Of a DNA stretch of 64,000 nt, positions 1-64,000 are shown piece by piece (position 1 is the stretch's first letter; every line of letters begins with the position of its first letter). The notes under the pieces were generated by a model. That model was given only the letters and a program-made list of their open reading frames with translations. It had not been told where the DNA came from and ran no database searches. The translations under genes and the position numbers were made by a program. The stretch comes from Ruminococcus sp. (lineage in GTDB: Bacteria; Bacillota; Clostridia; Oscillospirales; Ruminococcaceae). The stretch is taken from NCBI RefSeq assembly GCF_017549005.1, contig NZ_JAFYYT010000038.1, positions 124,001 through 188,000 of the forward strand, read 5' to 3'.

Positions 1-714
1 TCAAAGACATTTTTCGTCACTCCCTCGGGACTTGAAGGTGAAGGACACGGTTCATCGGCGGCGGACATGGCTCTGCTTGCACGGGAGGCTCTTAAAAACG
101 AGACTTTCCGCGATATCTGCTCAAAAGAGAGCATAAAGGTGCGCTTCGGCGATCCGCCGTATGACAGGTGGCTGAAAAATACAAACAGGCTCCTCACTAT
201 GTATGAGGGAGTTTACGGCGTAAAGACGGGCTTTACCGATGAGGCGGGGCGCTGTCTTGTATCTGCCTGCGAGCGTGACGGGAAAAGGCTGATTTGCGTT
301 ACTCTCAATGACAGCAACGACTGGAACGACCATATTGCAATGTACGGATACGGCTTCGGAGAAGTGCGTCAGCTTGAGTTTTCGCTTCCGGAGGATATAA
401 CTGCCGATATAGTGGGCGGTGCTTCGGAAAAGCTCAGGCTCGTACCGGAAAACAGCACATATACCGTGTCAACTGTGGCAGGAAATGCCGACGACTTTAC
501 ATATACGGTGCTGAGACCGCCTTTTCTGTATGCTCCCGTAAAAGAGGGCGATGAGGCGGCTGCACTCAGGATAAGCCGGTTCGGGCAGGAGGTGGATACG
601 ATACCCCTCTATGCCGCGGAGAATATCAGTGCAGCTCCCGTAAAGGCTGAAAAAGCCAATAAAGGGCTGTTTACAAGGATAAAAGAATTTTTCGGGAGAG
701 TTTTCTCCCCTTAA
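1..714 (+). CDS. D-alanyl-D-alanine carboxypeptidase, C-terminal part (5' end outside window)
   Basis: Serine DD-peptidase of the S11 (DacA/DacF) family, which trims the terminal D-Ala from peptidoglycan stem peptides outside the membrane. The reading frame is open from base 1, so the N-terminus with the SxxK nucleophile lies outside the window; 237 residues are present. Visible family marks are the TPSGL(E)G...GHGSSAADMA stretch near the start and the third catalytic motif KTG in GVKTGFT, about residue 75. After the catalytic domain comes a beta-rich C-terminal domain and a basic tail (FTRIKEFFGRVF) that fits the amphipathic membrane anchor of this family. It is probably the first gene seen of an operon with the pseudouridine synthase 13 bases downstream. 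Confidence 0.9.
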   Translation, partial: SKTFFVTPSGLEGEGHGSSAADMALLAREALKNETFRDICSKESIKVRFGDPPYDRWLKNTNRLLTMYEGVYGVKTGFTDEAGRCLVSACERDGKRLICVTLNDSNDWNDHIAMYGYGFGEVRQLEFSLPEDITADIVGGASEKLRLVPENSTYTVSTVAGNADDFTYTVLRPPFLYAPVKEGDEAAALRISRFGQEVDTIPLYAAENISAAPVKAEKANKGLFTRIKEFFGRVFSP

Positions 715-727
715 GGACTGGATAAAA

Positions 728-1459
728 GTGGAAAAAATAAGGATTCAGAAAATGATCGCCGACAGCGGCGTATGCTCCCGCAGAAAAGCTGAGGAGCTCA
801 TAACACAGGGCAGGGTAAAGCTCAACGGTCACCCCGTGAAGCTGGGTGACAAGTGCGGCTTCAAGGATATCATCACCGTTGACGGCGAGCGTATCAATAT
901 GCCGAGGAAGAAGAGCTTCCTGTACCTCATGATGAACAAACCGAGAGGCTATGTCACCACGGTCTCGGACGAGCTCGACAGGCGCTGCGTCATGGACCTC
1001 CTCACGGACGTTGAGGAGCGCGTTTACCCTGTAGGACGTCTCGATCGCAATTCCGAGGGACTTCTTCTCTTTACCAACGACGGCGAGTTTGCAAACAGCA
1101 TAATGCACCCCAGCCGCCATATATCCAAGACATACCGCGTTACCGTGCGCCCCGACATAAATGACGAACAGCTAGTAAGGCTGTCCGAGGGCGTCGAGAT
1201 AGACGGCAAGAAAACTCTCCCTGCCTCTGTTGTGGTAAAAGAAAAGGAAGAGGGCAGAGTTGTGCTCCTTATGACCATAAAAGAGGGCAGGAACCGTCAG
1301 ATACGCAAGATGTGCGAAGCTGTGGGACTCGAGGTCGCAAGGCTCCGCCGTATCAGCATCGGTCCTCTCAAGCTCGGTATGCTCAAGCCCGGAACTTACC
1401 GCGAGCTGACAGCCGAGGAGCTCCGTGCCCTGCGTAACGCCATAGGCAAGGAGAAGTAA
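728..1459 (+). CDS. rluB: 23S rRNA pseudouridine synthase (RluB/RsuA family)
   Basis: Converts a uridine in ribosomal RNA to pseudouridine in the cytoplasm. The 243-residue protein has an N-terminal S4 RNA-binding domain (RIQKMIADSGVCSRRKAEELI, residues about 4-45) followed by the RsuA/RluB catalytic domain with the signature GRLDRNSEGLLLFTNDG, whose Asp is the catalytic residue of the family, and a C-terminal EGRNRQIRKM motif. The start is GTG at 728, with AAGGA about 10 bases upstream inside the end of the preceding gene. Length matches RluB. Which of the RluB or RsuA positions it modifies cannot be told from sequence alone, so the symbol is a best guess. Confidence 0.88.
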   Translation: MEKIRIQKMIADSGVCSRRKAEELITQGRVKLNGHPVKLGDKCGFKDIITVDGERINMPRKKSFLYLMMNKPRGYVTTVSDELDRRCVMDLLTDVEERVYPVGRLDRNSEGLLLFTNDGEFANSIMHPSRHISKTYRVTVRPDINDEQLVRLSEGVEIDGKKTLPASVVVKEKEEGRVVLLMTIKEGRNRQIRKMCEAVGLEVARLRRISIGPLKLGMLKPGTYRELTAEELRALRNAIGKEK

Positions 1460-1460
1460 T

Positions 1461-1841
1461 ATGCTGGAGATACAGGAAAGGTTCGATACTGTCGGCTATG
1501 AGAAGCTGAAAGAAGCCGCAGGCGGCGCAGAGCTCCACATCACGGAGGCTCTTGACAGGGGCGGCGTTATAGGATTTATTGCCTATTCCTACGGAGCTGA
1601 CAGGACTGTCGTTTACGATTACGACGACGGCGGCGACCTTATGCTTTGCGACGGGCTTGTCCGCTCCGTCATGCTGAAAAGCGTACTGAAAGGTATAAAG
1701 CATATGCTTTTCGAGCTTGACGACAGCTCCAGATTCGACGATCTGAAAAAGCTTCGCTTTGTGAGCGGAGACAGCAGACAGTGCAGCGACCTGGACAGCT
1801 TCATGAACGGCTGCCAGAGCTGCAGGAACAAGAAAGAATAA
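1461..1841 (+). CDS. Conserved hypothetical protein, 126 aa
   Basis: Not recognised with certainty. It starts two bases after the pseudouridine synthase, with a good ribosome site (AAGGAG) in the end of that gene, so it is surely co-translated. The protein is soluble and acidic, with an alternating beta/alpha look (GGVIGFIAYSYGADRTVVYDYDDGGDLMLCD, then helical segments), which recalls a small GNAT-like half domain, but no acetyl-CoA motif is clear. The C-terminus has two close cysteines (CQSCRNKKE) plus an upstream Cys, possibly metal-binding. Function unknown. Confidence 0.75.
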   Translation: MLEIQERFDTVGYEKLKEAAGGAELHITEALDRGGVIGFIAYSYGADRTVVYDYDDGGDLMLCDGLVRSVMLKSVLKGIKHMLFELDDSSRFDDLKKLRFVSGDSRQCSDLDSFMNGCQSCRNKKE

Positions 1842-1862
1842 ATACGAAAGGAACGATAAGGA

Positions 1863-2810
1863 TTGCCAATCAGGATTTCTTCAGAGCTTCCTGCTTTCAA
1901 AACTCTTGGAAATGAAAATATCTTCGTTATGTCGAAAGAAAGGGCAGAACATCAGGATATCCGTCCGCTGAGAGTGGTCATTCTCAATATCATGCCCAAA
2001 AAGATAGAAACGGAGTGTCAGCTGCTGAGACTTCTCAGTAATACGCCGCTTCAGGTGGACGTCGATCTGCTTCAGATGGCTTCGCATACATCGAAAAATA
2101 CCTCGCACCATCATCTTGAAGCCTTCTACAAGACCTTCGACGAGATCGCCGACGACAGATACGACGGAATGATAATAACGGGTGCTCCCGTGGAGCTGCT
2201 CGACTACGAGAAAGTTGACTACTGGAAAGAGATATGCAGTATCATGGAGTGGTCGAAGACACACGTTTTCTCCACTATCTATATATGCTGGGCTGCTCAG
2301 GCCGGACTTTACTACCATTACGGTATACCTAAGTATACCCTCGACCACAAGATGTTCGGTATATTCCCTCACAGGGCGGAGGTCAGCAACTGTCAGCTCC
2401 TCAGGGGCTTTGACGATATATTCTACGTTCCCCATTCCCGCAATACGGAGGTACGCAGAGCCGATATCGAGCGCATTCCCCAGCTGGAGGTGCTTACCTC
2501 GTCGGATATCGCAGGAGTCCATATAGTTGCAAACAAAAACGGCAGACAGTACTTTATCACCGGACATTCCGAGTACGACAGGGACACTATAGCCAACGAA
2601 TACAGGAGAGATGTGGAAAAGGGCATAGATATACAGATACCGTATAACTATTTCCCCGGGGACAATCCTGAGAATATGCCTGTTTTCTCATGGCGCTGTA
2701 CAGCAAACCTCATGTTCTCAAACTGGCTCAACTACTGCGTTTATCAGAAAACTCCATATAATCTTGAAGAACTCGAGGTTCGCAACTGGAACTGGGAAAC
2801 AAGTTTATAA
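1863..2810 (+). CDS. metAA: Homoserine O-acetyltransferase (MetA family)
   Basis: Activates homoserine for methionine synthesis. The 315-residue protein matches the MetA family over its whole length. The nucleophile Cys142 sits in [11 protein letters not shown], with the His235/Glu237 pair in TGHSEYD completing the active site. Residue 111 is Glu (TGAPVE); in characterised members of the family Glu111 marks acetyl-CoA use, while Gly111 marks succinyl-CoA use, so acetyl transfer is inferred. The start is TTG at 1863, with AAAGGA about 10 bases upstream; the alternative Met24 would remove conserved N-terminal sequence. It lies in a + strand run with the upstream rRNA modification gene; no SAM riboswitch or T-box is visible in the 21-base gap. 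Confidence 0.92.
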
Positions 2811-2827
2811 AGCAAGGAGAATACAAA

Positions 2828-3460
2828 ATGGAAGATATGTTTAACAACGGCAACTACGACAGCAACGGATACAGCAGCAATAACGGACGCGGATATTTCC
2901 CTGACGGCGAGTTCAGAGGCGATTACGGCGAGAACTATGATCTCCCTCCCGAGCGCAAGGGCGGCGGACTGGCAATAGCGGCTTTTGTAATAGCTCTTGT
3001 AAATATTGTGCCATGCTGTACGGCTCTGAGCATAATCTCAGTTCCGCTCTGTCTCATTCTTGCCATAGTTTCGCTTGCAGGCAGAAGAAAGGGCACGGGC
3101 TTTGCGATAACGGCTATAATACTTTCGGTGCTGGCAGGTCTGATGTTTGCTTACTACGGATTTATCATGTATAAGATAGCTCCCGATTATCTTTACTTTG
3201 TGGCGAATGCGGAGCAGATAGCCGCAGACTACGAGGAAGACGGAACTATCCCCGAAAGATATGAGAAGTACCGTGATCCCAAGTATGACAAGTACTGGCA
3301 GAGAAGCGGATACAATTCCTTTGACGAGTTCTTCGGAAAGTTCATAGAGAGCTACAGGTCGAGCCTGAATTCAGCGGCAGGCAGCTATTCGGGCAGCAGC
3401 TCCCCGGAGGAAGGCGGCAAGGATCAGATAGCAAGACAGTTTATCCCTGTTTTTGAATAA
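2828..3460 (+). CDS. Membrane protein with DUF4190-like two-helix region
   Basis: 210-residue protein of unknown function. A polar, Asn/Gly/Tyr-rich N-terminus (about residues 1-45) is followed by two transmembrane segments (about 50-85 and 92-118) with the GGLAIAAFVIALVNI...LCLILAIVSLAGRRKGTGFAI pattern common in DUF4190-type membrane proteins, and then a charged, probably extracellular tail with a Ser/Gly-rich end. Start ATG follows AAGGAGAATACAAA. It is the last gene of the first operon, with a clear terminator just after it. Confidence 0.75.
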   Translation: MEDMFNNGNYDSNGYSSNNGRGYFPDGEFRGDYGENYDLPPERKGGGLAIAAFVIALVNIVPCCTALSIISVPLCLILAIVSLAGRRKGTGFAITAIILSVLAGLMFAYYGFIMYKIAPDYLYFVANAEQIAADYEEDGTIPERYEKYRDPKYDKYWQRSGYNSFDEFFGKFIESYRSSLNSAAGSYSGSSSPEEGGKDQIARQFIPVFE

Positions 3461-3471
3461 TTAACGGACAG

Positions 3472-3513
3472 ACAGCCATAGAGGAGCTCTGACTTCTTTA
3501 TGGCTGTTTTTTT
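3472..3513 (+). terminator. Rho-independent terminator
   Basis: Stem ACAGCCATA (3472-3480) pairs with TATGGCTGT (3499-3507), followed by a run of T. It ends the operon that includes metAA. Confidence 0.85.
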
Positions 3514-3526
3514 ATATGCTGACATA

Positions 3527-4408
3527 TCAGTTCACGGCTGAAAGCCTTGCCATGTATTCTTCCGTTGTGAGCAGTCCGCTTCTGTTATAGCGGAAAATGC
3601 CGTACAGACAGCGGGGCTCGCGAGTGATATAGTTCATGCCCTCGCGGCAGGTCAGGGTCATAAGTATGCCGCTGTCACGGAGCACGGGGAGGCTTTCCCT
3701 GCTGAGTGCGCCGAACGGATAGGCGAAAACCGCAGGAGCTATTCCGCAGTTCTGCATGAGCTCGGTCTTCAGCAGCCCTATATCAGCACTCAGGAGCGAA
3801 GTGTACTCCTCTGAGGTCTCATCCGGTAGCTTCGCACAGCCGTTCCTTTTGCTTTTGTTTGAGTGCATATCATAGGTATGGCTTCCTATCTCCACCCGTC
3901 CAGAAGCCGCAAGCTGCGATATGTCCTCCCATGTGAGGTAGGAATAGCTGTCCGCGTGAGGGTCGGCAGGTGCATAATCGTCGGTATACCTGCCAACAAT
4001 AGAGACAACGGCGCACATATCGTACTTCTCCAGCAATGGCAGGGCAAGGGATAGATTATTGTAAAAGCCGTCGTCAAAGGTTATGAGGACCGACTTCCCG
4101 GGGAGCTCGCCTATGCCGTTGGTGTAGTCTATGAGCTGTCGGGCGCTTACAGAGGTATAGCCATTGTTTTTCAGCCACGCAAGGTCGTTTTCGAGCTGCT
4201 GCGGAGTTACGGTGTAGTCCGATGGCGTTTTTCCGCAGACGCTGTGATACATTATGACTGGGAGAGGGACAGGCTTTTCGCCGCTTTTTCCTGCCGAGGC
4301 AGTGAATATCGTTCTTCCTGCAATGAAAAAAGCCGCGCATAGGGTCATAATCAGCAGCGCAGACAGCAGTCTGTACAGGAGCTTGCTGACAGAAAGGCAT
4401 TTGTACAT
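3527..4408 (-). CDS. Polysaccharide deacetylase family protein (NodB domain), membrane anchored
   Basis: Removes acetyl groups from a cell-surface or extracellular polysaccharide (carbohydrate esterase 4 fold). The protein has an N-terminal membrane helix (about residues 10-35), then VIMYHSV, the metal and catalytic motif LITFDDGFYNN, and a second metal motif GSHTYDMH, followed by a FAYPFG stretch; these are the usual order of CE4 motifs. Of several possible starts (GTG 4417, ATG 4411, ATG 4408), ATG at 4408 has the best distance to GAGGTG. Substrate is not known; peptidoglycan or capsule is the usual range. It stands divergent to spoIIP with about 110 bases between. Confidence 0.87.
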   Translation of the reverse strand: MYKCLSVSKLLYRLLSALLIMTLCAAFFIAGRTIFTASAGKSGEKPVPLPVIMYHSVCGKTPSDYTVTPQQLENDLAWLKNNGYTSVSARQLIDYTNGIGELPGKSVLITFDDGFYNNLSLALPLLEKYDMCAVVSIVGRYTDDYAPADPHADSYSYLTWEDISQLAASGRVEIGSHTYDMHSNKSKRNGCAKLPDETSEEYTSLLSADIGLLKTELMQNCGIAPAVFAYPFGALSRESLPVLRDSGILMTLTCREGMNYITREPRCLYGIFRYNRSGLLTTEEYMARLSAVN

Positions 4409-4521
4409 CATTATCACCTCTTTCCCATGATATGCCGTTATCTGTCGGAAAATGACATGAAAATGCGGACATATAGCTCTGCGGTGCCGAATATACTTAT
4501 TTCAGTGAAAGAGGTGAGTAT

Positions 4522-5688
4522 ATGACGCGCCATAAACGCAGAAAAACAAGGGGCTTCGCAAGGTGTATCGCAGCTGTGCTCGTACCTGCCGCAGCGGCTT
4601 TCGGAGCAAAGGAGATGGCAGGTATAAAAGGCTTTTTTGACGGAGCTGACAGCTATACGATGGGAATAACGGAAAAAGCGTCGGCAGATCATATAAGTGC
4701 CGACGCAGAAGTGATAAAGCGCATAAAGCTTGAGGACGAAATGCTTGCAGGAGCCGATACAGTGTCCGAGGGCTACGGTTATGCAGATGAGGACGACAGG
4801 AACAGGGAATACGTAAGACTGCCCGACCCTCTCGACATGAAAAGCTCCGATGCAGGAGCAAAGCCCTACCCTGAGGTATGGAGCGACGGCGGAGAGATAA
4901 TCCGTACCGCCTACGGAAAATACAGCGGAAATTCCTTTTTTGACCTCGTGGGCGGAGGACAGGTGAACAACAGGACGGGTATCCCGAATGAGGAGCTCTT
5001 CCGTGAAAGCGGCTATTATCCCAATTTTACGGTAGATGATACAGACGAACCCCTTGTGCTCATCTATCACACCCACACTACCGAGAGTTTTGAGCCCTTT
5101 GTCCGCGAAAGCTACGACCCGACCTTCAATTACAGGACTACAGACGATACAAAGAATGTGGTAATGGTGGGAAACGCTATACAGGCGGAGCTTGAAGCTC
5201 TTGGTATAGGCGTTGTCCACGCGACAGAGATACACGATTATCCTTCTTACAACGGTTCATACGGCAGGAGCCGCGGTACTATCACGCCGATACTCGAGAA
5301 ATATCCCAGTATAAAGGTGGTCCTCGATATCCACAGGGACGCAATTTCGGGAGAGGGTTACGCCTATCAGCCGTTTATTGAGGTGGACGGCAGGGAAGCG
5401 GCTCAGATAATGATAATATCGGGCTGCGACGACGGAACTCTCGGTATGCCGAATTATATGCAGAATTTCCACTTTGCCTGTACTCTTCAGAGCAAGCTCG
5501 AATCCGACCATGAGGGCTTGACGCGCCCCATACTCTTTGATTACAGGCACTATAACCAGGACCTCACCAACGGAAGCCTGCTTATCGAGGTCGGCTCGCA
5601 CTGCAATACTCTCGGGCAGGTGCAGTTTGCAGGGCAGCTTTTCGGGCGCTCGCTTGGGGAGCTCCTTAATTCAATGAAAGGACGATAA
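4522..5688 (+). CDS. spoIIP: Stage II sporulation protein P
   Basis: Peptidoglycan amidase/endopeptidase of the SpoIIDMP complex that thins septal cell wall and drives engulfment of the forespore. The 388-residue protein has an N-terminal membrane anchor (about residues 13-33), a low-conservation linker, and the catalytic domain with LIYHTHTTESF, the SRGTITPIL stretch, VVLDIHRDAI and the closing LLIEVGSHCNT, all typical of SpoIIP zinc amidases. Length matches the family. A small anchored protein follows immediately. Its presence together with spoIIE at the other end of the window argues that the organism has sporulation genes. Confidence 0.93.
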   Translation: MTRHKRRKTRGFARCIAAVLVPAAAAFGAKEMAGIKGFFDGADSYTMGITEKASADHISADAEVIKRIKLEDEMLAGADTVSEGYGYADEDDRNREYVRLPDPLDMKSSDAGAKPYPEVWSDGGEIIRTAYGKYSGNSFFDLVGGGQVNNRTGIPNEELFRESGYYPNFTVDDTDEPLVLIYHTHTTESFEPFVRESYDPTFNYRTTDDTKNVVMVGNAIQAELEALGIGVVHATEIHDYPSYNGSYGRSRGTITPILEKYPSIKVVLDIHRDAISGEGYAYQPFIEVDGREAAQIMIISGCDDGTLGMPNYMQNFHFACTLQSKLESDHEGLTRPILFDYRHYNQDLTNGSLLIEVGSHCNTLGQVQFAGQLFGRSLGELLNSMKGR

Positions 5689-5689
5689 T

Positions 5690-5989
5690 ATGCGTATAAA
5701 AAAGAAAAAGACCGCCCTGAAAGCAGCTTTTCTGTATCTGCTTCTGAGCGGCGGCTCATGGATGTTTATCAATTCATATGCTAATTCATATAATATGCTG
5801 AGCAATAAATGCATAGCTCCCGCAGGACTTGTGCTCAGGGACGAGGAACTGTCCGTGAAACTGCTGGGTCACAGCGGAAATATTGATATATCGCTGATAG
5901 CTCCCGAAAGCAAAGCCTACTGCGGAGCATATATCCTTGCGCCCGATGAGGTAAGGGCTGCGGCGTATATCATATCATTATGTATATAG
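5690..5989 (+). CDS. Small membrane-anchored hypothetical protein next to spoIIP
   Basis: 99-residue protein not recognised. It starts one base after the spoIIP stop, with AAAGGACGATAAT as ribosome site, so it is translationally linked. A basic N-terminus (RIKKKKTALKAA) and a hydrophobic stretch (residues about 12-30) suggest a membrane anchor, with the rest outside. Its last 12 bases overlap the 3' end of the convergent gene on the - strand. A role in sporulation is only suggested by position. Confidence 0.6.
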   Translation: MRIKKKKTALKAAFLYLLLSGGSWMFINSYANSYNMLSNKCIAPAGLVLRDEELSVKLLGHSGNIDISLIAPESKAYCGAYILAPDEVRAAAYIISLCI

Positions 5990-6529
5990 CTTGGATTTTC
6001 TTGTGTAATAGAAGGTATTGAGCTCGCCTGCGTAAATAAGATCGGCTCCCGGGAAATTCCTGAAATCATCAGGAGTGTAAAGCGAGAAGGCTTTGTCGAG
6101 AGGAATGCCTATTTTATCCATAATGTATGCGACAAACTGCGAACAGACGAAGCTGCGCTCTCTTTTCCACTCGATGTTGAAGTATACCGCAAGAAGTCCG
6201 AGAAGGTTGTAAGAATAGACCTTGCGGTGCTGGGCAAAGTGGGAAATAAGTTTGTTATAGGCTTCCTTTTGTTCGGGAGATACGCTTATCCGGTATATTT
6301 CACACGGGATATTGTGGTACTGACCGAGAGTGCCCTGTCCGACTATCTCTTTATTGAAGGTGGCAGGCAGCGGAAAAGGTCTGTATGTACGGCAGAAGCT
6401 GTACATTTCCGAAAGTTCCATATCCCCTGAAAGAGAAACGTGATTGAACGGTTTTTTAGTACAGAACTTGAAGAACCGCGCAGGTCTGGTACCTGTTTGT
6501 GCAACTATTAAATAGATATAGTCCACCAA
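5978..6529 (-). CDS. Papain-like (NlpC/P60, YiiX-type) cysteine protease family protein
   Basis: Likely a permuted NlpC/P60 fold: an early His in FNHVSLSG and a later Cys in FVCSQFVAYIMDKIGIP, the order expected in YiiX-like members. Such proteins hydrolyse amide or ester bonds in peptidoglycan, lipids or small molecules; the substrate here is unknown. I chose TTG at 6529 because AGGAGG lies 7 bases upstream; GTG at 6526 is nearly as good. An upstream ATG at 6586 would place the start within the -35 box of a consensus promoter, so it is rejected. No signal peptide is seen from the chosen start, so the protein is probably cytoplasmic. Confidence 0.7.
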   Translation of the reverse strand: MVDYIYLIVAQTGTRPARFFKFCTKKPFNHVSLSGDMELSEMYSFCRTYRPFPLPATFNKEIVGQGTLGQYHNIPCEIYRISVSPEQKEAYNKLISHFAQHRKVYSYNLLGLLAVYFNIEWKRERSFVCSQFVAYIMDKIGIPLDKAFSLYTPDDFRNFPGADLIYAGELNTFYYTRKSKLYT

Positions 6530-6557
6530 AACGTTCCCTCCTAATATATTTTTTATA

Positions 6558-6586
6558 ATTATATCATAAAAGCTTGCAAATTTCAA
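6558..6586 (-). promoter_or_regulatory. Promoter for the papain-like gene
   Basis: On the - strand TTGAAA (6586-6581), 17-base spacer, TATAAT (6563-6558), about 28 bases before the ribosome site start region. It overlaps the opposite promoter of tRNA-Arg. Confidence 0.8.
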
Positions 6587-6602
6587 GAGTTTTTGATATA
6601 AT
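6574..6602 (+). promoter_or_regulatory. Promoter for tRNA-Arg(CCG)
   Basis: TTGCAA (6574-6579), 17-base spacer, TATAAT (6597-6602), 20 bases before the tRNA. It shares its -35 area with the - strand promoter 6558-6586. Confidence 0.8.
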
Positions 6603-6622
6603 TATATGGTACTTGAAAATAT

Positions 6623-6694
6623 GCGCCTGTAGCTCAGTGGATAGAGCATCCGCCTCCGACGCGGTGTGCGCTGGTTCGATTCCAGTCAGGCGTA
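6623..6694 (+). tRNA. tRNA-Arg (anticodon CCG)
   Basis: Cloverleaf can be drawn: acceptor GCGCCTG with CAGGCGT (one G-T pair), D arm GCTC/GAGC, anticodon loop CTCCGAC giving anticodon CCG (codon CGG), T arm CTGG-TTCGATT-CCAG. The anticodon stem has one T-T mismatch at its top. CCA is not encoded. Confidence 0.93.
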
Positions 6695-6710
6695 TTCAAA
6701 AAGGCAGTAT

Positions 6711-6776
6711 ACAGAGAAAAGCAGGTATCGGGTCCGTCAGTGAAATGCGCTCGTTTTCCTGCTTTTTCTGTTTTCT
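6711..6776 (+). terminator. Terminator-like hairpin after tRNA-Arg(CCG)
   Basis: ACAGAGAAAAGCAGG (6711-6725) pairs with CCTGCTTTTTCTGT (6758-6771), with a loop of about 32 bases and T-rich sequence at the 3' side. Confidence 0.55.
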
Positions 6777-6946
6777 GAGAAAACGGCTGAAAATGAACGG
6801 TTTGTAAATATTTTGGATATGGTAATATGATGATGTGAATTCTTTGGGTTTGAAAGTTTGCTTGTCATATATTAAGAGTATTGATTTACTCTATGCAGTC
6901 ATATAATATAAAAATATATTTTCTGAAATAAATATTTTGTCAACTA

Positions 6947-6975
6947 TAGACATTCAGCACTTAATATTGTATAAT
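6947..6975 (+). promoter_or_regulatory. Promoter for the dockerin M6 peptidase gene
   Basis: TAGACA (6947-6952), 17-base spacer, TATAAT (6970-6975), about 42 bases before the ATG at 7018. The stretch 6777-6946 before it is AT-rich and holds nothing else I can support. Confidence 0.7.
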
Positions 6976-7017
6976 TAAGGTGGATATTCTGCTTATCGGC
7001 AAAAAGGAGGAGCCGCT

Positions 7018-8646
7018 ATGAAAAAATTTCATCGTCACATGTTTTCTCTGCTCTGTTCCGCTGTGCTCGCAGTTATGGCTGCAATCCCGTTGTCCGCTTC
7101 GGCTGACTGGGAGCATATCGGTTATATGGGAGACCTGAACAATGATAAAGTGCTGAATGTAGCTGACCTTGTTATTATGAAACGACATCTGCTCGGTATC
7201 GAACCACTGAACGACAGCAACAGCTACCACGTTCAGGAGTCGTTTATCGGTATCAACGGAGCAGACGGTTTCAAAGCAGGGGAGTACTTTGTTACTGCTG
7301 ATATAAATCAGGACGGAGCAGTTGATGTTTTCGACCTTGTACAGCTGAGAAAGGCTGTTGTGAATAACAGCGGACTATGGGTCTGGCAGTGGGAAAATGA
7401 ACAGATAGTTCCCGATGATCCCATTGGAGAAAACGGTGAATTCATCGGTGCTTCCGTAAATGATGTCTATAAGTTCATGCCGTCGCAGGGAAGCGGAAGA
7501 ATGCTTATCATCTATGCGGATTTTTCGGACTGCAAGTTCAGCTATTATCCCGATACGGACAAGATAGAAGAGGCAGCCTTTGGCCCCGAAAATCCGTACA
7601 GCAGTCAATACCCCTGGGAGAGCGTATCGGCGTTCTTCAGTCGAGCCTCTAAGGGAGCTCTTGATCTGAGCGGCAGGGCTTATTATTACAACTGCCCGTA
7701 TCCTGTCGGCAATTACAATGGAGTCAAGGGACAGAAGGCTCTTCTTACCGAGGCCTGCAAGGCTCTTGACAGCACGATAGACTTCCATGATTTTGACGGC
7801 AACGATGACGGTTACATAGACACGGTAACTGTGATCGTTCCGGGGCAGGCAAGCAAGGATACATGGTGGCCTGCGTCGGTACAGTTCGCCAATGATAAAT
7901 ACGTCTATGACGGGCTGAAAATAGGTCATATGATAACAGGAAACTGTCAGATAAAATCGAACTCGGACTCACGTGATTTTGTATCTACGCTTACTCACGA
8001 ATCAGGTCACTGTATGGGACTGCCCGATTACTACAGATACGATAAGAGCAGTGACGCTGACGGCTTGCACGGTCAGGCAGGAAGTGAGCTTATGGACGAT
8101 ACAGGCGGCGACCTGAGCTGCGTATCAAAGCTCCATCTCGGCTGGTACAGGACCGATCAGGTACAGGTATATGACGCTTCAGCAGGAACGCAGAGCTTTA
8201 CGCTCCATAATGCTCAGACATCGAAGGGCAATACCGTTATTATCCCGTATGGAAAACTTGATAATCGTTACCACAGCGAGTACATGATGATAGAATATAC
8301 CACAAAGGACGCCAATAACAGTTCTCCGCCGTGGTATGTGGCTATGGGAGAGGGAATAAGGATATACCACGTTGAAGCTGATCTTTATAACAACGGCTGG
8401 TGGACATCTTTCCGTTATTCGTCAGGTTCTGAGTTTACGGACAATTACGAGGGCAGACGTTTCATAAGGCTTATAGACGACGAAAAATCTGATAATATTT
8501 ATAAGACGGGAGATATCATCAACGGAAATATCCCGGGATTTCACTGGTACGACAAGAATGCCCGACAAACTGTTGATACGGGACTGACTATTGAGATCGG
8601 TGAAAAGAAAAATGATACATATACGGTAACGATCAGGAAGAATTAA
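7018..8646 (+). CDS. Secreted M6-type metallopeptidase with N-terminal type I dockerin
   Basis: 542-residue exported protein. After a signal peptide (residues 1-29, ending ASA) comes a type I dockerin with two calcium-loop repeats, GDLNNDKVLNVADLVIMKRH (about 39-57) and ADINQDGAVDVFDLVQLRK (about 94-112), unusual in being at the N-terminus and split by a 30-residue insert. The catalytic domain carries HESGHCMGLPD (327-337), the zinc site HExxHxxGxxD of the M6 immune-inhibitor-A type. The dockerin would dock it on a scaffoldin cohesin, so the peptidase probably sits on a cellulosome. The ribosome site AAGGAGGAG is strong. Substrate unknown. Peptidase assignment rests on the zinc motif and overall M6-like layout. 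Confidence 0.85.
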   Translation: MKKFHRHMFSLLCSAVLAVMAAIPLSASADWEHIGYMGDLNNDKVLNVADLVIMKRHLLGIEPLNDSNSYHVQESFIGINGADGFKAGEYFVTADINQDGAVDVFDLVQLRKAVVNNSGLWVWQWENEQIVPDDPIGENGEFIGASVNDVYKFMPSQGSGRMLIIYADFSDCKFSYYPDTDKIEEAAFGPENPYSSQYPWESVSAFFSRASKGALDLSGRAYYYNCPYPVGNYNGVKGQKALLTEACKALDSTIDFHDFDGNDDGYIDTVTVIVPGQASKDTWWPASVQFANDKYVYDGLKIGHMITGNCQIKSNSDSRDFVSTLTHESGHCMGLPDYYRYDKSSDADGLHGQAGSELMDDTGGDLSCVSKLHLGWYRTDQVQVYDASAGTQSFTLHNAQTSKGNTVIIPYGKLDNRYHSEYMMIEYTTKDANNSSPPWYVAMGEGIRIYHVEADLYNNGWWTSFRYSSGSEFTDNYEGRRFIRLIDDEKSDNIYKTGDIINGNIPGFHWYDKNARQTVDTGLTIEIGEKKNDTYTVTIRKN

Positions 8647-8735
8647 TTGAAGTTCAGACCAGGTTATCGCTTCGCCGAGCATTACCATATTGAGTACATT
8701 CGGTGAACCCTGTCACTGACTGCTTACAACAAATG

Positions 8736-8772
8736 AAAAGCCGAAGGATTCAAAACGAGTCCTTCGGCTTTT
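8736..8772. terminator. Bidirectional terminator between convergent genes
   Basis: AAAAGCCGAAGGA (8736-8748) pairs perfectly with TCCTTCGGCTTTT (8760-8772), giving A-tract and T-tract on either side. It can serve both the M6 peptidase gene and the convergent dockerin gene. Confidence 0.9.
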
Positions 8773-8787
8773 GACATAAATGACGGA

Positions 8788-10500
8788 TCAGAACCACATA
8801 TCCTCAAGTTCTGCAGCGTCCTGTTCGTTTATATAGCCGTCCCTGTTGTAATCAGCCTGATAAATTCCTTCGGGGGAGAGGGTTCTTTTGCCTGCCACGA
8901 AGTCCTTTACAGCCTGCAGATCGTCTATATCAAATACGCGGTTTCCGTCTATATCGGAATAGATAGTGGAGCGGTTGTAGAAATTATTCTTTTTTGTCCA
9001 ATCGCTGTAATAATGGTAGAATCTGTCGATTCCGACATAATCGTTGAGGAATCCGGTGAAATCCTCCTGAGACGAGCCGTATTCGGGGTGATTCCTGCAC
9101 AGGGCATAAAGTACGTTGATGAATCTTATGGTATCTCTTGAAGTGAATGATATGGAATTGTTGCCGTATTTGCTGTAGGTATACCTGTCAGAGCCATTTA
9201 TGAACCGTATAGCGCCGTTTAAAGCGTCAATGCTCATTTCTCCGTCGATTCCGAGGATTATCTTTTCGATAACAGCCCAGCCGTCAGTGAAGCTGTTTGC
9301 ATACTTGTCGTAAATGTACAGTTGGTCGAACAGTGCATTCATAAAATAGCTGCCTGCGTCCGCTGAATTTTTCAGTGCGTGTTTTGATGAGCCGAGTTCA
9401 ATACCGTTTATGCTGACAATCATGTCTGCGAGCTGAGAGCAGTTCTGGAGGGCAGTGATCGCGCGGACATTTACAAGGCCTTCATCTCCGACGGTATTGA
9501 AGGCTTCATAGCATTTGCTGTTATCGTTGAGGCGGCTGTATGCGTGGGATATTTCGTGGAGTATACCCCAGTCGAGCCTGTCTGCCATGATCTGTTCGCA
9601 GTTGTAGCCGCTGGTTTCTGAGTGGAACTTTATAAGTATTCCCGTATTCTGACCGTCACCGTTCCTTATGTAGTCGCAGCATGAGGTAGGCTGTTCGACA
9701 GTGGGGTCGTCGAAGCTTATGTAGATGTCATCATATCTTATATCGGAAATATCGGAAAGGCTGGAAATATAACGTCCGAGAGAGCGGAGCCATTCGTTAT
9801 ATTTTGCGTCGGAGAGATCCTTGCTTTTTTCAAACGAGATATGAAGCTTCTGACCTTTGTCGTCGGTGACTGTGGAGTAGAGATAACCCACGTTTGCAGC
9901 GCTCAGAGCAACATTGGATAAGGACACGTCATAGTCCCTGAGCTGTGAGCTGAACTGCAGCTGCACAGTAGAATCACCGTAATAGGAAATGAAGCTTCCT
10001 TTCATAATATAAACGTTTTTCTGAGCATTTGATTTTTTCTGATCCTTTTCGGCTTCGATACTAAAGTAATTATAAACAGAAGATGAACCGTTTGAATGGA
10101 TAACGTTCATAGAAACGAGTTCCTTGATTTTTTCGGCTGTGTCTGTTTCGGCTTTGTTTGGGACTGTGAGGACAAAATTCAGTGTCTGCCTGTCCAGAGC
10201 ATAGGATACTACCTGTTTTTTCAGTGCCTGCTTGGACTTACCTGCGGGGCAGTTGTAAGTCCTGTTTCGCGGTTCGTAGTTCCAGCCTGATCTTGCGGTG
10301 AGCTCTACAGGCTGATCTCCGCCTTTTGACCTGTATTCGGATTCAAAAGTGATCGAATGATCGGAAATGGACATTTTCCGTGCTGATCCTGACGAATATG
10401 AAGCAGAAGCTGCCAGGGATCTTATGGGAACAAGTCCTATAGATGAAGTTATCAGTAAGGCAGCTGATAAAGCGCCTGAAATGATTTTTTTAGTGTTCAT
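8788..10500 (-). CDS. Secreted dockerin protein with M60-like zinc site
   Basis: 570-residue exported protein. Signal peptide at residues 1-30. The centre holds HEISHAYSR (His315, Glu316, His319) followed after 12 residues by Glu332 and by Glu340, which fits the HExxHx(8,28)E pattern of the M60/enhancin-type gluzincins, several of which act on glycoproteins or mucins; this assignment is an inference from the motif. The C-terminus is a type I dockerin with two calcium loops, DIDGNRVFDIDDLQAVKDF and DYNRDGYINEQDAAELEDMW (about 517-569), so the protein probably joins a cellulosome. The middle N-terminal part (about 45-300) is beta-rich and unassigned. It is convergent with the M6 peptidase and has its own promoter. 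Confidence 0.8.
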   Translation of the reverse strand: MNTKKIISGALSAALLITSSIGLVPIRSLAASASYSSGSARKMSISDHSITFESEYRSKGGDQPVELTARSGWNYEPRNRTYNCPAGKSKQALKKQVVSYALDRQTLNFVLTVPNKAETDTAEKIKELVSMNVIHSNGSSSVYNYFSIEAEKDQKKSNAQKNVYIMKGSFISYYGDSTVQLQFSSQLRDYDVSLSNVALSAANVGYLYSTVTDDKGQKLHISFEKSKDLSDAKYNEWLRSLGRYISSLSDISDIRYDDIYISFDDPTVEQPTSCCDYIRNGDGQNTGILIKFHSETSGYNCEQIMADRLDWGILHEISHAYSRLNDNSKCYEAFNTVGDEGLVNVRAITALQNCSQLADMIVSINGIELGSSKHALKNSADAGSYFMNALFDQLYIYDKYANSFTDGWAVIEKIILGIDGEMSIDALNGAIRFINGSDRYTYSKYGNNSISFTSRDTIRFINVLYALCRNHPEYGSSQEDFTGFLNDYVGIDRFYHYYSDWTKKNNFYNRSTIYSDIDGNRVFDIDDLQAVKDFVAGKRTLSPEGIYQADYNRDGYINEQDAAELEDMWF

Positions 10501-10657
10501 ATGAGCCTCCGTTAGTAGTTTGGTCTGTGATCGTTCTATGGTTTCTGCGTATAATCTATTTCAGATAAATCAGTTAAGTATCAGTTTACTTGTTTTTTGA
10601 GATAATTCACTCCTTTTTTATCATATTTAAAGTAAAACAAATAAAGCTTATGTGCAT

Positions 10658-10686
10658 ATGATACTACAAATTTTGGAAAATGTCAA
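10658..10686 (-). promoter_or_regulatory. Promoter for the M60-like dockerin gene
   Basis: On the - strand TTGACA (10686-10681), 17-base spacer, TATCAT (10663-10658). The 5' leader would be about 150 bases. No clear promoter for the + strand lipoprotein gene was found in the rest of 10501-10889, though it is AT-rich. Confidence 0.7.
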
Positions 10687-10889
10687 TAGAAATTGCATTA
10701 TTTAGCACTATAGGAGCACAAAATGTTATAGTTTAGCTAAAATACTGAGCAAGAAAAAATTTTTCTTCAGAAGTGTTACACTTTGTATCGTTTGTTCGAT
10801 TAGTATGTATGAAAGCCGTATCCGTAACATATGTCTTTGGCACAGGTTCGGATCAGCACTCAATGACAAAGAAAAAAGGAGATACAATT

Positions 10890-11693
10890 ATGAAAAGATC
10901 AGCACTTGTTTTAACACTGGCAGCACTATTATGCGCGTTTACTTCCTGCGGCAGCAGGAGCACGGACGATACCGATGCAAGCCCTGTTGCTATGTCGTCA
11001 ACGAAGGCGGTTTCCGAAAAAACGGAGACAGCTGCTCCAAAGGAGACAAAGAAGAATGAGGAAGAGACCACTGTAAGTACGGAAGCTGTAACAGCTTCGG
11101 AGCATAGCACTGCTGCCGTAAACACAGCAGAGAGCGTGACAGAACAGGCTTCGCAGAACGAAACAGCGCCATTTGCGGGAACAGCATTCAAAAGGGGAAC
11201 GGTAAACGGAAACGTCTATACATCGGAATATGCAGGATTCAGGTTTACAGCTCCCGAGGGCGCACAATTCTATGATGAAGAGCAGATAGAGCGTGCAAAT
11301 ACCACTCCTTTGCTGTATATGAGCGAGGAGGAAAAGAGCCGCTTCATGACAGGAACGCTTGATACTTCAGTAAGGTACACCGATCTCGGCGGTGATGTCA
11401 GCATATGGTACTATGATACAAAGCTCAGATATCCCGAAACTCCCGATATTTCAGCGGAGGACTTCATACAGAAGGAGTTCTTTGAAGCGGATTACGAGAT
11501 ACGCCCCAAGGATATGGAAGGACCTGAGAAAGTGACTGTCGGCGGCATGGATTACGTGAGGTTTTCGTGGACTTCCCTCGGTCACCCGTATTGTATGTAT
11601 GTAAGAAGGATAGACGACGATTTCATCGTCAAGATAGACGCGGCGGAAGATGCTATCGGCGATATCGAAAGCAGGATAACCGCAATTGAATGA
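10890..11693 (+). CDS. Lipoprotein, hypothetical
   Basis: 267-residue protein with a lipoprotein-type signal (KRSALVLTLAALLCAFTSCGSR; the lipidated Cys is residue 20), then a Thr/Glu/Ala-rich linker of about 75 residues, and a C-terminal globular domain of about 165 residues (GFRFTAPEGAQFYDEEQI onward) of mixed alpha/beta character. No named family is recognised; the layout resembles surface-exposed lipoproteins of unknown function in gut Firmicutes. ATG at 10890 is preceded by AAAAGGAGATACAATT, which makes it a much better start than the earlier in-frame ATG at 10773. Single-gene unit with its own terminator. Confidence 0.75.
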   Translation: MKRSALVLTLAALLCAFTSCGSRSTDDTDASPVAMSSTKAVSEKTETAAPKETKKNEEETTVSTEAVTASEHSTAAVNTAESVTEQASQNETAPFAGTAFKRGTVNGNVYTSEYAGFRFTAPEGAQFYDEEQIERANTTPLLYMSEEEKSRFMTGTLDTSVRYTDLGGDVSIWYYDTKLRYPETPDISAEDFIQKEFFEADYEIRPKDMEGPEKVTVGGMDYVRFSWTSLGHPYCMYVRRIDDDFIVKIDAAEDAIGDIESRITAIE

Positions 11694-11738
11694 TATATCA
11701 GCTTGACCTCTCGGCTGTTCAGCCGTGAAAAACAGGAT

Positions 11739-11783
11739 AACTCCGCAGAAATGACCGTGATACTCCTGCGGAGTTGTTTTTTT
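11739..11783 (+). terminator. Rho-independent terminator after the lipoprotein gene
   Basis: AACTCCGCAG (11739-11748) pairs with CTGCGGAGTT (11766-11775), followed by GTTTTTTT. Confidence 0.88.
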
Positions 11784-11838
11784 GCAGCAATGAGTATTAT
11801 TGTTCACAGGCAGAGTATTTTTGTACACCTCTGATTCG

Positions 11839-11867
11839 TTGACAAATTGGCCAAAAAATCCTATAAT
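11839..11867 (+). promoter_or_regulatory. Consensus promoter for the GH43 gene
   Basis: TTGACA (11839-11844), 17-base spacer, TATAAT (11862-11867), about 33 bases before the ATG; ribosome site ATCGGAGGATATT. Confidence 0.88.
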
Positions 11868-11900
11868 AATATCAATAAATTTATATCGGAGGATATTGAA

Positions 11901-14654
11901 ATGAAAATCAGAAAGCTTATTGCAGCCGCCCTCTCAGGCTGTCTTATGCTGTCGGCTCTGTCAGGGCTCTCCGTTACAGCAGCAGACGGGCGCGTTTCCG
12001 TTCACGATCCCTCTGTCGTGAAAGCCAACGGTACATATTATGTATTCGGCTCGCATATCGAAGCGGCAAAGTCAGGTGATCTGCAAAGCTGGAGGCGCTT
12101 CTCCAACGGCTATGCGACCGTTAATAATGTGGAGTTCGGCGACCTTTCACGGAACCTCGGAAAAGCCTTTGAATGGGCAGGCGAGGACTTGCAGGACTGC
12201 GAGGGAGGATTTGCGGTATGGGCTCCCGATGTGGTGTGGGACGGCGATTATATCAACAGCGACGGCAGCAGGGGAGCATATCTCATGTATTTCTGCACGT
12301 CGTCCACATATATGCGCTCGGTCATCGCGTATGCCGCCGCAAAGAACATCGAGGGACCATATACCTTTGTGGACACACTTATCTACTCGGGCTTCACGAA
12401 CAACGACAGCTACGTGAAGAGCAGCACTAAAAACGTCAACTGCAAGTACACTTCCACCAATATCGACGAGCTCATCGCACAGGGCAGTGTGAGCTTCAAC
12501 AGCGGCTGGTTCAATAAGGACAATTACAATAACAGGCTTTATCCGAATGCTATCGACCCTGCTATCTACTTTGATACCGACGGCAGGATGTATATGTGCT
12601 ACGGCTCATGGTCGGGCGGTATCTTTTCCCTTGAGATAGACCCGCGGACAGGTCAGTGCATTCACCCGAAAACAGGACAGACCGCTGACGGAAGAATGGT
12701 GGACAGCTATTTCGGCACGAAGATCTCGGGCGGATACGGCAAGTCGGGAGAGGGTCCCTTCATCGAATACAACGCCGATACAGGCTATTATTACCTGTGG
12801 GTGACTTACGGAGGACTTACCTCAACAGGCGGCTATAATATGCGCGTATTCCGCTCGGTATCTCCCCTCGGTCCCTTCACCGACCCTGCAGGCAGACAGG
12901 CGGTCCTTCCCGCAGATCCCGACCTTGACTCCACAGGACTGAAGGTCATGGGAAATTACAGATTCAGCTCCCTTAGCAAGGCTTACATGGCCTGCGGACA
13001 TAACTCCGTACTGCGTGACGATGACGGCAAATGGTATCTTGTGTATCATACCCGTTTTGACGACGGAGCCGAGTTCCATGAGGTCCGCGTACATTCCATG
13101 TATTTCAATGAAAAGGGCTGGCCTGTAGTTGCTCCCTATGAGTATGCAGGGGACGTTATCTCAGGAACGGGCTATGATGAAGCTGATATCGCAGGGGATT
13201 ACGAGTTCATCGGCCACGGCACCTCCACAGACGGAAAGATAATCAATTACAGCAGCATAAAGCTGAACTCCGACGGCAGTATCAGCGGTTCAGTTACGGG
13301 AAAATGGTCGCAGGCAAAGGACAGCTCCGCAGCTGAGGTCATTATCGGAAATCAGGCGTATTATGGCTTTTTCCTTGCGGCAAAGGACGAAAACGGCAAA
13401 AAGGTCATGTCATTTACCGCAGTCGGCAGTAATAATCAGACGGTATGGGGAGTTCAGACCAGGGCGTTCACAGGCAGGGAGCGTTCGGGACTTGCGGACT
13501 TCACCGACAAGAACTCGCAGCTCATAAACAAAGCCGTTGCCGTATCGGGTTCGGGAGCCTGTGCAAGGCTCAGCGGTACAGAGCTCCTCAGCGGAGTTCC
13601 TTACTATATCATCAATCAGAACAGCGGAATGGCAATAGATATCCCCAACGGCAGGCTTGACGAGGGTACGAATATCCAGCAGTGGGAGCGCAACGGCAGC
13701 TGGGCGCAGCAGTGGCGGCTCATATCGGTCGATGAGAACTATTTCCGCATAGTTTCGGCAGGGGACGAGTCCATGTGTATGGCGGTTTCCGAAAATTCTG
13801 CCGATGACGGAGTAAATATTGAGCTGCAGAAGTATACAGGAAGTGACGAGCAGCTGTTCAGACTGAAAAAATGCGGCTCGGATTACGGAATAGTTTCCAA
13901 ATGTTCAAAGGACGCAGGCGGACTTGATGTGTACGAATGGTCAAAGGAGAACGGCGGCAATATCAACCAGTGGAACTACTGGGAGGGCGGCTGTCAGCTG
14001 TGGAGCCTTGCTCCTGTTCATCCTGCGGTCACAGACGGTGATTATACGGTGCGGAGCATTGCAAGCGGACTCTTTATGGCTGACATTTACGGTAAGACAG
14101 TTCAGAGCGATATCAGCAATATCGCCGTTGAGTATGACCCCACAGGCTCGCCTCCGCCGTTTACGCTGAACGATCAGATATGGAGCTTCACAAGGCTTGA
14201 CGACGGCAGATATTCCATAAGGAAACAGGACGGAAAGGCTCTTGCATTAAGCTCGGGAAAGCTTTCCGTAACTGAATTTACGGGAGCTGACAGTCAGAAA
14301 TTCAGCCTTGTTTGCAACAGGGACGGCAGCTATTCCATATTGCAGGACGGTAATTGCATTGACGCAGGCGATAATGCCGATAAAGCCGAAGCTCCCCTCA
14401 GTCAGGCTAGGTTTACGGGAGCTGAGAGCCAGAGATTCGTGCTTGAACCTGCTGTTCCTATCGTGGTCGAGCTTCCCGTTAAGGGTGATGTAAACAGGGA
14501 CGGCGAAGTTGATGCGGCTGATCTTGTCATGCTGCAGAAGCACCTCCTCGGCACAGGCTGCCTGAGCAGCAGCTATTCCGCCGATGTCAACGAGGACGGC
14601 AGAGTGGATATATTCGACAGCGTGAGCCTCAGAAAGCTCCTGATACGCGGATAG
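11901..14654 (+). CDS. GH43-type arabinanase-like enzyme with ricin-type lectin domains and dockerin
   Basis: 917-residue exported enzyme, likely an endo- or exo-acting alpha-L-arabinanase on plant pectin side chains. After the signal peptide (to about residue 28) a five-bladed GH43 propeller begins with VHDPSVVKANGTYYVFGSH (Asp36 as base), a second Asp in AIDPAIYFDTDG, and a Glu in GEGPFIEYN as acid. A beta-barrel domain typical of arabinanases follows (about 440-540), then one full ricin-B/CBM13-type domain (about 575-710, with QQW and NQW repeats) and a second, weaker one (about 720-850). The C-terminus is a type I dockerin (DVNRDGEVDAADLVMLQKHLLG and DVNEDGRVDIFDSVSLRKLL). The lectin domains should help bind the polysaccharide and the dockerin should attach it to a scaffoldin. 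Exact GH43 subfamily is not certain. Confidence 0.88.
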   Translation: MKIRKLIAAALSGCLMLSALSGLSVTAADGRVSVHDPSVVKANGTYYVFGSHIEAAKSGDLQSWRRFSNGYATVNNVEFGDLSRNLGKAFEWAGEDLQDCEGGFAVWAPDVVWDGDYINSDGSRGAYLMYFCTSSTYMRSVIAYAAAKNIEGPYTFVDTLIYSGFTNNDSYVKSSTKNVNCKYTSTNIDELIAQGSVSFNSGWFNKDNYNNRLYPNAIDPAIYFDTDGRMYMCYGSWSGGIFSLEIDPRTGQCIHPKTGQTADGRMVDSYFGTKISGGYGKSGEGPFIEYNADTGYYYLWVTYGGLTSTGGYNMRVFRSVSPLGPFTDPAGRQAVLPADPDLDSTGLKVMGNYRFSSLSKAYMACGHNSVLRDDDGKWYLVYHTRFDDGAEFHEVRVHSMYFNEKGWPVVAPYEYAGDVISGTGYDEADIAGDYEFIGHGTSTDGKIINYSSIKLNSDGSISGSVTGKWSQAKDSSAAEVIIGNQAYYGFFLAAKDENGKKVMSFTAVGSNNQTVWGVQTRAFTGRERSGLADFTDKNSQLINKAVAVSGSGACARLSGTELLSGVPYYIINQNSGMAIDIPNGRLDEGTNIQQWERNGSWAQQWRLISVDENYFRIVSAGDESMCMAVSENSADDGVNIELQKYTGSDEQLFRLKKCGSDYGIVSKCSKDAGGLDVYEWSKENGGNINQWNYWEGGCQLWSLAPVHPAVTDGDYTVRSIASGLFMADIYGKTVQSDISNIAVEYDPTGSPPPFTLNDQIWSFTRLDDGRYSIRKQDGKALALSSGKLSVTEFTGADSQKFSLVCNRDGSYSILQDGNCIDAGDNADKAEAPLSQARFTGAESQRFVLEPAVPIVVELPVKGDVNRDGEVDAADLVMLQKHLLGTGCLSSSYSADVNEDGRVDIFDSVSLRKLLIRG

Positions 14655-14680
14655 CAGCAGTATTTTGAATAAACGAAAAC

Positions 14681-15037
14681 GTAGCGGCAATATGTGTGAT
14701 GCTCGTAAAGAAGTATATATGGGACTTATCGGGGGAAACCTTTCTGAGGAAAGGTTCTCCCCCGAACCCCCTTCCAAAGACTTTTAACCCAAATTTTTCC
14801 AAACAGGACGCCCCTGTAAGAGTTACAGAGGGCGTTAGTTTTCGTTGGGCGTCCTGTTTGGAAAAATTTAAGCTGGAAGTTTTAGGAAAGGAGTTTGAGG
14901 ATTACTCCCCGTTGTACGGGGAGATGTCCGAAGGACAGAGGGGACAGGTCCCTGTTAGGGAAACCCTTTTTCAAAAGGGTTTTCCTCAATAAATTCTCAC
15001 AAATACTTCTCTATGTGTATCGCACATATGCCGCTAC
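14681..15037. mobile_element. MITE-like repeat element with imperfect terminal inverted repeats
   Basis: About 357 bases with no credible gene. The ends match in inverted orientation over about 40 bases (14681-14721 against 15037-14998, roughly 80% identical by eye, both starting GTAGCGGC). Inside are nested palindromes: GGGGGA..ACCTTT/AAAGGT..TCCCCC (about 14733-14766), a perfect 23-base inverted repeat (14791-14813 with 14847-14869), the hairpin pair at 14903-14944, and AAACCCTTTTT/AAAAGGGTTTT (about 14960-14986). No target-site duplication is evident. It could be a non-autonomous element or a composite of repeat units. Confidence 0.6.
14791..14869. repeat. Perfect 23-bp inverted repeat inside the MITE-like element
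   Basis: Arm 14791-14813 is the exact reverse complement of 14847-14869. The inner part of the left arm (ACGCCC) can also pair with GGGCGT at 14829-14834, so two alternative hairpins are possible. Confidence 0.85.
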
Positions 15038-15064
15038 GGCTTTTTGCATGAATTGGTCAACAAC

Positions 15065-15093
15065 TTGACACTTTTCCTGCCCCGTGATATAAT
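15065..15093 (+). promoter_or_regulatory. Consensus promoter of the cobalamin uptake operon
   Basis: TTGACA (15065-15070), 17-base spacer, TATAAT (15088-15093). Transcription would begin just before the riboswitch. Confidence 0.9.
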
Positions 15094-15106
15094 ATTCCTG
15101 TAATTG

Positions 15107-15200
15107 AATTGCAGTCTGAAACTGAGGGAAGCACGGTGAAAATCCGTCGCAGCAGTCACTGCCGTACAGTCGGATCGCTCGTCAGACAATGCAGGCAATT
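15107..15200 (+). promoter_or_regulatory. Cobalamin riboswitch
   Basis: A short (about 94 base) B12-sensing RNA. Closing stem AATTGC (15107-15112) with GCAATT (15195-15200); the conserved core GGGAAGCACGGTGAAAATCC and CGCAGC around 15127-15155 and the GTCAGAC element near 15181 fit the cobalamin riboswitch consensus. It is shorter than the common AdoCbl class and looks like the compact class II type; the exact class is not certain. Downstream genes for B12 capture and ECF transport support the call. Confidence 0.85.
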
Positions 15201-15266
15201 AACGTTTTTGGACAATGAAAAACGTATGCCGCCGACTTCACATACTCTGTGAAGCTGTTTTGCTGC

Positions 15267-15295
15267 GCTTTTCTGCACCGCGGAAAGGCTTTTTT
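15267..15295 (+). terminator. Terminator of the riboswitch expression platform
   Basis: GCTTTTC (15267-15273) pairs with GAAAGGC (15283-15289) with one T-G pair, followed by TTTTTT, before the first ATG at 15333. Other leader hairpins: ACGTTTTT/AAAAACGT (about 15202-15224) and CTTCACA/TGTGAAG (about 15237-15255). It suggests control by premature termination. Confidence 0.6.
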
Positions 15296-15332
15296 ATTGC
15301 CCGTACTACATTATTTCAAAGGAGTCGGTATT

Positions 15333-16277
15333 ATGAAAAAGACACTGGCAATGGCAGCTGCTCTGCTTATCTCATGTTCAGCTGTATGTATGAACGTATC
15401 TGCTGCGGAAACAGATCCTGCAACCGTCTATGTTACTGTTTCTGACGGCGAAAAAAAGTTTGCTCTCATTGAAGAGCCTGTAACTGTTACAGACATCGAC
15501 AGCGACGGAAAGCTCACTGTCAACGACGCTCTCTATATCGTCCACGAAAGCAAGTTCACAGGAGGTGCTTCGGCAGGCTACAAGTCATCTGTGGGACAGT
15601 ACGGACTCCAGCTCGACAAGCTCTGGGGAGTTGAAAACGGCGGAAGCTACGGTTTTTACGTAAACGATAAAATGTCTTTGGGACTTGCGGACGAAATCAA
15701 GAGCAACGACCAGATACAGGCTTTCATTTATTCGGATACAAAGAGCTACAGCGACTCATACAGCTTCTTCAATGCAAAGAAGGGCGAGGATACAGCCAGG
15801 GATTCGGAGATCTCCCTCGAGCTCTCGCATATTGTTTTTGATGAGAAATTTGCTCCCGTTGATAAGAAGCTTGCAGGTGCAAAGATAACTGTGAACGGCA
15901 AGGCAACGGACTTCGTTACCGATAGCGAGGGAAAGGTCACTGTAAAGCTCACGGAAGAGGGCAAAAATATACTTAGCGCCACATCTGACAGCGTAAACAT
16001 CGTTCCGCCTGTATATGTCGTAAATGTAAGCGGCGAAGCTGCTGCTGCCACCACGACAACAACGACAACCACAACAACAACTACTACTACGACAACGACC
16101 ACAACTACTACCACCACAACCACAACAGCAACGACTACTACCACAAAGGCGGCAACAACTACCGCAAACAAGGGCAATTCTCCGAAAACAGGAGTAAAGG
16201 GCGCAGGTATCGCAGTCGCAGGACTTGTTACCGCAGCTGCAACTGCTTTCGCATTAAGACGCAGAGATGAAGAATAA
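15333..16277 (+). CDS. Cell-wall anchored DUF4430-like putative cobalamin-capture protein
   Basis: 314-residue exported protein, first gene after the B12 riboswitch. Signal peptide to about residue 25. Residues 32-148 resemble the DUF4430 fold, the beta-domain of animal transcobalamin and intrinsic factor (LWGVENGGSYGFYVNDKMSLGLADEIKSNDQIQAFIYSD), but with a single EF-hand-like calcium loop DIDSDGKLTVND (54-66) inserted. A second beta domain spans about 158-232. Then comes a run of 26 Thr, an SPKTG sorting-type motif, a hydrophobic helix and RRRDEE, which together form an LPXTG-like cell-wall anchor signal. Start ATG 15333 has AAAGGAG upstream; the earlier ATG at 15249 lies inside the leader. 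Cobalamin binding is inferred from domain and operon. Confidence 0.78.
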   Translation: MKKTLAMAAALLISCSAVCMNVSAAETDPATVYVTVSDGEKKFALIEEPVTVTDIDSDGKLTVNDALYIVHESKFTGGASAGYKSSVGQYGLQLDKLWGVENGGSYGFYVNDKMSLGLADEIKSNDQIQAFIYSDTKSYSDSYSFFNAKKGEDTARDSEISLELSHIVFDEKFAPVDKKLAGAKITVNGKATDFVTDSEGKVTVKLTEEGKNILSATSDSVNIVPPVYVVNVSGEAAAATTTTTTTTTTTTTTTTTTTTTTTTTTATTTTTKAATTTANKGNSPKTGVKGAGIAVAGLVTAAATAFALRRRDEE

Positions 16278-18090
16278 ACTGTTATCGGGGATCCTGTGCC
16301 TGATATCAGCATTGATACTGACGCTGGAAATAGTTCCGTTCAGTGCGGAATGCAGCGATCATACCGTCGGTGAGGTCGATGACCTTATCGGCGGTATCGT
16401 CAGTTATAAGCTGGGACAGGCAGGCGCGGGAAGTGTGGAGGAATGGCTGGAAAGCGGTATCGCAGAGGGCGCAGGCAGGACAACGGACTGGTATGCCCTT
16501 ACTCTCAGCCAGTGCGGATATACTGACCTTTCAGCCTATGAACGCTCCCTTACGGAGTATCTCGGCAGCAACAATATCGCTTCTGCGACCTCACGGGAGA
16601 AGTACGCTCTTGCTCTCTGTGCGGCAGGCAGCGGAAACAGCTACATCACCGATATCCTTGACAGCTCCATAGGCGAGCAGGGCATGATGAGCTGGATATA
16701 TGGTCTCCATGTGCTCAACAACGGCTATACCTGTTCGCGCTTCACGGCGGAGTCGGTAGTCGATACCATACTTTCCATGCAGTATCCCGACGGCGGCTGG
16801 GCGCTTTTCGGGGACTACGGCGACATCGACGTCACAGCCATGACTGTGCAGGCTCTTGCCCCGTATTATCATCGGAACGGCGAGGTTTCGGACTCCGTGG
16901 ACAGGGCTATTGACTTTATGTCGCGGAAACAGATGGATACAGGCGGCTATGAGAGCTTCGGGAACCCCAATCCCGAGAGCACGGCTCAGGTGCTCACGGC
17001 AGTTTCGGCGCTGGGAATAGACTGCCGCAGCGATGAGAGATTCATCAAGAACGGCAGCGACCTCATTGACGGCATAGTGCGTTTCCGCCTGCCCGACGGC
17101 AGCTTTTCACATATCGAAGGCGGCGGCTCCAACGAGACCGCAACTGTGCAGGCGTACTATTCCTTTGTGGCGTTCAGGCGCATGACGGAGGGGAAATCGC
17201 CGCTGCTCATACTGGACAACCGCAGACATGAAACAGCTCCGCCGCAGAATGAGGAAACTCCCACACAGGGCGAAGCTGTCACTGAGGGCACTACAGCTCC
17301 GCAGTCATCGTCAGCGGTCACGGCCTCACAGGGGACTACAGTCACGGTCACGAAAACTGCGGCAGTTTCGGCTTCGGCATCTCTTAAAAAGACGGAGACC
17401 GCAGCTAAAGAAATCACCTCCGCAGTCACGGCAGTCAGGACTGAGAGCATACAGTCCGCGGCAGCTCCCCAAAGGGAAGAATCAGGCCGAAAAGGCGGCT
17501 TAAAACCAAAGCTCATCATCATTATTGCAGGCTCGGCTCTTGTCCTTTCACTTATCATGCTCATTCTCGGCAAAAGGAATATCAGGAACTTCATCTTCAT
17601 CGGCATAGCCGCAGGCGCGGCAGTGCTCATTGTGCTGGTGACGGATATAAGCTCCGCCGATGAGTACTACAGCGGCAATAAAAAGGTCAAGGACAATGCG
17701 GTCGGAACTGTCACTATGGAGATACGCTGCGACACCATAGCAGGCAGGGCGGAACATATCCCTGCGGACGGCGTGATACTGCCGCCCACGGCTTTTGACA
17801 TTGAGGCAGGGGATACCGTCTTCGATATCCTCACGGAAGCCGCTCAGACCTGCGGCATACAGGTGGAAAACAAGGGCAGCGCAGGCGGAGCTCACGGCAT
17901 GGTCTATATTTCGGGCATAAACTACATTTACGAATACGATTTCGGCGACCTTTCGGGCTGGGTTTACCATGTGAACGGCATAGCTCCCTCGCGGAGCTGC
18001 GGCGAATACGAGCTCTCCGACGGTGACAGGGTGGAATGGCTCTACACCTGCGAGATAGGTCACGACCTTAACGAGGTATACGAACAATGA
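16267..18090 (+). CDS. Transcobalamin/intrinsic factor-like membrane protein (alpha/alpha barrel plus DUF4430)
   Basis: 607 residues. Signal peptide (1-29); residues about 35-310 form terpene-cyclase/prenyltransferase-like helical repeats (PDGGWALFGDYGDIDVTAMTVQAL at 174-197, DTGGYESFG, LPDGSFSHIEGG), the same barrel type as the alpha domain of intrinsic factor. A Ser/Thr/Ala-rich linker (about 320-410) leads to two membrane helices (415-435 and 441-460) and then a DUF4430 domain (about 480-597: GWVYHVNGIAPSRSCGEYELSDGDRVEWLYT). Both cobalamin-binding-like halves would be outside, tethered by a helical hairpin. It overlaps the previous gene by 11 bases and the next by 4. Likely role: capture of cobamides at the membrane and handover to the ECF transporter. 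Ligand is inferred. Confidence 0.8.
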   Translation: MKNKLLSGILCLISALILTLEIVPFSAECSDHTVGEVDDLIGGIVSYKLGQAGAGSVEEWLESGIAEGAGRTTDWYALTLSQCGYTDLSAYERSLTEYLGSNNIASATSREKYALALCAAGSGNSYITDILDSSIGEQGMMSWIYGLHVLNNGYTCSRFTAESVVDTILSMQYPDGGWALFGDYGDIDVTAMTVQALAPYYHRNGEVSDSVDRAIDFMSRKQMDTGGYESFGNPNPESTAQVLTAVSALGIDCRSDERFIKNGSDLIDGIVRFRLPDGSFSHIEGGGSNETATVQAYYSFVAFRRMTEGKSPLLILDNRRHETAPPQNEETPTQGEAVTEGTTAPQSSSAVTASQGTTVTVTKTAAVSASASLKKTETAAKEITSAVTAVRTESIQSAAAPQREESGRKGGLKPKLIIIIAGSALVLSLIMLILGKRNIRNFIFIGIAAGAAVLIVLVTDISSADEYYSGNKKVKDNAVGTVTMEIRCDTIAGRAEHIPADGVILPPTAFDIEAGDTVFDILTEAAQTCGIQVENKGSAGGAHGMVYISGINYIYEYDFGDLSGWVYHVNGIAPSRSCGEYELSDGDRVEWLYTCEIGHDLNEVYEQ

Positions 18091-18965
18091 GAAGCTTTTC
18101 CGAATACAATCCCATAGCGGTAACAGTATGGTTCTTCAGCGTTACGGGAATAGCCATGTTCAGCAGCTATCCGCTGCTCATGGTCATGTCGCTGGTGGGG
18201 GGAGCTGTCTTCTTCACGGTACGCAACGGCTTTTCACGGGGCAGGGAGCATATCTTCTTCTGGGTGCTGTTCCTGATACTTGCCCTTGCAAATCCGCTCA
18301 TATCCCACAACGGAAAGACAGTCCTCTTTGTCATGAACCACAATCCCGTGACTCTCGAAGCCGCCCTGTACGGTCTTAACTCAGCGGCTATGATAGTGGG
18401 AGTCCTGTACTGGTTCAGGTCTTTTACGCAGATAATGACAAGCGAAAAGCTCCTCTATGTCACGGGAGCTCTCTCGCCTAAGCTGTCTCTCATACTGTCA
18501 ATGGCTCTGCGGTTCGTGCCCCTGTTCAGCAGGCAGTCCGCGAAGATAAACAGCGCACAGAAGGCAATGGGGCTCTATAAGGACGACAACATCATCGACG
18601 ACATAAAGGGAAAGTCGCGGGTTTTCTCCATACTTGTCACATGGGCTCTCGAAAACGGCATCATCACCGCCGACAGCATGGAGGCGAGGGGCTTCGGCAC
18701 TCACAGGCGCACACAGCTCCGCAGGTTCGGGTTCAGGGCGGCGGATATCGCACTCCTGGCGGCTTCCCTTGCTCTTCTCGGCGTTACGGCAGCCGCCGTG
18801 GGAAGCGGTTCCCTTGATTTTATGTTCTATCCGTCCGTAAGCACGGCAGTTCCCGACAAGCTCGGCAAAGCAGGGCTCATTGCATACGGAGCGCTTATCA
18901 TGCTCCCAATTATCATTGAAACGGAGGTGAGTCTCAGGTGGAGATACTTGCGGTCAGGGATCTGA
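18087..18965 (+). CDS. ecfT: ECF transporter transmembrane (T) component
   Basis: 292-residue membrane protein with about six to eight hydrophobic segments and the two coupling-helix motifs of EcfT proteins, SAQKAMG (about 152) and SMEARGFG (about 198), which contact the ATPases. It starts with an ATGA overlap to the transcobalamin-like gene and is followed by the ATPase gene overlapping by 28 bases. In ECF importers this protein joins the ATPase dimer to the substrate-binding S subunit. Its place between a B12 riboswitch operon head and a private S component suggests a dedicated, not shared, ECF module. Confidence 0.9.
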   Translation: MRSFSEYNPIAVTVWFFSVTGIAMFSSYPLLMVMSLVGGAVFFTVRNGFSRGREHIFFWVLFLILALANPLISHNGKTVLFVMNHNPVTLEAALYGLNSAAMIVGVLYWFRSFTQIMTSEKLLYVTGALSPKLSLILSMALRFVPLFSRQSAKINSAQKAMGLYKDDNIIDDIKGKSRVFSILVTWALENGIITADSMEARGFGTHRRTQLRRFGFRAADIALLAASLALLGVTAAAVGSGSLDFMFYPSVSTAVPDKLGKAGLIAYGALIMLPIIIETEVSLRWRYLRSGI

Positions 18966-20569
18966 CATTTACATATCCTGAATGCGGCTCGCCTGCAGTG
19001 AAAAACGTGTCGTTCAGCCTTGAACGGGGCGAATTTGCCGTACTGTGCGGAGCTACGGGCAGCGGCAAGTCCACGCTCCTGCGTATGCTCAAACGTGAGC
19101 TCACCCCTGTGGGTGATATGAGGGGCAGCGTTTCTTTCTGCGGAACTCCCCTTGCAGAGCTCGACAACATCACATCGGCTTCTGCAACAGGCTTCGTTAT
19201 GCAGAACCCCGAGCAGCAGACCGTCACCGACAAGGTGTGGCACGAGCTTGCGTTCGGACTTGAAAATCTCGGTACTCCTCCCGATGAGATATCGCGGCGC
19301 ATTGCCGAAATGGCAAGCTACTTCGGCATAGGGGAATGGTACGACAAGAACGTTTCTGAGCTTTCGGGCGGTCAGAAGCAGCTCCTCAACCTTGCCGCGG
19401 TACTGGTCATGCAGCCGCAGCTGCTAATACTCGACGAACCCACCGCCCAGCTTGACCCCATAGCGGCGGCGGACTTCACGGCAACGCTGAAAAGGCTTTG
19501 TCAGGACTTTTCCGTTACCATAATAATGGCGGAGCACCGCCTGGAGGACGTTGTTCCTGTATGCGACAGGCTCCTCGTAATGGAAAAGGGCTCGCTCATC
19601 GCTTCTGCGCCGCCTGCCGAGGTCATTTCGGGACTTAAAGGGCGGAGCGATATACTCTGCGGTATGCCTGCGGCGGCAAGGGTTTACGCAGGGCTTGGCG
19701 GCATGGGGAGATGTCCCCTTACTGTCCGCGAGGGCAGGGCGTTCATAGAGAGCGGCTACGGGAACTCCGCACGGGCGCTGCCGCTGAGGGAGCACGGTCA
19801 CAGCGATGAAACGGCTCTCGAGTACAAAAACGTGTATTTCCGCTACGAGAGAAACGGCAGGGACATACTTGACGGTCTCAGCCTGAAAGTGTACAGCGGC
19901 GAGCTTTTCTGCATACTCGGGGGGAACGGTTCGGGCAAGACCACGGCTCTTTCCGCGGCGGCAGGGCTTCTCAGAGCCTACAGCGGCAGTATAAGGGTAT
20001 TCGGGAAACGGCTGAAAGACTACAGGAACCGCTCCCTTTACCGTGATTGCCTTGCAATGCTGCCCCAGGACGTTCAGACGGTCTTTCTGAAAAATACAGT
20101 CCGCGCCGAGCTTGACGAGTGCGGAGCCCGTACAGATGAGCTCCCTTACGATATATCGCATCTCATGGACAAGCACCCCTACGACCTTTCGGGAGGCGAG
20201 CAGCAGCTTGTCGCCCTTGCAAAGGTGCTTGCCGCAAAGCCGAAGCTTCTGCTCCTTGACGAGCCCACAAAGGGACTTGACGCGGCTGCGAAGCTGAATA
20301 TGATAAAGGTACTGCGGAGCCTGAGAGAAAAGGGGATAACTGTTGTGACCGTCACCCACGACGTTGAGTTCGCAGCAGCATTTTCCGACAGGTGCGCCAT
20401 GTTTTTCGGGGGCAGGATAGTTTCCGTCGGCGAGCCCCGTGAGTTCTTCACGAAAAACAGCTTCTACACCACGGCAGTAAGCCGCATGACAAGGGGCTAT
20501 TACGACAATGCCGTTACCGTTGAGGACGCTGTGGAGCTTTGCAGCTCGAACGGCAGAAAGGAGTGCTGA
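18938..20569 (+). CDS. Fused ECF transporter ATPase (EcfA-EcfA')
   Basis: 543 residues with two complete ABC ATPase domains. First: Walker A GATGSGKST (about 38-46), signature LSGGQKQ (about 141), Walker B LLILDEPTAQLDP. Second: Walker A GGNGSGKTT (about 327), signature LSGGEQQ (about 416), Walker B LLLLDEPTKGLD. It powers the ECF importer in the cytoplasm. Start is GTG at 18938 with GGAGGTGA 7 bases upstream. Fusion of both ATPase subunits is one of the known arrangements in dedicated ECF systems. Confidence 0.92.
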   Translation: MEILAVRDLTFTYPECGSPAVKNVSFSLERGEFAVLCGATGSGKSTLLRMLKRELTPVGDMRGSVSFCGTPLAELDNITSASATGFVMQNPEQQTVTDKVWHELAFGLENLGTPPDEISRRIAEMASYFGIGEWYDKNVSELSGGQKQLLNLAAVLVMQPQLLILDEPTAQLDPIAAADFTATLKRLCQDFSVTIIMAEHRLEDVVPVCDRLLVMEKGSLIASAPPAEVISGLKGRSDILCGMPAAARVYAGLGGMGRCPLTVREGRAFIESGYGNSARALPLREHGHSDETALEYKNVYFRYERNGRDILDGLSLKVYSGELFCILGGNGSGKTTALSAAAGLLRAYSGSIRVFGKRLKDYRNRSLYRDCLAMLPQDVQTVFLKNTVRAELDECGARTDELPYDISHLMDKHPYDLSGGEQQLVALAKVLAAKPKLLLLDEPTKGLDAAAKLNMIKVLRSLREKGITVVTVTHDVEFAAAFSDRCAMFFGGRIVSVGEPREFFTKNSFYTTAVSRMTRGYYDNAVTVEDAVELCSSNGRKEC

Positions 20570-20570
20570 A

Positions 20571-21257
20571 ATGCTCCTTATCAGAAACAAAGAGCTGCGG
20601 AATGCCATAAAAATAGCCGTTCCCTTTGTGATAATACCCTCAGTTACGATACTGGGAGCTCTCGCATTTGACGAAAAGAAGCACATAATCGTTTCCCTTG
20701 CAGTTGCGGTGTTCTCCCTTCTTCTCTTCGCGGCAGGCTTCGAGAAGAAGTCCACGGGAACGCGGCGAATGGTCATAGTTGCGGTAATGACGGCTCTCTG
20801 CTTTGCAGGCAGGTTCATACCGTTTCTCAAGCCCATAGCGGCTCTGACGATAATCACCGCCCTGTATCTCGGGGGCGAGGCAGGCTTCCTTGTGGGAGCT
20901 CTTTCCGCTGTGCTGTCCAATTTCTACTTCGGACAGGGACCGTGGACGGCTTTCCAGATGCTTGCATGGGGACTTATCGGACTTTTCGCAGGGATATTCT
21001 CGGAAAAACTCCTGAAAAGCCGCGTACTCCTCCTGCTTTACGGAGCTGCAACGGGTATCGCCTACTCGTTCATCATGGATATATGGACGGTGCTGTGGTA
21101 TAATCAGGGCTTCAGCCTGAAACTCTACCTTGCGGCGCTGGCTTCGGCTGTGCCGTATACTGCGTCATATGCAGTGTCCAACGTGCTGTTCCTGTATCTG
21201 CTGGCAAAGCCCTTCGGCGAAAAGCTGGAGCGTATAAAGACCAAGTACGGAGTGTGA
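20571..21257 (+). CDS. ECF transporter substrate-specific (S) component, probably for cobalamin
   Basis: 228-residue membrane protein with about six helices and an ECF S-component pattern (RMVIVAVMTALCFAGRFIP, then GGEAGFLVGALSAVLSNFYFGQGPWTAFQMLAWGLIGLFAG). ATG at 20571 has AAAGGAG upstream, two bases after the ATPase stop; an upstream in-frame ATG at 20508 lies inside the ATPase gene and is rejected. Cobalamin as substrate is inferred from the riboswitch and the transcobalamin-like genes; the fold alone does not give the ligand. An N-terminal helix pair (about residues 15-55) precedes the core. Confidence 0.85.
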   Translation: MLLIRNKELRNAIKIAVPFVIIPSVTILGALAFDEKKHIIVSLAVAVFSLLLFAAGFEKKSTGTRRMVIVAVMTALCFAGRFIPFLKPIAALTIITALYLGGEAGFLVGALSAVLSNFYFGQGPWTAFQMLAWGLIGLFAGIFSEKLLKSRVLLLLYGAATGIAYSFIMDIWTVLWYNQGFSLKLYLAALASAVPYTASYAVSNVLFLYLLAKPFGEKLERIKTKYGV

Positions 21258-21274
21258 ATTAAGAACTAAGAGCC

Positions 21275-21380
21275 TGTAGGGGACGCCGCCCTCGGCGTCC
21301 CGACCCTCTGTCAGCTCCGCTGACATCTCCCTGTACAACAGGGAGTCACCCCCGGCGTCCCGCGCCTTACGTGATGAAGA
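21275..21380. repeat. Structured intergenic repeat, copy A
   Basis: About 106 bases. Positions 21301-21380 match 28214-28293 with two differences. It folds into hairpins TGTCAGC/GCTGACA and CTCCCTGT/ACAGGGAG, and GGGACGCCG (21280-21288) can pair either with CGGCGTCCC at 21293-21301 or with the second copy of that word at about 21353-21361, closing a three-way junction. A heptamer array lies on each side (21256-21273 and 21381-21407). Confidence 0.8.
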
Positions 21381-21407
21381 GATAAGAACTAAGAGCTTAG
21401 AGTTATT
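21381..21407. repeat. Heptamer (TAAGARC) array
   Basis: Tandem TAAGAAC/TAAGAGC units following structured repeat copy A. Similar arrays occur at 21256-21273, 23597-23622, 25563-25590, 28138-28185, 28290-28311, 28541-28580 and 30311-30375. Confidence 0.75.
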
Positions 21408-21494
21408 GTTGGGGTGTTATGCATATTCTCCTAAAGATATTCTGAAAATTTGTATACATTATTTGCAGAATGTTCACAAATATTATTGCAAATA

Positions 21495-21503
21495 TGATAT
21501 AAT
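21495..21503 (+). promoter_or_regulatory. Extended -10 promoter candidate
   Basis: TGATATAAT (TGn plus TATAAT) at 21495-21503 without a good -35. It would drive the 98-residue-class gene at 21597; the leader holds a hairpin CAGCTTTT (21520-21527) with AAAAGCTG (21547-21554). Confidence 0.5.
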
Positions 21504-21596
21504 ATTATTAAGGAAACGTCAGCTTTTTATAACGGGGAAGTGAACGAAAAGCTGTACGCGACTGCAAAACAGCTGTCTGAAAGGAGTTGATCTTCT

Positions 21597-21890
21597 GTGG
21601 TAAAGGGTTTGGGCGTTTATGCGCCGATGGCTTTGCTTCCGACCATAATAATAGACAAGGTCCGCGAGAAATATGAGCCCGACATTTACAGGACAAGCAT
21701 AATGATACTCAAACTGGTAAGCGGCGATCTTGTCAAATACAGGTTCTGGGTCGACAAGACCCCCGATATCCTGCCTATGCGCGAACTGGCTATAGTTGAG
21801 GTCATGGCTCAGGAGCTCACGGAGGGAGAACAGGCTGTTATTGATACAGTGCTGAAAATCGCAGCGACTGCTGCGTTAAAAAAGGTATAA
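21597..21890 (+). CDS. Hypothetical protein, 97 aa
   Basis: Not recognised. GTG start at 21597 with AAAGGAG 10 bases upstream. The protein is mixed alpha/beta, with a hydrophobic N-terminal segment (GVYAPMALLPTIIID) and a repetitive Leu/Val/Glu-rich second half (ELAIVEVMAQELTEGEQAVIDTVLKIAATAAL). It precedes the AlbA_2-domain gene by 4 bases, so the two are probably one transcript. No function can be given. Confidence 0.6.
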   Translation: MVKGLGVYAPMALLPTIIIDKVREKYEPDIYRTSIMILKLVSGDLVKYRFWVDKTPDILPMRELAIVEVMAQELTEGEQAVIDTVLKIAATAALKKV

Positions 21891-21894
21891 GTTA

Positions 21895-22356
21895 ATGGGA
21901 CTTCATATGATAGACCTCGGGCACCTGGAAAAGTACAGGGAAAACAACAGGATAGAAGCCAAAAAAGCTATAGGCGGACTTCCCGTAAGTCTGTGGGAGA
22001 CATATTCCGCTTTTGCCAACACTCTGGGTGGCATTATCCTCCTCGGAGTCGAGGAGCTTGACGACAGGTCGCTCCATGCTGTGGACCTGCCCGACCCCGA
22101 ATGGCTTGTGAAGGACTTCTGGGACATAATCAACGACCCGAGAAAGGTCAGCGTGAACATACTCAGCGAGGAGGACGTGAAGATAAGAGAAGTTGACGGC
22201 AAGCATATCATCTCTATAACCGTGCCGAAAGCAAGTACCTCCGACAAGCCCGTCTACATCAACGGCAGTCCCTTCACGGGGACTTACAAGCGCAGCGGCG
22301 ACGGTGATTACCGCTGCTCGATACGGGAGATACAGGCGATGATAGCAAGTCGTTAG
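21895..22356 (+). CDS. AlbA_2 (Schlafen-type) DNA-binding domain protein, short form
   Basis: 153 residues covering little more than an AlbA_2 domain: ENNRIEAKKAIGGLPVSLWETYSAFANTLGGIILLGV is the family signature, ending with PVYINGSPFTGTYKRSGDGDYRC. Full-length relatives have about 400-500 residues with a further ATPase-like and winged-helix part; here the frame stops cleanly after the first domain. It may be a real short form or a truncated regulator. It forms a pair with the 97-residue gene before it and is followed by a terminator shared with pta. Confidence 0.8.
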   Translation: MGLHMIDLGHLEKYRENNRIEAKKAIGGLPVSLWETYSAFANTLGGIILLGVEELDDRSLHAVDLPDPEWLVKDFWDIINDPRKVSVNILSEEDVKIREVDGKHIISITVPKASTSDKPVYINGSPFTGTYKRSGDGDYRCSIREIQAMIASR

Positions 22357-22415
22357 CGAGCCGGTTGCCAGTGAATGCTTCGGAGCTGTTAACGCTCATG
22401 TGGTGTATAGTTATA

Positions 22416-22448
22416 AAAAAAGGACTGCTTTCGGAGCAGTCCCTTTTT
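22416..22448. terminator. Bidirectional terminator between AlbA_2 gene and pta
   Basis: GGACTGCT (22422-22429) pairs with AGCAGTCC (22435-22442), loop TTCGG, with an A run before and TTTTT after. Confidence 0.9.
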
Positions 22449-22505
22449 GTTTATTCGGCAGGGCGGATATTATCCGACCGCCCTTGCAAAAAACTAACCA
22501 CGCGC

Positions 22506-23522
22506 TTATGCCATACCTGCGGTGATGATAGCCATTTTGTAGACCTCGTCAGCGTTGCAGCCTCTTGAAAGGTCGTTGATAGGAGCGTTAAGTCCCTGGA
22601 GGATAGGTCCGTAAGCCTCGTATCCGCCGAGTCTCTGAGCTATCTTGTAGCCGATGTTTCCTGCCTCGATGAGAGGGAAGATGAATGTGTTTGCCTGTCC
22701 TGCCACCTTTGAGTCAGGGCACTTTGTCTTTGCAACTTCTGCGGAAACTGCTGCGTCGAACTGGAACTCACCGTCGATAACGAGGTTCGGGTCGATGTTT
22801 CTTGCCTCGATGACTGCGTCGTGGCTGAGCTGAACTGTTCCGCCCTTGCCCGAGCCGTATGTGGAGAAGCTGAGAACTGCTACCTTAGGGTCGATACCGA
22901 AGAAATCAGCAGTCTTTGCAGTCTCAACAGCTACTTCTGCAAGCTGTCTTGCAGCGGAGAGGACTACGTTGCCGTCCTTGTCGAGTCTGTCGGTGTAGCC
23001 GAGGTTGATAGCGCAGTCGCCCATTGCTATCTTCTCTTCCTTGCCGTCCTTTTCGCGGAAGAGTATGAATGAAGAGCTTACGAGGTTTGAGCCCTTCTTG
23101 GTCTTGATTATCTGGAGTGCAGGTCTTACCGTATCGGCTGTGGAGTAGGTCGCGCCGCCGAGAAGAGCGTCTGCCTTGCCTGCCTTTACGAGCATGGTTC
23201 CGAAGTAATTGGACTTTGCAAGAGCTGCACGGCACTCCTCCTCAGTCATCTTGCCCTTTCTGAGCTCTACCATCTGAGCTACGAGAGCGTCCATTTCAGG
23301 ATATGTAGCAGGGTCGAGTATCTCTGCGCTGTCGATATTGAAGCCGCCGTTCTTTGCAGCTGCCTTAACTTCGTCAACGTTGCCGCAGAGGATAACTCCC
23401 ATGAGGTTTTCCTTGATAAGTCTGTCGGCTGCGGAGAGGATACGGGGATCGCTGCCCTCTGTGAAGACTATTGTTTTCTTGCTGGATTTAAGGTTTGCTA
23501 TAAGCTTGTCAAACATTCCCAT
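22506..23522 (-). CDS. pta: Phosphate acetyltransferase
   Basis: Converts acetyl-CoA and phosphate to acetyl phosphate, the first step of ATP-yielding acetate formation in fermentation. The 338-residue protein has the full PTA_PTB domain: IVFTEGSDPRILSAADRL at the start, ADALLGGATYSTADTVRPALQIIKT in the middle, and the closing GPILQGLNAPINDLSRGCNADEVY. Length fits short (class I) Pta. GGAGG lies 9 bases before the ATG at 23522. It has its own consensus promoter and no ackA next to it in this window, so the partner kinase is elsewhere. Confidence 0.95.
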   Translation of the reverse strand: MGMFDKLIANLKSSKKTIVFTEGSDPRILSAADRLIKENLMGVILCGNVDEVKAAAKNGGFNIDSAEILDPATYPEMDALVAQMVELRKGKMTEEECRAALAKSNYFGTMLVKAGKADALLGGATYSTADTVRPALQIIKTKKGSNLVSSSFILFREKDGKEEKIAMGDCAINLGYTDRLDKDGNVVLSAARQLAEVAVETAKTADFFGIDPKVAVLSFSTYGSGKGGTVQLSHDAVIEARNIDPNLVIDGEFQFDAAVSAEVAKTKCPDSKVAGQANTFIFPLIEAGNIGYKIAQRLGGYEAYGPILQGLNAPINDLSRGCNADEVYKMAIITAGMA

Positions 23523-23560
23523 TTTGAGTGACCTCCATTGGATTTAATTTTTACCTTTCC

Positions 23561-23589
23561 ATTATATCACAGTCGTTCCCTAAAGTCAA
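23561..23589 (-). promoter_or_regulatory. Promoter for pta
   Basis: On the - strand TTGACT (23589-23584), 17-base spacer, TATAAT (23566-23561). Confidence 0.85.
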
Positions 23590-23596
23590 ATAGTAA

Positions 23597-23622
23597 ATTA
23601 AGAGCTAAGAACTAAGAGCTAA
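23597..23622. repeat. Heptamer (TAAGARC) array
   Basis: Tandem TAAGAGC/TAAGAAC units just upstream of the pta promoter. Confidence 0.75.
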
Positions 23623-23754
23623 CGGTTAGCGGCTCCATAACTGCACCTGAGGTGCAAAATATGAGGGGAACTCGCGATATTAAACGGTTTTGTGTTTAAT
23701 AAGGGGCTTTTCCGACCCACTTGTGAAAAAACTTTTTCGGGAGGTAACTTCACA

Positions 23755-24732
23755 ATGGAAAAAAAAGGCATATACAACATGGCTCATATCAGGGAAGTCA
23801 GGACGGAATGGCTGTGGTACCCGTACATTCCCTACGGCAAGGTCACTATCATTCAGGGAGACCCCGGCGAGGGCAAGACCACTCTTGCACTGAACATAGC
23901 CGCCGCTCTCACAAGGGGCAGAACTGTCACGGGCGAAAAGACCGACCCCCTTACAGGCGAGGAACTCTTCCCCACATCGGTGCTGTTTCAGACTGCCGAG
24001 GACGGTCTCGCGGACACTATCAAGCCGAGACTCCTTGCGGCAGACGCGGACTGCGGCTATATCAGCGGCGTTGACGAGAGCTCCTACCCTCTGACTATCA
24101 CCGACGGGCGGCTCGAAGAAGCTCTCAGGCTCACAAATGCAAGACTGGTCATACTCGACCCGTTGCAGGCTTATCTCGGAGCCGACGTGGATATGCACAG
24201 GGCAAACTCCATACGTCCCGTCATGAGCTACCTCGCCAATATGGCGGAGCAGTACGGCTGTGCGGTGATACTCATCGGTCACATGAACAAGAATATGGGA
24301 ACCAAGGCGGCTTACCGCGGTCTCGGCTCTATCGACCTGACTGCCGCCGCCCGAAGCGTCCTGCTGGTTGCAAGGGACAAGAGGGACGAGGACAGGCGCA
24401 TAGTCATGCAGATAAAGAGCTCCCTTGCGAAAGAGGGCAAGCCCGTGGCGTTCAGAATGGGCGAGAACAACAGCTTCACCTACGAGGGGGAGTGCGAGGC
24501 TGACCCCGAAAATGTCCTCATGGGGATAGCTCCCGTACAGCCCAAGCAGACCGACCTCGCAAGGCAGTTCCTTATGTCGGAGCTGGGCGGCGGCGAAGCA
24601 AAACCCGTGAAAGCACTGACTGAAAAGGCGGAGAATATAGGGATAACGTCCCCCATACTCAGAAAAGTCAAATCAGAAATGCATATCAGGACATTGAATG
24701 AAGAAAGAATATGGTATTGGCAACTGGAATAA
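23755..24732 (+). CDS. RepA/RecA-like AAA ATPase
   Basis: 325-residue protein of the RecA-fold AAA_25 group that includes plasmid and phage RepA-type helicases. Walker A is GDPGEGKTT (about residues 36-44), Walker B VILDPLQAYLG, followed by the sensor-like IGHMNKN and the RGLGSIDLTAAARSVL motif; a short winged-helix-like tail closes it. ATG at 23755 follows GGGAGG; the earlier ATG at 23692 has no ribosome site. The start region is enclosed by the inverted repeat TTGTGAA (23721-23727)/TTCACAA (23749-23755). It stands alone, with repeats around it, so it may be a leftover of a mobile element rather than a chromosomal replication gene. Confidence 0.8.
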   Translation: MEKKGIYNMAHIREVRTEWLWYPYIPYGKVTIIQGDPGEGKTTLALNIAAALTRGRTVTGEKTDPLTGEELFPTSVLFQTAEDGLADTIKPRLLAADADCGYISGVDESSYPLTITDGRLEEALRLTNARLVILDPLQAYLGADVDMHRANSIRPVMSYLANMAEQYGCAVILIGHMNKNMGTKAAYRGLGSIDLTAAARSVLLVARDKRDEDRRIVMQIKSSLAKEGKPVAFRMGENNSFTYEGECEADPENVLMGIAPVQPKQTDLARQFLMSELGGGEAKPVKALTEKAENIGITSPILRKVKSEMHIRTLNEERIWYWQLE

Positions 24733-24800
24733 AAAGTTTCTCACATTCTCACATTCTCAGTATGTCGATTTAAATCATTAAAGTATAGTGCTTTATGTAA

Positions 24801-24863
24801 GTGAGAAAGTGAGAAAGTGAGAAAGTGAGAAAGTGAGAAAGTGAGAAAGTGAGAAAGTGAGAA
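24801..24863. repeat. Tandem 8-bp repeat GTGAGAAA
   Basis: Seven full units of GTGAGAAA and one partial unit, without spacers. A related inverted tract (TTCTCACATTCTCACATTCTC, split by one base changes) lies 40 bases upstream at about 24738-24759. Confidence 0.95.
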
Positions 24864-24884
24864 CAGGGAATGTGTGTCAAAGTT

Positions 24885-24911
24885 AAAGGGACGGATAAAA
24901 TCCGCCCCTTT
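24885..24911. repeat. Palindrome, possible terminator
   Basis: AAAGGG-A-CGGAT pairs with ATCCG-C-CCCTTT (one mismatch). It lies between the 8-bp repeats and the duplicated tract and could end transcripts from either side, but the T runs are weak. Confidence 0.45.
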
Positions 24912-24913
24912 GC

Positions 24914-25099
24914 AAGTTGCTGTTCACTGAAAATCAGCTTTTATTAATTATATATCCTCTTTTATAAGGCGTATTATCAAACGTAGTTGTACTTGTATCT
25001 TCCACCCCCTATGCAAGTTGCTTATTCACTGAAAATCAGCTTTTATGAGTTATTTATCCTTTTACCAGGCGTATTATCAAACGTAGTTGTAATGGTATC
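24914..25099. repeat. Direct tandem duplication of a gene 3' end
   Basis: Segment 24914-25000 is repeated at 25012-25099 with scattered differences. The second copy contains the last codons and downstream of the - strand secreted-protein gene; the first copy still encodes RYKYNYV and a stop in the same strand, against RYHYNYV in the intact gene. Confidence 0.85.
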
Positions 25100-25451
25100 T
25101 TGCGGGAACATAATATCCGCTTGTTGTCACTACCCAGTCATAATGATCGTCTGATATAACAGTAATTTCGCCTTTTTTATTTCTTTTAATCTGAAAAATT
25201 TCACCCTGATAATAGGTCTTTTTGGGTTTTGCTTTCATACTGGGTGCAACTCGTGAGTTTACTCCCGGATAGCATGCAACTTGGGCATTGTTTCCGGCAA
25301 TATTGAGAAAAGTCTCTGTTTTTTCTTTTTTTGCCGAAGCAACGATTGAGTTGTCAAGCTGTGGTGCGACATATTTTGTTACAGCTGTACCGGTACCGAT
25401 GATAGTAAAAGCCATAGCAGCTGCCGCGATCTTTCTGATTACGTTTTTCAT
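25077..25451 (-). CDS. Small secreted protein, shared-leader family member 1
   Basis: 124 residues. The first 40 residues (signal peptide MKNVIRKIAAAAMAFTIIG and the following TGTAVTKYVAPQLDNSIVASA) are nearly identical to the protein at 34780-35115, while the rest differs. The body is basic and may be a small beta-barrel of SH3 type (AQVACYPGVNSRVAPSM, then YYQGEIFQIKRNKKGEITVISDDHYDWVVT), by analogy with SH3b-like modules that follow ARVNVRSAPS-type starts. Ribosome site AAAAGGAG. The promoter and leader are also shared with the second gene. Function unknown. Confidence 0.75.
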   Translation of the reverse strand: MKNVIRKIAAAAMAFTIIGTGTAVTKYVAPQLDNSIVASAKKEKTETFLNIAGNNAQVACYPGVNSRVAPSMKAKPKKTYYQGEIFQIKRNKKGEITVISDDHYDWVVTTSGYYVPARYHYNYV

Positions 25452-25555
25452 GATTTTTAACTCCTTTTAAATAAATTTTCGGGGGCTTTGGGGGAGCCCT
25501 CACTTATAATAACGCAAGAGCAGCATGAAAGTGTAACAGAAAATAAAAAAAATTT
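25452..25555 (-). promoter_or_regulatory. Conserved promoter/leader block of the shared-leader family, copy 1
   Basis: Nearly the same sequence precedes both family genes (here and at 35116-35215). In coding orientation it reads TTTCTGTTACACTTTCATG, about 15 variable bases, CTTGCGTTATTATAAGTG, then a small hairpin (GGGCT/AGCCC here, GGCTG/CAGCC in the other copy) and the ribosome site. A -35 TTACAC with a -10 around TATTAT is possible but not a good consensus. Confidence 0.65.
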
Positions 25556-25562
25556 TTCAGTG

Positions 25563-25590
25563 CTTAATTCTTAGCTCTTAGCTCTCAATT
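25563..25590. repeat. Heptamer array in reverse orientation
   Basis: TTAGCTCTTAGCTCT units between the small secreted protein gene and feoAB. Confidence 0.7.
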
Positions 25591-25603
25591 GCTCCATTTG
25601 GAC

Positions 25604-25632
25604 TTGACTTATGAACGTCAAAGTTATATAAT
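25604..25632 (+). promoter_or_regulatory. Promoter for feoAB
   Basis: TTGACT (25604-25609), 17-base spacer, TATAAT (25627-25632), 30 bases before the ATG. Confidence 0.85.
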
Positions 25633-25661
25633 GATAACAGAAAGATGAAAGAAGGAATAAT

Positions 25662-28007
25662 ATGACACTGAAGGAACTGAAACCCGGCGAGTCCGCTGTT
25701 ATAGACAGAGTGGGCGGCGAGGGAGCTCTCAGGCAGCACTTCCTTGACATGGGAGTTATACCCGGTGCGGAAGTTACCCTGCTGAAACTTGCTCCGATGG
25801 GAGACCCTATGGAACTGGAGATACACGGGTACTCGCTGACCCTGCGCCTTGCGGACGCGGACAGGATAGAGGTCACGCCCCTGAGCGAAAAGACCGCTTC
25901 TGCCGCCGCAAAGAAGAAAAAGCCGAAAACTCACCACCCGGGACTCGGCGAGGGCGGTATCTTCCACGCAAAGGGCGACGGAGACCCTCTTCCCGACGAT
26001 GAACAGCTCACATTCGCACTCGTAGGCAATCAGAACTGCGGCAAGACCACCCTGTTCAACCGCCTGACGGGCTCCAATCAGCACGTGGGAAACTTCCCCG
26101 GAGTTACCGTGGACAGAAAGGACGGTCCCATAAAGGGCTATCCCAATACCCTTGTGACGGACCTGCCCGGTATCTACTCCATGTCGCCATACAGCAGCGA
26201 GGAGATAGTTTCGCGAAACTTCGTCCTCGACAACAAGCCGAGGGCTATCATAAACATCGTTGACGCCATGAACATCGAGAGAAACCTCTACCTCACCATG
26301 CAGCTCCTTGAAATGAATATCCCAATGGTAGTTGCTCTGAACATGATGGACGAGGTAAGCGGAAACGGCGGCTCCGTAGACATAAACGCAATGGAACAGC
26401 TCCTCGGAGTGCCTGTGGTGCCTATTTCCGCCTCGAAGAACAAGGGCGTTGACGAGCTCATAGACCACGCTCTCCATATCGCCCACTATCAGGAGCGCCC
26501 CGTTCAGCAGGACCTCTGCGACGAGAGGCACAAGAACGGCGCTGTACACCGCTGTCTCCACGGTATAATAGCTCTTATAGACGACCACGCAAGGGACGCA
26601 GGAGTACCCGTCAGGTTCGCTGCAAGCAAGCTCGTGGAGGGAGACAGGCTCATACTGGAACAGCTCCGGCTGGACGATAACGAGAAGGAAATGCTGGAGC
26701 ACATCATCAGTCAGATGGAAAAGGAGAGAGGTCTCGACAGGAGCGCCGCCGTTGCGGATATGCGCTTCGCTTTCATACGCAGGATATGCGACGAGACCGT
26801 CACCAAGCCCCACGAGAGCCGCGAGACTATACGAAGCCGCCGCGCAGACAGGTTCCTCACGGGAAAGTACACGGCGATACCTGCCTTTCTCGGTATCATG
26901 ATACTGGTATTCCTGCTGACCTTCAACGTCATAGGCGCATGGCTCCAGGGACTTCTCGAAAAAGCTGTTGACTGGTTTACGGGAGCTGCCGACAGGCTCC
27001 TTGTGGACTTGGGCATAAACGACACCATACACAGTCTCGTCATAGACGGCATATTTGCAGGCGTGGGAAGCGTTCTCAGCTTCCTGCCCGTCATCGTGAC
27101 GCTGTTCTTCTTCCTGTCCCTCCTTGAGGACAGCGGCTACATAGCCCGTGTGGCATTTGTCATGGATAAGCTCCTGCGAAAGATAGGACTTTCGGGCAGA
27201 AGCATAGTTCCGCTGCTCATAGGCTTCGGCTGTACGGTGCCTGCGGTAATGTCCACGAGGACTCTCCCCAGCGAGAGAGACCGAAAAATGACCATACTCC
27301 TGACGCCCTTTGTGAGCTGTACGGCGAAACTGCCTATCTACGCCTTTTTCGTCAGCGCTTTCTTCCCGAAACGGGGCGGTCTCATCATGGCAGGACTGTA
27401 CATACTGGGCATACTCATGGGTATCGTCACGGCTCTGCTCTACAGAAAGACCATTTTCCGCGGAGAAGCCGTTCCCTTTGTCATGGAGCTCCCCAATTAC
27501 CGTATGCCGAGCCTGAAAAACGTAGTGCAGCTCCTGTGGGAAAAGGCGAAGGACTTCCTGCAGAGGGCTTTCTCGGTAATACTTATCGCAACTGTGATAG
27601 TGTGGTTCATGCAGAATTTCAGCTTTGACTTCAACATGGTCAGCGACTCGGAGGACAGTATCCTCGCGGCAGTTGCAGGACTTCTGGAGCCCGTGTTCAG
27701 ACCTGTGGGACTTGGCGACTGGCGCATAGTGACTTCCCTTATCACGGGATTCATGGCGAAGGAAAGCGTGGTCTCCACCCTTGAAGTCCTCTTCTCGGGC
27801 AACGTGGGAGCAGCTCTCACCACCGCAGGAGCGGCTTCGCTCCTTGTGTTCAGCCTGCTGTATACGCCCTGTGTAGCGGCAATAGCAGCCGTAAAGCGCG
27901 AGCTCGGCAAAAAGTGGGCTTTCACCGTGGTGATTTTCCAGTGTACCGTGGCATGGTCGGCAGCTCTTGTCGTAAGGCTGATATGCATGGCTCTGGGAGT
28001 GAACTGA
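25662..28007 (+). CDS. feoB: Ferrous iron transporter, FeoA-FeoB fusion
   Basis: Imports Fe(II) across the membrane, as expected in an anaerobe. The 781-residue protein starts with a FeoA SH3-like domain (residues 1-72: LKPGESAVIDRVGG...LRQHFLDMGVIPGAEVTLLK), a charged linker, then FeoB with the GTPase G1 motif VGNQNCGKTTLFN (about 121-133), G2/G3 in NFPGVTVDRKDG and DLPGIYSM, and NMMDE as G4. The membrane part has the usual two Gate motifs (LLIGFGCTVPAVMSTRTL and TPFVSCTAKLPIYAFF). A 47-residue Cys-rich protein follows two bases later. Confidence 0.95.
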   Translation: MTLKELKPGESAVIDRVGGEGALRQHFLDMGVIPGAEVTLLKLAPMGDPMELEIHGYSLTLRLADADRIEVTPLSEKTASAAAKKKKPKTHHPGLGEGGIFHAKGDGDPLPDDEQLTFALVGNQNCGKTTLFNRLTGSNQHVGNFPGVTVDRKDGPIKGYPNTLVTDLPGIYSMSPYSSEEIVSRNFVLDNKPRAIINIVDAMNIERNLYLTMQLLEMNIPMVVALNMMDEVSGNGGSVDINAMEQLLGVPVVPISASKNKGVDELIDHALHIAHYQERPVQQDLCDERHKNGAVHRCLHGIIALIDDHARDAGVPVRFAASKLVEGDRLILEQLRLDDNEKEMLEHIISQMEKERGLDRSAAVADMRFAFIRRICDETVTKPHESRETIRSRRADRFLTGKYTAIPAFLGIMILVFLLTFNVIGAWLQGLLEKAVDWFTGAADRLLVDLGINDTIHSLVIDGIFAGVGSVLSFLPVIVTLFFFLSLLEDSGYIARVAFVMDKLLRKIGLSGRSIVPLLIGFGCTVPAVMSTRTLPSERDRKMTILLTPFVSCTAKLPIYAFFVSAFFPKRGGLIMAGLYILGILMGIVTALLYRKTIFRGEAVPFVMELPNYRMPSLKNVVQLLWEKAKDFLQRAFSVILIATVIVWFMQNFSFDFNMVSDSEDSILAAVAGLLEPVFRPVGLGDWRIVTSLITGFMAKESVVSTLEVLFSGNVGAALTTAGAASLLVFSLLYTPCVAAIAAVKRELGKKWAFTVVIFQCTVAWSAALVVRLICMALGVN

Positions 28008-28008
28008 C

Positions 28009-28152
28009 ATGAACGTATTCGATATAGTTATACTGCTCTGCATAGCCGCAGGACTTGTTCTTGCGGTGCGGAGCCTCATAAAGCAGAAGAAAAAGGGGAG
28101 CTGCTGCGGCGATTGCAGCACTTGCCGACGGCGGCATAGAACTAAGAGCTAA
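28009..28152 (+). CDS. FeoB-associated small Cys-rich membrane protein
   Basis: 47 residues: one membrane helix (VFDIVILLCIAAGLVLAVRSL) and a short basic tail with the cluster SCCGDCSTC. Such proteins often follow feoB in Firmicutes and are thought to help iron transport. The stop codon comes from the first unit of the heptamer array, so the last residues (RTKS) are encoded by the repeat. Too short for routine ORF calling. Confidence 0.8.
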   Translation: MNVFDIVILLCIAAGLVLAVRSLIKQKKKGSCCGDCSTCRRRHRTKS

Positions 28153-28185
28153 GAGCTGAGAATTAAGAGCTAAGAACTAAGAACT
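28138..28185. repeat. Heptamer (TAAGARC) array
   Basis: Several TAAGAGC/TAAGAAC/GAATTAAGAGC units; the array overlaps the last codons of the Cys-rich gene. Confidence 0.85.
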
Positions 28186-28293
28186 TGTAGGGGACGCCGA
28201 CCAACAGGCGCCGCGACCCTCTGTCAGCTCCGCTGACATCTCCCTGTACAACAGGGAGTCACCCTCGGCGTCCCGCGCCTTATGTGATGAAGA
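28186..28293. repeat. Structured intergenic repeat, copy B
   Basis: Same element as 21275-21380. The outer stem GGGACGCCG (28191-28199) pairs with CGGCGTCCC (28266-28274), enclosing the hairpins TGTCAGC/GCTGACA and CTCCCTGT/ACAGGGAG. The inner alternative partner seen in copy A is degraded here, which favours the outer stem. Confidence 0.8.
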
Positions 28294-28349
28294 ACTAAGA
28301 ACTAAGAGCCTTGTTACATTGTTAAATAAATAAAATATATATATAACAC

Positions 28350-28378
28350 TTGCAATGGGGAGAAATATGTGTTAAAAT
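28350..28378 (+). promoter_or_regulatory. Promoter for tRNA-Arg(CCU)
   Basis: TTGCAA (28350-28355), 17-base spacer, TAAAAT (28373-28378), 13 bases before the tRNA. The -35 is the same as that of the other tRNA-Arg. Confidence 0.75.
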
Positions 28379-28391
28379 ATTATTTAGACTT

Positions 28392-28465
28392 GTCCCAATA
28401 GCTCAGTAGGATAGAGCGACTGCCTCCTAAGCAGTAGGCCGGAGGTTCGACTCCTCTTTGGGACG
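28392..28465 (+). tRNA. tRNA-Arg (anticodon CCU)
   Basis: Acceptor GTCCCAA with TTGGGAC, anticodon stem ACTGC/GCAGT, loop CTCCTAA giving CCU (codon AGG), T loop TTCGACT. CCA is not encoded. Confidence 0.95.
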
Positions 28466-28470
28466 CCAGC

Positions 28471-28499
28471 GCGGTTCAGCAAAACTGAGCCGCCTTTTT
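28471..28499 (+). terminator. Terminator after tRNA-Arg(CCU)
   Basis: GCGGTTCAG (28471-28479) pairs with CTGAGCCGC (28485-28493) with one T-G pair, then CTTTTT. Confidence 0.88.
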
Positions 28500-28540
28500 G
28501 TTTTACCAAAGCCAAGAGCTCCAATAAATAACCTCAAACT

Positions 28541-28580
28541 CTAAACTCTTAGCTCTTAGCTCTTAGCTCTTAGATCTTAA
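28541..28580. repeat. Heptamer array in reverse orientation
   Basis: CTCTTAG repeated about five times, between tRNA-Arg and the glycerol-1-phosphate dehydrogenase-like gene. Confidence 0.85.
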
Positions 28581-28598
28581 TTAAAAGGGGTGTAAATT

Positions 28599-29663
28599 AT
28601 GAACCAGCATACAAGATTCAATCTTCCCATCTGCCTTGCAGTGGAGGAGGACGCTTTTTTCCATTCGGACGAGATAATCAGGCGCTATATCCCCGACATG
28701 ATCGGTCAGAAGACCATAGTGGTGTCGGAGGAGTTCCTCATCGGTATCTACAGGGAGAAGATAACCGATATAAGCCGTGATTTCGGCAATGCCGAGATAG
28801 TTGCCATGAAGAGCGCAAGCTTTGACGAGGCAGTTGCCATAGCGAAGAAGGTCTGCATCGAGGACATAAAGGTGATAATCGGCATAGGCGGCGGAAGAGT
28901 CCTTGATACTGCGAAATACGCCGCACATATCAGCAAGGCGGTCTATATCTGTATGCCCACCTCGCTCAGCAACGACTCCCTTGCGTCGCCGTTCTCGGTG
29001 CTGGAGACCGTGGGAGCTGCACGAAAGACCATTTCCTGCAAGATACCTACGGCTATAATAGTTGATACCAATATGATAATCAATGCTCCCGAGGGGCAGA
29101 CTCTCTCGGGAATAGGCGATACAATCGCAAAGCACACGGCTCTCTACGACTGGAAGCTCTCCGCGGCAAAGACAGGCACACAGGTGGACGACTTCGCCTA
29201 TGCCCTCAGCAGAATGAGCTATGATTCGGTCTATCACTGCGACGAAAAGAACATGAAGAGCCGCGTTTTCATAAGGATACTGTCCCGTGCTCTCGTCATG
29301 GGCGGACTTGCTATGGAGATAGCAGGCTCGTCGCGCCCCTGCAGCGGCAGCGAGCACCTTTTTGCCCATGCTATCGAGGAATACTACCCCGATATCAAAA
29401 TATCCCACGGTATGGGAGTTGCACTGGGAACTATCCCTGCCTGCATATTCCAGGGGCAGAGCATAGACGGACTTCTCGGCTTCTTCAGCACCTACGGACT
29501 GGACATAAATCCGCAGTCCTACGGCATTTCCGAGGAGATGTTCGCGGATATGTGGCTGAAAGCAAGGACTGTCAGAACGGGCAGGATAACCATACTCGAC
29601 GAGATAAAGCACGACAGGGTGCAGCTCAATGAAATATACGCAAGAATGGTGGAGGGAAAATGA
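28599..29663 (+). CDS. sn-glycerol-1-phosphate dehydrogenase-like protein (EgsA/AraM family)
   Basis: 354-residue protein of the iron-type dehydrogenase superfamily, closest in motifs to glycerol-1-phosphate dehydrogenases: GIGGGRVLDTAKYAA for NAD(P), CMPTSLSNDSLASPFSVL, and metal-site Asp/His positions in SGIGDTIAKHTALYDW, SGSEHLFAHAIE and SHGMGVALG. The reaction would be DHAP to sn-glycerol-1-phosphate, known for archaeal lipids and for AraM in Bacillus. It forms a two-gene unit with the HAD phosphatase, overlapping by 4 bases. In bacteria it may supply an unusual glycerophosphate for lipids or polysaccharide; this is inference. Confidence 0.82.
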   Translation: MNQHTRFNLPICLAVEEDAFFHSDEIIRRYIPDMIGQKTIVVSEEFLIGIYREKITDISRDFGNAEIVAMKSASFDEAVAIAKKVCIEDIKVIIGIGGGRVLDTAKYAAHISKAVYICMPTSLSNDSLASPFSVLETVGAARKTISCKIPTAIIVDTNMIINAPEGQTLSGIGDTIAKHTALYDWKLSAAKTGTQVDDFAYALSRMSYDSVYHCDEKNMKSRVFIRILSRALVMGGLAMEIAGSSRPCSGSEHLFAHAIEEYYPDIKISHGMGVALGTIPACIFQGQSIDGLLGFFSTYGLDINPQSYGISEEMFADMWLKARTVRTGRITILDEIKHDRVQLNEIYARMVEGK

Positions 29664-30307
29664 AAACAGGACTTATCTTCGATATGGACGGAACTCTCTG
29701 GGACTCGTCCGCAAACGTAGCGGCTTCGTGGACTGAAAAGGTCAGGCAGCTGGGCTACGACCGCCCCGAAATAACCAAAGAGGACATAATGGGCGTAATG
29801 GGGCTGACTATGGACAGGATAGCTGATATCCTCTTCGGCGACCTGCCTGAGGAGGAGCGCTACGACCTCCTTCAGAAGTGCGGCGAGTATGAGAACGAGT
29901 ACCTCCTGAAACACGGGGGAGTCCTCTATCCCGACCTGGAAAAGACGCTGAAACGTCTTGGCAGGAAGTTCTCCCTCTACATAGTGAGCAACTGTCAGAG
30001 CGGCTATATAGAGGCATTCCTGGAGCATTACGGCTTCGGGAAGTACTTTGACGACATCGAGTGCTACGGCAACAACCTCAAGGGAAAGGGCGAAAACATA
30101 GCGCTGCTTGCAAAGCGCAACGGACTTGACAGAGCCTGGTACGTAGGGGATATACAGGGCGACTACGACGCCACTATGGAGGCAGGGCTGGAGTTTATCC
30201 ATGCCGCCTACGGCTTCGGAAAAATAGCTCAGGAAACACCAAAGCTCAGGAAATTCAGCGAACTCCCCGAGCTTCTTCAATGTATAATTGATAATGCTAA
30301 GCACTGA
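29660..30307 (+). CDS. HAD-superfamily phosphatase (phosphoglycolate phosphatase-like)
   Basis: 215 residues with the HAD motif I FDMDGTLWDS at residues 7-16, a helical cap, motif II IVSNCQ and motif III/IV region LAKRNGLDRAWYVGDIQGDYDATMEAG. It removes a phosphate from a small metabolite. Overlap with the preceding dehydrogenase suggests a shared pathway with a glycerol phosphate or related compound; the substrate cannot be read from the sequence. Confidence 0.88.
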   Translation: MKTGLIFDMDGTLWDSSANVAASWTEKVRQLGYDRPEITKEDIMGVMGLTMDRIADILFGDLPEEERYDLLQKCGEYENEYLLKHGGVLYPDLEKTLKRLGRKFSLYIVSNCQSGYIEAFLEHYGFGKYFDDIECYGNNLKGKGENIALLAKRNGLDRAWYVGDIQGDYDATMEAGLEFIHAAYGFGKIAQETPKLRKFSELPELLQCIIDNAKH

Positions 30308-30310
30308 TCA

Positions 30311-30375
30311 CTTAGCTCTTAATTCTCAGCCCTCAGCTCTAAATTCTCAGCTCTTAGCTCTTAGTTCTTAGCTCT
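30311..30375. repeat. Long heptamer array in reverse orientation
   Basis: About nine CTCTTAG/TTCTCAG units between the convergent HAD and iron-alcohol dehydrogenase genes. It overlaps the last codons of the latter. Confidence 0.85.
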
Positions 30376-31439
30376 ATTATGTCTGCCATAATTGCAGGGG
30401 TAACTTCGTAGGGGCAGAGAGCAAGCTTTGCCTTGTTCTGCATTACCGCTTCGGCTGACCTTTCAAGGAGCTCCCTGTCACAGGAAACAGGAGCAAGTGC
30501 GGCTATGAACTCACCCATTTCGTCCGTGTCCGTGAAGCCTGCGGCGCTGAGGACTGCGTTCCTGCGCTCTTTCTCCGCGTATTTCAGGTACTTGCTCTGA
30601 AAAGCTCCCACAGCCGCACCGTGGGGAATCCCTGCATTGTAGGTGAGCATATAGCTCAGGGAATGGGGGACAGTGGTGCCTGTCTGAGCAATGGATATTC
30701 CTGCCGCAGCCGCAGTATCCATGAGAAGCTGCGCTCCCTCCGCAGTAAGCTCCTCCGCACCCTCGATGTACGGACGGCACCTGCGCCACAGGGAAAGTCC
30801 CGAAAATACCGACATATCGCTGTAAACGTCCGCACAGGCGTTTACGGCGCTTTCTATCAGGTGAGCAAGGGCGTCAACGGCGGTATTGACTATTATCTTC
30901 CGCGGTGCTTTCAGCAGGTACTTCCCGTCGATAAGGGCTATGTCGGGGAATACCTTATGCTTCGCCGAGAGCTTTGTCCTCATGTCATGGCGCGTGAGCA
31001 CGGCAACTCCCGTGACCTCCGAGCCTGTTCCGCAGGTGGTGGGAACTGCGGCAAGGGGAAGAGCTTCCGCAGGAACGGTCTCGTAGAGGAACTCCCACGT
31101 TTTCTCCCTGTTCTTCATCATGAGAGCGGCAGCCTTTGCCGCGTCAAGAGGCGAACCGCCGCCGATACCGATAACGAAGTCAGCTCCGCAGGCAAGACCT
31201 TCGTCCCGTGCAGCCATGACAGTCCCGACCGAGGGATTTTCCTCGACTCTGTCGAATATGGTGTACTTCACGGAACGGCTTTCAAGAGCCGATATCACGT
31301 CGTCGAGGGAGCCGTTGAGCTTTGAGGAGCTCTTTCCCGTAATGATGAGCGCATGGGATCCGAGAGCGGCAAGCTCCGCGGAGTGCTTTCCGATACAGCC
31401 GCTTTCGCTGTAAAGTTTTGTCGGCATATAGTATTTCAT
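30354..31439 (-). CDS. Iron-containing alcohol dehydrogenase family protein
   Basis: 361 residues with the family marks GIGGGSPLDAAKAAA, AVPTTCGTGSEVTGVAVLT and metal-binding residues around DALAHLIES and PHSLSY...IPHGAAVGAF. Oxidoreductase for an alcohol or aldehyde with NAD(P); the substrate is not evident. The C-terminus (ELRTKS and stop) is written by the heptamer array, as with the FeoB-associated protein, so the native end may have been replaced. It has a consensus promoter of its own. Confidence 0.88.
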   Translation of the reverse strand: MKYYMPTKLYSESGCIGKHSAELAALGSHALIITGKSSSKLNGSLDDVISALESRSVKYTIFDRVEENPSVGTVMAARDEGLACGADFVIGIGGGSPLDAAKAAALMMKNREKTWEFLYETVPAEALPLAAVPTTCGTGSEVTGVAVLTRHDMRTKLSAKHKVFPDIALIDGKYLLKAPRKIIVNTAVDALAHLIESAVNACADVYSDMSVFSGLSLWRRCRPYIEGAEELTAEGAQLLMDTAAAAGISIAQTGTTVPHSLSYMLTYNAGIPHGAAVGAFQSKYLKYAEKERRNAVLSAAGFTDTDEMGEFIAALAPVSCDRELLERSAEAVMQNKAKLALCPYEVTPAIMADIIELRTKS

Positions 31440-31472
31440 GGCAGTACGCCTCCTCTGAATTTATATAAAAAT

Positions 31473-31501
31473 ATTATATAACACCCTCTCCGCCTTGTCA
31501 A
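31473..31501 (-). promoter_or_regulatory. Consensus promoter for the iron-alcohol dehydrogenase gene
   Basis: On the - strand TTGACA (31501-31496), 17-base spacer, TATAAT (31478-31473). Confidence 0.88.
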
Positions 31502-31566
31502 TACGGTCAGTATCCTGCATAATGACAAAAAAACAGACTAAAATTTGCTGAATTTTGCAAAAGGAC

Positions 31567-31595
31567 TTGACATTTCGGCTCTGTGGGTATATAAT
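31567..31595 (+). promoter_or_regulatory. Consensus promoter for the Nudix gene
   Basis: TTGACA (31567-31572), 17-base spacer, TATAAT (31590-31595), 42 bases before the ATG. Confidence 0.88.
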
Positions 31596-31637
31596 GAATA
31601 CCGCGGAATAAAGGCAAATCAAGGGAATTTTATATAA

Positions 31638-32441
31638 ATGGAGATTAGTATGGAAGATGTTGAGATTTTTCTGAGCAGACTCGCCACCGAGGACAAGCTC
31701 TACGAGGAGACTGCGAAAAAACTGCAACGGCCCGAGGTCGCTGACAAATTCACACTTGCAGGAGCTGTTGCCGAAAAGGGCTCTCCTGCCTCATACAAGA
31801 TATATATTTCCGACGAGGAGACAGAAAACGGTACAATCGACGAGATAAAGGCTGTTTTTGCGGAAGCTGCCGAGAACGACAAGGAAATAAACGTTGAGTT
31901 CATTTCCGACGAGTTCCTGAACATCATCGACGACCGTGCAAGGATAACCTCCGAGAGCAAGCCCCGTTCACTGGTCCACAGGGACGGCGAGCTCCACCCG
32001 ACGGTGCATATATGGATGATAAAGCGCCGCGATATGGGAGTTTTCGTGCTCCTGCAGAAACGCGCCCACAATAAGGACATCAACCCCGACTGCTTCGACG
32101 TTTCGGCGGCAGGCCATGTCTCACAGGGGGACGAGTTCCGCTATACAGCCCTGAAAGAAGTCCGTGAGGAGCTCGGCCTCGATATCGGACGCAGCCAGCT
32201 GGAGTTCATAGGTCTGAAAAGGGCGGAGTACTCAAAAGGCGATATCCGCGACAACGAGCTCGTGGCTGTCTATATTTGCCGTGAACCCATTAATATCGAG
32301 GACCTTACTTTGCAGTCCTCAGAGGTCTCGGAAGTCTGCTGGGCGGAGATAGACGAGCTCCTGTCCATAATGAAGTACGAGGATATACCAAATTGTATCT
32401 CCCTCGAAGAACTGGATATGATAAAAAAAGCGGTGTTCTGA
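31638..32441 (+). CDS. Nudix hydrolase with N-terminal extension
   Basis: 267 residues. The Nudix domain (about 110-255) has the box GHVSQGDEFRYTALKEVREELGL, with Asp in place of the first Glu of the GX5E part, and resembles IDI-like/YfcD-type Nudix enzymes with the upstream VLLQKRAHNKDINPDCFDVSAAGH stretch. The first 100 residues are an unassigned alpha/beta domain. It would hydrolyse a nucleoside diphosphate-linked compound or act as an isopentenyl-diphosphate isomerase-like enzyme; not resolved. ATG 31650 with GGAG six bases before it is an alternative start. Confidence 0.8.
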   Translation: MEISMEDVEIFLSRLATEDKLYEETAKKLQRPEVADKFTLAGAVAEKGSPASYKIYISDEETENGTIDEIKAVFAEAAENDKEINVEFISDEFLNIIDDRARITSESKPRSLVHRDGELHPTVHIWMIKRRDMGVFVLLQKRAHNKDINPDCFDVSAAGHVSQGDEFRYTALKEVREELGLDIGRSQLEFIGLKRAEYSKGDIRDNELVAVYICREPINIEDLTLQSSEVSEVCWAEIDELLSIMKYEDIPNCISLEELDMIKKAVF

Positions 32442-32447
32442 TGAAGT

Positions 32448-32530
32448 CGGACTTTTCACCGTCTATGATACTCATGTAAGAGATTTTTACTTCCTATGTA
32501 AGTATCGCGGACAGTGAAAAGTCCGTTTTT
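32448..32530. terminator. Long-loop terminator between convergent genes
   Basis: CGGACTTTTCAC (32448-32459) pairs perfectly with GTGAAAAGTCCG (32514-32525), followed by TTTTT. The 54-base loop contains TACTT/AAGTA and could fold further. Confidence 0.75.
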
Positions 32531-33263
32531 ATCTGACGTCGTAGTAGAACTGGTCGGCAGCCTGGCGGTCTCTGCCCGTGAAGATGCGCTTGGTGAGCCT
32601 GCGGTTCCTGATGAGGTACCAGTCGCCGAATTCGTCGAACTTTCTTGCAGAGGTGGTGACGTAGGACTTTTTCAGAGTCCCGTACTTTCTGCCGCTCTTC
32701 CTGCCGTGAGCTTTCAGGCGCTTTGCGAAGTCCATATCCTCAAGGCTCACAAGGCTCTCATCGAAGCCGCCTATGGCGTCGAAGTCCCTCTTGCAGAACC
32801 AGAACATTGCTCCGCTGAGATAGCCGCCGTTCTTCACCATGACGGGGATAAGATTTAACGCGACATACAGCGTGGAAGCTGCTATACCCAGCGACATTCT
32901 GTCGAATTTGGGATTTGTTCCGCCGCCAACGTATTTGCGGCTTTCCAGCATGGACCTTATCTCAGCAAGGGAGTACTTGGTCATAAGGCTGTCCGCGTCG
33001 ACAGTGACGATGATACGCCCCTTTGCAGCTCTCACACCTGCGTTCCGCACAGCAGCAATGCACTTTTCTTCGTTTGTGAGAACTTTCGCGCCGTACCTTT
33101 CAGCGATAGCGGCAGTATGGTCGGTGCAGCGGTTCGCCACTACTATTATCTCCACATTGTCGGGAGCTACGTACTTTGCAGCGCTCCTCACCGCGCGGAG
33201 ACATTTTCCGATGTATTTTTCTTCGTTATGTGCGGGGACAACAACAGTAAAGTCAGTATTCAT
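32529..33263 (-). CDS. Glycosyltransferase family 2
   Basis: 244 residues with a GT-A fold: FTVVVPAHNEEKYIGKCLRAV at the start, ANRCTDHT, the metal-binding VDADS motif, and GGFDESLVSLEDMDFAKRLKAHG with the catalytic ED. It adds a sugar to a lipid or polysaccharide acceptor at the inner membrane face; one weak hydrophobic segment (LGIAASTLYVALNLIPVMV) may touch the membrane. Acceptor and donor unknown. A terminator separates it from the Gly/Thr-rich protein gene upstream on the same strand. Confidence 0.88.
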   Translation of the reverse strand: MNTDFTVVVPAHNEEKYIGKCLRAVRSAAKYVAPDNVEIIVVANRCTDHTAAIAERYGAKVLTNEEKCIAAVRNAGVRAAKGRIIVTVDADSLMTKYSLAEIRSMLESRKYVGGGTNPKFDRMSLGIAASTLYVALNLIPVMVKNGGYLSGAMFWFCKRDFDAIGGFDESLVSLEDMDFAKRLKAHGRKSGRKYGTLKKSYVTTSARKFDEFGDWYLIRNRRLTKRIFTGRDRQAADQFYYDVR

Positions 33264-33293
33264 GCAGTACCTCCGTTGATATTAGTTGATTAT

Positions 33294-33336
33294 TGAGAAA
33301 AAGGCGTAAAGAAACCAACATTTCCTTACGCCTTTA
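33294..33336 (-). terminator. Terminator after the Pro/Thr/Gly-rich protein gene
   Basis: AAAGGCGTAA (33300-33309) pairs with TTACGCCTTT (33326-33335); on the - strand it is followed by TTTTT. Confidence 0.85.
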
Positions 33337-33342
33337 TTGTAT

Positions 33343-34056
33343 TTATTCCGCAGCTGCTGCAGGAGCCGCTGTTTCGCCGCCTGTTGCAGCACCGCCGCCT
33401 GCGCCTGTATCGGGCGGAGTTACCACGGGAGTCTCAGCTCCTGTACCTGCGCCGCCTGTACCGTTATCGGGGGGAGTTACCACGGGAGTCTCGGTCCCTG
33501 TACCTGCGCCGCCGCCTGTACCGTTATCGGGGGGAGTTACTACGGGAGTTTCAGCTCCTGTACCTGCGCCCGAACCCGAGCCGCCGCTGCCCGAACCTGT
33601 TACGTTTCCTGCAGCGCCGCCTGCGCCTGTGGTTACAGTTGAACTTCCGCCTGCGGGAGCAGAGGCAGTTGTCTTTGTAGTGGGAACGAAGTACTCATTC
33701 GGGTAAACGCCTGTGGGTATCCTCTGATCCACGAAATAGCGCGAGCCCGAAGTTACCTTTATGGTGTAGTTTGTCCTTGTGGTCTTTGAAACAGTGGTAG
33801 CTGTACGCGTACCCTTTACCACCTTTATATCGTTAAGCGTAGTCGTAACAGCTGTAGTAACTGTTGTTGCGGTATTGTCTCCTTTAATGACCTTTTCGCG
33901 TCCGAAGCTGGATATCACCTTTTCCGAAGGCGTAACGGGGAAAAATACAAAGAAAGTAAGGATCGCCGCCGCAAGTGCTATAAAACAGCAGCACGATACA
34001 ACGGTTATTTTTGTGGATTTTTTCAGATTGCTGAAAAAGCCGTTCCCTTTACTCAT
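33343..34056 (-). CDS. Membrane-anchored protein with repeated Thr/Pro/Gly tail
   Basis: 237 residues, function unknown. Short cytoplasmic start, one membrane helix (about 18-40), an external Thr-rich part, then a tail of three near-identical units ETPVVTPPDNGTGG...AGTG (DNA period 57 and 60 bases, about 33417-33570) closing with Ala-rich sequence. It looks like a wall-spanning stalk. GGAG lies about 12 bases before the ATG at 34056. Repeat number is likely to vary between strains. Confidence 0.7.
   Translation of the reverse strand: MSKGNGFFSNLKKSTKITVVSCCCFIALAAAILTFFVFFPVTPSEKVISSFGREKVIKGDNTATTVTTAVTTTLNDIKVVKGTRTATTVSKTTRTNYTIKVTSGSRYFVDQRIPTGVYPNEYFVPTTKTTASAPAGGSSTVTTGAGGAAGNVTGSGSGGSGSGAGTGAETPVVTPPDNGTGGGAGTGTETPVVTPPDNGTGGAGTGAETPVVTPPDTGAGGGAATGGETAAPAAAAE
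33417..33593. repeat. Coding tandem repeat, three units
   Basis: Units of 57 and 60 bases starting GAGTTAC at 33417, 33474 and 33534, inside the Thr/Pro/Gly tail gene. Confidence 0.85.
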
Positions 34057-34090
34057 TTAAATAACACACTCCTGTACCATAGATGATTTT

Positions 34091-34119
34091 ATTATACTAT
34101 AAATGTCGGAAAAAGTCAA
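34091..34119 (-). promoter_or_regulatory. Promoter for the repeated-tail protein gene
   Basis: On the - strand TTGACT (34119-34114), 17-base spacer, TATAAT (34096-34091). Confidence 0.87.
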
Positions 34120-34173
34120 GCCCTGAGTGCAGGCGGACAGTCAGGGCATACTCAGACAGCGCAATGACTGCAA

Positions 34174-34202
34174 TTGACAATCATGCCGCCTGATGCTATA
34201 AT
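34174..34202 (+). promoter_or_regulatory. Consensus promoter for the GNAT gene
   Basis: TTGACA (34174-34179), 17-base spacer, TATAAT (34197-34202), 27 bases before the ATG. Confidence 0.9.
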
Positions 34203-34229
34203 AATAAAAAAGTCAGGAAAGGAAAGACT

Positions 34230-34685
34230 ATGGTAGTACAGATACAGGATAAAAACGAAAAAATGGCTATATCGCGCAGGATACTGGAGGCTCTCAGGGA
34301 ATGGTTCGAGGTTGACGAGAGCAGGGAGAAGTACATTGCCGAAAGCGCGGAGCAGCTCTTCTGGGCGGCAGAGGAAAACGGCGAGTACATAGGGTTTCTC
34401 TGCCTGAAGGAGACCGGCAGGGACACAGTGGAGCTTGCTGTCATGGGAGTTCTGAAGTCATGTCACAGAAACGGTGCAGGCAGGGCGCTTGTGGAGGCTG
34501 CAAAGGAGTCTGCAAGGGCGGCAGGCTATTCCTTCATGCAGGTCAAGACCGTGCAGATGGGAAAGTACGAGGACTATGACAGGACGAACCTGTTCTATCT
34601 CGGCTGCGGCTTCAAGGAGTTCGAGGTGTTCCCGTTATACTGGGACGAGGACAATCCCTGTCAGATCTATGTAATGGCGCTCTGA
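34230..34685 (+). CDS. GNAT family N-acetyltransferase
   Basis: 151 residues with a GNAT fold: ENGEYIGFLCLKETGRDTVELAVMGVLKSCHRNGAGRALVEAAKE contains beta4 and the acetyl-CoA pyrophosphate loop (R/Q-x-x-G-x-G/A as HRNGAGRAL). The end, FYLGCGFKEFEVFPLYWDEDNPC, is typical of small-molecule or protein acetyltransferases. Substrate unknown. Single-gene unit with its own promoter and AGGAAAGG ribosome site. Confidence 0.88.
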   Translation: MVVQIQDKNEKMAISRRILEALREWFEVDESREKYIAESAEQLFWAAEENGEYIGFLCLKETGRDTVELAVMGVLKSCHRNGAGRALVEAAKESARAAGYSFMQVKTVQMGKYEDYDRTNLFYLGCGFKEFEVFPLYWDEDNPCQIYVMAL

Positions 34686-34746
34686 ATCAGTGAATAGTGA
34701 ATGGTTTTGTATTATTGTAGGGGACACTCTGCATAAGGCATAAGAA

Positions 34747-34772
34747 AGGCTCCCCTCATGTAAGGGGAGCCT
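34747..34772 (-). terminator. Terminator of the second shared-leader gene
   Basis: AGGCTCCCCT (34747-34756) pairs with AGGGGAGCCT (34763-34772); on the - strand TTTCTT follows. Confidence 0.75.
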
Positions 34773-34779
34773 GTATGCT

Positions 34780-35115
34780 TTACCATCTTAATTGATAATC
34801 ATTCAATTTTGTAGCAGAACCCCACTGCTTTCCGCATTCCTGGCATTTCTTAAACTTTACTTTGCGCCATACCTGAACTCCGGGAGAAGCATATACAATA
34901 CCTTCGTCACAATAATAGACTTCCCATTTTTTTGCAGTATGGTCGTAACGATACTCATAAGCAGTCTCTACAAACTGTCCGTGTGCATGGCAAGCTGCGC
35001 TTGCAACGATAGAGTTGTCCATCTGTGGTGCGATCGATTTTGTTACGGCTGTACCTGTTCCGAGGATAGTGAAAGCCATAGCTGTTGCTGCGATCTTCTT
35101 GATTACGTTTTTCAT
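34780..35115 (-). CDS. Small secreted protein, shared-leader family member 2
   Basis: 111 residues. The signal peptide and propeptide-like start (MKNVIKKIAATAMAFTILG, then TGTAVTKSIAPQMDNSIVASA) are almost those of the protein at 25077-25451, but the body is unrelated: it has a His/Tyr-rich part and a CxxC motif (KKCQECGKQWG) plus another Cys (YYCDEG), suggesting a metal site or disulfide. ATG at 35115 follows AAAAGGAG; an earlier ATG at 35166 lies in the leader. Exported; function unknown. Confidence 0.75.
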   Translation of the reverse strand: MKNVIKKIAATAMAFTILGTGTAVTKSIAPQMDNSIVASAACHAHGQFVETAYEYRYDHTAKKWEVYYCDEGIVYASPGVQVWRKVKFKKCQECGKQWGSATKLNDYQLRW

Positions 35116-35215
35116 TTTTTTACTCCTTTTGTAATAAATTTTCGAGGCTGATAAAACAGCCTTCACTTATAATAACGCAAGCCGACCATGAAAGTGTAAC
35201 AGAAAATAAAAATTT
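35116..35215 (-). promoter_or_regulatory. Conserved promoter/leader block of the shared-leader family, copy 2
   Basis: Aligns with 25452-25555: same CTGTTACACTTTCATG word, same CTTGCGTTATTATAAGTG word, a small hairpin with different but paired bases, and the same AAATTTATT tract before the ribosome site. Confidence 0.65.
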
Positions 35216-35252
35216 TTTTTGAGTGAGCAGTGATTGGCTTTGTATAGGATAA

Positions 35253-35280
35253 AAAAGGGACTGTTCATACAGTCCCTTTT
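35253..35280. terminator. Bidirectional terminator-like hairpin
   Basis: AAAAGGGACTG (35253-35263) pairs with CAGTCCCTTTT (35270-35280). It lies downstream of the GH9 gene on the - strand. Confidence 0.8.
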
Positions 35281-35327
35281 CTGATATTGTCATGATGAAA
35301 AGTCGGGCGGCAAACCCTGACAACTAA

Positions 35328-38024
35328 TCACTTCTTACGCAGCTTGAGGAGTTTATAGATGAAGAGCTCCAGGGAGATAAGGCATATAACAACAGCACCC
35401 GAGATAAGAGCGGTCTTTGCAACGCCGTTGGGGTCGCTGTTCTTTTTGTCCTCCTTTTCGGACTTTGAAGCCTTTGAGGTGGTCTTTTCAGACTTGTCCT
35501 TCGTCTTCTTTGCCTCCGTGACCTCTTCCGTGGTCTCGTTCTTCTTGCCGTTGGAGTGCTTGATTATCTTTATGCCGTCATCAGTAGCCTCCTGCGCCGT
35601 AAAGCCTGCAAGCCATGCCAGTGAAGCGTTCCAGTTGATAGTACACTCGTTTACCGACCATGCCTCGATGTTGTCCAGGTAGCACTTCTGCGGAGCTATC
35701 TCGCCCTTCTTCCAGCCCGAGCCCTGTACCCAGGGGTCCTGCATACCCGAGTTGGGGCCGCCGCACATTACGCCGTTTGGAGCCTTCGGGAAAGCCTCGT
35801 CTATCTGCTTTGCCCAGTAGCGGTGGTGGGGATACTCTATGGCATGAGTGCCGTAGCCCGTAACATAGGAGTAGTCCATAGCGTTTCTGCCCAGGAGGTA
35901 GTCCATGCCGCCGAGAGCTCCGTCAAGATACTGCTCGTCATCGGTGAGGAGATAAGCGTATGCCATAACGATGGAGTTGTCCGCAACGAAGGAGTTGGAG
36001 CCCCATATGTAGCCCTTGTCGCTGTCGTTGTAGCTGAGAGTGCTCTGACCGTAGGGGAGACCGTAGCCCTGATTGTTCTCCATTGAGATGAAGTGGTCGG
36101 CAGCTGCAATTATGGCTTCATGGACTATCTCAACGTCGCCCTTGTCGAATTTCTCGGGATTGAGAGCCGCGCTGAGAGTTGCAAGAGCTCCCGTGTTGCC
36201 CCAGTCGAAGCTGCCTGCGGTGTCAACGCTCTCGCCGCCGCCGAGAGTCTGCGGCACATCGAGGAAGAACCTGTTCTCCGCAGCCTCGTCGTAGTAGTCC
36301 TCATTGCCCGTAGTGATGAAGAGTTCGAGGGCAGCCCAGCAGAACTCGTCGTCAACGTCCGTATCGCCGTAAGCTCCGCCGCCGATGGACTCATCGAGGG
36401 GAGCGTACATTTTCGGGTGCTTTTTAGCGGCTGCAAAGGCATTTTCGGCAGCTTCGAGACATTTTTCGGAGAAATCGCTGTCTATATCCTTCCACAGTCT
36501 GCTCGCCTGAGCCGCGCAGGCGGCAAGATTGAGTGTAGCCGCAGTCGTAGGCGGCTTCACGATACGCTTCATATCGTCGTCGGCAGGAGCGATTCCGAGA
36601 GCCGTCCACTTCTCGTCGTGAGCCTTGTGGTAAGCCATGCCCTTGTAATCGCCGCTGTCCACTATCATTTTCAGCATCCATTCCATTTCCCACCTTGCCT
36701 CGTCGAGGATATCGGGGACGCCGTTGCTGTTTTCGGGGAGAAGCATGGTACCGTCGGCATAGGCGCTGTCGAAGCCGTACTTCACCGCAGTTTCGTACTG
36801 ATTCTGCATGAGCCACAGTGAGAAGCCGCCGTTTACCACGTATTTTCCGTGGTCGCCTGCGTCGTACCAGCCGCCAGTAACGTCTATTGAGCCGCTGCTG
36901 CCCTTGTAGCCCCATGTCTGCTCTATCTCAGCCATATCATTCGGGTGACCTGCCGCACGGGCAAGAGCCTCCGTGTCTCCCGAGGAGATGTAATCGCTTT
37001 CTATCTCGATGCCGCTGCGGTTCTGATAGAAGTAGTTGAGGGCGTCATAGAGCATGAACGAATATGGCTGTGAGCCGCATACTGCGAAGTTGCGGCTTTC
37101 CGAGCCGTCCTCGGCCCTGATGTGGAAAGTTCCCTCGCTCTTCAGGTCGGAGAAGTCGATAACGTGTACATTGTCCCCCGAGTCCCTGTCCTCGCCGAAG
37201 GGCTTGCTCTTGCCCTCGTATACGGTCTTGCCGCCTGTGTCGATGACCTCGAACTTCACAGCCTTGTCTGAGTCGCTTAGAAGAGTTGCCCGCTTGGCTC
37301 TTTTCGGGAAGTAGCAGACCTGATTGGTGAGTATCTTCGCCCTCACATATGGCTCTTCCTCGGGCCAGTCGTTCTCGTCGCCGGAGAGGTCGATGAGGGA
37401 CATATTGTCGAACTGTATCTTCGTGCCTGCAGGGAAGCAGTCGCCGTTGGTGTACTGACCGCTGCCGCCCAGGTGGAAAGCCCATTCCGCCACGTCCAGT
37501 GACTTATCCGCGGTAAAGGTGAGCTCCACCTTCTTTGTCTCGTCCTTGTTTATGGGGATACAGTCCCATGTGCCGTTGAAGTCGGGACCGCCGTCCGCCA
37601 TCATATTGTGCCATATCTCCACATCTCCGTCGAGGTTGCCTATCTTGGTGTAGTACTTGCCGCTCTCGGAGGGAGTTATCTCGTATGAGACCTTGTATTT
37701 GTGACCTGATACTATCTTCAGGCCTCTGTGCCTGAACTGGCAGTCCCAGCGGTCCTCTCCGCCTCTGGAAGCTCCGCCCGGATTGACGATAGTCACAGTG
37801 TAAACGCCCTTGCTGATGTCGAAATCCATTTCACCCGGAGCTGACTCAACGATATGCCAGGGGAGACCTGCGCCGTTTTCAAAATCAGTCTGTCCCAGCT
37901 GCTGTCCGGCATAGGCGGTAAGAGTGCTGTTATCGCCTGTATACGGGAAAAAACTGCCTGACGCAACTGCTATGGCAGCCGTGAGGGAAGCCGCCCTGAC
38001 AGAGAGACCATTTATCTTTCTCAT
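35328..38024 (-). CDS. GH9 cellulase, membrane anchored
   Basis: 898-residue exported endoglucanase or processive cellulase. Signal peptide to about residue 39; a CBM4/9-type beta-sandwich (about 45-215, GQTDFENGAGLPWHI onward); an Ig-like CelD_N domain (about 225-320, ILTNQVCYFPKRAKRATL); then the GH9 barrel (about 325-810) with the Asp pair in VTGGWYDAGDHGKYV, the HHRYWAKQ His motif, and the acid Glu in SVNECTINWNASLAW. After a Lys/Thr/Ser/Glu-rich linker comes a membrane helix (TALISGAVVICLISLELFIY) and a basic tail LLKLRKK. There is no dockerin and no LPXTG, so the enzyme seems held by its C-terminal helix. No clear consensus promoter was found in the AT-rich 290 bases upstream. Confidence 0.93.
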   Translation of the reverse strand: MRKINGLSVRAASLTAAIAVASGSFFPYTGDNSTLTAYAGQQLGQTDFENGAGLPWHIVESAPGEMDFDISKGVYTVTIVNPGGASRGGEDRWDCQFRHRGLKIVSGHKYKVSYEITPSESGKYYTKIGNLDGDVEIWHNMMADGGPDFNGTWDCIPINKDETKKVELTFTADKSLDVAEWAFHLGGSGQYTNGDCFPAGTKIQFDNMSLIDLSGDENDWPEEEPYVRAKILTNQVCYFPKRAKRATLLSDSDKAVKFEVIDTGGKTVYEGKSKPFGEDRDSGDNVHVIDFSDLKSEGTFHIRAEDGSESRNFAVCGSQPYSFMLYDALNYFYQNRSGIEIESDYISSGDTEALARAAGHPNDMAEIEQTWGYKGSSGSIDVTGGWYDAGDHGKYVVNGGFSLWLMQNQYETAVKYGFDSAYADGTMLLPENSNGVPDILDEARWEMEWMLKMIVDSGDYKGMAYHKAHDEKWTALGIAPADDDMKRIVKPPTTAATLNLAACAAQASRLWKDIDSDFSEKCLEAAENAFAAAKKHPKMYAPLDESIGGGAYGDTDVDDEFCWAALELFITTGNEDYYDEAAENRFFLDVPQTLGGGESVDTAGSFDWGNTGALATLSAALNPEKFDKGDVEIVHEAIIAAADHFISMENNQGYGLPYGQSTLSYNDSDKGYIWGSNSFVADNSIVMAYAYLLTDDEQYLDGALGGMDYLLGRNAMDYSYVTGYGTHAIEYPHHRYWAKQIDEAFPKAPNGVMCGGPNSGMQDPWVQGSGWKKGEIAPQKCYLDNIEAWSVNECTINWNASLAWLAGFTAQEATDDGIKIIKHSNGKKNETTEEVTEAKKTKDKSEKTTSKASKSEKEDKKNSDPNGVAKTALISGAVVICLISLELFIYKLLKLRKK

Positions 38025-38234
38025 TTGTAATATCCTCCTGTTTTCTGTATTTTTTCAATATATACTTTAATACTTTTTGAAAATAATGTAAAGTACAGGT
38101 GCAGAAAATTTACAAATTGGCCTTTTAAAACGGCATTTTGCTCAGTATTCGGGAGCAAATGCGTAATATTTAGGTGAATTAGACTATTTCTTCATTTTTG
38201 GTCATAAGAAAGCAATTTTTGACACGTTCTCCAC

Positions 38235-38263
38235 TTGATTTATTGGCACTGATGTGCTATAAT
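38235..38263 (+). promoter_or_regulatory. Promoter for the guanylate kinase-like gene
   Basis: TTGATT (38235-38240), 17-base spacer, TATAAT (38258-38263), 52 bases before the ATG at 38316. Confidence 0.7.
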
Positions 38264-38315
38264 GTCTTATTGTGGAGTAATCTGCAAAAAAAGAAATCAT
38301 ATGTGGAGCTTTGAT

Positions 38316-38909
38316 ATGAACCGTATTTTTTATATCATCGGCAAGAGCGCTTCGGGAAAGGATACCATGTACAGCCGCATAGTCGCTGAGCTGGGACTGC
38401 TTCCCATTGTGCTTTATACTACCCGTCCTGTGAGAAGCAGCGAACAGGAGGGCGTTGAGTACCACTTTGTTGACGACCAGCGCTTCCGCGAGATGCAGGA
38501 AAGCGGAAAGGTCATAGAATCGCGTACATACCATACCTGCCACGGCGACTGGACTTACTATACGGCTGCCGACAGCATTTCCCTGGACAAGGGGGACTGC
38601 GCGGGGATAGGTACTGTTGAATCGTTTCTGCGCCTGAGAGAATACTGCGGAAGAGACACTGTCGTTCCGATCTACGTTGAGGTAAACGACGATATACGCT
38701 TTCTTCGTGCGGTAGAGCGCGAAAAGAAGCAGTCACAGCCTAAGTACGCCGAGCTATGCCGCAGGTTTTTAGCGGACAATGAGGACTTTTCTGACGAAAA
38801 GCTGGCTGAGGCAGGCATTGGCATAAGGTTCGGGAACAACGGTACTGCCGACGAATGCTTTGACAGGATAAAGAAATACATTTCCGGGCTCCGTGAGGAT
38901 ACTGATTGA
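38316..38909 (+). CDS. Guanylate kinase family protein
   Basis: 197 residues with the P-loop GKSASGKDTMY at 8-18, LYTTRPVRSSEQEGVEYHFVDDQRF with the GMP-binding Arg/Tyr set, and a C-terminal helix. The order follows guanylate kinase, but conserved positions are partly changed (GKSASGKDT instead of GPSGSGKST), so it could be a specialised paralog rather than the housekeeping enzyme. ATG 38316 has GGAG 8 bases upstream. It lies 39 bases before a sugar dehydratase gene. Confidence 0.8.
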   Translation: MNRIFYIIGKSASGKDTMYSRIVAELGLLPIVLYTTRPVRSSEQEGVEYHFVDDQRFREMQESGKVIESRTYHTCHGDWTYYTAADSISLDKGDCAGIGTVESFLRLREYCGRDTVVPIYVEVNDDIRFLRAVEREKKQSQPKYAELCRRFLADNEDFSDEKLAEAGIGIRFGNNGTADECFDRIKKYISGLREDTD

Positions 38910-38948
38910 TTTTTTGTTGCTTTTGAAAGCAAATATGGGAGGTTTATT

Positions 38949-40475
38949 GTGGAATTGGAAAACAAACTTGACTGCTGCGCGAAAAGGACTATGATAATCG
39001 GTGGCGGAGTTGCTGCGACCATGCTGCTCAATGAGATATTCAACGCTCAGAGGTCGCCGTATACCGATGATAAGTTTTCAGCTCAGTTCGAGCCTGTATG
39101 TATTATCGACAACGACCCTGCAAAGCTGGGCAAGGAGATACTCGGCGTAAAGGTCGTCGGAAGATCGGAAGAGATCGTTAAATACGCAAAGGAATACGGG
39201 ATAGAACAGCTCATACTTGCCATACCGTCACTCACTTCGGACGAGCGCAAGGCTATAATAGATATCTGCAACGAGACAAAACTGCCCCTCAAGATAGTTC
39301 CCTTTATCGGAAACCTTATCCTTGACGACTCTGCGTCCCTTCTCGGACAGGTAAGGGATATCAAGGTGGAGGAGCTCCTGGGAAGAAATCCCATAAAGTT
39401 CGACAACAAGGACATTAAGGAGTTCATCGGCGGCAAGGTATGTATGGTAACAGGCGGCGGCGGAAGCATCGGCTCCGAGCTCGTCCGTCAGATAGCAAGA
39501 TATAACCCCAAGAGGATAATAATCGTCGATATCTACGAGAACAACGCCTATGAGATACAGCAGGAGCTGGTCATGGAGTACGGCAGCGAGCTCGACCTCG
39601 TGACGCTCATCGCTTCTGTCCGCGATTATTTCCGCATGAATCAGATATTCGAGAGATACAAGCCGCAGATAGTGTTCCATGCAGCTGCACACAAGCACGT
39701 TCCCCTTATGGAGAGCTCGCCTATGGAGGCTATCAAGAACAACGTCATCGGTACTTTCAACGTGGCTACACTGGCACAGTTCCACGACGTTCAGAAGTTC
39801 GTGATGATATCAACGGACAAGGCTGTAAATCCTACAAACGCTATGGGCGCTTCAAAGCGCTGCTGCGAGATGATAGTTCAGTTCCTTTCACAGGAGCATG
39901 AGGGAAAGACCGAGTTCGTCACCACACGTTTCGGCAACGTTCTCGGCTCGAACGGCTCTGTTATACCGCTCTTCAAGAGACAGATAGAGCAGGGCAAGCC
40001 CGTTACAGTTACCCATGAGGATATCATACGCTACTTCATGACTATACCCGAGGCTGTAAGCCTTGTCATGGAGGCTGCCGCTATCGCAAACGGCGGCGAG
40101 ATATTCGTCCTCGATATGGGTCAGCCCGTAAAGATAGTTACCCTTGCGGAAAACCTCATCAGAATGTACGGAAAGGTGCCGTATAAGGACGTTCCTATCG
40201 TTTTCACGGGACTCCGCCCCGGTGAGAAGATAAAGGAAGAGCTCCTCATGATGGAGGAGGGACTGCAGAAGACCTCGAACAAGCTCATTTTCATCGGCAA
40301 GCAGATAGACATCGATGCGGACCATTTCGCTTCGAGACTCAAGAAGCTCCGTGACGCCGCACAGCTCAACGACGAAGCTGTGGCTATACAGGCTCTTCAC
40401 GAAATGGTGCCGACCTTTATAACTCCCGAGGAGTTCAACGGCAAGATACTCGATAACGAGGCGCCAAAGGAATAA
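38949..40475 (+). CDS. UDP-GlcNAc 4,6-dehydratase-like protein (CapD/PglF type) without membrane domain
   Basis: 508 residues. CapD-type proteins start with about four membrane helices, but here the protein begins directly with the first Rossmann-like part (TMIIGGGVAATMLLNEIF, about 14-31; CIIDNDPAKLGKEILGVKVVG). The catalytic SDR domain follows with VTGGGGSIGSELVRQIARYNP (about 165-185), FHAAAHKHVPLMESSP, STDKAVNPTNAMGASKR with the family's Met and Lys in the active site, and GLRPGEKIKEELL. It would make a keto-deoxy-UDP sugar for surface glycans. GTG start with GGGAGG upstream. Ends at a strong terminator. Confidence 0.88.
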   Translation: MELENKLDCCAKRTMIIGGGVAATMLLNEIFNAQRSPYTDDKFSAQFEPVCIIDNDPAKLGKEILGVKVVGRSEEIVKYAKEYGIEQLILAIPSLTSDERKAIIDICNETKLPLKIVPFIGNLILDDSASLLGQVRDIKVEELLGRNPIKFDNKDIKEFIGGKVCMVTGGGGSIGSELVRQIARYNPKRIIIVDIYENNAYEIQQELVMEYGSELDLVTLIASVRDYFRMNQIFERYKPQIVFHAAAHKHVPLMESSPMEAIKNNVIGTFNVATLAQFHDVQKFVMISTDKAVNPTNAMGASKRCCEMIVQFLSQEHEGKTEFVTTRFGNVLGSNGSVIPLFKRQIEQGKPVTVTHEDIIRYFMTIPEAVSLVMEAAAIANGGEIFVLDMGQPVKIVTLAENLIRMYGKVPYKDVPIVFTGLRPGEKIKEELLMMEEGLQKTSNKLIFIGKQIDIDADHFASRLKKLRDAAQLNDEAVAIQALHEMVPTFITPEEFNGKILDNEAPKE

Positions 40476-40484
40476 CATACAAAC

Positions 40485-40521
40485 CTGCACTTCAACATTT
40501 GGATGAAGTGCAGATTTTTTT
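40485..40521 (+). terminator. Rho-independent terminator
   Basis: CTGCACTTC (40485-40493) pairs with GAAGTGCAG (40505-40513), then ATTTTTTT. Confidence 0.9.
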
Positions 40522-40540
40522 ACAATAATTGCAGATAATA

Positions 40541-40569
40541 TTGACGTTTTTTGCGAAATCTGTTATAAT
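40541..40569 (+). promoter_or_regulatory. Promoter for the mscS operon
   Basis: TTGACG (40541-40546), 17-base spacer, TATAAT (40564-40569). Confidence 0.85.
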
Positions 40570-40636
40570 TATTACAGGTATACATATTATAATGCTTTTT
40601 TCATGGTATATTACCATTTCATACGGAGATGATATT

Positions 40637-41557
40637 TTGACAGGCACTCAGCTGATAACTGAAACAACTAACGCAACATCGGCAGCTTCCGCTGCGGAGA
40701 CCACAACGGGAGAGCTCATGGGCAGCATACAGGAATCCGTGGAAAAGACCTCGGGAATACTTTCGGACGGGGTCGAATATCTTAAAAAGGCCCTTCCTCT
40801 GCTGATAATTGCCCTGCTGATACTGGTCATCGGCATATTGATATCAAAGCTCATCGCAAAGATAGTGGGCAAGGCAGTCTCGAAGTCCAACGTGAACGGC
40901 GCGGCAAAGAGCTTCCTTGTGTCGCTGATAAAGATAATCCTCTATATCGCAGTTGTGATAATGGCGCTGTCGGTGCTGAATGTGCCCATGTCGTCCATAA
41001 TCACTATCCTGGGCGCGGCAGGTCTCGCTATCAGCCTTGCGCTCCAGAGCTGTCTCTCAAACCTCAGCGGCGGCTTCATAATCCTCTTTACGAAGCCCTT
41101 TACTACGGGAGATATCGTTGAGCTTGAGGACTCGGTGGGAACTGTAAAGGATATCGGCATATTCTACACAAAGATAGCCACCTTTGACGGAAAGACCGTA
41201 TTCATGCCCAACGGCAGGGTCACGGACGCAAAGATAATCAATTATACGGAGACTCCCGCAAGACGTATCGACCTTAACTTCAATATCAGCTACAGCGCGG
41301 ATTTTGAAAAGGCAAGGCAGGTCATTCTTGATATAATATCAGCCGAGAAGCTCATACTGAAGGCTCCCGAGCCGATAATACGCATGAGCTCCCACAACAA
41401 CAGCTCGGTAGGCATAGATGTGCTGGTGTGGGTGAATAACGGCGACTATCTTACCGAACGCTACAATATGACGGAGGCTGTCAAGGCGGCGTTCGATGAA
41501 AACGGTATCGAGATACCATTCGATCAGCTCGATATCCATGTAAAGGAAAAGTTCTAA
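40637..41557 (+). CDS. mscS: Small-conductance mechanosensitive channel (MscS family)
   Basis: Releases ions when membrane tension rises. From the TTG start at 40637 (GGAG 9 bases upstream) the protein has 306 residues: an external Thr/Ala-rich start, three membrane helices (about 52-75, 95-118, 122-145) and the pore-lining TM3 region SSIITILGAAGLAISLALQS with the small-residue pattern of MscS, then the beta domain (FTTGDIVELEDSVGTVKDIG...TVFMPNGRV) and the C-terminal alpha/beta domain. Earlier ATGs in frame lie inside the promoter or lack a ribosome site. The phosphoesterase gene overlaps its last base. Confidence 0.92.
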   Translation: MTGTQLITETTNATSAASAAETTTGELMGSIQESVEKTSGILSDGVEYLKKALPLLIIALLILVIGILISKLIAKIVGKAVSKSNVNGAAKSFLVSLIKIILYIAVVIMALSVLNVPMSSIITILGAAGLAISLALQSCLSNLSGGFIILFTKPFTTGDIVELEDSVGTVKDIGIFYTKIATFDGKTVFMPNGRVTDAKIINYTETPARRIDLNFNISYSADFEKARQVILDIISAEKLILKAPEPIIRMSSHNNSSVGIDVLVWVNNGDYLTERYNMTEAVKAAFDENGIEIPFDQLDIHVKEKF

Positions 41558-42435
41558 TGGCATCAGGCAAAAAGAAAAATACTGACAACAGCGCGAAGAA
41601 GAAGGAAAAAGAGAAGAAAAGCTCCGCGAAATGGCTGTGGCTCGTTCTTATAGCGGGAATATGGTGGTTCAGCAACTATACCCTCAGGACTACCGTGGAG
41701 ACCGTATCCTCTCCGAAGATAAACTCGGAGATAAGGATAGCCGTCATAAGCGACCAGCACGCTTCAAAGCTCGGTATCGGCAATAAGACGATACTGAAGA
41801 CTATATGCAGGGCTGAGCCCGATATGGTCTTCATGCTCGGCGATATGTACACCAGCGGCAGCGACTGGGAACTCATGCAGAAGCCTGTGGAGCTTGCAAA
41901 AGATATAGTTTCAGAGGGCTACCCGCTTTACTGCGTTACAGGGGAGCACGACTACGACGGAAGATATATCGAGGAGCTGAAAAAAGCAGGTACAAGGGTG
42001 CTTGACTATGATGAGGAATATGTGGAGCTCAGAGGCAGCAGGCTACGTATCATAGGCATCGACAATGTCTATTACAGCCCCACGTTCGACCTGAGGAACG
42101 AGTATGCCCTTGACGGCGGCAGCTTCAATATTCTCCTCGCGCACATACCGAATTACGAAAAGTTTGCCGACTTCGGAGCTGATCTCACCATCTGCGCCGA
42201 TACCCACGGAGAAATGGCGCGGCTCCCGTTCGGACTCGGTCCTGTCTACTGTTCCGAAAAGGACGTATGGCTACCAAAGCTTCTGCACAAGGAGCTTGAA
42301 ATATATGACAAGGGTCTCTTTGACTACGACGGCGGAAAGATGTTCATTACATCGGGCATAGGCGTTTATCCTGCGCCTGTGCGCTTCAATAACCGCCCCG
42401 AGGTCGCAGTCATAGACCTTATACCTAAGGGGTGA
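41557..42435 (+). CDS. Membrane-anchored metallophosphoesterase
   Basis: 292 residues: Lys-rich N-terminus, one membrane helix (about 27-45), then a calcineurin-type phosphoesterase domain with VISDQHAS (D-x-H), MLGDMYTSG (GD), GEHDYDG (GNH/D variant with Glu for Asn), LLAHIP and ADTHGE (H-x-H variant). Similar to YkuE/YaeI-type enzymes that act at the membrane. The catalytic Asn replaced by Glu in the third motif is worth noting. Substrate unknown. Confidence 0.83.
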   Translation: MASGKKKNTDNSAKKKEKEKKSSAKWLWLVLIAGIWWFSNYTLRTTVETVSSPKINSEIRIAVISDQHASKLGIGNKTILKTICRAEPDMVFMLGDMYTSGSDWELMQKPVELAKDIVSEGYPLYCVTGEHDYDGRYIEELKKAGTRVLDYDEEYVELRGSRLRIIGIDNVYYSPTFDLRNEYALDGGSFNILLAHIPNYEKFADFGADLTICADTHGEMARLPFGLGPVYCSEKDVWLPKLLHKELEIYDKGLFDYDGGKMFITSGIGVYPAPVRFNNRPEVAVIDLIPKG

Positions 42436-42440
42436 AGAAA

Positions 42441-43682
42441 ATGAGCAGGATCACGGATATCGCGGTCATAGGCGGCGGAGCTTCGGGACTTGCGGCTGCT
42501 GTTGAGGCAAAGAACATTATGCCGAAAGCAAGGGTCGTTATTCTCGAGAAGCTTGACAGAGTAGGCAAGAAGCTGCTCGCAACAGGCAACGGCAGGTGCA
42601 ATCTCAGCAACATCAACATGAGTCCCGAGCATTATCACGGCAGCGTCAAGAACGCTATGAGGATAATAAACTCTACTCCCTCCGCAAAGGAGTTTTTCGG
42701 AAGCCTGGGAGTTATCTGCTCTGCCGATACAAAGGGCAGGGTCTATCCCAGGAGCAATGCCGCTTCCACAGTGCTTTCCGCTCTGAGGCTCCGTGCGGCA
42801 GAGCTGGGGGTCATCGAGCGCTGCGGCTTTGAGGCAAACTTCATAGAAAGTGCTGCGGACTGCTTCAGGATATCGTCGGCTTCGGGTGAAAAGTACCCGT
42901 GCAGGCGCGTTATCGTAGCGGCAGGAGGCTATGCGGCTCCGCAGTACGGTACTGACGGCAGCGTTATCCGGCTTCTTCGCAGCAAGGGCTGTCATACCAC
43001 GAAGATATGTCCTGCGGTGGCACCGCTGAGAGTGCGCCCCGAGCTTCTTAAAGGGCTCAAGGGTGTCCGCGCAAAGGGTAGGGTAATGGCTTATTCGGGC
43101 GGCAGGCTCCTCAAGGAGGAAATGGGCGAGATACAGTTCACGGACAGCGCTCTTTCGGGAATATGCGTGTTCAATATGGCTCATCTTGTGTCGAATTACG
43201 ACGGAAAGCTCACACTCAGGCTGGACCTTGCAGCAGATATGGACACCGAACAGCTTGTGGGCTACCTCCGCATAATACAGTATCAGCGCGGCAGCCATAC
43301 CACCGAGGAGCTTCTCACGGGACTCTTCCCGAGAAGCCTTGCACATTACCTTACAAAGCGCGCTCTCGGCCGCTCGCTCACTGACGAGATATCATCGCTC
43401 CGCGATACGGAACTGAGACAGCTGGCACAGCTCATAAAGAACCTCGACTTCGACGTTCTCGGCAGCGCCCCGTGGAAGGAAGCGCAGGTGACCTCGGGCG
43501 GTATCAACGGCGACTGCGTTGATGAAAGGTTGCAGCTCAGGAGTGAAAAAGGTATTTTTCTCTGCGGTGAGATACTGGACGTTGACGGAGACTGCGGCGG
43601 CTATAACCTGCAATGGGCGTGGTCGTCGGGAATATTTGCAGGCAGGAACTGTGCCGAATCACTGAGGGGTGAACTCAAATGA
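42441..43682 (+). CDS. NAD(P)/FAD-dependent oxidoreductase (HI0933/BaiN-like)
   Basis: About 413 residues of the HI0933 family of flavoproteins: dinucleotide fold IAVIGGGASGLAAAVEA, the family word KKLLATGNGRCNLSN, a middle domain, and the closing GGINGDCVDERLQLRSEKGIFLCGEILDVDGDCGGYNLQWAWSSG. Members include the bile-acid reductase BaiN, but most have unknown substrates. ATG 42441 is preferred over GTG 42432 because AGGGGTGA sits 6 bases before it. It overlaps the next flavoprotein gene by 4 bases. Confidence 0.88.
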   Translation: MSRITDIAVIGGGASGLAAAVEAKNIMPKARVVILEKLDRVGKKLLATGNGRCNLSNINMSPEHYHGSVKNAMRIINSTPSAKEFFGSLGVICSADTKGRVYPRSNAASTVLSALRLRAAELGVIERCGFEANFIESAADCFRISSASGEKYPCRRVIVAAGGYAAPQYGTDGSVIRLLRSKGCHTTKICPAVAPLRVRPELLKGLKGVRAKGRVMAYSGGRLLKEEMGEIQFTDSALSGICVFNMAHLVSNYDGKLTLRLDLAADMDTEQLVGYLRIIQYQRGSHTTEELLTGLFPRSLAHYLTKRALGRSLTDEISSLRDTELRQLAQLIKNLDFDVLGSAPWKEAQVTSGGINGDCVDERLQLRSEKGIFLCGEILDVDGDCGGYNLQWAWSSGIFAGRNCAESLRGELK

Positions 43683-45271
43683 TAAGAGTCGGCGCCATAA
43701 GAGCGGCTCTTGATACCGATTTTTCAGACCTTGCGGCTTTGTGTGAGAAAAAGCTCAGAATAAGCCGTGATAAGATAATAAGCGTAAAGCTTGCGAAAAA
43801 ATCCGTGGACGCGCGGAAGAAAAGCGACGTTCACTTCACGATATCACTTGATATAGAGGCGAAAAATGAGGAAAAGCTCCTCAGGACGCTGAAAAACGCC
43901 TCAAAATACGAGCCTGTGGAGTATGCTGTACCCACAGTCCGGCGCTGCGGAAAAAGACCTGTTATAGTGGGCTTCGGTCCTGCAGGTATGTTTGCGGCAC
44001 TGGTGCTTGCAATGGCAGGCGCAAGACCCATCGTCCTCGAGCGCGGCGGCGATGTTGACAGGCGCTGCAGGGCAGTAGAGGAGTTCCGGAACGGCGGAAA
44101 GCTCGACCCCGAATGCAATGTGCAGTTCGGCGAGGGCGGCGCAGGTACCTTTTCCGACGGAAAGCTCACCACAGGCATAAGGGACAGCCGTATAGGCTGG
44201 ATACTTGAAAGGCTTGTGGAGTTCGGCGCTCCCGGGGAGATACTCTACCTTGCAAAGCCACATATCGGCACGGACAAGCTCCGCGGAGCTGTAAAGGCTC
44301 TGCGCGAAAGGGTCACAGCCCTTGGCGGAGAGGTAAGGTTCGACTCGAAATTCTGCGGCTTTGAAGCTGAAAACGGCAGGCTTGTCTCTGTAAGCTTCAC
44401 TCACGGCGGCGAGACCTGTAAACTGCCGACTGACAGCCTTATACTTGCGGCAGGCCACAGCGCAAGAGACACCTTTGAAATGCTTTACAACGAAAAGATA
44501 AGCCTTTCCCAGAAGAGCTTCTCTGTAGGCGTGAGAGCGGAACATCTCCGCACCGATATCGACAGGGCTATGTACGGGGACTTTGCCGGACACCCTGCGC
44601 TGAAAGCCGCAGATTACAAGCTTTCGGTGCATCTTCCCAACGGAAGGACGCTTTACACATTCTGTATGTGCCCCGGCGGTCACGTAGTGGCAGCTTCCTC
44701 GGAGGAGGGCAGGCTGGCAGTCAACGGCATGAGCTTTTTTGCCCGTGACGCGGAGAACTCGAACAGCGCTCTCCTTGTGAATGTGGGTCCTGAGGACTAC
44801 GGCAGCGACCACCCTCTTGCAGGAATGTACTTTCAGCGCGAGCTGGAGGAAAAGGCGTTCATTGCAGGCGGCAGCGATTACCGTGCTCCTGCGGCAGTGC
44901 TGGGGGACTTCATGAACGGCCGCGTCAGCGTAAGTTTCGGCAGAGTCAGGCCGTCCTACCGTCCTGCGGTGAAGTTTGCGGCTCCTGAGGAATATCTTCC
45001 CGATTACGTGTGCCGATCCCTGAAAGACGGCATAAAGGAAATGGGCAGGAAGATAAAAGGCTTTGACGACAGCGATACGCTGCTTACAGGCATCGAAAGC
45101 AGGAGCAGTTCTCCTGTGCGTATAGACCGCGGCGACGACCTGCAGTCCGTATCCCTTGAGGGGCTCTACCCCTGCGGAGAGGGTGCAGGCTATGCAGGAG
45201 GAATAGTTTCCGCCGCAGTTGACGGCATGAAATGTGCCGAGGCGGTATGCAGAAGAATGGAGGGAATTTGA
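43679..45271 (+). CDS. FAD-dependent dehydrogenase (COG2509 type)
   Basis: 530 residues. An N-terminal ferredoxin-like domain (about 1-85) precedes the FAD fold VIVGFGPAGMFAALVLA, then NVQFGEGGAGTFSDGKLTTGI, ILAAGHSARDTFEMLY, VGVRAEH and the C-terminal SRSSSPVRIDR...LYPCGEGAGYAGGIVSAAVDGMKCAEAV. This is the standard layout of COG2509 proteins, which are widespread in anaerobes and lack a proven reaction. It is translationally coupled to the HI0933 gene, suggesting a joint role. Confidence 0.88.
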   Translation: MIRVGAIRAALDTDFSDLAALCEKKLRISRDKIISVKLAKKSVDARKKSDVHFTISLDIEAKNEEKLLRTLKNASKYEPVEYAVPTVRRCGKRPVIVGFGPAGMFAALVLAMAGARPIVLERGGDVDRRCRAVEEFRNGGKLDPECNVQFGEGGAGTFSDGKLTTGIRDSRIGWILERLVEFGAPGEILYLAKPHIGTDKLRGAVKALRERVTALGGEVRFDSKFCGFEAENGRLVSVSFTHGGETCKLPTDSLILAAGHSARDTFEMLYNEKISLSQKSFSVGVRAEHLRTDIDRAMYGDFAGHPALKAADYKLSVHLPNGRTLYTFCMCPGGHVVAASSEEGRLAVNGMSFFARDAENSNSALLVNVGPEDYGSDHPLAGMYFQRELEEKAFIAGGSDYRAPAAVLGDFMNGRVSVSFGRVRPSYRPAVKFAAPEEYLPDYVCRSLKDGIKEMGRKIKGFDDSDTLLTGIESRSSSPVRIDRGDDLQSVSLEGLYPCGEGAGYAGGIVSAAVDGMKCAEAVCRRMEGI

Positions 45272-45278
45272 AGTACAC

Positions 45279-46400
45279 ATGAAGATCGTTTACATATCGG
45301 GCAATAATATGTTTCTGTGCAGCGACGGAAAGATAACGGAACTCCCTTGTGAAAGGGCGGAAAAGTACACTGATACAGTCAATGAGATAAACAAGAACAA
45401 GGAGTGGAAACATTCGGGCGCAGGTGCCATGTTCAGGGAGGATATAGACTATTACCCCGACGCATCGCGCTTCGTGAAGATAAACGGAGTTTCCGCCGCA
45501 AAGGAGGATTTCATCTACTCGGCGGTACTTGGCGGAATGGGCGCTATCTACAGAAAGAGCGCTGAGTCGCCGAAAGCTCCCGAGGGACACATCTACACGG
45601 GAATGAACAGGAATATCGGCAGCATTGCCTATAAAAACGGCAGGATAGCCGCTATCCTCGACGGTCATCTTGCTGTCTTTGACGAGCGCGGCGACTACGA
45701 TGAGCTCACCGACGGTCATTCCGAGGAGGACTCTCCCTGCTGGTCGGCTACGGACGACAGGATATTCTGCTCAACGAGAGGACGCGCCCTCGAGGGCGGC
45801 AGCGGCTATTCCGCAAGCTCTGTCCTCGCAGTTGACGAGAACGCAGGAACTATCGACACTCTCTTTGCAGAGGAGGGCAATGACCTCCTTGAACCGAAAA
45901 ACGACGCCGAGGGCAACTATTACTTTATCCGTCAGCCCTACAAGCAGGAAAAGGAAGCCCGCGAGCCAATATGGAAGTCGGTGCTGCTTTTCCCTGTAAG
46001 GCTCATAAAGGCCGTATTCGGCTTCATAAATGCGTTCACTCTTCTCTTCGGCGGCGAACCTCTGAGAAAAAGCCAGAGAAAGGGCGACGTGAAGTCAAAG
46101 ACAAAGTCTCCCCGTGAGCTCTACCTTGAGGAGAGAATGCGCGAAGCCGAGAGGAACGAAAAGGAAAATGCGGCGGCAGGTGATAAGAACCCCGGTATCT
46201 TCCCGAGAAGCCGTGTGCTTGTAAGGATTAGTCCAGATGAGACTGAGACCGTGCTCTGCAAGGGAGTCCTTGACTATACCATATGCAGCGAGGGCGTTAT
46301 CTGCTCAAACGGCAAGGAGCTTATCCTTATTGACAGGGACGGCGGCGAGAAGGTCATAGCCAAAGCCGAGCTGGCTGAAAAGCTCAGCGTCATAAACTAA
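45279..46400 (+). CDS. Hypothetical protein, possible beta-propeller
   Basis: 373 residues, not recognised. Repeated short beta-like units (VYISGNNMFLCSDGKITEL, SIAYKNGRIAAILDGHLAVFDERGDYDELT, ICSEGVICSNGKELILIDRDGGE) suggest a TolB/YncE-like propeller, interrupted by a hydrophobic stretch (SVLLFPVRLIKAVFGFINAFTLLFGG, about 243-268) that could sit in a membrane and by a Lys/Glu-rich helix. No signal peptide. ATG 45279 is chosen though its GGAGGG is 14 bases away. Last gene of the mscS-to-flavoprotein run. Confidence 0.65.
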   Translation: MKIVYISGNNMFLCSDGKITELPCERAEKYTDTVNEINKNKEWKHSGAGAMFREDIDYYPDASRFVKINGVSAAKEDFIYSAVLGGMGAIYRKSAESPKAPEGHIYTGMNRNIGSIAYKNGRIAAILDGHLAVFDERGDYDELTDGHSEEDSPCWSATDDRIFCSTRGRALEGGSGYSASSVLAVDENAGTIDTLFAEEGNDLLEPKNDAEGNYYFIRQPYKQEKEAREPIWKSVLLFPVRLIKAVFGFINAFTLLFGGEPLRKSQRKGDVKSKTKSPRELYLEERMREAERNEKENAAAGDKNPGIFPRSRVLVRISPDETETVLCKGVLDYTICSEGVICSNGKELILIDRDGGEKVIAKAELAEKLSVIN

Positions 46401-46458
46401 CATAAATCCCCCGTAAACGGGTATAAACAAATTTTATCTATGAACAGGAGGCTTTAGT

Positions 46459-46722
46459 ATGAAAATCAACGTTATTGGCGGAGAAATGAACAGTTGTGAG
46501 ATCGATGAGTACATTAAGTACGTAGCACGGAAGTACGTGGGCAGACAGATCGGACAGATGGATATTGTTATCGACGGCGAATTTGTGGATCTTAAGGTCT
46601 ATTTCAAGGACATGGATTTTCAGAGAGCCTACCGTTCTGCCGATTATCTGGTGAATACAATGGAAAAGCTCAACGACGCAAAGCGCACTGAGTTTTCCGA
46701 GAAACAGCGCCACAGCATTTAA
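46459..46722 (+). CDS. Hypothetical protein, 87 aa
   Basis: Small soluble protein with a beta-beta-alpha look (KINVIGGEMNSCEIDEYIKYVARKYVGRQIGQMDIVIDGEFVDLKVYF). Not recognised. AGGAGG lies 10 bases before the ATG. It precedes rsmA by 10 bases and so may be the first gene of the large cobamide operon. The 58 bases upstream contain only a short hairpin CCCGT/ACGGG (46412-46423) and no clear promoter or riboswitch. Confidence 0.65.
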   Translation: MKINVIGGEMNSCEIDEYIKYVARKYVGRQIGQMDIVIDGEFVDLKVYFKDMDFQRAYRSADYLVNTMEKLNDAKRTEFSEKQRHSI

Positions 46723-46732
46723 GGAGTACTCA

Positions 46733-47587
46733 ATGAATCTAACCAACATCGGAACAGTGAAGGATATACTGTCCCGTCACGGCTTCAGCTTTTCAAAGGG
46801 GCTGGGACAGAATTTCATAATCAATCCCGATATCTGTCCGAAAATAGCAGAATACGGCAACGCCTGCAAGGGCTTCGGAGTTCTTGAGATAGGAACCGGT
46901 ATCGGAGTCCTTACGGCGGAGCTTGCAAAAAGAGCAGACAAGGTGGCTGCCGTGGAGATAGACGAGAGGCTGCTGCCTATACTTGCGGAGACACTTGCGG
47001 ACTTTGACAATGTAAAGATCATCAACGAGGACGTAATGAAATGCGATCTGCACAGGCTTATAGACGAGGAGTTCAAGGGGCTTCACGTTGCGGTGTGCGC
47101 AAATCTGCCGTATTACATTACGTCCCCCATCATTATGATGCTCCTTGAGAGCCGTCTGCCCATAGAGTCCATTACCGTAATGGTACAGAAGGAGGCTGCA
47201 CAGCGCCTGTGCGCGAAGGTGGGCTCGCGCGAGTCGGGAGCTATCACCGTGGGAGTGAATTACTACGGCACGGTGAAGAAGCTTTTTGATGTTTCACGGG
47301 GCAGCTTCATGCCTGCGCCCAATGTGGACTCGGCTGTCATGAGGATAGATATAAACAAGGAGCAGCGCCTTGACGAGGAGAGCGAGAAGTTCTTCTTCAA
47401 AGTGGTCAAGGCAGGCTTTTCACAGAGAAGAAAGACCCTCGCAAATTCTCTTTCGTCAGTTATGGGAATACCTAAGGAAAGGGTATATTCCGCACTGAAA
47501 TCACAGGGACTTCCCGAGGCTGCACGTATAGAGCAGCTCGATATGGAAAAGCTCATTGCAGTTTCTGCAGAGCTTATGGAGCAGTAA
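46733..47587 (+). CDS. rsmA: 16S rRNA dimethyladenosine transferase
   Basis: Dimethylates two adjacent adenosines near the 3' end of 16S rRNA (KsgA). 284 residues with KGLGQNFIINPDI, the SAM site LEIGTGIGVLTAELAKRADKVAAVEID, and motif IV NLPYYITSPI; the C-terminal SFMPAPNVDSAVMRI and FSQRRKTLANSL are family typical. Its last base overlaps the first of cbiL, which ties a ribosome gene to the cobamide operon. Confidence 0.95.
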   Translation: MNLTNIGTVKDILSRHGFSFSKGLGQNFIINPDICPKIAEYGNACKGFGVLEIGTGIGVLTAELAKRADKVAAVEIDERLLPILAETLADFDNVKIINEDVMKCDLHRLIDEEFKGLHVAVCANLPYYITSPIIMMLLESRLPIESITVMVQKEAAQRLCAKVGSRESGAITVGVNYYGTVKKLFDVSRGSFMPAPNVDSAVMRIDINKEQRLDEESEKFFFKVVKAGFSQRRKTLANSLSSVMGIPKERVYSALKSQGLPEAARIEQLDMEKLIAVSAELMEQ

Positions 47588-48282
47588 TGGGAAAGCTCTA
47601 TGGCGTAAGCGTTGGAGCAGGCGATCCGCAGCTCATGACGCTGAAAGCGGTGGGTATACTGGAAAGGTGCAGAGTCATAGCCGTACCGCGCACGAACGGG
47701 GAGAGCTCGCTTGCTCTTTCGATAGCGGAGAAAGCCGTGGACTTGTCCCGCAAGCGTGTGATATACCTCGATTTCCTCATGACCAGCGACAGGGAAAGAC
47801 TTGACAGGAATCACGGGGAGCTTTCAGCCATGCTTTGCAGGGAGCTTGAAGACGGAGATGTGGCATTCCTTACTCTCGGCGATATATCGGTGTATTCCAC
47901 ATTCGGATACATCGCCTGCCGCGTCGAACAGGCAGGCTTTGATGTGGAGGTATGCGCCGGAGTGACCAGCTTCTGTGCGGCTGCTGCCGCTGTAAGGGAG
48001 CCGCTCTGCCTCGGCAGCGAGGAGCTGCATATCATACCTTGCAGCTGCGGCGATATGGAAAAAGCTCTCGGGCTCAGCGGAACAAAGGTCATAATGAAAG
48101 CAGGCAGAAAAGCGGCAGAGCTCATTGAACTCATAAGGGAAAAGGGGCTTTCCGACTGTACAAAGGTCGTGTCCGACTGCGGACTTGACACCGAAAGGAT
48201 ATACGGTTCTGTGGAGGATATTGACGGAGAGCCCGGATATTTCACACTTTTCATAGTCAACGGCAGGGAGAAGTTCAGATGA
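47587..48282 (+). CDS. cbiL: Cobalt-factor II / precorrin-2 C20-methyltransferase
   Basis: Second SAM-dependent ring methylation of anaerobic corrin synthesis. 231 residues of the tetrapyrrole methylase fold: LYGVSVGAGDPQLMTLKAVGIL at the start, LTLGDISVYSTFGYI and VCAGVTSFCAAAAAV in the middle. Start ATG coincides with the rsmA stop. First of 17 cobamide genes in order. Confidence 0.93.
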   Translation: MGKLYGVSVGAGDPQLMTLKAVGILERCRVIAVPRTNGESSLALSIAEKAVDLSRKRVIYLDFLMTSDRERLDRNHGELSAMLCRELEDGDVAFLTLGDISVYSTFGYIACRVEQAGFDVEVCAGVTSFCAAAAAVREPLCLGSEELHIIPCSCGDMEKALGLSGTKVIMKAGRKAAELIELIREKGLSDCTKVVSDCGLDTERIYGSVEDIDGEPGYFTLFIVNGREKFR

Positions 48283-49421
48283 AGCTTGAGGAATACATTT
48301 GCAGGGGAAAGGAGAAGCTCCGCTGCGGTTATACAACAGGTTCATGCGCGGCAGCTGCCGCAAAGGCTGCTGCGGAAATGCTCATGACGGGCAGAAAAGC
48401 TGAGTATGTGGAGCTTATGACTCCCAGGGGGATAAAGCTTTGCCTTGACGTTACCGGGCAGAAGCTCGGCGGCGGAGCAGCCTCATGTGCCATAGTCAAG
48501 GACAGCGGCGACGACCCCGATATAACCAACGGGATAAAGGTCTTTGCAGAAGTCTCGGCAGCGGAAAGCGGTGTTGAGATAATCGGCGGCGAGGGTATCG
48601 GCAGAGTCACGAAAGCAGGGCTTGACCAGCCTGTGGGCGAAGCTGCCATAAATTCCGTGCCGCGGAGGATGATATGCGAAGCTGTCATGGAAATTGCCGA
48701 AAAATACGGTTACTCAGGCGGTTTCCGCGTGAAAATATCAGTTCCTGACGGAATTGGGATAGCAAAGAAGACATACAATCCGCGAATGGGCATCGAGGGC
48801 GGTATTTCCATAATCGGCACAAGCGGTATCGTGGAACCCATGAGCAATGCTGCACTTGTGGAGACTATCCGCACCGAGGCGAAAATGCGCCGTGCCGAGG
48901 GGCAGAGGAATATGCTCCTCACACTTGGAAATTACAGTGAGAGCTTCGTGCAGAACGAGCTGTCCTTTTCGCTGGAAAGAAGCGTTACGTGCAGCAACTT
49001 CATCGGCGAGGCTATAGATATCGGGCTGGAGCTTGGCTTTGAGAGCATACTCATTGTCGGTCATATAGGCAAGCTGGTAAAGCTTGGTGCAGGTATTATG
49101 AATACCCACTCCTCATGGGCTGACGGGCGTATGGACGTGCTGGTCACCTGCGGAGTCCTTGCAGGAGCCGACATGGATACCCTCAGAAAGCTTCCCGATT
49201 GTGCAACGGCTGACGCGGCAATGGATATCCTCGATGAAAAGGGGTACCTTGAAAAAACTGCGGAAGTCCTTGAAAAGCGTATGGAAAGCTACCTCAATGC
49301 AAGAGTAAAGGGAGAAGCAAGGATAGCTGCCATAGCTTTTTCATTCAAGCGCGAGCTTTTAATAAAAACGTCCCTTGCGGACCAACTTATACAGGCGATT
49401 ACAGGTGAAGAAAATGGTTGA
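48279..49421 (+). CDS. cbiD: Cobalt-precorrin-5B C1-methyltransferase
   Basis: Methylates C1 of the ring; CbiD marks the anaerobic (early cobalt insertion) route. 380 residues starting with LRCGYTTGSCAAAAAKAAAEML, then KIRVPDGI-like VKISVPDGIGIAKKTYNPRMGIEGGISIIGTSGIVEPMS, and IVGHIGKLVKLGAGIMNTHS, all family signatures. Overlaps cbiL by 4 bases and cbiF by 8. Confidence 0.95.
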   Translation: MKLEEYICRGKEKLRCGYTTGSCAAAAAKAAAEMLMTGRKAEYVELMTPRGIKLCLDVTGQKLGGGAASCAIVKDSGDDPDITNGIKVFAEVSAAESGVEIIGGEGIGRVTKAGLDQPVGEAAINSVPRRMICEAVMEIAEKYGYSGGFRVKISVPDGIGIAKKTYNPRMGIEGGISIIGTSGIVEPMSNAALVETIRTEAKMRRAEGQRNMLLTLGNYSESFVQNELSFSLERSVTCSNFIGEAIDIGLELGFESILIVGHIGKLVKLGAGIMNTHSSWADGRMDVLVTCGVLAGADMDTLRKLPDCATADAAMDILDEKGYLEKTAEVLEKRMESYLNARVKGEARIAAIAFSFKRELLIKTSLADQLIQAITGEENG

Positions 49422-50172
49422 TTTTGTTGGTGCGGGCTGCGGAGCTCCCGACCTTATAACCCTGAGAGGAAAGCGGCTCATCGAAAATGCAGACGTCATA
49501 ATATATGCAGGCTCTCTCGTAAATCCCGTGCTCCTTGCGTATGCAAAGGAGGGATGCGAGATACATAACAGCGCACTCATGCACCTTGACGAGGTAATAG
49601 ATGTAATGAAAAATGCCGAGGCTGACGGGAAAAATACTGTCCGTCTCCATACAGGCGACCCTTCGGTCTACGGAGCTGTCCGCGAGCAGATGGACAGGCT
49701 TGACGAGCTGGATATACCGTACAGGGTCACTCCCGGAGTCAGCTCCTTCTGCGGAGCTGCGGCTGCGCTGAGAGCGGAATACACTCTTCCCGACGTATCG
49801 CAGACCGTTATCCTCACAAGAATGGCAGGGCGGACTCCCGTCCCCGAAAAGGAGAGTATTGAGAGCCTTGCAGCACATAATGCCACTATGGTCATATTCC
49901 TCAGTGCAGGCATGACGGAGGAGCTCTCACAGCGTCTTATCAAAGGCGGATACAGCGGCGATACTCCTGCGGCTATCGTGTACAAGGCTACGTGGGAGGA
50001 CGAAAAGGTGGTGCGCTGTACAGTTGCGGAGCTTCACGAAGCTGCGGAAAGAAACGGCATAACAAAGACCGCTCTTATAACTGTGGGCGGCTTCCTCGGA
50101 AACGATTACGAATTGTCAAAGCTCTACGACAAAACATTTGAAACTGAGTTCAGAAAGGCAGAGAAAATATGA
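49414..50172 (+). CDS. cbiF: Cobalt-precorrin-4 C11-methyltransferase
   Basis: 252-residue tetrapyrrole methylase: VDFVGAGCGAPDLITLRGKRLIENADVIIYAGSLVNP is diagnostic of CbiF/CobM, followed by HTGDPSVYGAVREQM and VTPGVSSFCGAAAAL. The start is ATG 49414, with AGGTGAAG before it inside the end of cbiD; the earlier ATG 49375 is deep within cbiD. Confidence 0.95.
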   Translation: MVDFVGAGCGAPDLITLRGKRLIENADVIIYAGSLVNPVLLAYAKEGCEIHNSALMHLDEVIDVMKNAEADGKNTVRLHTGDPSVYGAVREQMDRLDELDIPYRVTPGVSSFCGAAAALRAEYTLPDVSQTVILTRMAGRTPVPEKESIESLAAHNATMVIFLSAGMTEELSQRLIKGGYSGDTPAAIVYKATWEDEKVVRCTVAELHEAAERNGITKTALITVGGFLGNDYELSKLYDKTFETEFRKAEKI

Positions 50173-51209
50173 ATATAGCTGTTTTTTCGGTCACCGAAAA
50201 CGGCAGGAAGCTCTCCCTGAGAGTAGGGGGACTGCTTGAAGCCGAGCACAAGGTGAGCCGTTATTGTTTTCATAAGCACACCGATGATAATTCGGCTGTA
50301 TTCTGGAATATGGGGAGCATGGTCGGACGCCTTTTCGAGCGCTCCGACGCCTTTGTTTTCGTCTGCGCCTGCGGCATAGCAGTCCGCGCAGTTGCGCCCT
50401 ATCTCGGTACGAAAGCCGACGACCCTGCCGTAATTGTCATGGACGACTGCGGAAAGTTCGTTATCCCTGTGCTTTCGGGACATATAGGCGGTGCGAACCG
50501 CCTTGCGGAGGTCATTGCAGAAAGGCTCGGTTCACAGGCAGTCATAACTACCGCAACTGACGTCGGAGGCCGCTTTTCTCCTGACAGCTTTGCTGCGGCA
50601 AACGGCCTGATAATTACAGACCTGAAAGCGGCAAAGGAGATAGCCGCGGAAGTCCTCGACGATGAAAAGATAGGCTTCTGCAGCGATTACAGGCACGGCG
50701 GACTGCCCTCAGAGCTTACGGAGTTCGGCGTGTGCAGGACAGGTATATGCGTCAGCAGAGATACAGGAAAGAAGCCTTTCCCCGTCACTCTCAATCTCGT
50801 CCCGAGAAATATAGTCCTCGGTATCGGCTGCAAGAAAGGGACTTCCGCCGAAGCAGTGAGAAAAGCTGTCAGCGAAGCTCTTGAGCAGCATAATATCGAC
50901 ATCGGCACGGTGTCGGAGGCGGCTACTATCGATATCAAAAAGGACGAAGCGGGACTGTGTGAGTTCTGCGGAAGTATGGGGATAAAGCTGAATACCTATA
51001 CTGCTGAGGAGCTTATGGCTGTAAGCGGCGATTTTGAAAGCTCCGGCTTTGTTCTCGAAACAACGGGAGCGGATAATGTCTGCGAAAGAAGCGCTGTACT
51101 TTGCAGCGGCGGTAAGCTGATAATGAAAAAGACCGCGTCTGACGGCGTGACGGTGGCAGCTGCCGAAAAGCCCGTATATCTTGATTTTGAAAAGGAAATA
51201 ACACTATGA
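50169..51209 (+). CDS. cbiG: Cobalt-precorrin-5A hydrolase
   Basis: Opens the delta-lactone of cobalt-precorrin-5A with release of acetaldehyde, again an anaerobic-route step. 346 residues: FVFVCACGIAVRAVAPYLGTKADDPAVIVMDDCGKFVIPVLSGHIGGANRLA in the N-terminal domain and a C-terminal CobE/CbiG domain (NIVLGIGCKKGTSAEAVRKAV). ATGA overlaps on both sides. Confidence 0.94.
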   Translation: MNIAVFSVTENGRKLSLRVGGLLEAEHKVSRYCFHKHTDDNSAVFWNMGSMVGRLFERSDAFVFVCACGIAVRAVAPYLGTKADDPAVIVMDDCGKFVIPVLSGHIGGANRLAEVIAERLGSQAVITTATDVGGRFSPDSFAAANGLIITDLKAAKEIAAEVLDDEKIGFCSDYRHGGLPSELTEFGVCRTGICVSRDTGKKPFPVTLNLVPRNIVLGIGCKKGTSAEAVRKAVSEALEQHNIDIGTVSEAATIDIKKDEAGLCEFCGSMGIKLNTYTAEELMAVSGDFESSGFVLETTGADNVCERSAVLCSGGKLIMKKTASDGVTVAAAEKPVYLDFEKEITL

Positions 51210-51934
51210 AGCTTTATGTTGCAGGCATTGGCTGCGGCAGCAGGGACGGTATCACCCTTGAAGCCGAAAGGGCTGTGCTCGACAGTGATATAGTTGTGGG
51301 GTATACAGTTTATACAGAACAGATAAAGCGCTTTTATCCCGAAAAGGAGTGCATCTCCACAGGCATGAAGCAAGAGCGCGAGCGTGTGGAGCTTGCTCTT
51401 GAAAACGCCGCAGGCGGAAAAAAAGTGGCTCTTGTGTGCAGCGGCGACAGTCAGCTTTACGGCATGGCAGGGCTTGCTATCGAGCTTTCCGTGAACTATC
51501 CCGGGGTCGATATCGAAGTTATAGCAGGAGTTTCGGCTGCATTCAGCGGCGGAGCAGTTCTCGGCGCTCCCATGACTCATGATCTTGCGCTTATAAGCCT
51601 TTCCGACCTTCTCACGCCTATGGAGAAGATAATAAAGCGTCTCCGCTGTGCGGCGGAGGGCGACTTCGTGATCGCTCTGTACAATCCGTCCTCGAAGAAA
51701 CGCGCTGACTACCTGCAAAAAGCCTGCGACATTGTCCTCGGATACCGCTCTCCCGAAACTGTCTGCGGTATCGTCAGCAATATCGGCAGGGAGGGGCAGT
51801 CAAGCAGGATACTTACCCTCGGTGAGCTGAGAGATACGCAGGTGGATATGTTCACGACGGTATTCATCGGGAACTCGGAGACTAAGGTCGTAAACGGGAA
51901 AATGGTCACTCCGAGGGGCTACCGCAATGTGTAG
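51206..51934 (+). CDS. cbiH: Cobalt-factor III / precorrin-3B C17-methyltransferase
   Basis: Ring-contracting methylase, 242 residues: KLYVAGIGCGSRDGITLEAERAVLDSDIVVGYTVYTEQI, VCSGDSQLYGMAGLAIEL, and VIAGVSAAFSGGAVLGAPMTHDLALISLSDLLTP. The short form without the extra Fe-S C-terminal domain that some CbiH60-type proteins carry. Overlaps cbiJ by 8 bases. Confidence 0.94.
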   Translation: MKLYVAGIGCGSRDGITLEAERAVLDSDIVVGYTVYTEQIKRFYPEKECISTGMKQERERVELALENAAGGKKVALVCSGDSQLYGMAGLAIELSVNYPGVDIEVIAGVSAAFSGGAVLGAPMTHDLALISLSDLLTPMEKIIKRLRCAAEGDFVIALYNPSSKKRADYLQKACDIVLGYRSPETVCGIVSNIGREGQSSRILTLGELRDTQVDMFTTVFIGNSETKVVNGKMVTPRGYRNV

Positions 51935-52673
51935 GGTACTTATCTTCGGCGGAACTACAGAGGGCAGGGAAATAGCCGAATACTGCGGTGAAAAAGGTAT
52001 CAGTGCCGCTGTTTCAGTAGCTACGGAGTACGGTGCGGAGCTGCTGCCGGAAAGCAGCTGCATAAAAAAGCTTGTGGGCAGGCTTGACGACAACGGTATC
52101 AGGGAACTAATTCTTCGCCTGAAATGCAGGGCTGTCATAGACGCGACCCACCCCTATGCGGAAGAGGTAACGAAGAATATCAGGACTGCCTGCGGTATGC
52201 TCGGAATGACCTGTTACAGGCTCATACGCACACCTGAGAAGCTTTCGGGCTGCATTGCAGCCGCAAGTATGAACGAGCTTGTGGAAATACTGAACAGCTC
52301 CGACAAAACTGTTCTCAGCACTCTCGGCAGCAAGGAACTGCCGCGTCTTGCGGAAGTCCGAGGCTTTGACAAAAGGATATGGATAAGAGCCCTGCCAATG
52401 GAAGAAGTGCGGAAAAACTGTGTAGAACTGGGATTCAGTGAGGACAGGCTCATACTTGAAAAGGGACCTTTTTCTGTTGAACAGAATATTGCACACATCA
52501 GAAAAAGCGGCGCGGAGCTTCTTGTGACAAAAGAGAGCGGAGCTGTCGGTGGATTCCCCGAAAAGCTTGAGGCGGCGAAGATATGCGGCATTGAAGTCGC
52601 CGTACTTGCAAGACCTGCGGAAAAGGGCTTTACAGCCGATAAAATAAAGGAAATACTCGATGAAATGAGGTGA
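51927..52673 (+). CDS. cbiJ: Cobalt-precorrin-6A reductase
   Basis: NAD(P)H-dependent reduction of the macrocycle. 248 residues: VLIFGGTTEGREIAEYCGEKG at the start, VIDATHPYAEEVTKNI, STLGSKELPRL and TKESGAVGGFPEKLEAA near the end, the standard CbiJ/CobK words. Four bases separate it from the next gene, the only non-overlapping junction in the series. Confidence 0.94.
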   Translation: MCRVLIFGGTTEGREIAEYCGEKGISAAVSVATEYGAELLPESSCIKKLVGRLDDNGIRELILRLKCRAVIDATHPYAEEVTKNIRTACGMLGMTCYRLIRTPEKLSGCIAAASMNELVEILNSSDKTVLSTLGSKELPRLAEVRGFDKRIWIRALPMEEVRKNCVELGFSEDRLILEKGPFSVEQNIAHIRKSGAELLVTKESGAVGGFPEKLEAAKICGIEVAVLARPAEKGFTADKIKEILDEMR

Positions 52674-52677
52674 AGAG

Positions 52678-53868
52678 TTGAAGATATACATAGTGGGAAC
52701 GGGCATGGAAGGCGCTGAAACGCTGACAAGAGAAGCGGCAGAAGCCATTGAGGAGGCGGAAGTCCTCATAGGTGCAGAGCGGATGCTGGAGCCCTTTAAA
52801 TCGTTGGGCAAGCCTGTGCTCGCGGAGTACCGCAGCGATGAGATAGTGCGCTATATCGAGGAAAACAGCTTTGCCTCTGCAGCTGTTCTCATGTCGGGAG
52901 ACTGCGGATTTTTCAGCGGCGCAAAGAAACTGAACGAGAAGCTTGCAAAGTATGCTCCCAAGGTGATATGCGGTATTTCTTCACCTGTTTACCTTTGTGC
53001 AAAGCTCGGAAAGGAATGGTCGGACTGTTTTTTTGTGAGTCTTCACGGTAAAAAAGCAAGTATCGTGAGAAACGTGAGAGCTCACAAAAAGACATTTTTT
53101 CTCCTCGGCGGAGATGTTACGGCAGCAGATGTCTGCCGTCGTCTGTGCGAGTACGGAATAGGTGACGTTTCCATATATATAGGCAAAAACCTCGGCTACG
53201 ACGATGAGCTGATACTGAGCGGCAAGGCTTCGGAGCTTGCAGAGACTGATACGGACGGGCTTTGCGTCATGCTATGTGAAAATCCCGGTTATGAGAGGTT
53301 CGTTCCCTGCGGTATTGCCGATGAGGAGTTCATCAGGGGCAAGGTTCCGATGACCAGGTGTGAAGTAAGGGCGGCAGTCGTCGGGGGACTTGATATAGGC
53401 GCTGACAGCGTCTGCTGGGATATCGGCAGCGGCACGGGCTCGGTGGCAGTGGAAATGGCTATGCGCTGCGGAAACGGCGTGGTCTGTGCTGTTGAAAAGA
53501 ACCCTGAAGCTGTTTCGCTTATAGGGCAGAACAAGGTGAAGTTCGGCTGCGATAATATAGAAATTTACAGCGGTGAGGCGGCAGAGATCATTGAGAAGCT
53601 CCCTGTTCCCGATTCGGTATTTATCGGCGGTTCGGGTGGTCAGTTGTGTGGTATTATCGAAACAGCCGCAGCTATGAACCGCAATTTACGGCTGACCGTT
53701 ACTGCGGTATCACTGGAAACACTTTCTCAGTGTACAGCAATTTTTGACAAGCTCGGACTTGAAGCGGAGATCACTCAGATAGCCGTTACCCGTACCCGAA
53801 AAGTCGGCAGTCATACTATGCTCAGCGCTGAAAATCCCATATGGATAATAAAGAGGAAACGCCCATGA
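52678..53868 (+). CDS. cbiET: Fused cobalt-precorrin-7 C5/C15-methyltransferase and decarboxylase (CbiE-CbiT)
   Basis: 396 residues. The N-terminal half is a CbiE tetrapyrrole methylase (IYIVGTGMEGAETLTREAAEAIEEAEVLIGAERML, VLMSGDCGFFSGAKKL), the C-terminal half a CbiT class I methylase (about 215-390, DSVCWDIGSGTGSVAVEMAMR and DSVFIGGSGGQL), equal to CobL. Start is TTG at 52678 after GAGGTGAAGAG. The fusion occurs in many anaerobic operons. Confidence 0.93.
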   Translation: MKIYIVGTGMEGAETLTREAAEAIEEAEVLIGAERMLEPFKSLGKPVLAEYRSDEIVRYIEENSFASAAVLMSGDCGFFSGAKKLNEKLAKYAPKVICGISSPVYLCAKLGKEWSDCFFVSLHGKKASIVRNVRAHKKTFFLLGGDVTAADVCRRLCEYGIGDVSIYIGKNLGYDDELILSGKASELAETDTDGLCVMLCENPGYERFVPCGIADEEFIRGKVPMTRCEVRAAVVGGLDIGADSVCWDIGSGTGSVAVEMAMRCGNGVVCAVEKNPEAVSLIGQNKVKFGCDNIEIYSGEAAEIIEKLPVPDSVFIGGSGGQLCGIIETAAAMNRNLRLTVTAVSLETLSQCTAIFDKLGLEAEITQIAVTRTRKVGSHTMLSAENPIWIIKRKRP

Positions 53869-55211
53869 AAAGAATGTTGATAGGCGGTACTCACAGCGGC
53901 TGCGGCAAAACTACCATAGTCTGTGCAATTCTTGCGGCGCTGAAAGCCCGCGGATTGTCAGTGAGCAGCTTCAAATGCGGCCCCGATTACATCGACCCTA
54001 TGTTCCACAAGAGCATTATCGGCGCGGAGTCCTACAATCTTGACAGCTTTTTCTGCGATGACAATACGCTGAGAAATTTACTTTGCATGAACAGTAAAAA
54101 CAGCGATATATCGGTGATAGAAGGAGTTATGGGCTACTATGACGGAGTCGGCGGACGGGGTTCTGCTCATTCCGTCTCTATGGCGACGGAGACTCCGTCG
54201 GTGGTCGTCATCGACTGCAAGGGTGCGTCTGAGTCCATAGGCGCAGTTATGAGGGGGTTCATTGACTATGAAGTCCCGAACAGGATAAAAGGCTTCATTT
54301 TCAACAGGCTCCCCGAGCGCCTTGTGCCTCTTGCAAGGGGAATTTGTGAAAAGCTCGGTACCCGTTATTTCGGCTGTTTTCCCGTGAACAGCTTTTCGCT
54401 GGAAAGCCGCCGTCTGGGACTTGTAACAGCTGACGAGGTCGCTGATCTGAAAGAAAAAACACTGGAGCTCGGAGCACTTGCTGAGAAGCATATACTTCTC
54501 GATGAGCTGCTTGCTGCTGCGGAGGCTCCGCTTCCCGAATATTCTCCGCTAAAAGTGAAAAGACTTTTTAGGAATGGCAAGCCAAAAATTGCTGTTGCAA
54601 AGGATAAGGCGTTCTGCTTCATTTATGACGAAAATCTTCAGCTTCTGGAACAGCTTGGCTGCGAAATACAGTTCTTTTCGCCCATAAGTGATGAAAAGCT
54701 CCCCGAAAACTGCTGCGGACTGTTTCTCAGCGGCGGTTATCCCGAGCTTCATGCCGATGAGCTCTCAGCGAACCGCGGAATGCTTGCGGCAGTAAAGAGC
54801 GCGGTAGCTTCGGGAATGCCAACTATCGCCGAATGCGGCGGATTTATGTATCTGCACGAAGCAATGAAAACGACAGACGGACTGGAACACAAAATGGCGG
54901 GAGTTCTGAACGGGACTGCCTATGAGACAGCGCGTTTGCAGCGTTTCGGCTACGTTACTCTCACTGCCTGCGAAGACAGTCTTATATGCCGCAAAGGTCA
55001 GAAAATAGCGGCTCATGAGTTCCATTACTGGGACAGCACAGACTGCGGCAGCAGCTTCACGGCACGGAAGGCTGACGGCAGGGAGTGGAGCTGCATACAC
55101 GGCGGGAAATCGCTTTACGCAGGCTTTCCGCACCTGTACTTTTATACAGATATCAGTATTGCCGAGCGGTTTGCAGCTGCTTGTGCGGAGTTTGGAGGCA
55201 TTTATGGATAG
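53865..55211 (+). CDS. cbiA: Cobyrinate a,c-diamide synthase
   Basis: ATP- and glutamine-dependent amidation of the a and c side chains. 448 residues from ATG 53865 (ATGA overlap): P-loop GGTHSGCGKTTI (about 5-16), FKCGPDYIDPMFH, then the class I glutaminase domain with GLFLSGGYPELHADEL and the Cys nucleophile in TIAECGGFMYL. The upstream ATG at 53841 is inside cbiET and is rejected. Confidence 0.95.
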   Translation: MKRMLIGGTHSGCGKTTIVCAILAALKARGLSVSSFKCGPDYIDPMFHKSIIGAESYNLDSFFCDDNTLRNLLCMNSKNSDISVIEGVMGYYDGVGGRGSAHSVSMATETPSVVVIDCKGASESIGAVMRGFIDYEVPNRIKGFIFNRLPERLVPLARGICEKLGTRYFGCFPVNSFSLESRRLGLVTADEVADLKEKTLELGALAEKHILLDELLAAAEAPLPEYSPLKVKRLFRNGKPKIAVAKDKAFCFIYDENLQLLEQLGCEIQFFSPISDEKLPENCCGLFLSGGYPELHADELSANRGMLAAVKSAVASGMPTIAECGGFMYLHEAMKTTDGLEHKMAGVLNGTAYETARLQRFGYVTLTACEDSLICRKGQKIAAHEFHYWDSTDCGSSFTARKADGREWSCIHGGKSLYAGFPHLYFYTDISIAERFAAACAEFGGIYG

Positions 55212-56253
55212 GATAGCTCATATAAAGCCTGTTGACAGGAAATACGCCGACCTTGCACAGGCTCGCTGGGACTCGGTGGCAAAGCCCCTCCGCAGCTTCG
55301 GTGTGCTCGAGGAGATGTGGAACAGGATAGCGGCTGTTCAGCGCACCGATATGCCCAATATCTTCAACCGCGCTGTAGTCGTCATGTGCGCTGATAACGG
55401 CGTTGTTGCCGAGGGCGTTACACAGTCCGATAATTCGGTGACTGCTGCCTGCGCTAAGGAGATAGCCTGCGGACGGTCGAATATAAATGTTCTCGCAGAC
55501 GTTTACCGTGCCGAGGTCGTTGCCGTGGATATCGGAATTGCCCGTGATATAGCCTGCAGGGGACTTATCAACAGGAAGATATGCAAGGGTACGGCGAATA
55601 TAGCTGTCGGTCCCGCAATGTCCGCCGCTAAGGCTGAACAGGCTATACAAACGGGTATGGACATTGCAGGTGAGCTTGCAAACAAGGGCATAAAGCTCAT
55701 TGTTACGGGTGAAATGGGTATCGGGAATACGACTCCCACAGCTGCCCTTTCATCGGTGCTTCTCGGACTGCCGCCCGATGCGGTAACAGGCAGAGGCGCA
55801 GGTCTGTCATCTGACGGACTTGAGCGTAAAATTGCAGTCGTAAAGCGTGCTATAAAGATAAATTCTCCGTTTTCCGACAACGGGGTGGAGCTCCTTGCAA
55901 AGCTTGGAAGCTTCGAGATAGGCGGCATGACCGGTCTTTTTCTCGGGGGTGCCCATTACGGTGTAACTGTCGTCATTGACGGCGTTATTTCGGCAGTTGC
56001 GGCTGTTCTCGCGTCAATGATCGCTCCTGCGTCTGTGGATTATATGCTTGCAGGTCATGTTTCTGCGGAGCCTGCAGGAAGAGGACTTCTTGAAAAGCTT
56101 GGTCTCCGCGCGGTGATAGACGGTGAGCTGAGACTCGGGGAGGGCACGGGCGGTATACTTCTTCTTCCTCTTCTTGACGGAGCTGCGGCGATATACTACA
56201 ACTCACACAGATTTGACGGTCTGGGCATAGAAAGGTATGTGGAACTGAAATGA
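55204..56253 (+). CDS. cobT: Nicotinate-nucleotide--dimethylbenzimidazole phosphoribosyltransferase
   Basis: Activates the lower-ligand base to its alpha-riboside phosphate. 349 residues from ATG 55204, overlapping cbiA by 8 bases: ARWDSVAKPLRSFGVLE, VVVMCADNGVVAEGVTQSDNSVT, GEMGIGNTTPTAAL, and the catalytic Glu in RLGEGTGGILLLPLLD. No gene for base synthesis (bza or bluB type) is in the window, so which base it activates is open. Confidence 0.94.
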   Translation: MDRIAHIKPVDRKYADLAQARWDSVAKPLRSFGVLEEMWNRIAAVQRTDMPNIFNRAVVVMCADNGVVAEGVTQSDNSVTAACAKEIACGRSNINVLADVYRAEVVAVDIGIARDIACRGLINRKICKGTANIAVGPAMSAAKAEQAIQTGMDIAGELANKGIKLIVTGEMGIGNTTPTAALSSVLLGLPPDAVTGRGAGLSSDGLERKIAVVKRAIKINSPFSDNGVELLAKLGSFEIGGMTGLFLGGAHYGVTVVIDGVISAVAAVLASMIAPASVDYMLAGHVSAEPAGRGLLEKLGLRAVIDGELRLGEGTGGILLLPLLDGAAAIYYNSHRFDGLGIERYVELK

Positions 56254-56768
56254 CAACACTTGTTACAGGCGGTTCAAAGTGCGGTAAATCAAGCTATGCG
56301 GAAAAGGTACTGGAGAACTTTGCAGGGCAGAAATACTATATCGCCACTATGGAGCCCGTCGGGGACGACGCATACGAGATAATCGCCCGTCACCGTGAAG
56401 CGCGGAAGAACAGGAACTTCATAACTGTAGAGTGTCCCCGTGATGTCGGCAAGCTCCATCTGCCTGCCGATTGCGGTATTCTCCTGGAATGTATAGGGAA
56501 TCTCTGTGCAAACGAGATGTACACAGGCGGAGCGGTACTCAGGCCGTCAGGTAAGATAATCAGCGATATAAGGCGACTCGGGGAGACTGCTTCACAGCTC
56601 GTTATCGTTACAAACGAGGTCGGAAGCGACGGTAACAGTTATTCCGCGGACATTATGGCTTTCGTAAGCGAGATAGCGCGGATAAACAGTGGTATAGCTG
56701 AGTTTGCGGACAATGTGGTCGAGTGCGTTTACGGTATCCCCACGGCTCTGAAAGGGGAGCTCGTATGA
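56250..56768 (+). CDS. cobU: Adenosylcobinamide kinase / guanylyltransferase
   Basis: 172 residues: P-loop GGSKCGKSSYAEKVL (7-21), IATMEPVGDDAYEIIARHREARKNR with the guanylylated His, LLECIGNLCANEMY, and VTNEVGSDG. It phosphorylates adenosylcobinamide and transfers GMP. Overlaps cobT and cobS by 4 bases each. A shorter relative lies two genes on. Confidence 0.94.
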   Translation: MTTLVTGGSKCGKSSYAEKVLENFAGQKYYIATMEPVGDDAYEIIARHREARKNRNFITVECPRDVGKLHLPADCGILLECIGNLCANEMYTGGAVLRPSGKIISDIRRLGETASQLVIVTNEVGSDGNSYSADIMAFVSEIARINSGIAEFADNVVECVYGIPTALKGELV

Positions 56769-57535
56769 TAAGATCGTTGATAACTGCCTTTCAGATGTAT
56801 TCGCGGATCCCAATGCCGCATATTGAATGGAAGCCCGAGAACCGCCGCTATGCGCTGTGCTTTTTTCCTCTTGTGGGAGCCGTTGCAGGTATTATGTTCA
56901 TGCTGTGGGAGCAGTTCTGCATATGGCTTGGCATGGGGAATTTCCTGTTCGGCGCAGGAGCTGTTGCGCTGACGGTCTCAGTAACAGGCGGCATACACCT
57001 TGACGGCTTCTGCGACACCTGCGACGCAAGGGCTTCATGGGGCGGCAAAGCGCGTAAGCTCGAGATACTCAGCGACTCTCACATAGGGGCTTTCGCGGCT
57101 ATAAAGCTTGGAGCATATCTTTTGCTTTATACTGCGCTGCTGTCGGAGCTTCACGGGACTTCTGCGGCGGCAGTCGCTGCCTGCGGATATGTGCTTTCCC
57201 GTTCTCTCAGCGGACTTGCTGCCGTAACGTTCAGGGCTGCGAAAAAAGAAGGTACTTTGTTTGCTTTTACCATCTATACACATAGAAACGCGGCGCTTTT
57301 CGCCCTTTCTTTCGCGGCAGCCGCAAGCTGCTGTGCAATGGCGGCGGTGAGTACGGCTGCAGGTGTTTCTGCGGCAGCTGCCGCACTGTTAACGATGATG
57401 TACTATCATCGCATGGCATATAAGGAATTCGGTGGTGTTACAGGCGACCTTGCAGGCTGGTTCCTGCAGGTCTGCGAGCTTTCGGTCGCAGCTGCCGCCG
57501 CTGTCACATACAGGATAATGGAGGTCATGGCATGA
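56765..57535 (+). CDS. cobS: Adenosylcobinamide-GDP ribazoletransferase (cobalamin synthase)
   Basis: Membrane enzyme that joins adenosylcobinamide-GDP and alpha-ribazole. 256 residues with several helices; FQMYSRIPMP at the start, VTGGIHLDGFCDTCDARAS with the metal-binding Asp cluster, and DSHIGAFAAIKLGAYLLLYTALLS. ATG 56765 is chosen (ATGA overlap with cobU) over 56723. Confidence 0.94.
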   Translation: MIRSLITAFQMYSRIPMPHIEWKPENRRYALCFFPLVGAVAGIMFMLWEQFCIWLGMGNFLFGAGAVALTVSVTGGIHLDGFCDTCDARASWGGKARKLEILSDSHIGAFAAIKLGAYLLLYTALLSELHGTSAAAVAACGYVLSRSLSGLAAVTFRAAKKEGTLFAFTIYTHRNAALFALSFAAAASCCAMAAVSTAAGVSAAAAALLTMMYYHRMAYKEFGGVTGDLAGWFLQVCELSVAAAAAVTYRIMEVMA

Positions 57536-57930
57536 AATTTGTAGTCGGAGGAGCATATCAGGGAAAGACGGCTGCTGCCTGTGAGTTGTTCGGGTTTGAT
57601 GAGTCCGAAATCGTCAACGGCTCTGTCTGCGTTTTTGAAGAAGCTTTTACGGCGAAGTGCATAAACAGCTATCACAGGCTGATCGAACGGCTTATCGCTG
57701 AGGGAGCGAGTCCGCTGGACTTCACGAAGAAGCTCTGCGCGGAAAACGGCAATGCAGTCATCATCATGGACGAGATAGGCTGCGGTATCGTACCTGTTGA
57801 GAAGTCCGAGCGCAGGCGCCGCGAGGAAACAGGCAGGTGCGGCTGTATGATCTCCTCTGCAAGCGATACCGTTGTCAGAGTTATCTGCGGGATACCTGTT
57901 TTCCTGAAAGGCGGCAGGAATGAGGATTGA
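57532..57930 (+). CDS. Short CobU-like protein
   Basis: 132 residues. It has a P-loop-like GGAYQGKTAAA (6-16) and the CobU/CobP end motif NAVIIMDEIGCGIVPVEKSERRRREETGRCGCMIS, but it lacks the middle part with the guanylylated His and is 40 residues shorter than CobU. It may be a degenerate duplicate or a separate nucleotide-binding helper. It overlaps cobS by 4 bases and cobC by 11, so it is retained within the operon. Confidence 0.78.
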   Translation: MKFVVGGAYQGKTAAACELFGFDESEIVNGSVCVFEEAFTAKCINSYHRLIERLIAEGASPLDFTKKLCAENGNAVIIMDEIGCGIVPVEKSERRRREETGRCGCMISSASDTVVRVICGIPVFLKGGRNED

Positions 57931-58480
57931 CTTTATACGCCACGGAAAGACCGAGGGCAACCTTGATATGCGCTACATAGGCAGGACTGACGAGCCGCTT
58001 TCATTTGCGGGGATAGCAGAGCTTGCAGCCATAAATTATCCGCCCTGCGGAAAGCTCATTGCAAGCCCCATGAAGCGCTGTCTGCAGACGGCGGAGCTTA
58101 TTTTTCCCGATACTCAGCCCACAATCTGCGAAGCTCTCAGGGAGTGCGATTTCGGGGATTTCGAGGGCAGAAACTACATAGAGCTCAGTCTTGACAGCCG
58201 CTATCAGCGCTGGATAGACAGCGGCGGCGAAGCGCCTTTCCCAAACGGTGAAAGCCCTGCGGATTTCAGGAAGAGATGTATTGACGGTTTCCTGAGCTGT
58301 CTTGAAAATGAGCCCGACGACGCACATCTTACATTTGTTGTGCACGGCGGTACGATAATGGCGGTAATGGAGCATTTCGCGGTTCCGGAAAAGAGCTATT
58401 ACGACTGGCATACCGCCAACGGTCACGGCTTTGTCACTGAGTTTGACGGAAAAAAAATAACGGTAACGGAGAAGATATGA
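57920..58480 (+). CDS. cobC: Alpha-ribazole phosphatase-like histidine phosphatase
   Basis: 186 residues of the phosphoglycerate mutase fold: IDFIRHGKTEGNLDMRYIGRTDEPLS with the catalytic His, ASPMKRCLQTAELIF, ECDFGDFEGRNYIEL and FVVHGGTIMAVMEHF. In this context it most likely removes the 5'-phosphate from alpha-ribazole or from the cobamide phosphate. Starts inside the CobU-like gene and ends in an ATGA overlap with cbiB. Confidence 0.9.
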   Translation: MRIDFIRHGKTEGNLDMRYIGRTDEPLSFAGIAELAAINYPPCGKLIASPMKRCLQTAELIFPDTQPTICEALRECDFGDFEGRNYIELSLDSRYQRWIDSGGEAPFPNGESPADFRKRCIDGFLSCLENEPDDAHLTFVVHGGTIMAVMEHFAVPEKSYYDWHTANGHGFVTEFDGKKITVTEKI

Positions 58481-59448
58481 ACTACTTGGCAGCGGTGATA
58501 CCGCTTATTATTGGCGCGGCGCTTGACTGCGCCGTGGGCGATCCATATACTATGCCTCACCCGATAAGGCTTATCGGCAGATTCATTTCACGGCTGGAAG
58601 ACTTTGTCCGCAGACGCTTTGCAGGCAGGCTCCGTAAGGGAGGAGTTTTCCTTGCGGTAACTGTTCTGACTGTTTCGGCTGCAGTTCCTTTGGCGGTACT
58701 CATTGTGTGCTACAGTATCAGCCTGTGGCTCGGAGCGATAGTTGAGGGCGTGATGTGCTACTACCTCATGGCGGCAAGATGTCTCCGTGACGAGAGCATG
58801 AAGGTCTACAGGAAAATCGCTTCGGGAGATGTTGAGGGAGCGCGGAAAGCTGTATCCATGATAGTTGGCAGAGACACGGCTGTTCTCGACGAAAACGGCA
58901 TTATACGCGCGGCGGTGGAGACAGTTGCGGAAAACACCTCCGACGGTGTGACGGCTCCCGTGATGTATATGGCTCTCGGCGGAGCTGTACTCGGTTTTTT
59001 CTACAAGGCGGCAAACACTATGGACTCCATGATAGGCTATAAAAATGAGAAATACGCTGACATCGGGCGCTGTGCGGCAAAGCTGGACGACGTTCTCAAC
59101 TATCTTCCCTCACGTATAACTGCACTTGCGATGATAGTGTGTGCTCCTGTTACGGGACTTGACGGCAGGGGAGCCAATCGTATCTGGAAAAGAGACAGAA
59201 GAAAGCACGCAAGTCCCAACTCCGCACAGACCGAGTCTGCCTGCGCGGGAGCTCTCGGCGTAAGGCTCGCAGGGGACGCTTATTATTTCGGAGAGCTCCA
59301 CAAAAAGGAGTTCATCGGCGACGCGGTCAGAGATATCGAAAATGAGGATATCCGCCGTGCAAACAGGCTCATGTACGCAAGCTCAGCCCTTGTTTTTGCG
59401 GCAGCTTTGTTGGTCAGGGCTCTGCTTTTCGGAGGTGTCCTATGCTGA
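58477..59448 (+). CDS. cbiB: Adenosylcobinamide-phosphate synthase
   Basis: Membrane enzyme that attaches aminopropanol phosphate to adenosylcobyric acid. 323 residues: CAVGDPYTMPHPIRLIGRFISRLE, AAVETVAENTSDGVTAPVMYMALGGAVLGFFYKAANTMDSMIGYKN, and DDVLNYLPSRITAL, all CbiB/CobD signatures, with about four membrane helices. Overlaps both neighbours. Confidence 0.95.
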   Translation: MNYLAAVIPLIIGAALDCAVGDPYTMPHPIRLIGRFISRLEDFVRRRFAGRLRKGGVFLAVTVLTVSAAVPLAVLIVCYSISLWLGAIVEGVMCYYLMAARCLRDESMKVYRKIASGDVEGARKAVSMIVGRDTAVLDENGIIRAAVETVAENTSDGVTAPVMYMALGGAVLGFFYKAANTMDSMIGYKNEKYADIGRCAAKLDDVLNYLPSRITALAMIVCAPVTGLDGRGANRIWKRDRRKHASPNSAQTESACAGALGVRLAGDAYYFGELHKKEFIGDAVRDIENEDIRRANRLMYASSALVFAAALLVRALLFGGVLC

Positions 59449-60476
59449 ACCGACATCACGGCGGAAACGACCTGTCACTGGATATCTGCCTTGACTTTTC
59501 GGCAAACCTTAACCCTCTCGGAATGCCCGAAAAGGTCAGGGAAGCTGTTATCGCTTCCGCGGCTGAATGGGAAAAATATCCCGATCCCTTTTGCAGCAAG
59601 CTACGCGGAAAGCTTTCCGGTAAGCTGGGAGTTCCTGCGGAGAATATCGTCTGCGGAAACGGGGCGGACGACCTTATTTACCGTATTGTTTCAGCTTTGA
59701 GACCGAAAAAGGCTCTCATATGCGCTCCTGCATTCAGCGAGTACAGAAAAGCCCTCGAGGAATACGGCTGTGCTGTAAACGAGCATTTCCTTTATGAAGA
59801 AAAAGGCTTTGCGCTGACGGAGAGCATATTTGACAGGATAGCAGGAAATGATATGCTCATACTTGCTTCGCCAAACAATCCCACCGGACAAATAACAGGA
59901 CCCGAGCTGCTTGCGGAAATTGCCGGAAGGTGCCGCATGGCAGGAGTATTTTTTCTCTGTGACGAGAGCTTTATCGGTTTCTCGTCAGAAAGTGAACGTA
60001 TTACAGCGCTGAACTTCCTGAACGAAAGTACTATCGTTCTGCGCTCGTTTACGAAGCTGTTTGCAATGGCAGGTCTGAGGCTTGGATACGCGGTCTGCGG
60101 AAACACCGAAACTGCGGAAAAAATATCACGCACAGGACAGTACTGGAGCGTTTCTGCACCTGCACAGGCGGCCGGGATCGCCGCACTTGACGAAAAAGAT
60201 TACATTAAGAGAACGACGGATCTAATAAAAGCCGAACGGGAATATCTTGCGGCAGAACTTGCTGATATGGGGGTAAAAGTGTTCCCGTCGGATACTGATT
60301 TTATTTTATTCAAAGCGCGTACCGACTTGGGAGAGCTTCTGCTGGAAAGAAAGATACTTATCCGGAGCTGTGCCGGTTACAGCGGACTTGACAGGAGCTT
60401 TTTCCGCGCGGCGGTGCGTACAGTATCTGAAAACAGGCAGCTTATAGCTGCAATAAGGAGGATAATGAATGGCTAA
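59442..60476 (+). CDS. cobD: Threonine-phosphate decarboxylase
   Basis: PLP enzyme that makes aminopropanol phosphate for the nucleotide loop. 344 residues of aminotransferase class I/II fold: LDFSANLNPLGMPEKVREA at the start, ENIVCGNGADDLIYRI, LASPNNPTGQI, and the PLP Lys in SFTKLFAMAGLRLGYAV. A histidinol-phosphate aminotransferase is the main alternative but the operon fixes the role. Confidence 0.92.
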   Translation: MLNRHHGGNDLSLDICLDFSANLNPLGMPEKVREAVIASAAEWEKYPDPFCSKLRGKLSGKLGVPAENIVCGNGADDLIYRIVSALRPKKALICAPAFSEYRKALEEYGCAVNEHFLYEEKGFALTESIFDRIAGNDMLILASPNNPTGQITGPELLAEIAGRCRMAGVFFLCDESFIGFSSESERITALNFLNESTIVLRSFTKLFAMAGLRLGYAVCGNTETAEKISRTGQYWSVSAPAQAAGIAALDEKDYIKRTTDLIKAEREYLAAELADMGVKVFPSDTDFILFKARTDLGELLLERKILIRSCAGYSGLDRSFFRAAVRTVSENRQLIAAIRRIMNG

Positions 60477-61935
60477 GGCTATTATGATACAGGGGACTAT
60501 GTCCAACGCAGGAAAGAGTTTTTTCGCGGCTGCACTCTGCCGCATATTCAGACAGGACGGGTACAGCTGCGCTCCGTTTAAATCGCAGAATATGGCGCTC
60601 AATTCCTACATTACCGCTGACGGCTGCGAGATAGGAAGAGCTCAGGCGATGCAGGCGGAGGCGGCAGGTATAGAGCCGTCGGTGCTCATGAATCCCGTTC
60701 TGCTCAAGCCCACAACGAATATCGGTTCGCAGGTGATAGTAAACGGCAGAGCTGTCGGAAATATGTCTGCTTCCGAATATTTCCGACAGAAGCGCGACCT
60801 TATCCCAAAAATAAAAGAGGCCTACGACAAGCTTGCCGCACAGCATGATATCATAGTTATCGAGGGCGCGGGAAGTCCTGTGGAGCTGAATCTGAAAACC
60901 GACGATATCGTCAATATGGGCATGGCAAAGCTCGCAAAGGCTCCCGTCGTGCTTGTGGGCGATATCGACAGGGGAGGAGTTTTCGCGCAGCTCCTCGGCA
61001 CTCTCAGTCTGCTTGAAACTGACGAGCTTAGTATGGTAAAGGGACTTGTCGTGAACAAGTTCCGCGGCGATATTTCCCTTTTCGACAGCGGAAGAGATAT
61101 ACTTCAGAAGCGCGGCGGAAAGCCTGTTCTTGGGGTAGTTCCGCAGCTTGACTGCGATATAGAGGACGAGGACAGCCTGTCGTCAAAGCTTGAGGGAAAG
61201 TCTGCCGGACTTATCGACATAGCCGTTATAAAGCTGCCGAAAATATCCAATTTTACGGATTTAGACGTGTTTTCGCAGTATGACGGAGTGACCGTCCGCT
61301 ATGTGACGAGATATGAGGAGCTTGAAACTCCCGATATGATAATAATTCCCGGTACAAAGAGCACTATCTGCGACATGAAGTGGCTGCGCGAGAGCGGCAT
61401 GGAGGCTGTGATAAAGCGCAGCGCTGCTAACGGAGTGCCTGTTTTCGGGATATGCGGCGGCTATCAGATGCTTGGCGAGACCATTGCCGACCCCCTTGAC
61501 AGCGAGTGCGGCGGCAGTATAAGCGGAATGGGGCTCCTGCGGTGCAGGACTGTGTTCATGGGCGGAAAAAGGCAGACTCAGACAAGCGGAAGGTTCAGGA
61601 ATATAGGCGGATTTTTCAGCTGTCTCAGCGGCGCTGAGTTCAGCGGCTACGAGATACACATGGGCAGCACAGACAGCGGTGAGCGACCTCTGCTTGACTG
61701 CGGAGGAGCTTATTCGGGCAGCGTTTACGGCTGCTATATCCACGGGATATTCGACAACTCTCAGGTATCCGAGCGCATAGTGAAAAAGCTGTATGACAGC
61801 AAGGGCATAGCATACCGCGGCGGAGTTGTGGACAGGAACGCCTACAAGGAAAGACAGTACGACCTTCTTGCTGAGGGCGTCCGCAGAAGCATAGATACCG
61901 GGCTGCTCTACAGGATAATCGAGGAGGGCGTATGA
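60469..61935 (+). CDS. cbiP: Cobyric acid synthase
   Basis: Amidates the b, d, e and g side chains. 488 residues: IMIQGTMSNAGKSFFAAALCR, the CbiP words CAPFKSQNMALNSYITADGCEIGRAQAMQAEAA and NPVLLKP, and the glutaminase triad Cys in VFGICGGYQMLGE with the late His in GCYIHGIFDN. Length is as usual. Confidence 0.95.
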   Translation: MAKAIMIQGTMSNAGKSFFAAALCRIFRQDGYSCAPFKSQNMALNSYITADGCEIGRAQAMQAEAAGIEPSVLMNPVLLKPTTNIGSQVIVNGRAVGNMSASEYFRQKRDLIPKIKEAYDKLAAQHDIIVIEGAGSPVELNLKTDDIVNMGMAKLAKAPVVLVGDIDRGGVFAQLLGTLSLLETDELSMVKGLVVNKFRGDISLFDSGRDILQKRGGKPVLGVVPQLDCDIEDEDSLSSKLEGKSAGLIDIAVIKLPKISNFTDLDVFSQYDGVTVRYVTRYEELETPDMIIIPGTKSTICDMKWLRESGMEAVIKRSAANGVPVFGICGGYQMLGETIADPLDSECGGSISGMGLLRCRTVFMGGKRQTQTSGRFRNIGGFFSCLSGAEFSGYEIHMGSTDSGERPLLDCGGAYSGSVYGCYIHGIFDNSQVSERIVKKLYDSKGIAYRGGVVDRNAYKERQYDLLAEGVRRSIDTGLLYRIIEEGV

Positions 61936-62564
61936 TGGAGCTTGAATACATACTCCCGAAGGACATAGAACGAAGGAGTTTTGAGATAATAGAAGCCGAG
62001 CTGGGGGAGAGAAAGCTTCCCGATGATATAAAGCCGATAGTCATGAGGGCTATCCATACGACTGCGGATTTCGACTACTATGACAATATGTTTTTTTCCG
62101 AAAATGCAGTGGAAACCGCTCTTTCTGCCATAAGGGAAGGAGCTCTTTTCGTGACCGATACGAATATGGCAAAGGCAGGCATAAACAAGGCTGCACTTGC
62201 ACGTCACGGCTGCAGCGTCGAATGCTTCATGGCTGACAGTGACGTAGCCTCCGAAGCGGCTGAACGGGGCATAACAAGAGCTGCAGTTTCCGTTGACAAG
62301 GCTGCTTCGCTGGGCAGGGATATAATATATGCTGTGGGGAATGCTCCCACCGCTCTTATACGCCTCAAGGAGCATATCGAAAGCGGAACTTTCGTACCAC
62401 GTCTTGTCATAGGTATGCCAGTGGGCTTTGTAAACGTGGTGCAGTCCAAGGAAATGATAATAGAAAGCGGAGTACCCTGTATAGTCGCTCGCGGCAGAAA
62501 GGGCGGCAGCAACGTAGCGGCTGCGGTCTGCAACGCGCTTCTTTATATGGCTGACAGAAGATAG
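61932..62564 (+). CDS. cbiC: Cobalt-precorrin-8 methylmutase
   Basis: Moves the C11 methyl to C12 to give cobyrinate. 210 residues: DIERRSFEIIEAE at the start, the catalytic His in VMRAIHTTADFDYYDNM, and TALIRLKEHIESG followed by PVGFVNVVQSKE and ARGRKGGSNVAAA. Last gene of the operon, with a terminator five bases after the stop. Confidence 0.95.
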   Translation: MMELEYILPKDIERRSFEIIEAELGERKLPDDIKPIVMRAIHTTADFDYYDNMFFSENAVETALSAIREGALFVTDTNMAKAGINKAALARHGCSVECFMADSDVASEAAERGITRAAVSVDKAASLGRDIIYAVGNAPTALIRLKEHIESGTFVPRLVIGMPVGFVNVVQSKEMIIESGVPCIVARGRKGGSNVAAAVCNALLYMADRR

Positions 62565-62568
62565 TACG

Positions 62569-62595
62569 AAAAGCTGTGCGTTTGCACAGCTTTTT
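62569..62595 (+). terminator. Terminator of the cobamide operon
   Basis: AAAAGCTGTGC (62569-62579) pairs with GCACAGC (62584-62590) and the following TTTTT. Confidence 0.92.
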
Positions 62596-62662
62596 ACATT
62601 TTGCGGAAAATAATGAGGTTAATCTGTTTTTTTCAGCGGCGCATTACGACCAAAAACTCACC

Positions 62663-62690
62663 CTCCATATGTTATAATGGAGCGTATAAT
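62663..62690 (+). promoter_or_regulatory. Promoter region of spoIIE with small dyad
   Basis: Two TATAAT boxes (62673-62678 and 62685-62690) and a dyad CTCCAT (62663-62668)/ATGGAG (62677-62682) over the first. A clear -35 was not found, which would fit an activator-dependent promoter. Confidence 0.5.
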
Positions 62691-62708
62691 TTTGTGAGGT
62701 GATTTGTA

Positions 62709-64000
62709 ATGCTGAATATAAAGGCGATAAGGTCGTGGAAGTACGGCGGAGAAGCGGCTGCATACGCACTGGCGGCTGCGGCAGGATTTTTTCTGACAGG
62801 AACAAGGATAGCAGGAGTTGCTTCATTTGCGGATATATCCATTTCGGGAGCGCTGGAGCTCCCGTATTCGGCGGCGGTCTTCGCAGGGAGCCTTGTCCGA
62901 AGTATCATCAGCGGCGATATCGGACATAATATAGTGAAGCTCTCTTCCCTCGCCCTGATAGTGATAATAAAGATGTTCATTGAGCCGAAAAACGACCCGA
63001 AGCTCAGCGGTATAAATACTGCCGTCAGCGTTTTTGTTTCGGGAGCTGCCGTTTCTGCGGTGATAGGCGAGCTCATGTTCAAGCTGATGTTCTACGGCTT
63101 CTATGCGTCGCTTTCGGGATTTACGGCGTATTCGGCATCGAGGGTGCTGCTCGATATCAGGCGGCACAAGACCGTGAACATTTCGGGGCGCAGCGGTTTC
63201 TCATGTGCAGTGGTCTATATCATGCTGATAGCTTCGCTGAGCGCTGTGGAGCTCCCGACGCTGAACGCAGGCATAATAGCTTCGGCGGCTTTTACTCTTA
63301 CGGGAGCTTATTTTTACCGTCAGAACGGCGGAGTTTTCTGCGGAGCTCTTTCGGTCTGCGGAGCTTTCCTTTCGTCGTCGTCAGTGGGCTACAATATGGT
63401 CCTCATGCCTGCCGCGGGACTGCTTACGGGTTATCTCTACAGGCAGAAAAATCACATAGCGGCTGCCTGTTTTGTAGGGATAAATTTCGTGCTGACAGTA
63501 CTGACGGGAATGACGGTCAAGGGCGTTGAGAACATGATAGATATTATATGCGGAGCTGTGATATTTATTCCTGTTTCGGCTGTGTTTTCGGATAAGTGGA
63601 TAAGGACCGGGAATGAGAGCGCTGCGGCTCTTCCCGAGATGATAGGTGCGAAAATGAAGTTCCTTTCCAGTACTGTCAGGGAGCTCCGCAGCGAGTCCGA
63701 GCGCATATCTCAGCTGCTTGCAAAGGGAGCCGACACAGACCGTGAGATAGCGGAAAATTCGGACAAGGTCTGCACCTTGTGCTACAGACGCGCATTCTGC
63801 TGGAAGTCGGACAGGGGCAATACATACCGCGGATTTTCAAAGCTTGCGGATATGACGGAATTTGCAGCCGAGAGCTTCCCGCATGAGCTTGACGACTGCA
63901 TCAGAAAGGGCGAGCTTGCCGAGGTGTTTTCCCAGAGCTCACGTGAAAAAGCTGCTGCAAAGCTTATGGAAATGCGCTTTTCGGAGAGCCGAAGCCTTAT
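62709..64000 (+). CDS. spoIIE: Stage II sporulation protein E, N-terminal part (3' end outside window)
   Basis: Membrane PP2C-type phosphatase that activates the first forespore sigma factor. 430 residues are present: a large membrane region of about ten helices (residues about 15-300), then the cytoplasmic central domain with the conserved Cys cluster VCTLCYRRAFCW (about 353-364) typical of SpoIIE. The phosphatase domain lies past the window edge. Frame is open to the last base. ATG at 62709 follows GAGGTGATTTGTA. Confidence 0.9.
   Translation, partial: MLNIKAIRSWKYGGEAAAYALAAAAGFFLTGTRIAGVASFADISISGALELPYSAAVFAGSLVRSIISGDIGHNIVKLSSLALIVIIKMFIEPKNDPKLSGINTAVSVFVSGAAVSAVIGELMFKLMFYGFYASLSGFTAYSASRVLLDIRRHKTVNISGRSGFSCAVVYIMLIASLSAVELPTLNAGIIASAAFTLTGAYFYRQNGGVFCGALSVCGAFLSSSSVGYNMVLMPAAGLLTGYLYRQKNHIAAACFVGINFVLTVLTGMTVKGVENMIDIICGAVIFIPVSAVFSDKWIRTGNESAAALPEMIGAKMKFLSSTVRELRSESERISQLLAKGADTDREIAENSDKVCTLCYRRAFCWKSDRGNTYRGFSKLADMTEFAAESFPHELDDCIRKGELAEVFSQSSREKAAAKLMEMRFSESRSL

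Follow-up and report, generated by a model that had tools for sequence, protein, structure and literature searches.

Introduction

Animal transcobalamin, intrinsic factor and haptocorrin are soluble carriers in which an alpha/alpha barrel is joined to a beta domain. BtuFCD-type ABC importers of Gram-positive bacteria import corrinoids and belong to a transporter class other than ECF. In vertebrate transcobalamin-type proteins, a C-terminal DUF4430 domain is described in extracts of PMC4350170. For Lactobacillus delbrueckii, the available portion of PMC5997447 reports that the S component CbrT (6fnp) binds and imports cobalamin and also cobinamide, that its cluster is nrdJ-cbrS-cbrT-pduO, and that the ECF module is common to eight predicted S components. 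In Bacteroides, BtuG and BtuH are surface lipoproteins that capture B12 at the cell surface, are riboswitch-regulated and are coupled to a transporter (PMC6143338, PMC6977713 and PMC8941943, each in part); BtuG is a beta-propeller that works with BtuB.

Here, we describe an operon of Ruminococcus sp. that lies in a 64,000-nucleotide stretch of genomic DNA (the window). Like ECF-CbrT, it encodes a CbrT-family S component together with EcfT and ATPases, and import of cobalamin or cobinamide is expected; here, however, EcfT, a fused EcfAA and the S component share one B12-riboswitch-led operon with two large surface proteins, P1 and P2. As with BtuG and BtuH, riboswitch-regulated surface capture coupled to a transporter is predicted, but it would use toroid and DUF4430 proteins at the surface of a Gram-positive cell together with an ECF importer. 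The alpha/alpha barrel and DUF4430-type beta domain recall the animal carriers, which are likewise extracytoplasmic, whereas the proteins here are cell-anchored, a linker plus a membrane hairpin intervenes between the P2 domains, and any kinship of the toroids is putative. In this cluster, a B12-type membrane importer is encoded alongside surface proteins of the two domain kinds used by animal B12 carriers.

Results

The operon at 15065-21257 was confirmed as a promoter, an AdoCbl-II riboswitch, a terminator and five packed genes in the order P1, P2, EcfT, fused EcfAA and S component, all on the + strand (Table 1). The promoter and B12 riboswitch that the initial annotation had placed ahead of the genes were both found, and the aptamer before the first gene scored above the Rfam cut-off. 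The same promoter type was recognized by eye in 10 of 13 leaders of relatives, and the aptamer was present in 13 of 14 leaders of the leader alignment. The hairpin 3′ of the aptamer probably forms part of the expression platform, and the terminator-like hairpin ahead of the first gene (z –1.1 for the fold of 15246-15303) is a probable attenuator.

Table 1. Features of the putative capture operon (positions within the window).
Feature	Position	Strand	Evidence
Sigma-70-type promoter, TTGACA-17-TATAAT	15065..15093	+	12/12 consensus matches
AdoCbl-II (B12) riboswitch aptamer	15113..15188	+	RF01689, 39.5 bits, E 6.6e-6
Hairpin 3′ of aptamer	15202..15225	+	8-bp stem; z –2.9 for 15192-15232; conserved in leader alignment
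Terminator-like hairpin and T6 ahead of first gene	15267..15295	+	10-pair stem, then T6
P1, exported wall-anchored protein	15333..16277	+	NF033846; hhalign to DUF4430; alignment of relatives
P2, toroid / membrane hairpin / DUF4430 protein	16267..18090	+	Pfam search, structure model, fold comparison
EcfT, transmembrane energy-coupling protein	18087..18965	+	PF02361, 39 bits
EcfAA, two ECF ATPase domains, one chain	18938..20569	+	TIGR04520, 331.9 bits, two stretches; ABC_tran, two stretches
CbrT-like S component, substrate-binding membrane protein	20571..21257	+	PF07155, 44.6 bits; 6fnp_A, E 1.3e-9 (phmmer), 3.5e-17 (profile)

EcfT, fused EcfAA and the S component, as named in the initial annotation, were each borne out by family matches (Table 1). 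The sole significant match of the S component to a solved chain was the B12 S component CbrT (6fnp_A), and when the S component was searched as a profile the next S chain, 4hzu_S, followed at 0.0025. Kinship with the S protein of another vitamin had been named beforehand as the result that would speak against a cobalamin role; CbrT was nearest among the solved chains, while the tree of S components was built from sequences other than CbrT. The importer had also been proposed to be private, and the ECF module is distinct from the single further EcfT that was detected in this genome. It is very likely that the operon imports corrinoid.

In P1, a divergent DUF4430-like domain spans aa 28-150 and another domain aa 150-233, followed by a Thr-rich stalk and an NPXTG-type anchor. 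The similarity of P1 to DUF4430 was seen by profile comparison (hhalign) only and, with the NF033846 match, agrees with the wall-anchored DUF4430-like protein claimed earlier. An EF-hand-like loop (DxDxDGKLTxND) was present in 14/14 rows of the P1 alignment; as a general DUF4430 trait it was rejected, being found in 0 of 125 DUF4430 domains, 13 of them from P2.

The 607-residue P2 had been read as an alpha/alpha barrel plus DUF4430 within a transcobalamin-like module. Both domains were recovered, but they are not directly joined: an alpha/alpha toroid (aa ~31-313) is followed by a low-complexity linker (~315-411), two membrane helices (412-433 and 439-458) and DUF4430 (515-594). Because the linker and helices separate the two domains, P2 is no plain transcobalamin; of the cobamide route proposed for the operon, uptake under a B12 riboswitch is supported and a plain transcobalamin architecture is not. 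The DUF4430 domain (E 9.9e-14, Pfam search), the low-confidence part of the structure model, groups with small DUF4430 proteins. In wall- or S-layer-anchored relatives, the barrel is followed by DUF4430 on one chain. When the full P2 model was compared using VIA-align, the toroid fold was nearest to cyclases and to N-acylglucosamine and cellobiose 2-epimerases; transcobalamin and intrinsic factor were absent among the 50 structural matches listed, and further matches could include them. At E ≤ 1, neither P2 nor any of ten relatives matched PF01122, under which Pfam places the cobalamin-binding domain of animals. In sequence, the toroid was nearest to SQHop terpene cyclases. However, DxDD, presumably the catalytic acid motif of class II terpene cyclases, is absent from P2 (GDIDVTAM in its place), and 9 of 78 toroid domains carry it; a terpene-cyclase reading was rated low because P2 lacks the motif. 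The P2 alignment left out one relative (L018), whose P2 has an in-frame stop.

In an even sample of 299 genomes across the phylum (Bacillota, judging from the named relatives), 91 contained DUF4430. Eighty of these were taken further, 11 being left out for completeness < 93, contamination ≥ 6 or a match at a contig end, and 76 were counted, as four (G014, G133, G270 and G294) had no DUF4430 among the matches listed. A CbrT-like S component was present within 10 kb downstream of a listed DUF4430 place in 63/76 genomes; in at least 55/76 a B12 riboswitch lay no more than 6 kb upstream, and at least 52/76 had both. Counted by place, a B12 riboswitch lay upstream at at least 88 of 128 listed DUF4430 places compared to roughly 0.5 expected, a figure that takes genomes to be 2.5 Mb long and counts no riboswitches beyond those listed; the riboswitch counts are lower bounds that cover the best 150 matches, completed for 40 genomes. 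A search for the gene order in other genomes, proposed in the initial annotation, showed that DUF4430-EcfT-EcfAA-S recurs in 43 of 60 regions (39 of the 43 with a toroid upstream of EcfT), a proportion that describes regions picked for having DUF4430 and is no frequency. Furthermore, one genome carries RF00174, a small DUF4430 gene, an S component and a cobalamin adenosyltransferase in a row, an arrangement that resembles the L. delbrueckii cluster nrdJ-cbrS-cbrT-pduO as given in part of PMC5997447. In most related operons, a surface barrel-DUF4430 protein precedes a small DUF4430 protein; in the Ruminococcus operon the barrel and the tethered DUF4430 form one protein, and of the two domain kinds the wall protein has only one, a DUF4430-like domain. 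A history of rearrangement may lie behind these architectures.

DUF4430 is not always tied to ECF or B12 signals. In 10 of the 60 regions DUF4430 and S did not occur on one strand, some of these regions ending at contig ends, and 13 of the 76 genomes had no S component near DUF4430, the two being on different contigs in 12 of the 13. In Vescimonas, toroid/DUF4430 proteins are encoded amid dockerin, MoxR and transglutaminase genes without ECF genes. In addition, two small DUF4430-S pairs (L091 and L092) adjoin decarboxylase genes in genomes with no RF00174, and no Rfam riboswitch was found at the operon of L. curvatus.

Most genes of a cobamide synthesis operon also lie in the window (cbiL-D-F-G-H-J-ET, cbiA, cobT, cobU/cobS/cobC-like, cbiB and cobD). 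The cell probably makes cobamides itself, and B12 auxotrophy was dropped given these genes. The one RF00174 of the genome leads a Btu-like importer operon, a second riboswitch-led importer, and a MetH-like B12-binding protein is also encoded. Because of the probable synthesis and the second importer, the putative capture operon is not the sole corrinoid source of the cell.

Discussion

We consider it likely that the operon serves cobamide salvage, with surface capture by P1 and P2, handover to the CbrT-like S component and import by EcfT-EcfAA. With little adenosylcobalamin in the cell, the riboswitch would let RNA polymerase through the terminator. Wall-held P1 and the extracytoplasmic toroid and DUF4430 of membrane-tethered P2, both predicted corrinoid binders, would then bind scarce corrinoids and concentrate them beside the membrane. 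The corrinoid would be handed to the S component, whose kinship to CbrT is clear, and the dedicated EcfT-EcfAA would drive its import.

It is possible, if doubtful, that the system supplements the cell's own synthesis and mainly takes up foreign cobamides or incomplete corrinoids (cobinamide, for example), and not B12 itself; the synthesis genes in the same window and the uptake of cobinamide by CbrT (PMC5997447, in part) are consistent with this. Its probability overlaps with that of cobamide salvage because it is a narrower form of it. That corrinoid is imported without direct binding by the surface proteins, the toroid acting as an enzyme or binding a sugar or peptide to free corrinoids from carriers or place the transporter, seems improbable: the cyclase and epimerase likeness among the 50 matches listed, the SQHop kinship and the proteins encoded away from ECF genes would fit, but the rarity of DxDD and its lack in P2, the exported look of the proteins and the repeated sharing of one chain by toroid and DUF4430, as paired in animal B12 carriers, argue against it. 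That the operon serves a different ligand, riboflavin or heme for instance, and that the riboswitch acts only as a cross-signal is very improbable, since the riboflavin name of PF07155 and the ECF heme importer of S. lugdunensis (PMC7299338, in part) are set against the recurrent B12 riboswitches, the CbrT match with its distant runner-up and the adenosyltransferase adjoining S in one relative.

Surface capture of B12 is known in Bacteroides (BtuG; PMC6143338, in part), and a Gram-positive gut or rumen counterpart was not described in the literature examined. No description of such operons was found in the open-licence literature, and an earlier mention of these neighbours is possible (e.g. 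Rodionov 2009, J Bacteriol). Beyond cobamide salvage in Ruminococcus, we lean towards a widespread, undescribed B12 capture system in Gram-positive members of this phylum, in which a barrel-DUF4430 protein anchored to the wall or S-layer, like a cell-bound intrinsic factor, passes corrinoids first to a tethered DUF4430 protein and then to a private ECF importer of the CbrT type, and with which the animal carriers may share ancestry. DUF4430, a domain of unknown function, gains a specific and testable candidate role in corrinoid capture, and where intrinsic factor and transcobalamin came from can be tested in bacteria. Because DUF4430 occurs in 91/299 genomes, the way gut bacteria compete for B12 would, if this is true, look different.

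An operon with a B12 riboswitch encodes a CbrT-like importer

The riboswitch-led operon of the initial annotation was confirmed: a consensus promoter, an AdoCbl-II riboswitch (RF01689) and a terminator-like hairpin precede five tightly packed genes, which encode P1 (wall-anchored, DUF4430-like), P2 (toroid, membrane hairpin and DUF4430, PF14478), EcfT, fused EcfAA and a CbrT-like S component. In the group of Ruminococcus flavefaciens, close kin of the source genome, P2 is encoded at 13 loci (50-79% identity), and the five-gene order is identical at all of them. The aptamer exceeded the Rfam cut-off at 9 of the 13 and was recognisable by alignment at 12; no aptamer was found within 290 bases at L018. 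A long valine-rich open frame opposite the Thr codon tract of P1 is probably an artefact and not a gene.

In Pfam the S component falls under PF07155, a riboflavin-named family, and NCBIfam gave weak matches only. Against solved structures, a single-sequence search returned the B12 S component CbrT as the sole significant match (6fnp_A, E 1.3e-9), and a profile of nine rows matched CbrT at 3.5e-17 and the next S chain at 0.0025; among the solved chains, the S component is thus not nearest to that of another vitamin. Both binding and transport of cobalamin and cobinamide have been described for CbrT (PMC5997447). Furthermore, a PF02361 search found one EcfT gene in the genome besides the operon's own, on contig C53, which supports the proposed private importer with a dedicated ECF module. 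Corrinoid import by the operon is very likely.

Positions of the features discussed
Feature	Position	Strand	Remarks
Uptake operon	window 15065-21257
EF-hand/dockerin-like loop of P1	window 15492-15527		aa 54-65
Valine-rich open frame	window 15746-16312	-
cbiL, cbiD, cbiF, cbiG, cbiH, cbiJ, cbiET, cbiA, cobT, cobU-/cobS-/cobC-like, cbiB, cobD	window 47587-60476	+	ORF scan; CbiG, CobU, CobS, CobC, CobD under NCBIfam cut-offs
RF00174 match	G000:C52:89484-89684	-	sole match of genome
CbiK-like, NEAT-like (below cut-off), Peripla_BP_2, FecCD, ATPase, EamA genes	L110 1178-7685		led by RF00174

The gene order recurs across the phylum

Of 299 genomes sampled across the phylum, 91 had PF14478, as did two of 14 controls (Lactococcus lactis and Methanosarcina acetivorans). 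When 80 of the 91 were searched further for B12 riboswitches and S components, RF00174 was found in at least 72 (matches were listed more fully for 40) and an S component in 77. Among the 76 genomes with a listed DUF4430 place (128 places), 63 had an S component downstream, on the same strand and at most 10 kb away; in at least 55 a B12 riboswitch lay upstream, at most 6 kb away (the RF01689 of the window included), and at least 52 had both. At least 88 of the 128 places had a riboswitch upstream, versus about 0.5 expected from the density of the listed riboswitches in genomes of 2.5 Mb.

Of the gene order that the initial annotation proposed to seek in other genomes, the succession DUF4430-EcfT-EcfAA-S occurred in 43 of 60 inspected regions, DUF4430 and S without an ECF module in 7, and neither arrangement in 10, proportions that describe a fetched set chosen for DUF4430 and not frequencies. 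The ATPase chain exceeded 500 aa in all 43, a toroid lay upstream of EcfT in 39, and in 32 (counted by eye) toroid and DUF4430 shared one chain, followed by a smaller DUF4430 protein. Latilactobacillus curvatus p1_CACC879 (CP117684.1, a 592-kb record; L004) has the same gene order with toroid and DUF4430 split over two genes, and no Rfam riboswitch was found at its operon. Vescimonas records hold toroid/DUF4430 proteins in other gene company, outside ECF operons. At L062, a single ECF module lies amid S components and toroid proteins, two of each, possibly a split of substrate specificity, and at L071, L081 and L088 a single open frame covers EcfAA and S, an apparent ATPase-S fusion.

L087 and L090-L095 have no ECF module; there, a small DUF4430 protein and an S component share a strand. 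Genome G268 shows a minimal version, in which RF00174 leads a DUF4430 protein of 153 aa, then a CbrT-like S component, then a cobalamin adenosyltransferase (PF01923, E 1.6e-61); the L. delbrueckii cluster reads nrdJ-cbrS-cbrT-pduO (PMC5997447, available text), and our guess is that cbrS encodes a DUF4430 protein. The L091 and L092 pairs adjoin decarboxylase genes, L091 additionally a gene for a biotinyl domain protein, and no RF00174 was among the matches listed for their genomes; these observations speak against a B12 role common to all pairs, and pairs of this type perhaps serve another substrate. In a tree of S components (CbrT not included), the operon type formed one group apart from the pair type (98/96), so B12 specificity is best supported for the operon type.

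Surface proteins and putative corrinoid capture

DUF4430, present in P2 and in a divergent, DUF4430-like form in P1, is also carried by vertebrate transcobalamins (PMC4350170). Capture of corrinoids by P1 and P2 appears likely. DUF4430 was detected at E<=1 in 9 of ten scanned first-gene proteins (8 over the Pfam cut-off); seven of the ten had SLH domains, two a Gram-positive anchor and one neither. The EF-hand/dockerin-like loop in the DUF4430-like domain of P1, seen in 14/14 aligned rows and absent from all 125 DUF4430 domains compared, is a possible calcium site. In a tree of those 125 domains (118 columns, many forks open), the 13 P2 domains formed one group (100/100) nested in a supported set with 12 small DUF4430 domains (98/85); most simply, P2 would have arisen by joining of a toroid gene to a tethered DUF4430 gene.

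In the text consulted from the open-licence literature searched, including PMC4350170, PMC5997447, PMC6593275, PMC3766115, PMC6977713, PMC11477304, PMC7478625, PMC2667541 and PMC6143338, no description was found that pairs DUF4430 proteins with ECF importers. Within the portions consulted, identification of the B12 transport systems of many gut genomes is called an open problem (PMC6593275), and Gram-positives with btuFCD but without btuB are described, as is the ECF system of L. delbrueckii (PMC6977713).

Probable cobamide synthesis and a Btu-like second importer

Some 26 kb away from the uptake genes lies an operon with most of anaerobic cobamide biosynthesis; cbiC and cbiP were not found among the 20 scanned ORFs. 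No B12 riboswitch over the Rfam cut-off was found in the window beyond that of the uptake operon. The RF00174-led genes on contig C52 are a predicted second importer, Btu-like, for corrinoid (or heme), with a chelatase-like protein, and the genome also encodes a MetH-like protein. Taken together, the cbi/cob operon, the Btu-like genes and the MetH-like protein indicate that the cell uses cobamides, probably makes them, and has two riboswitch-led uptake systems.
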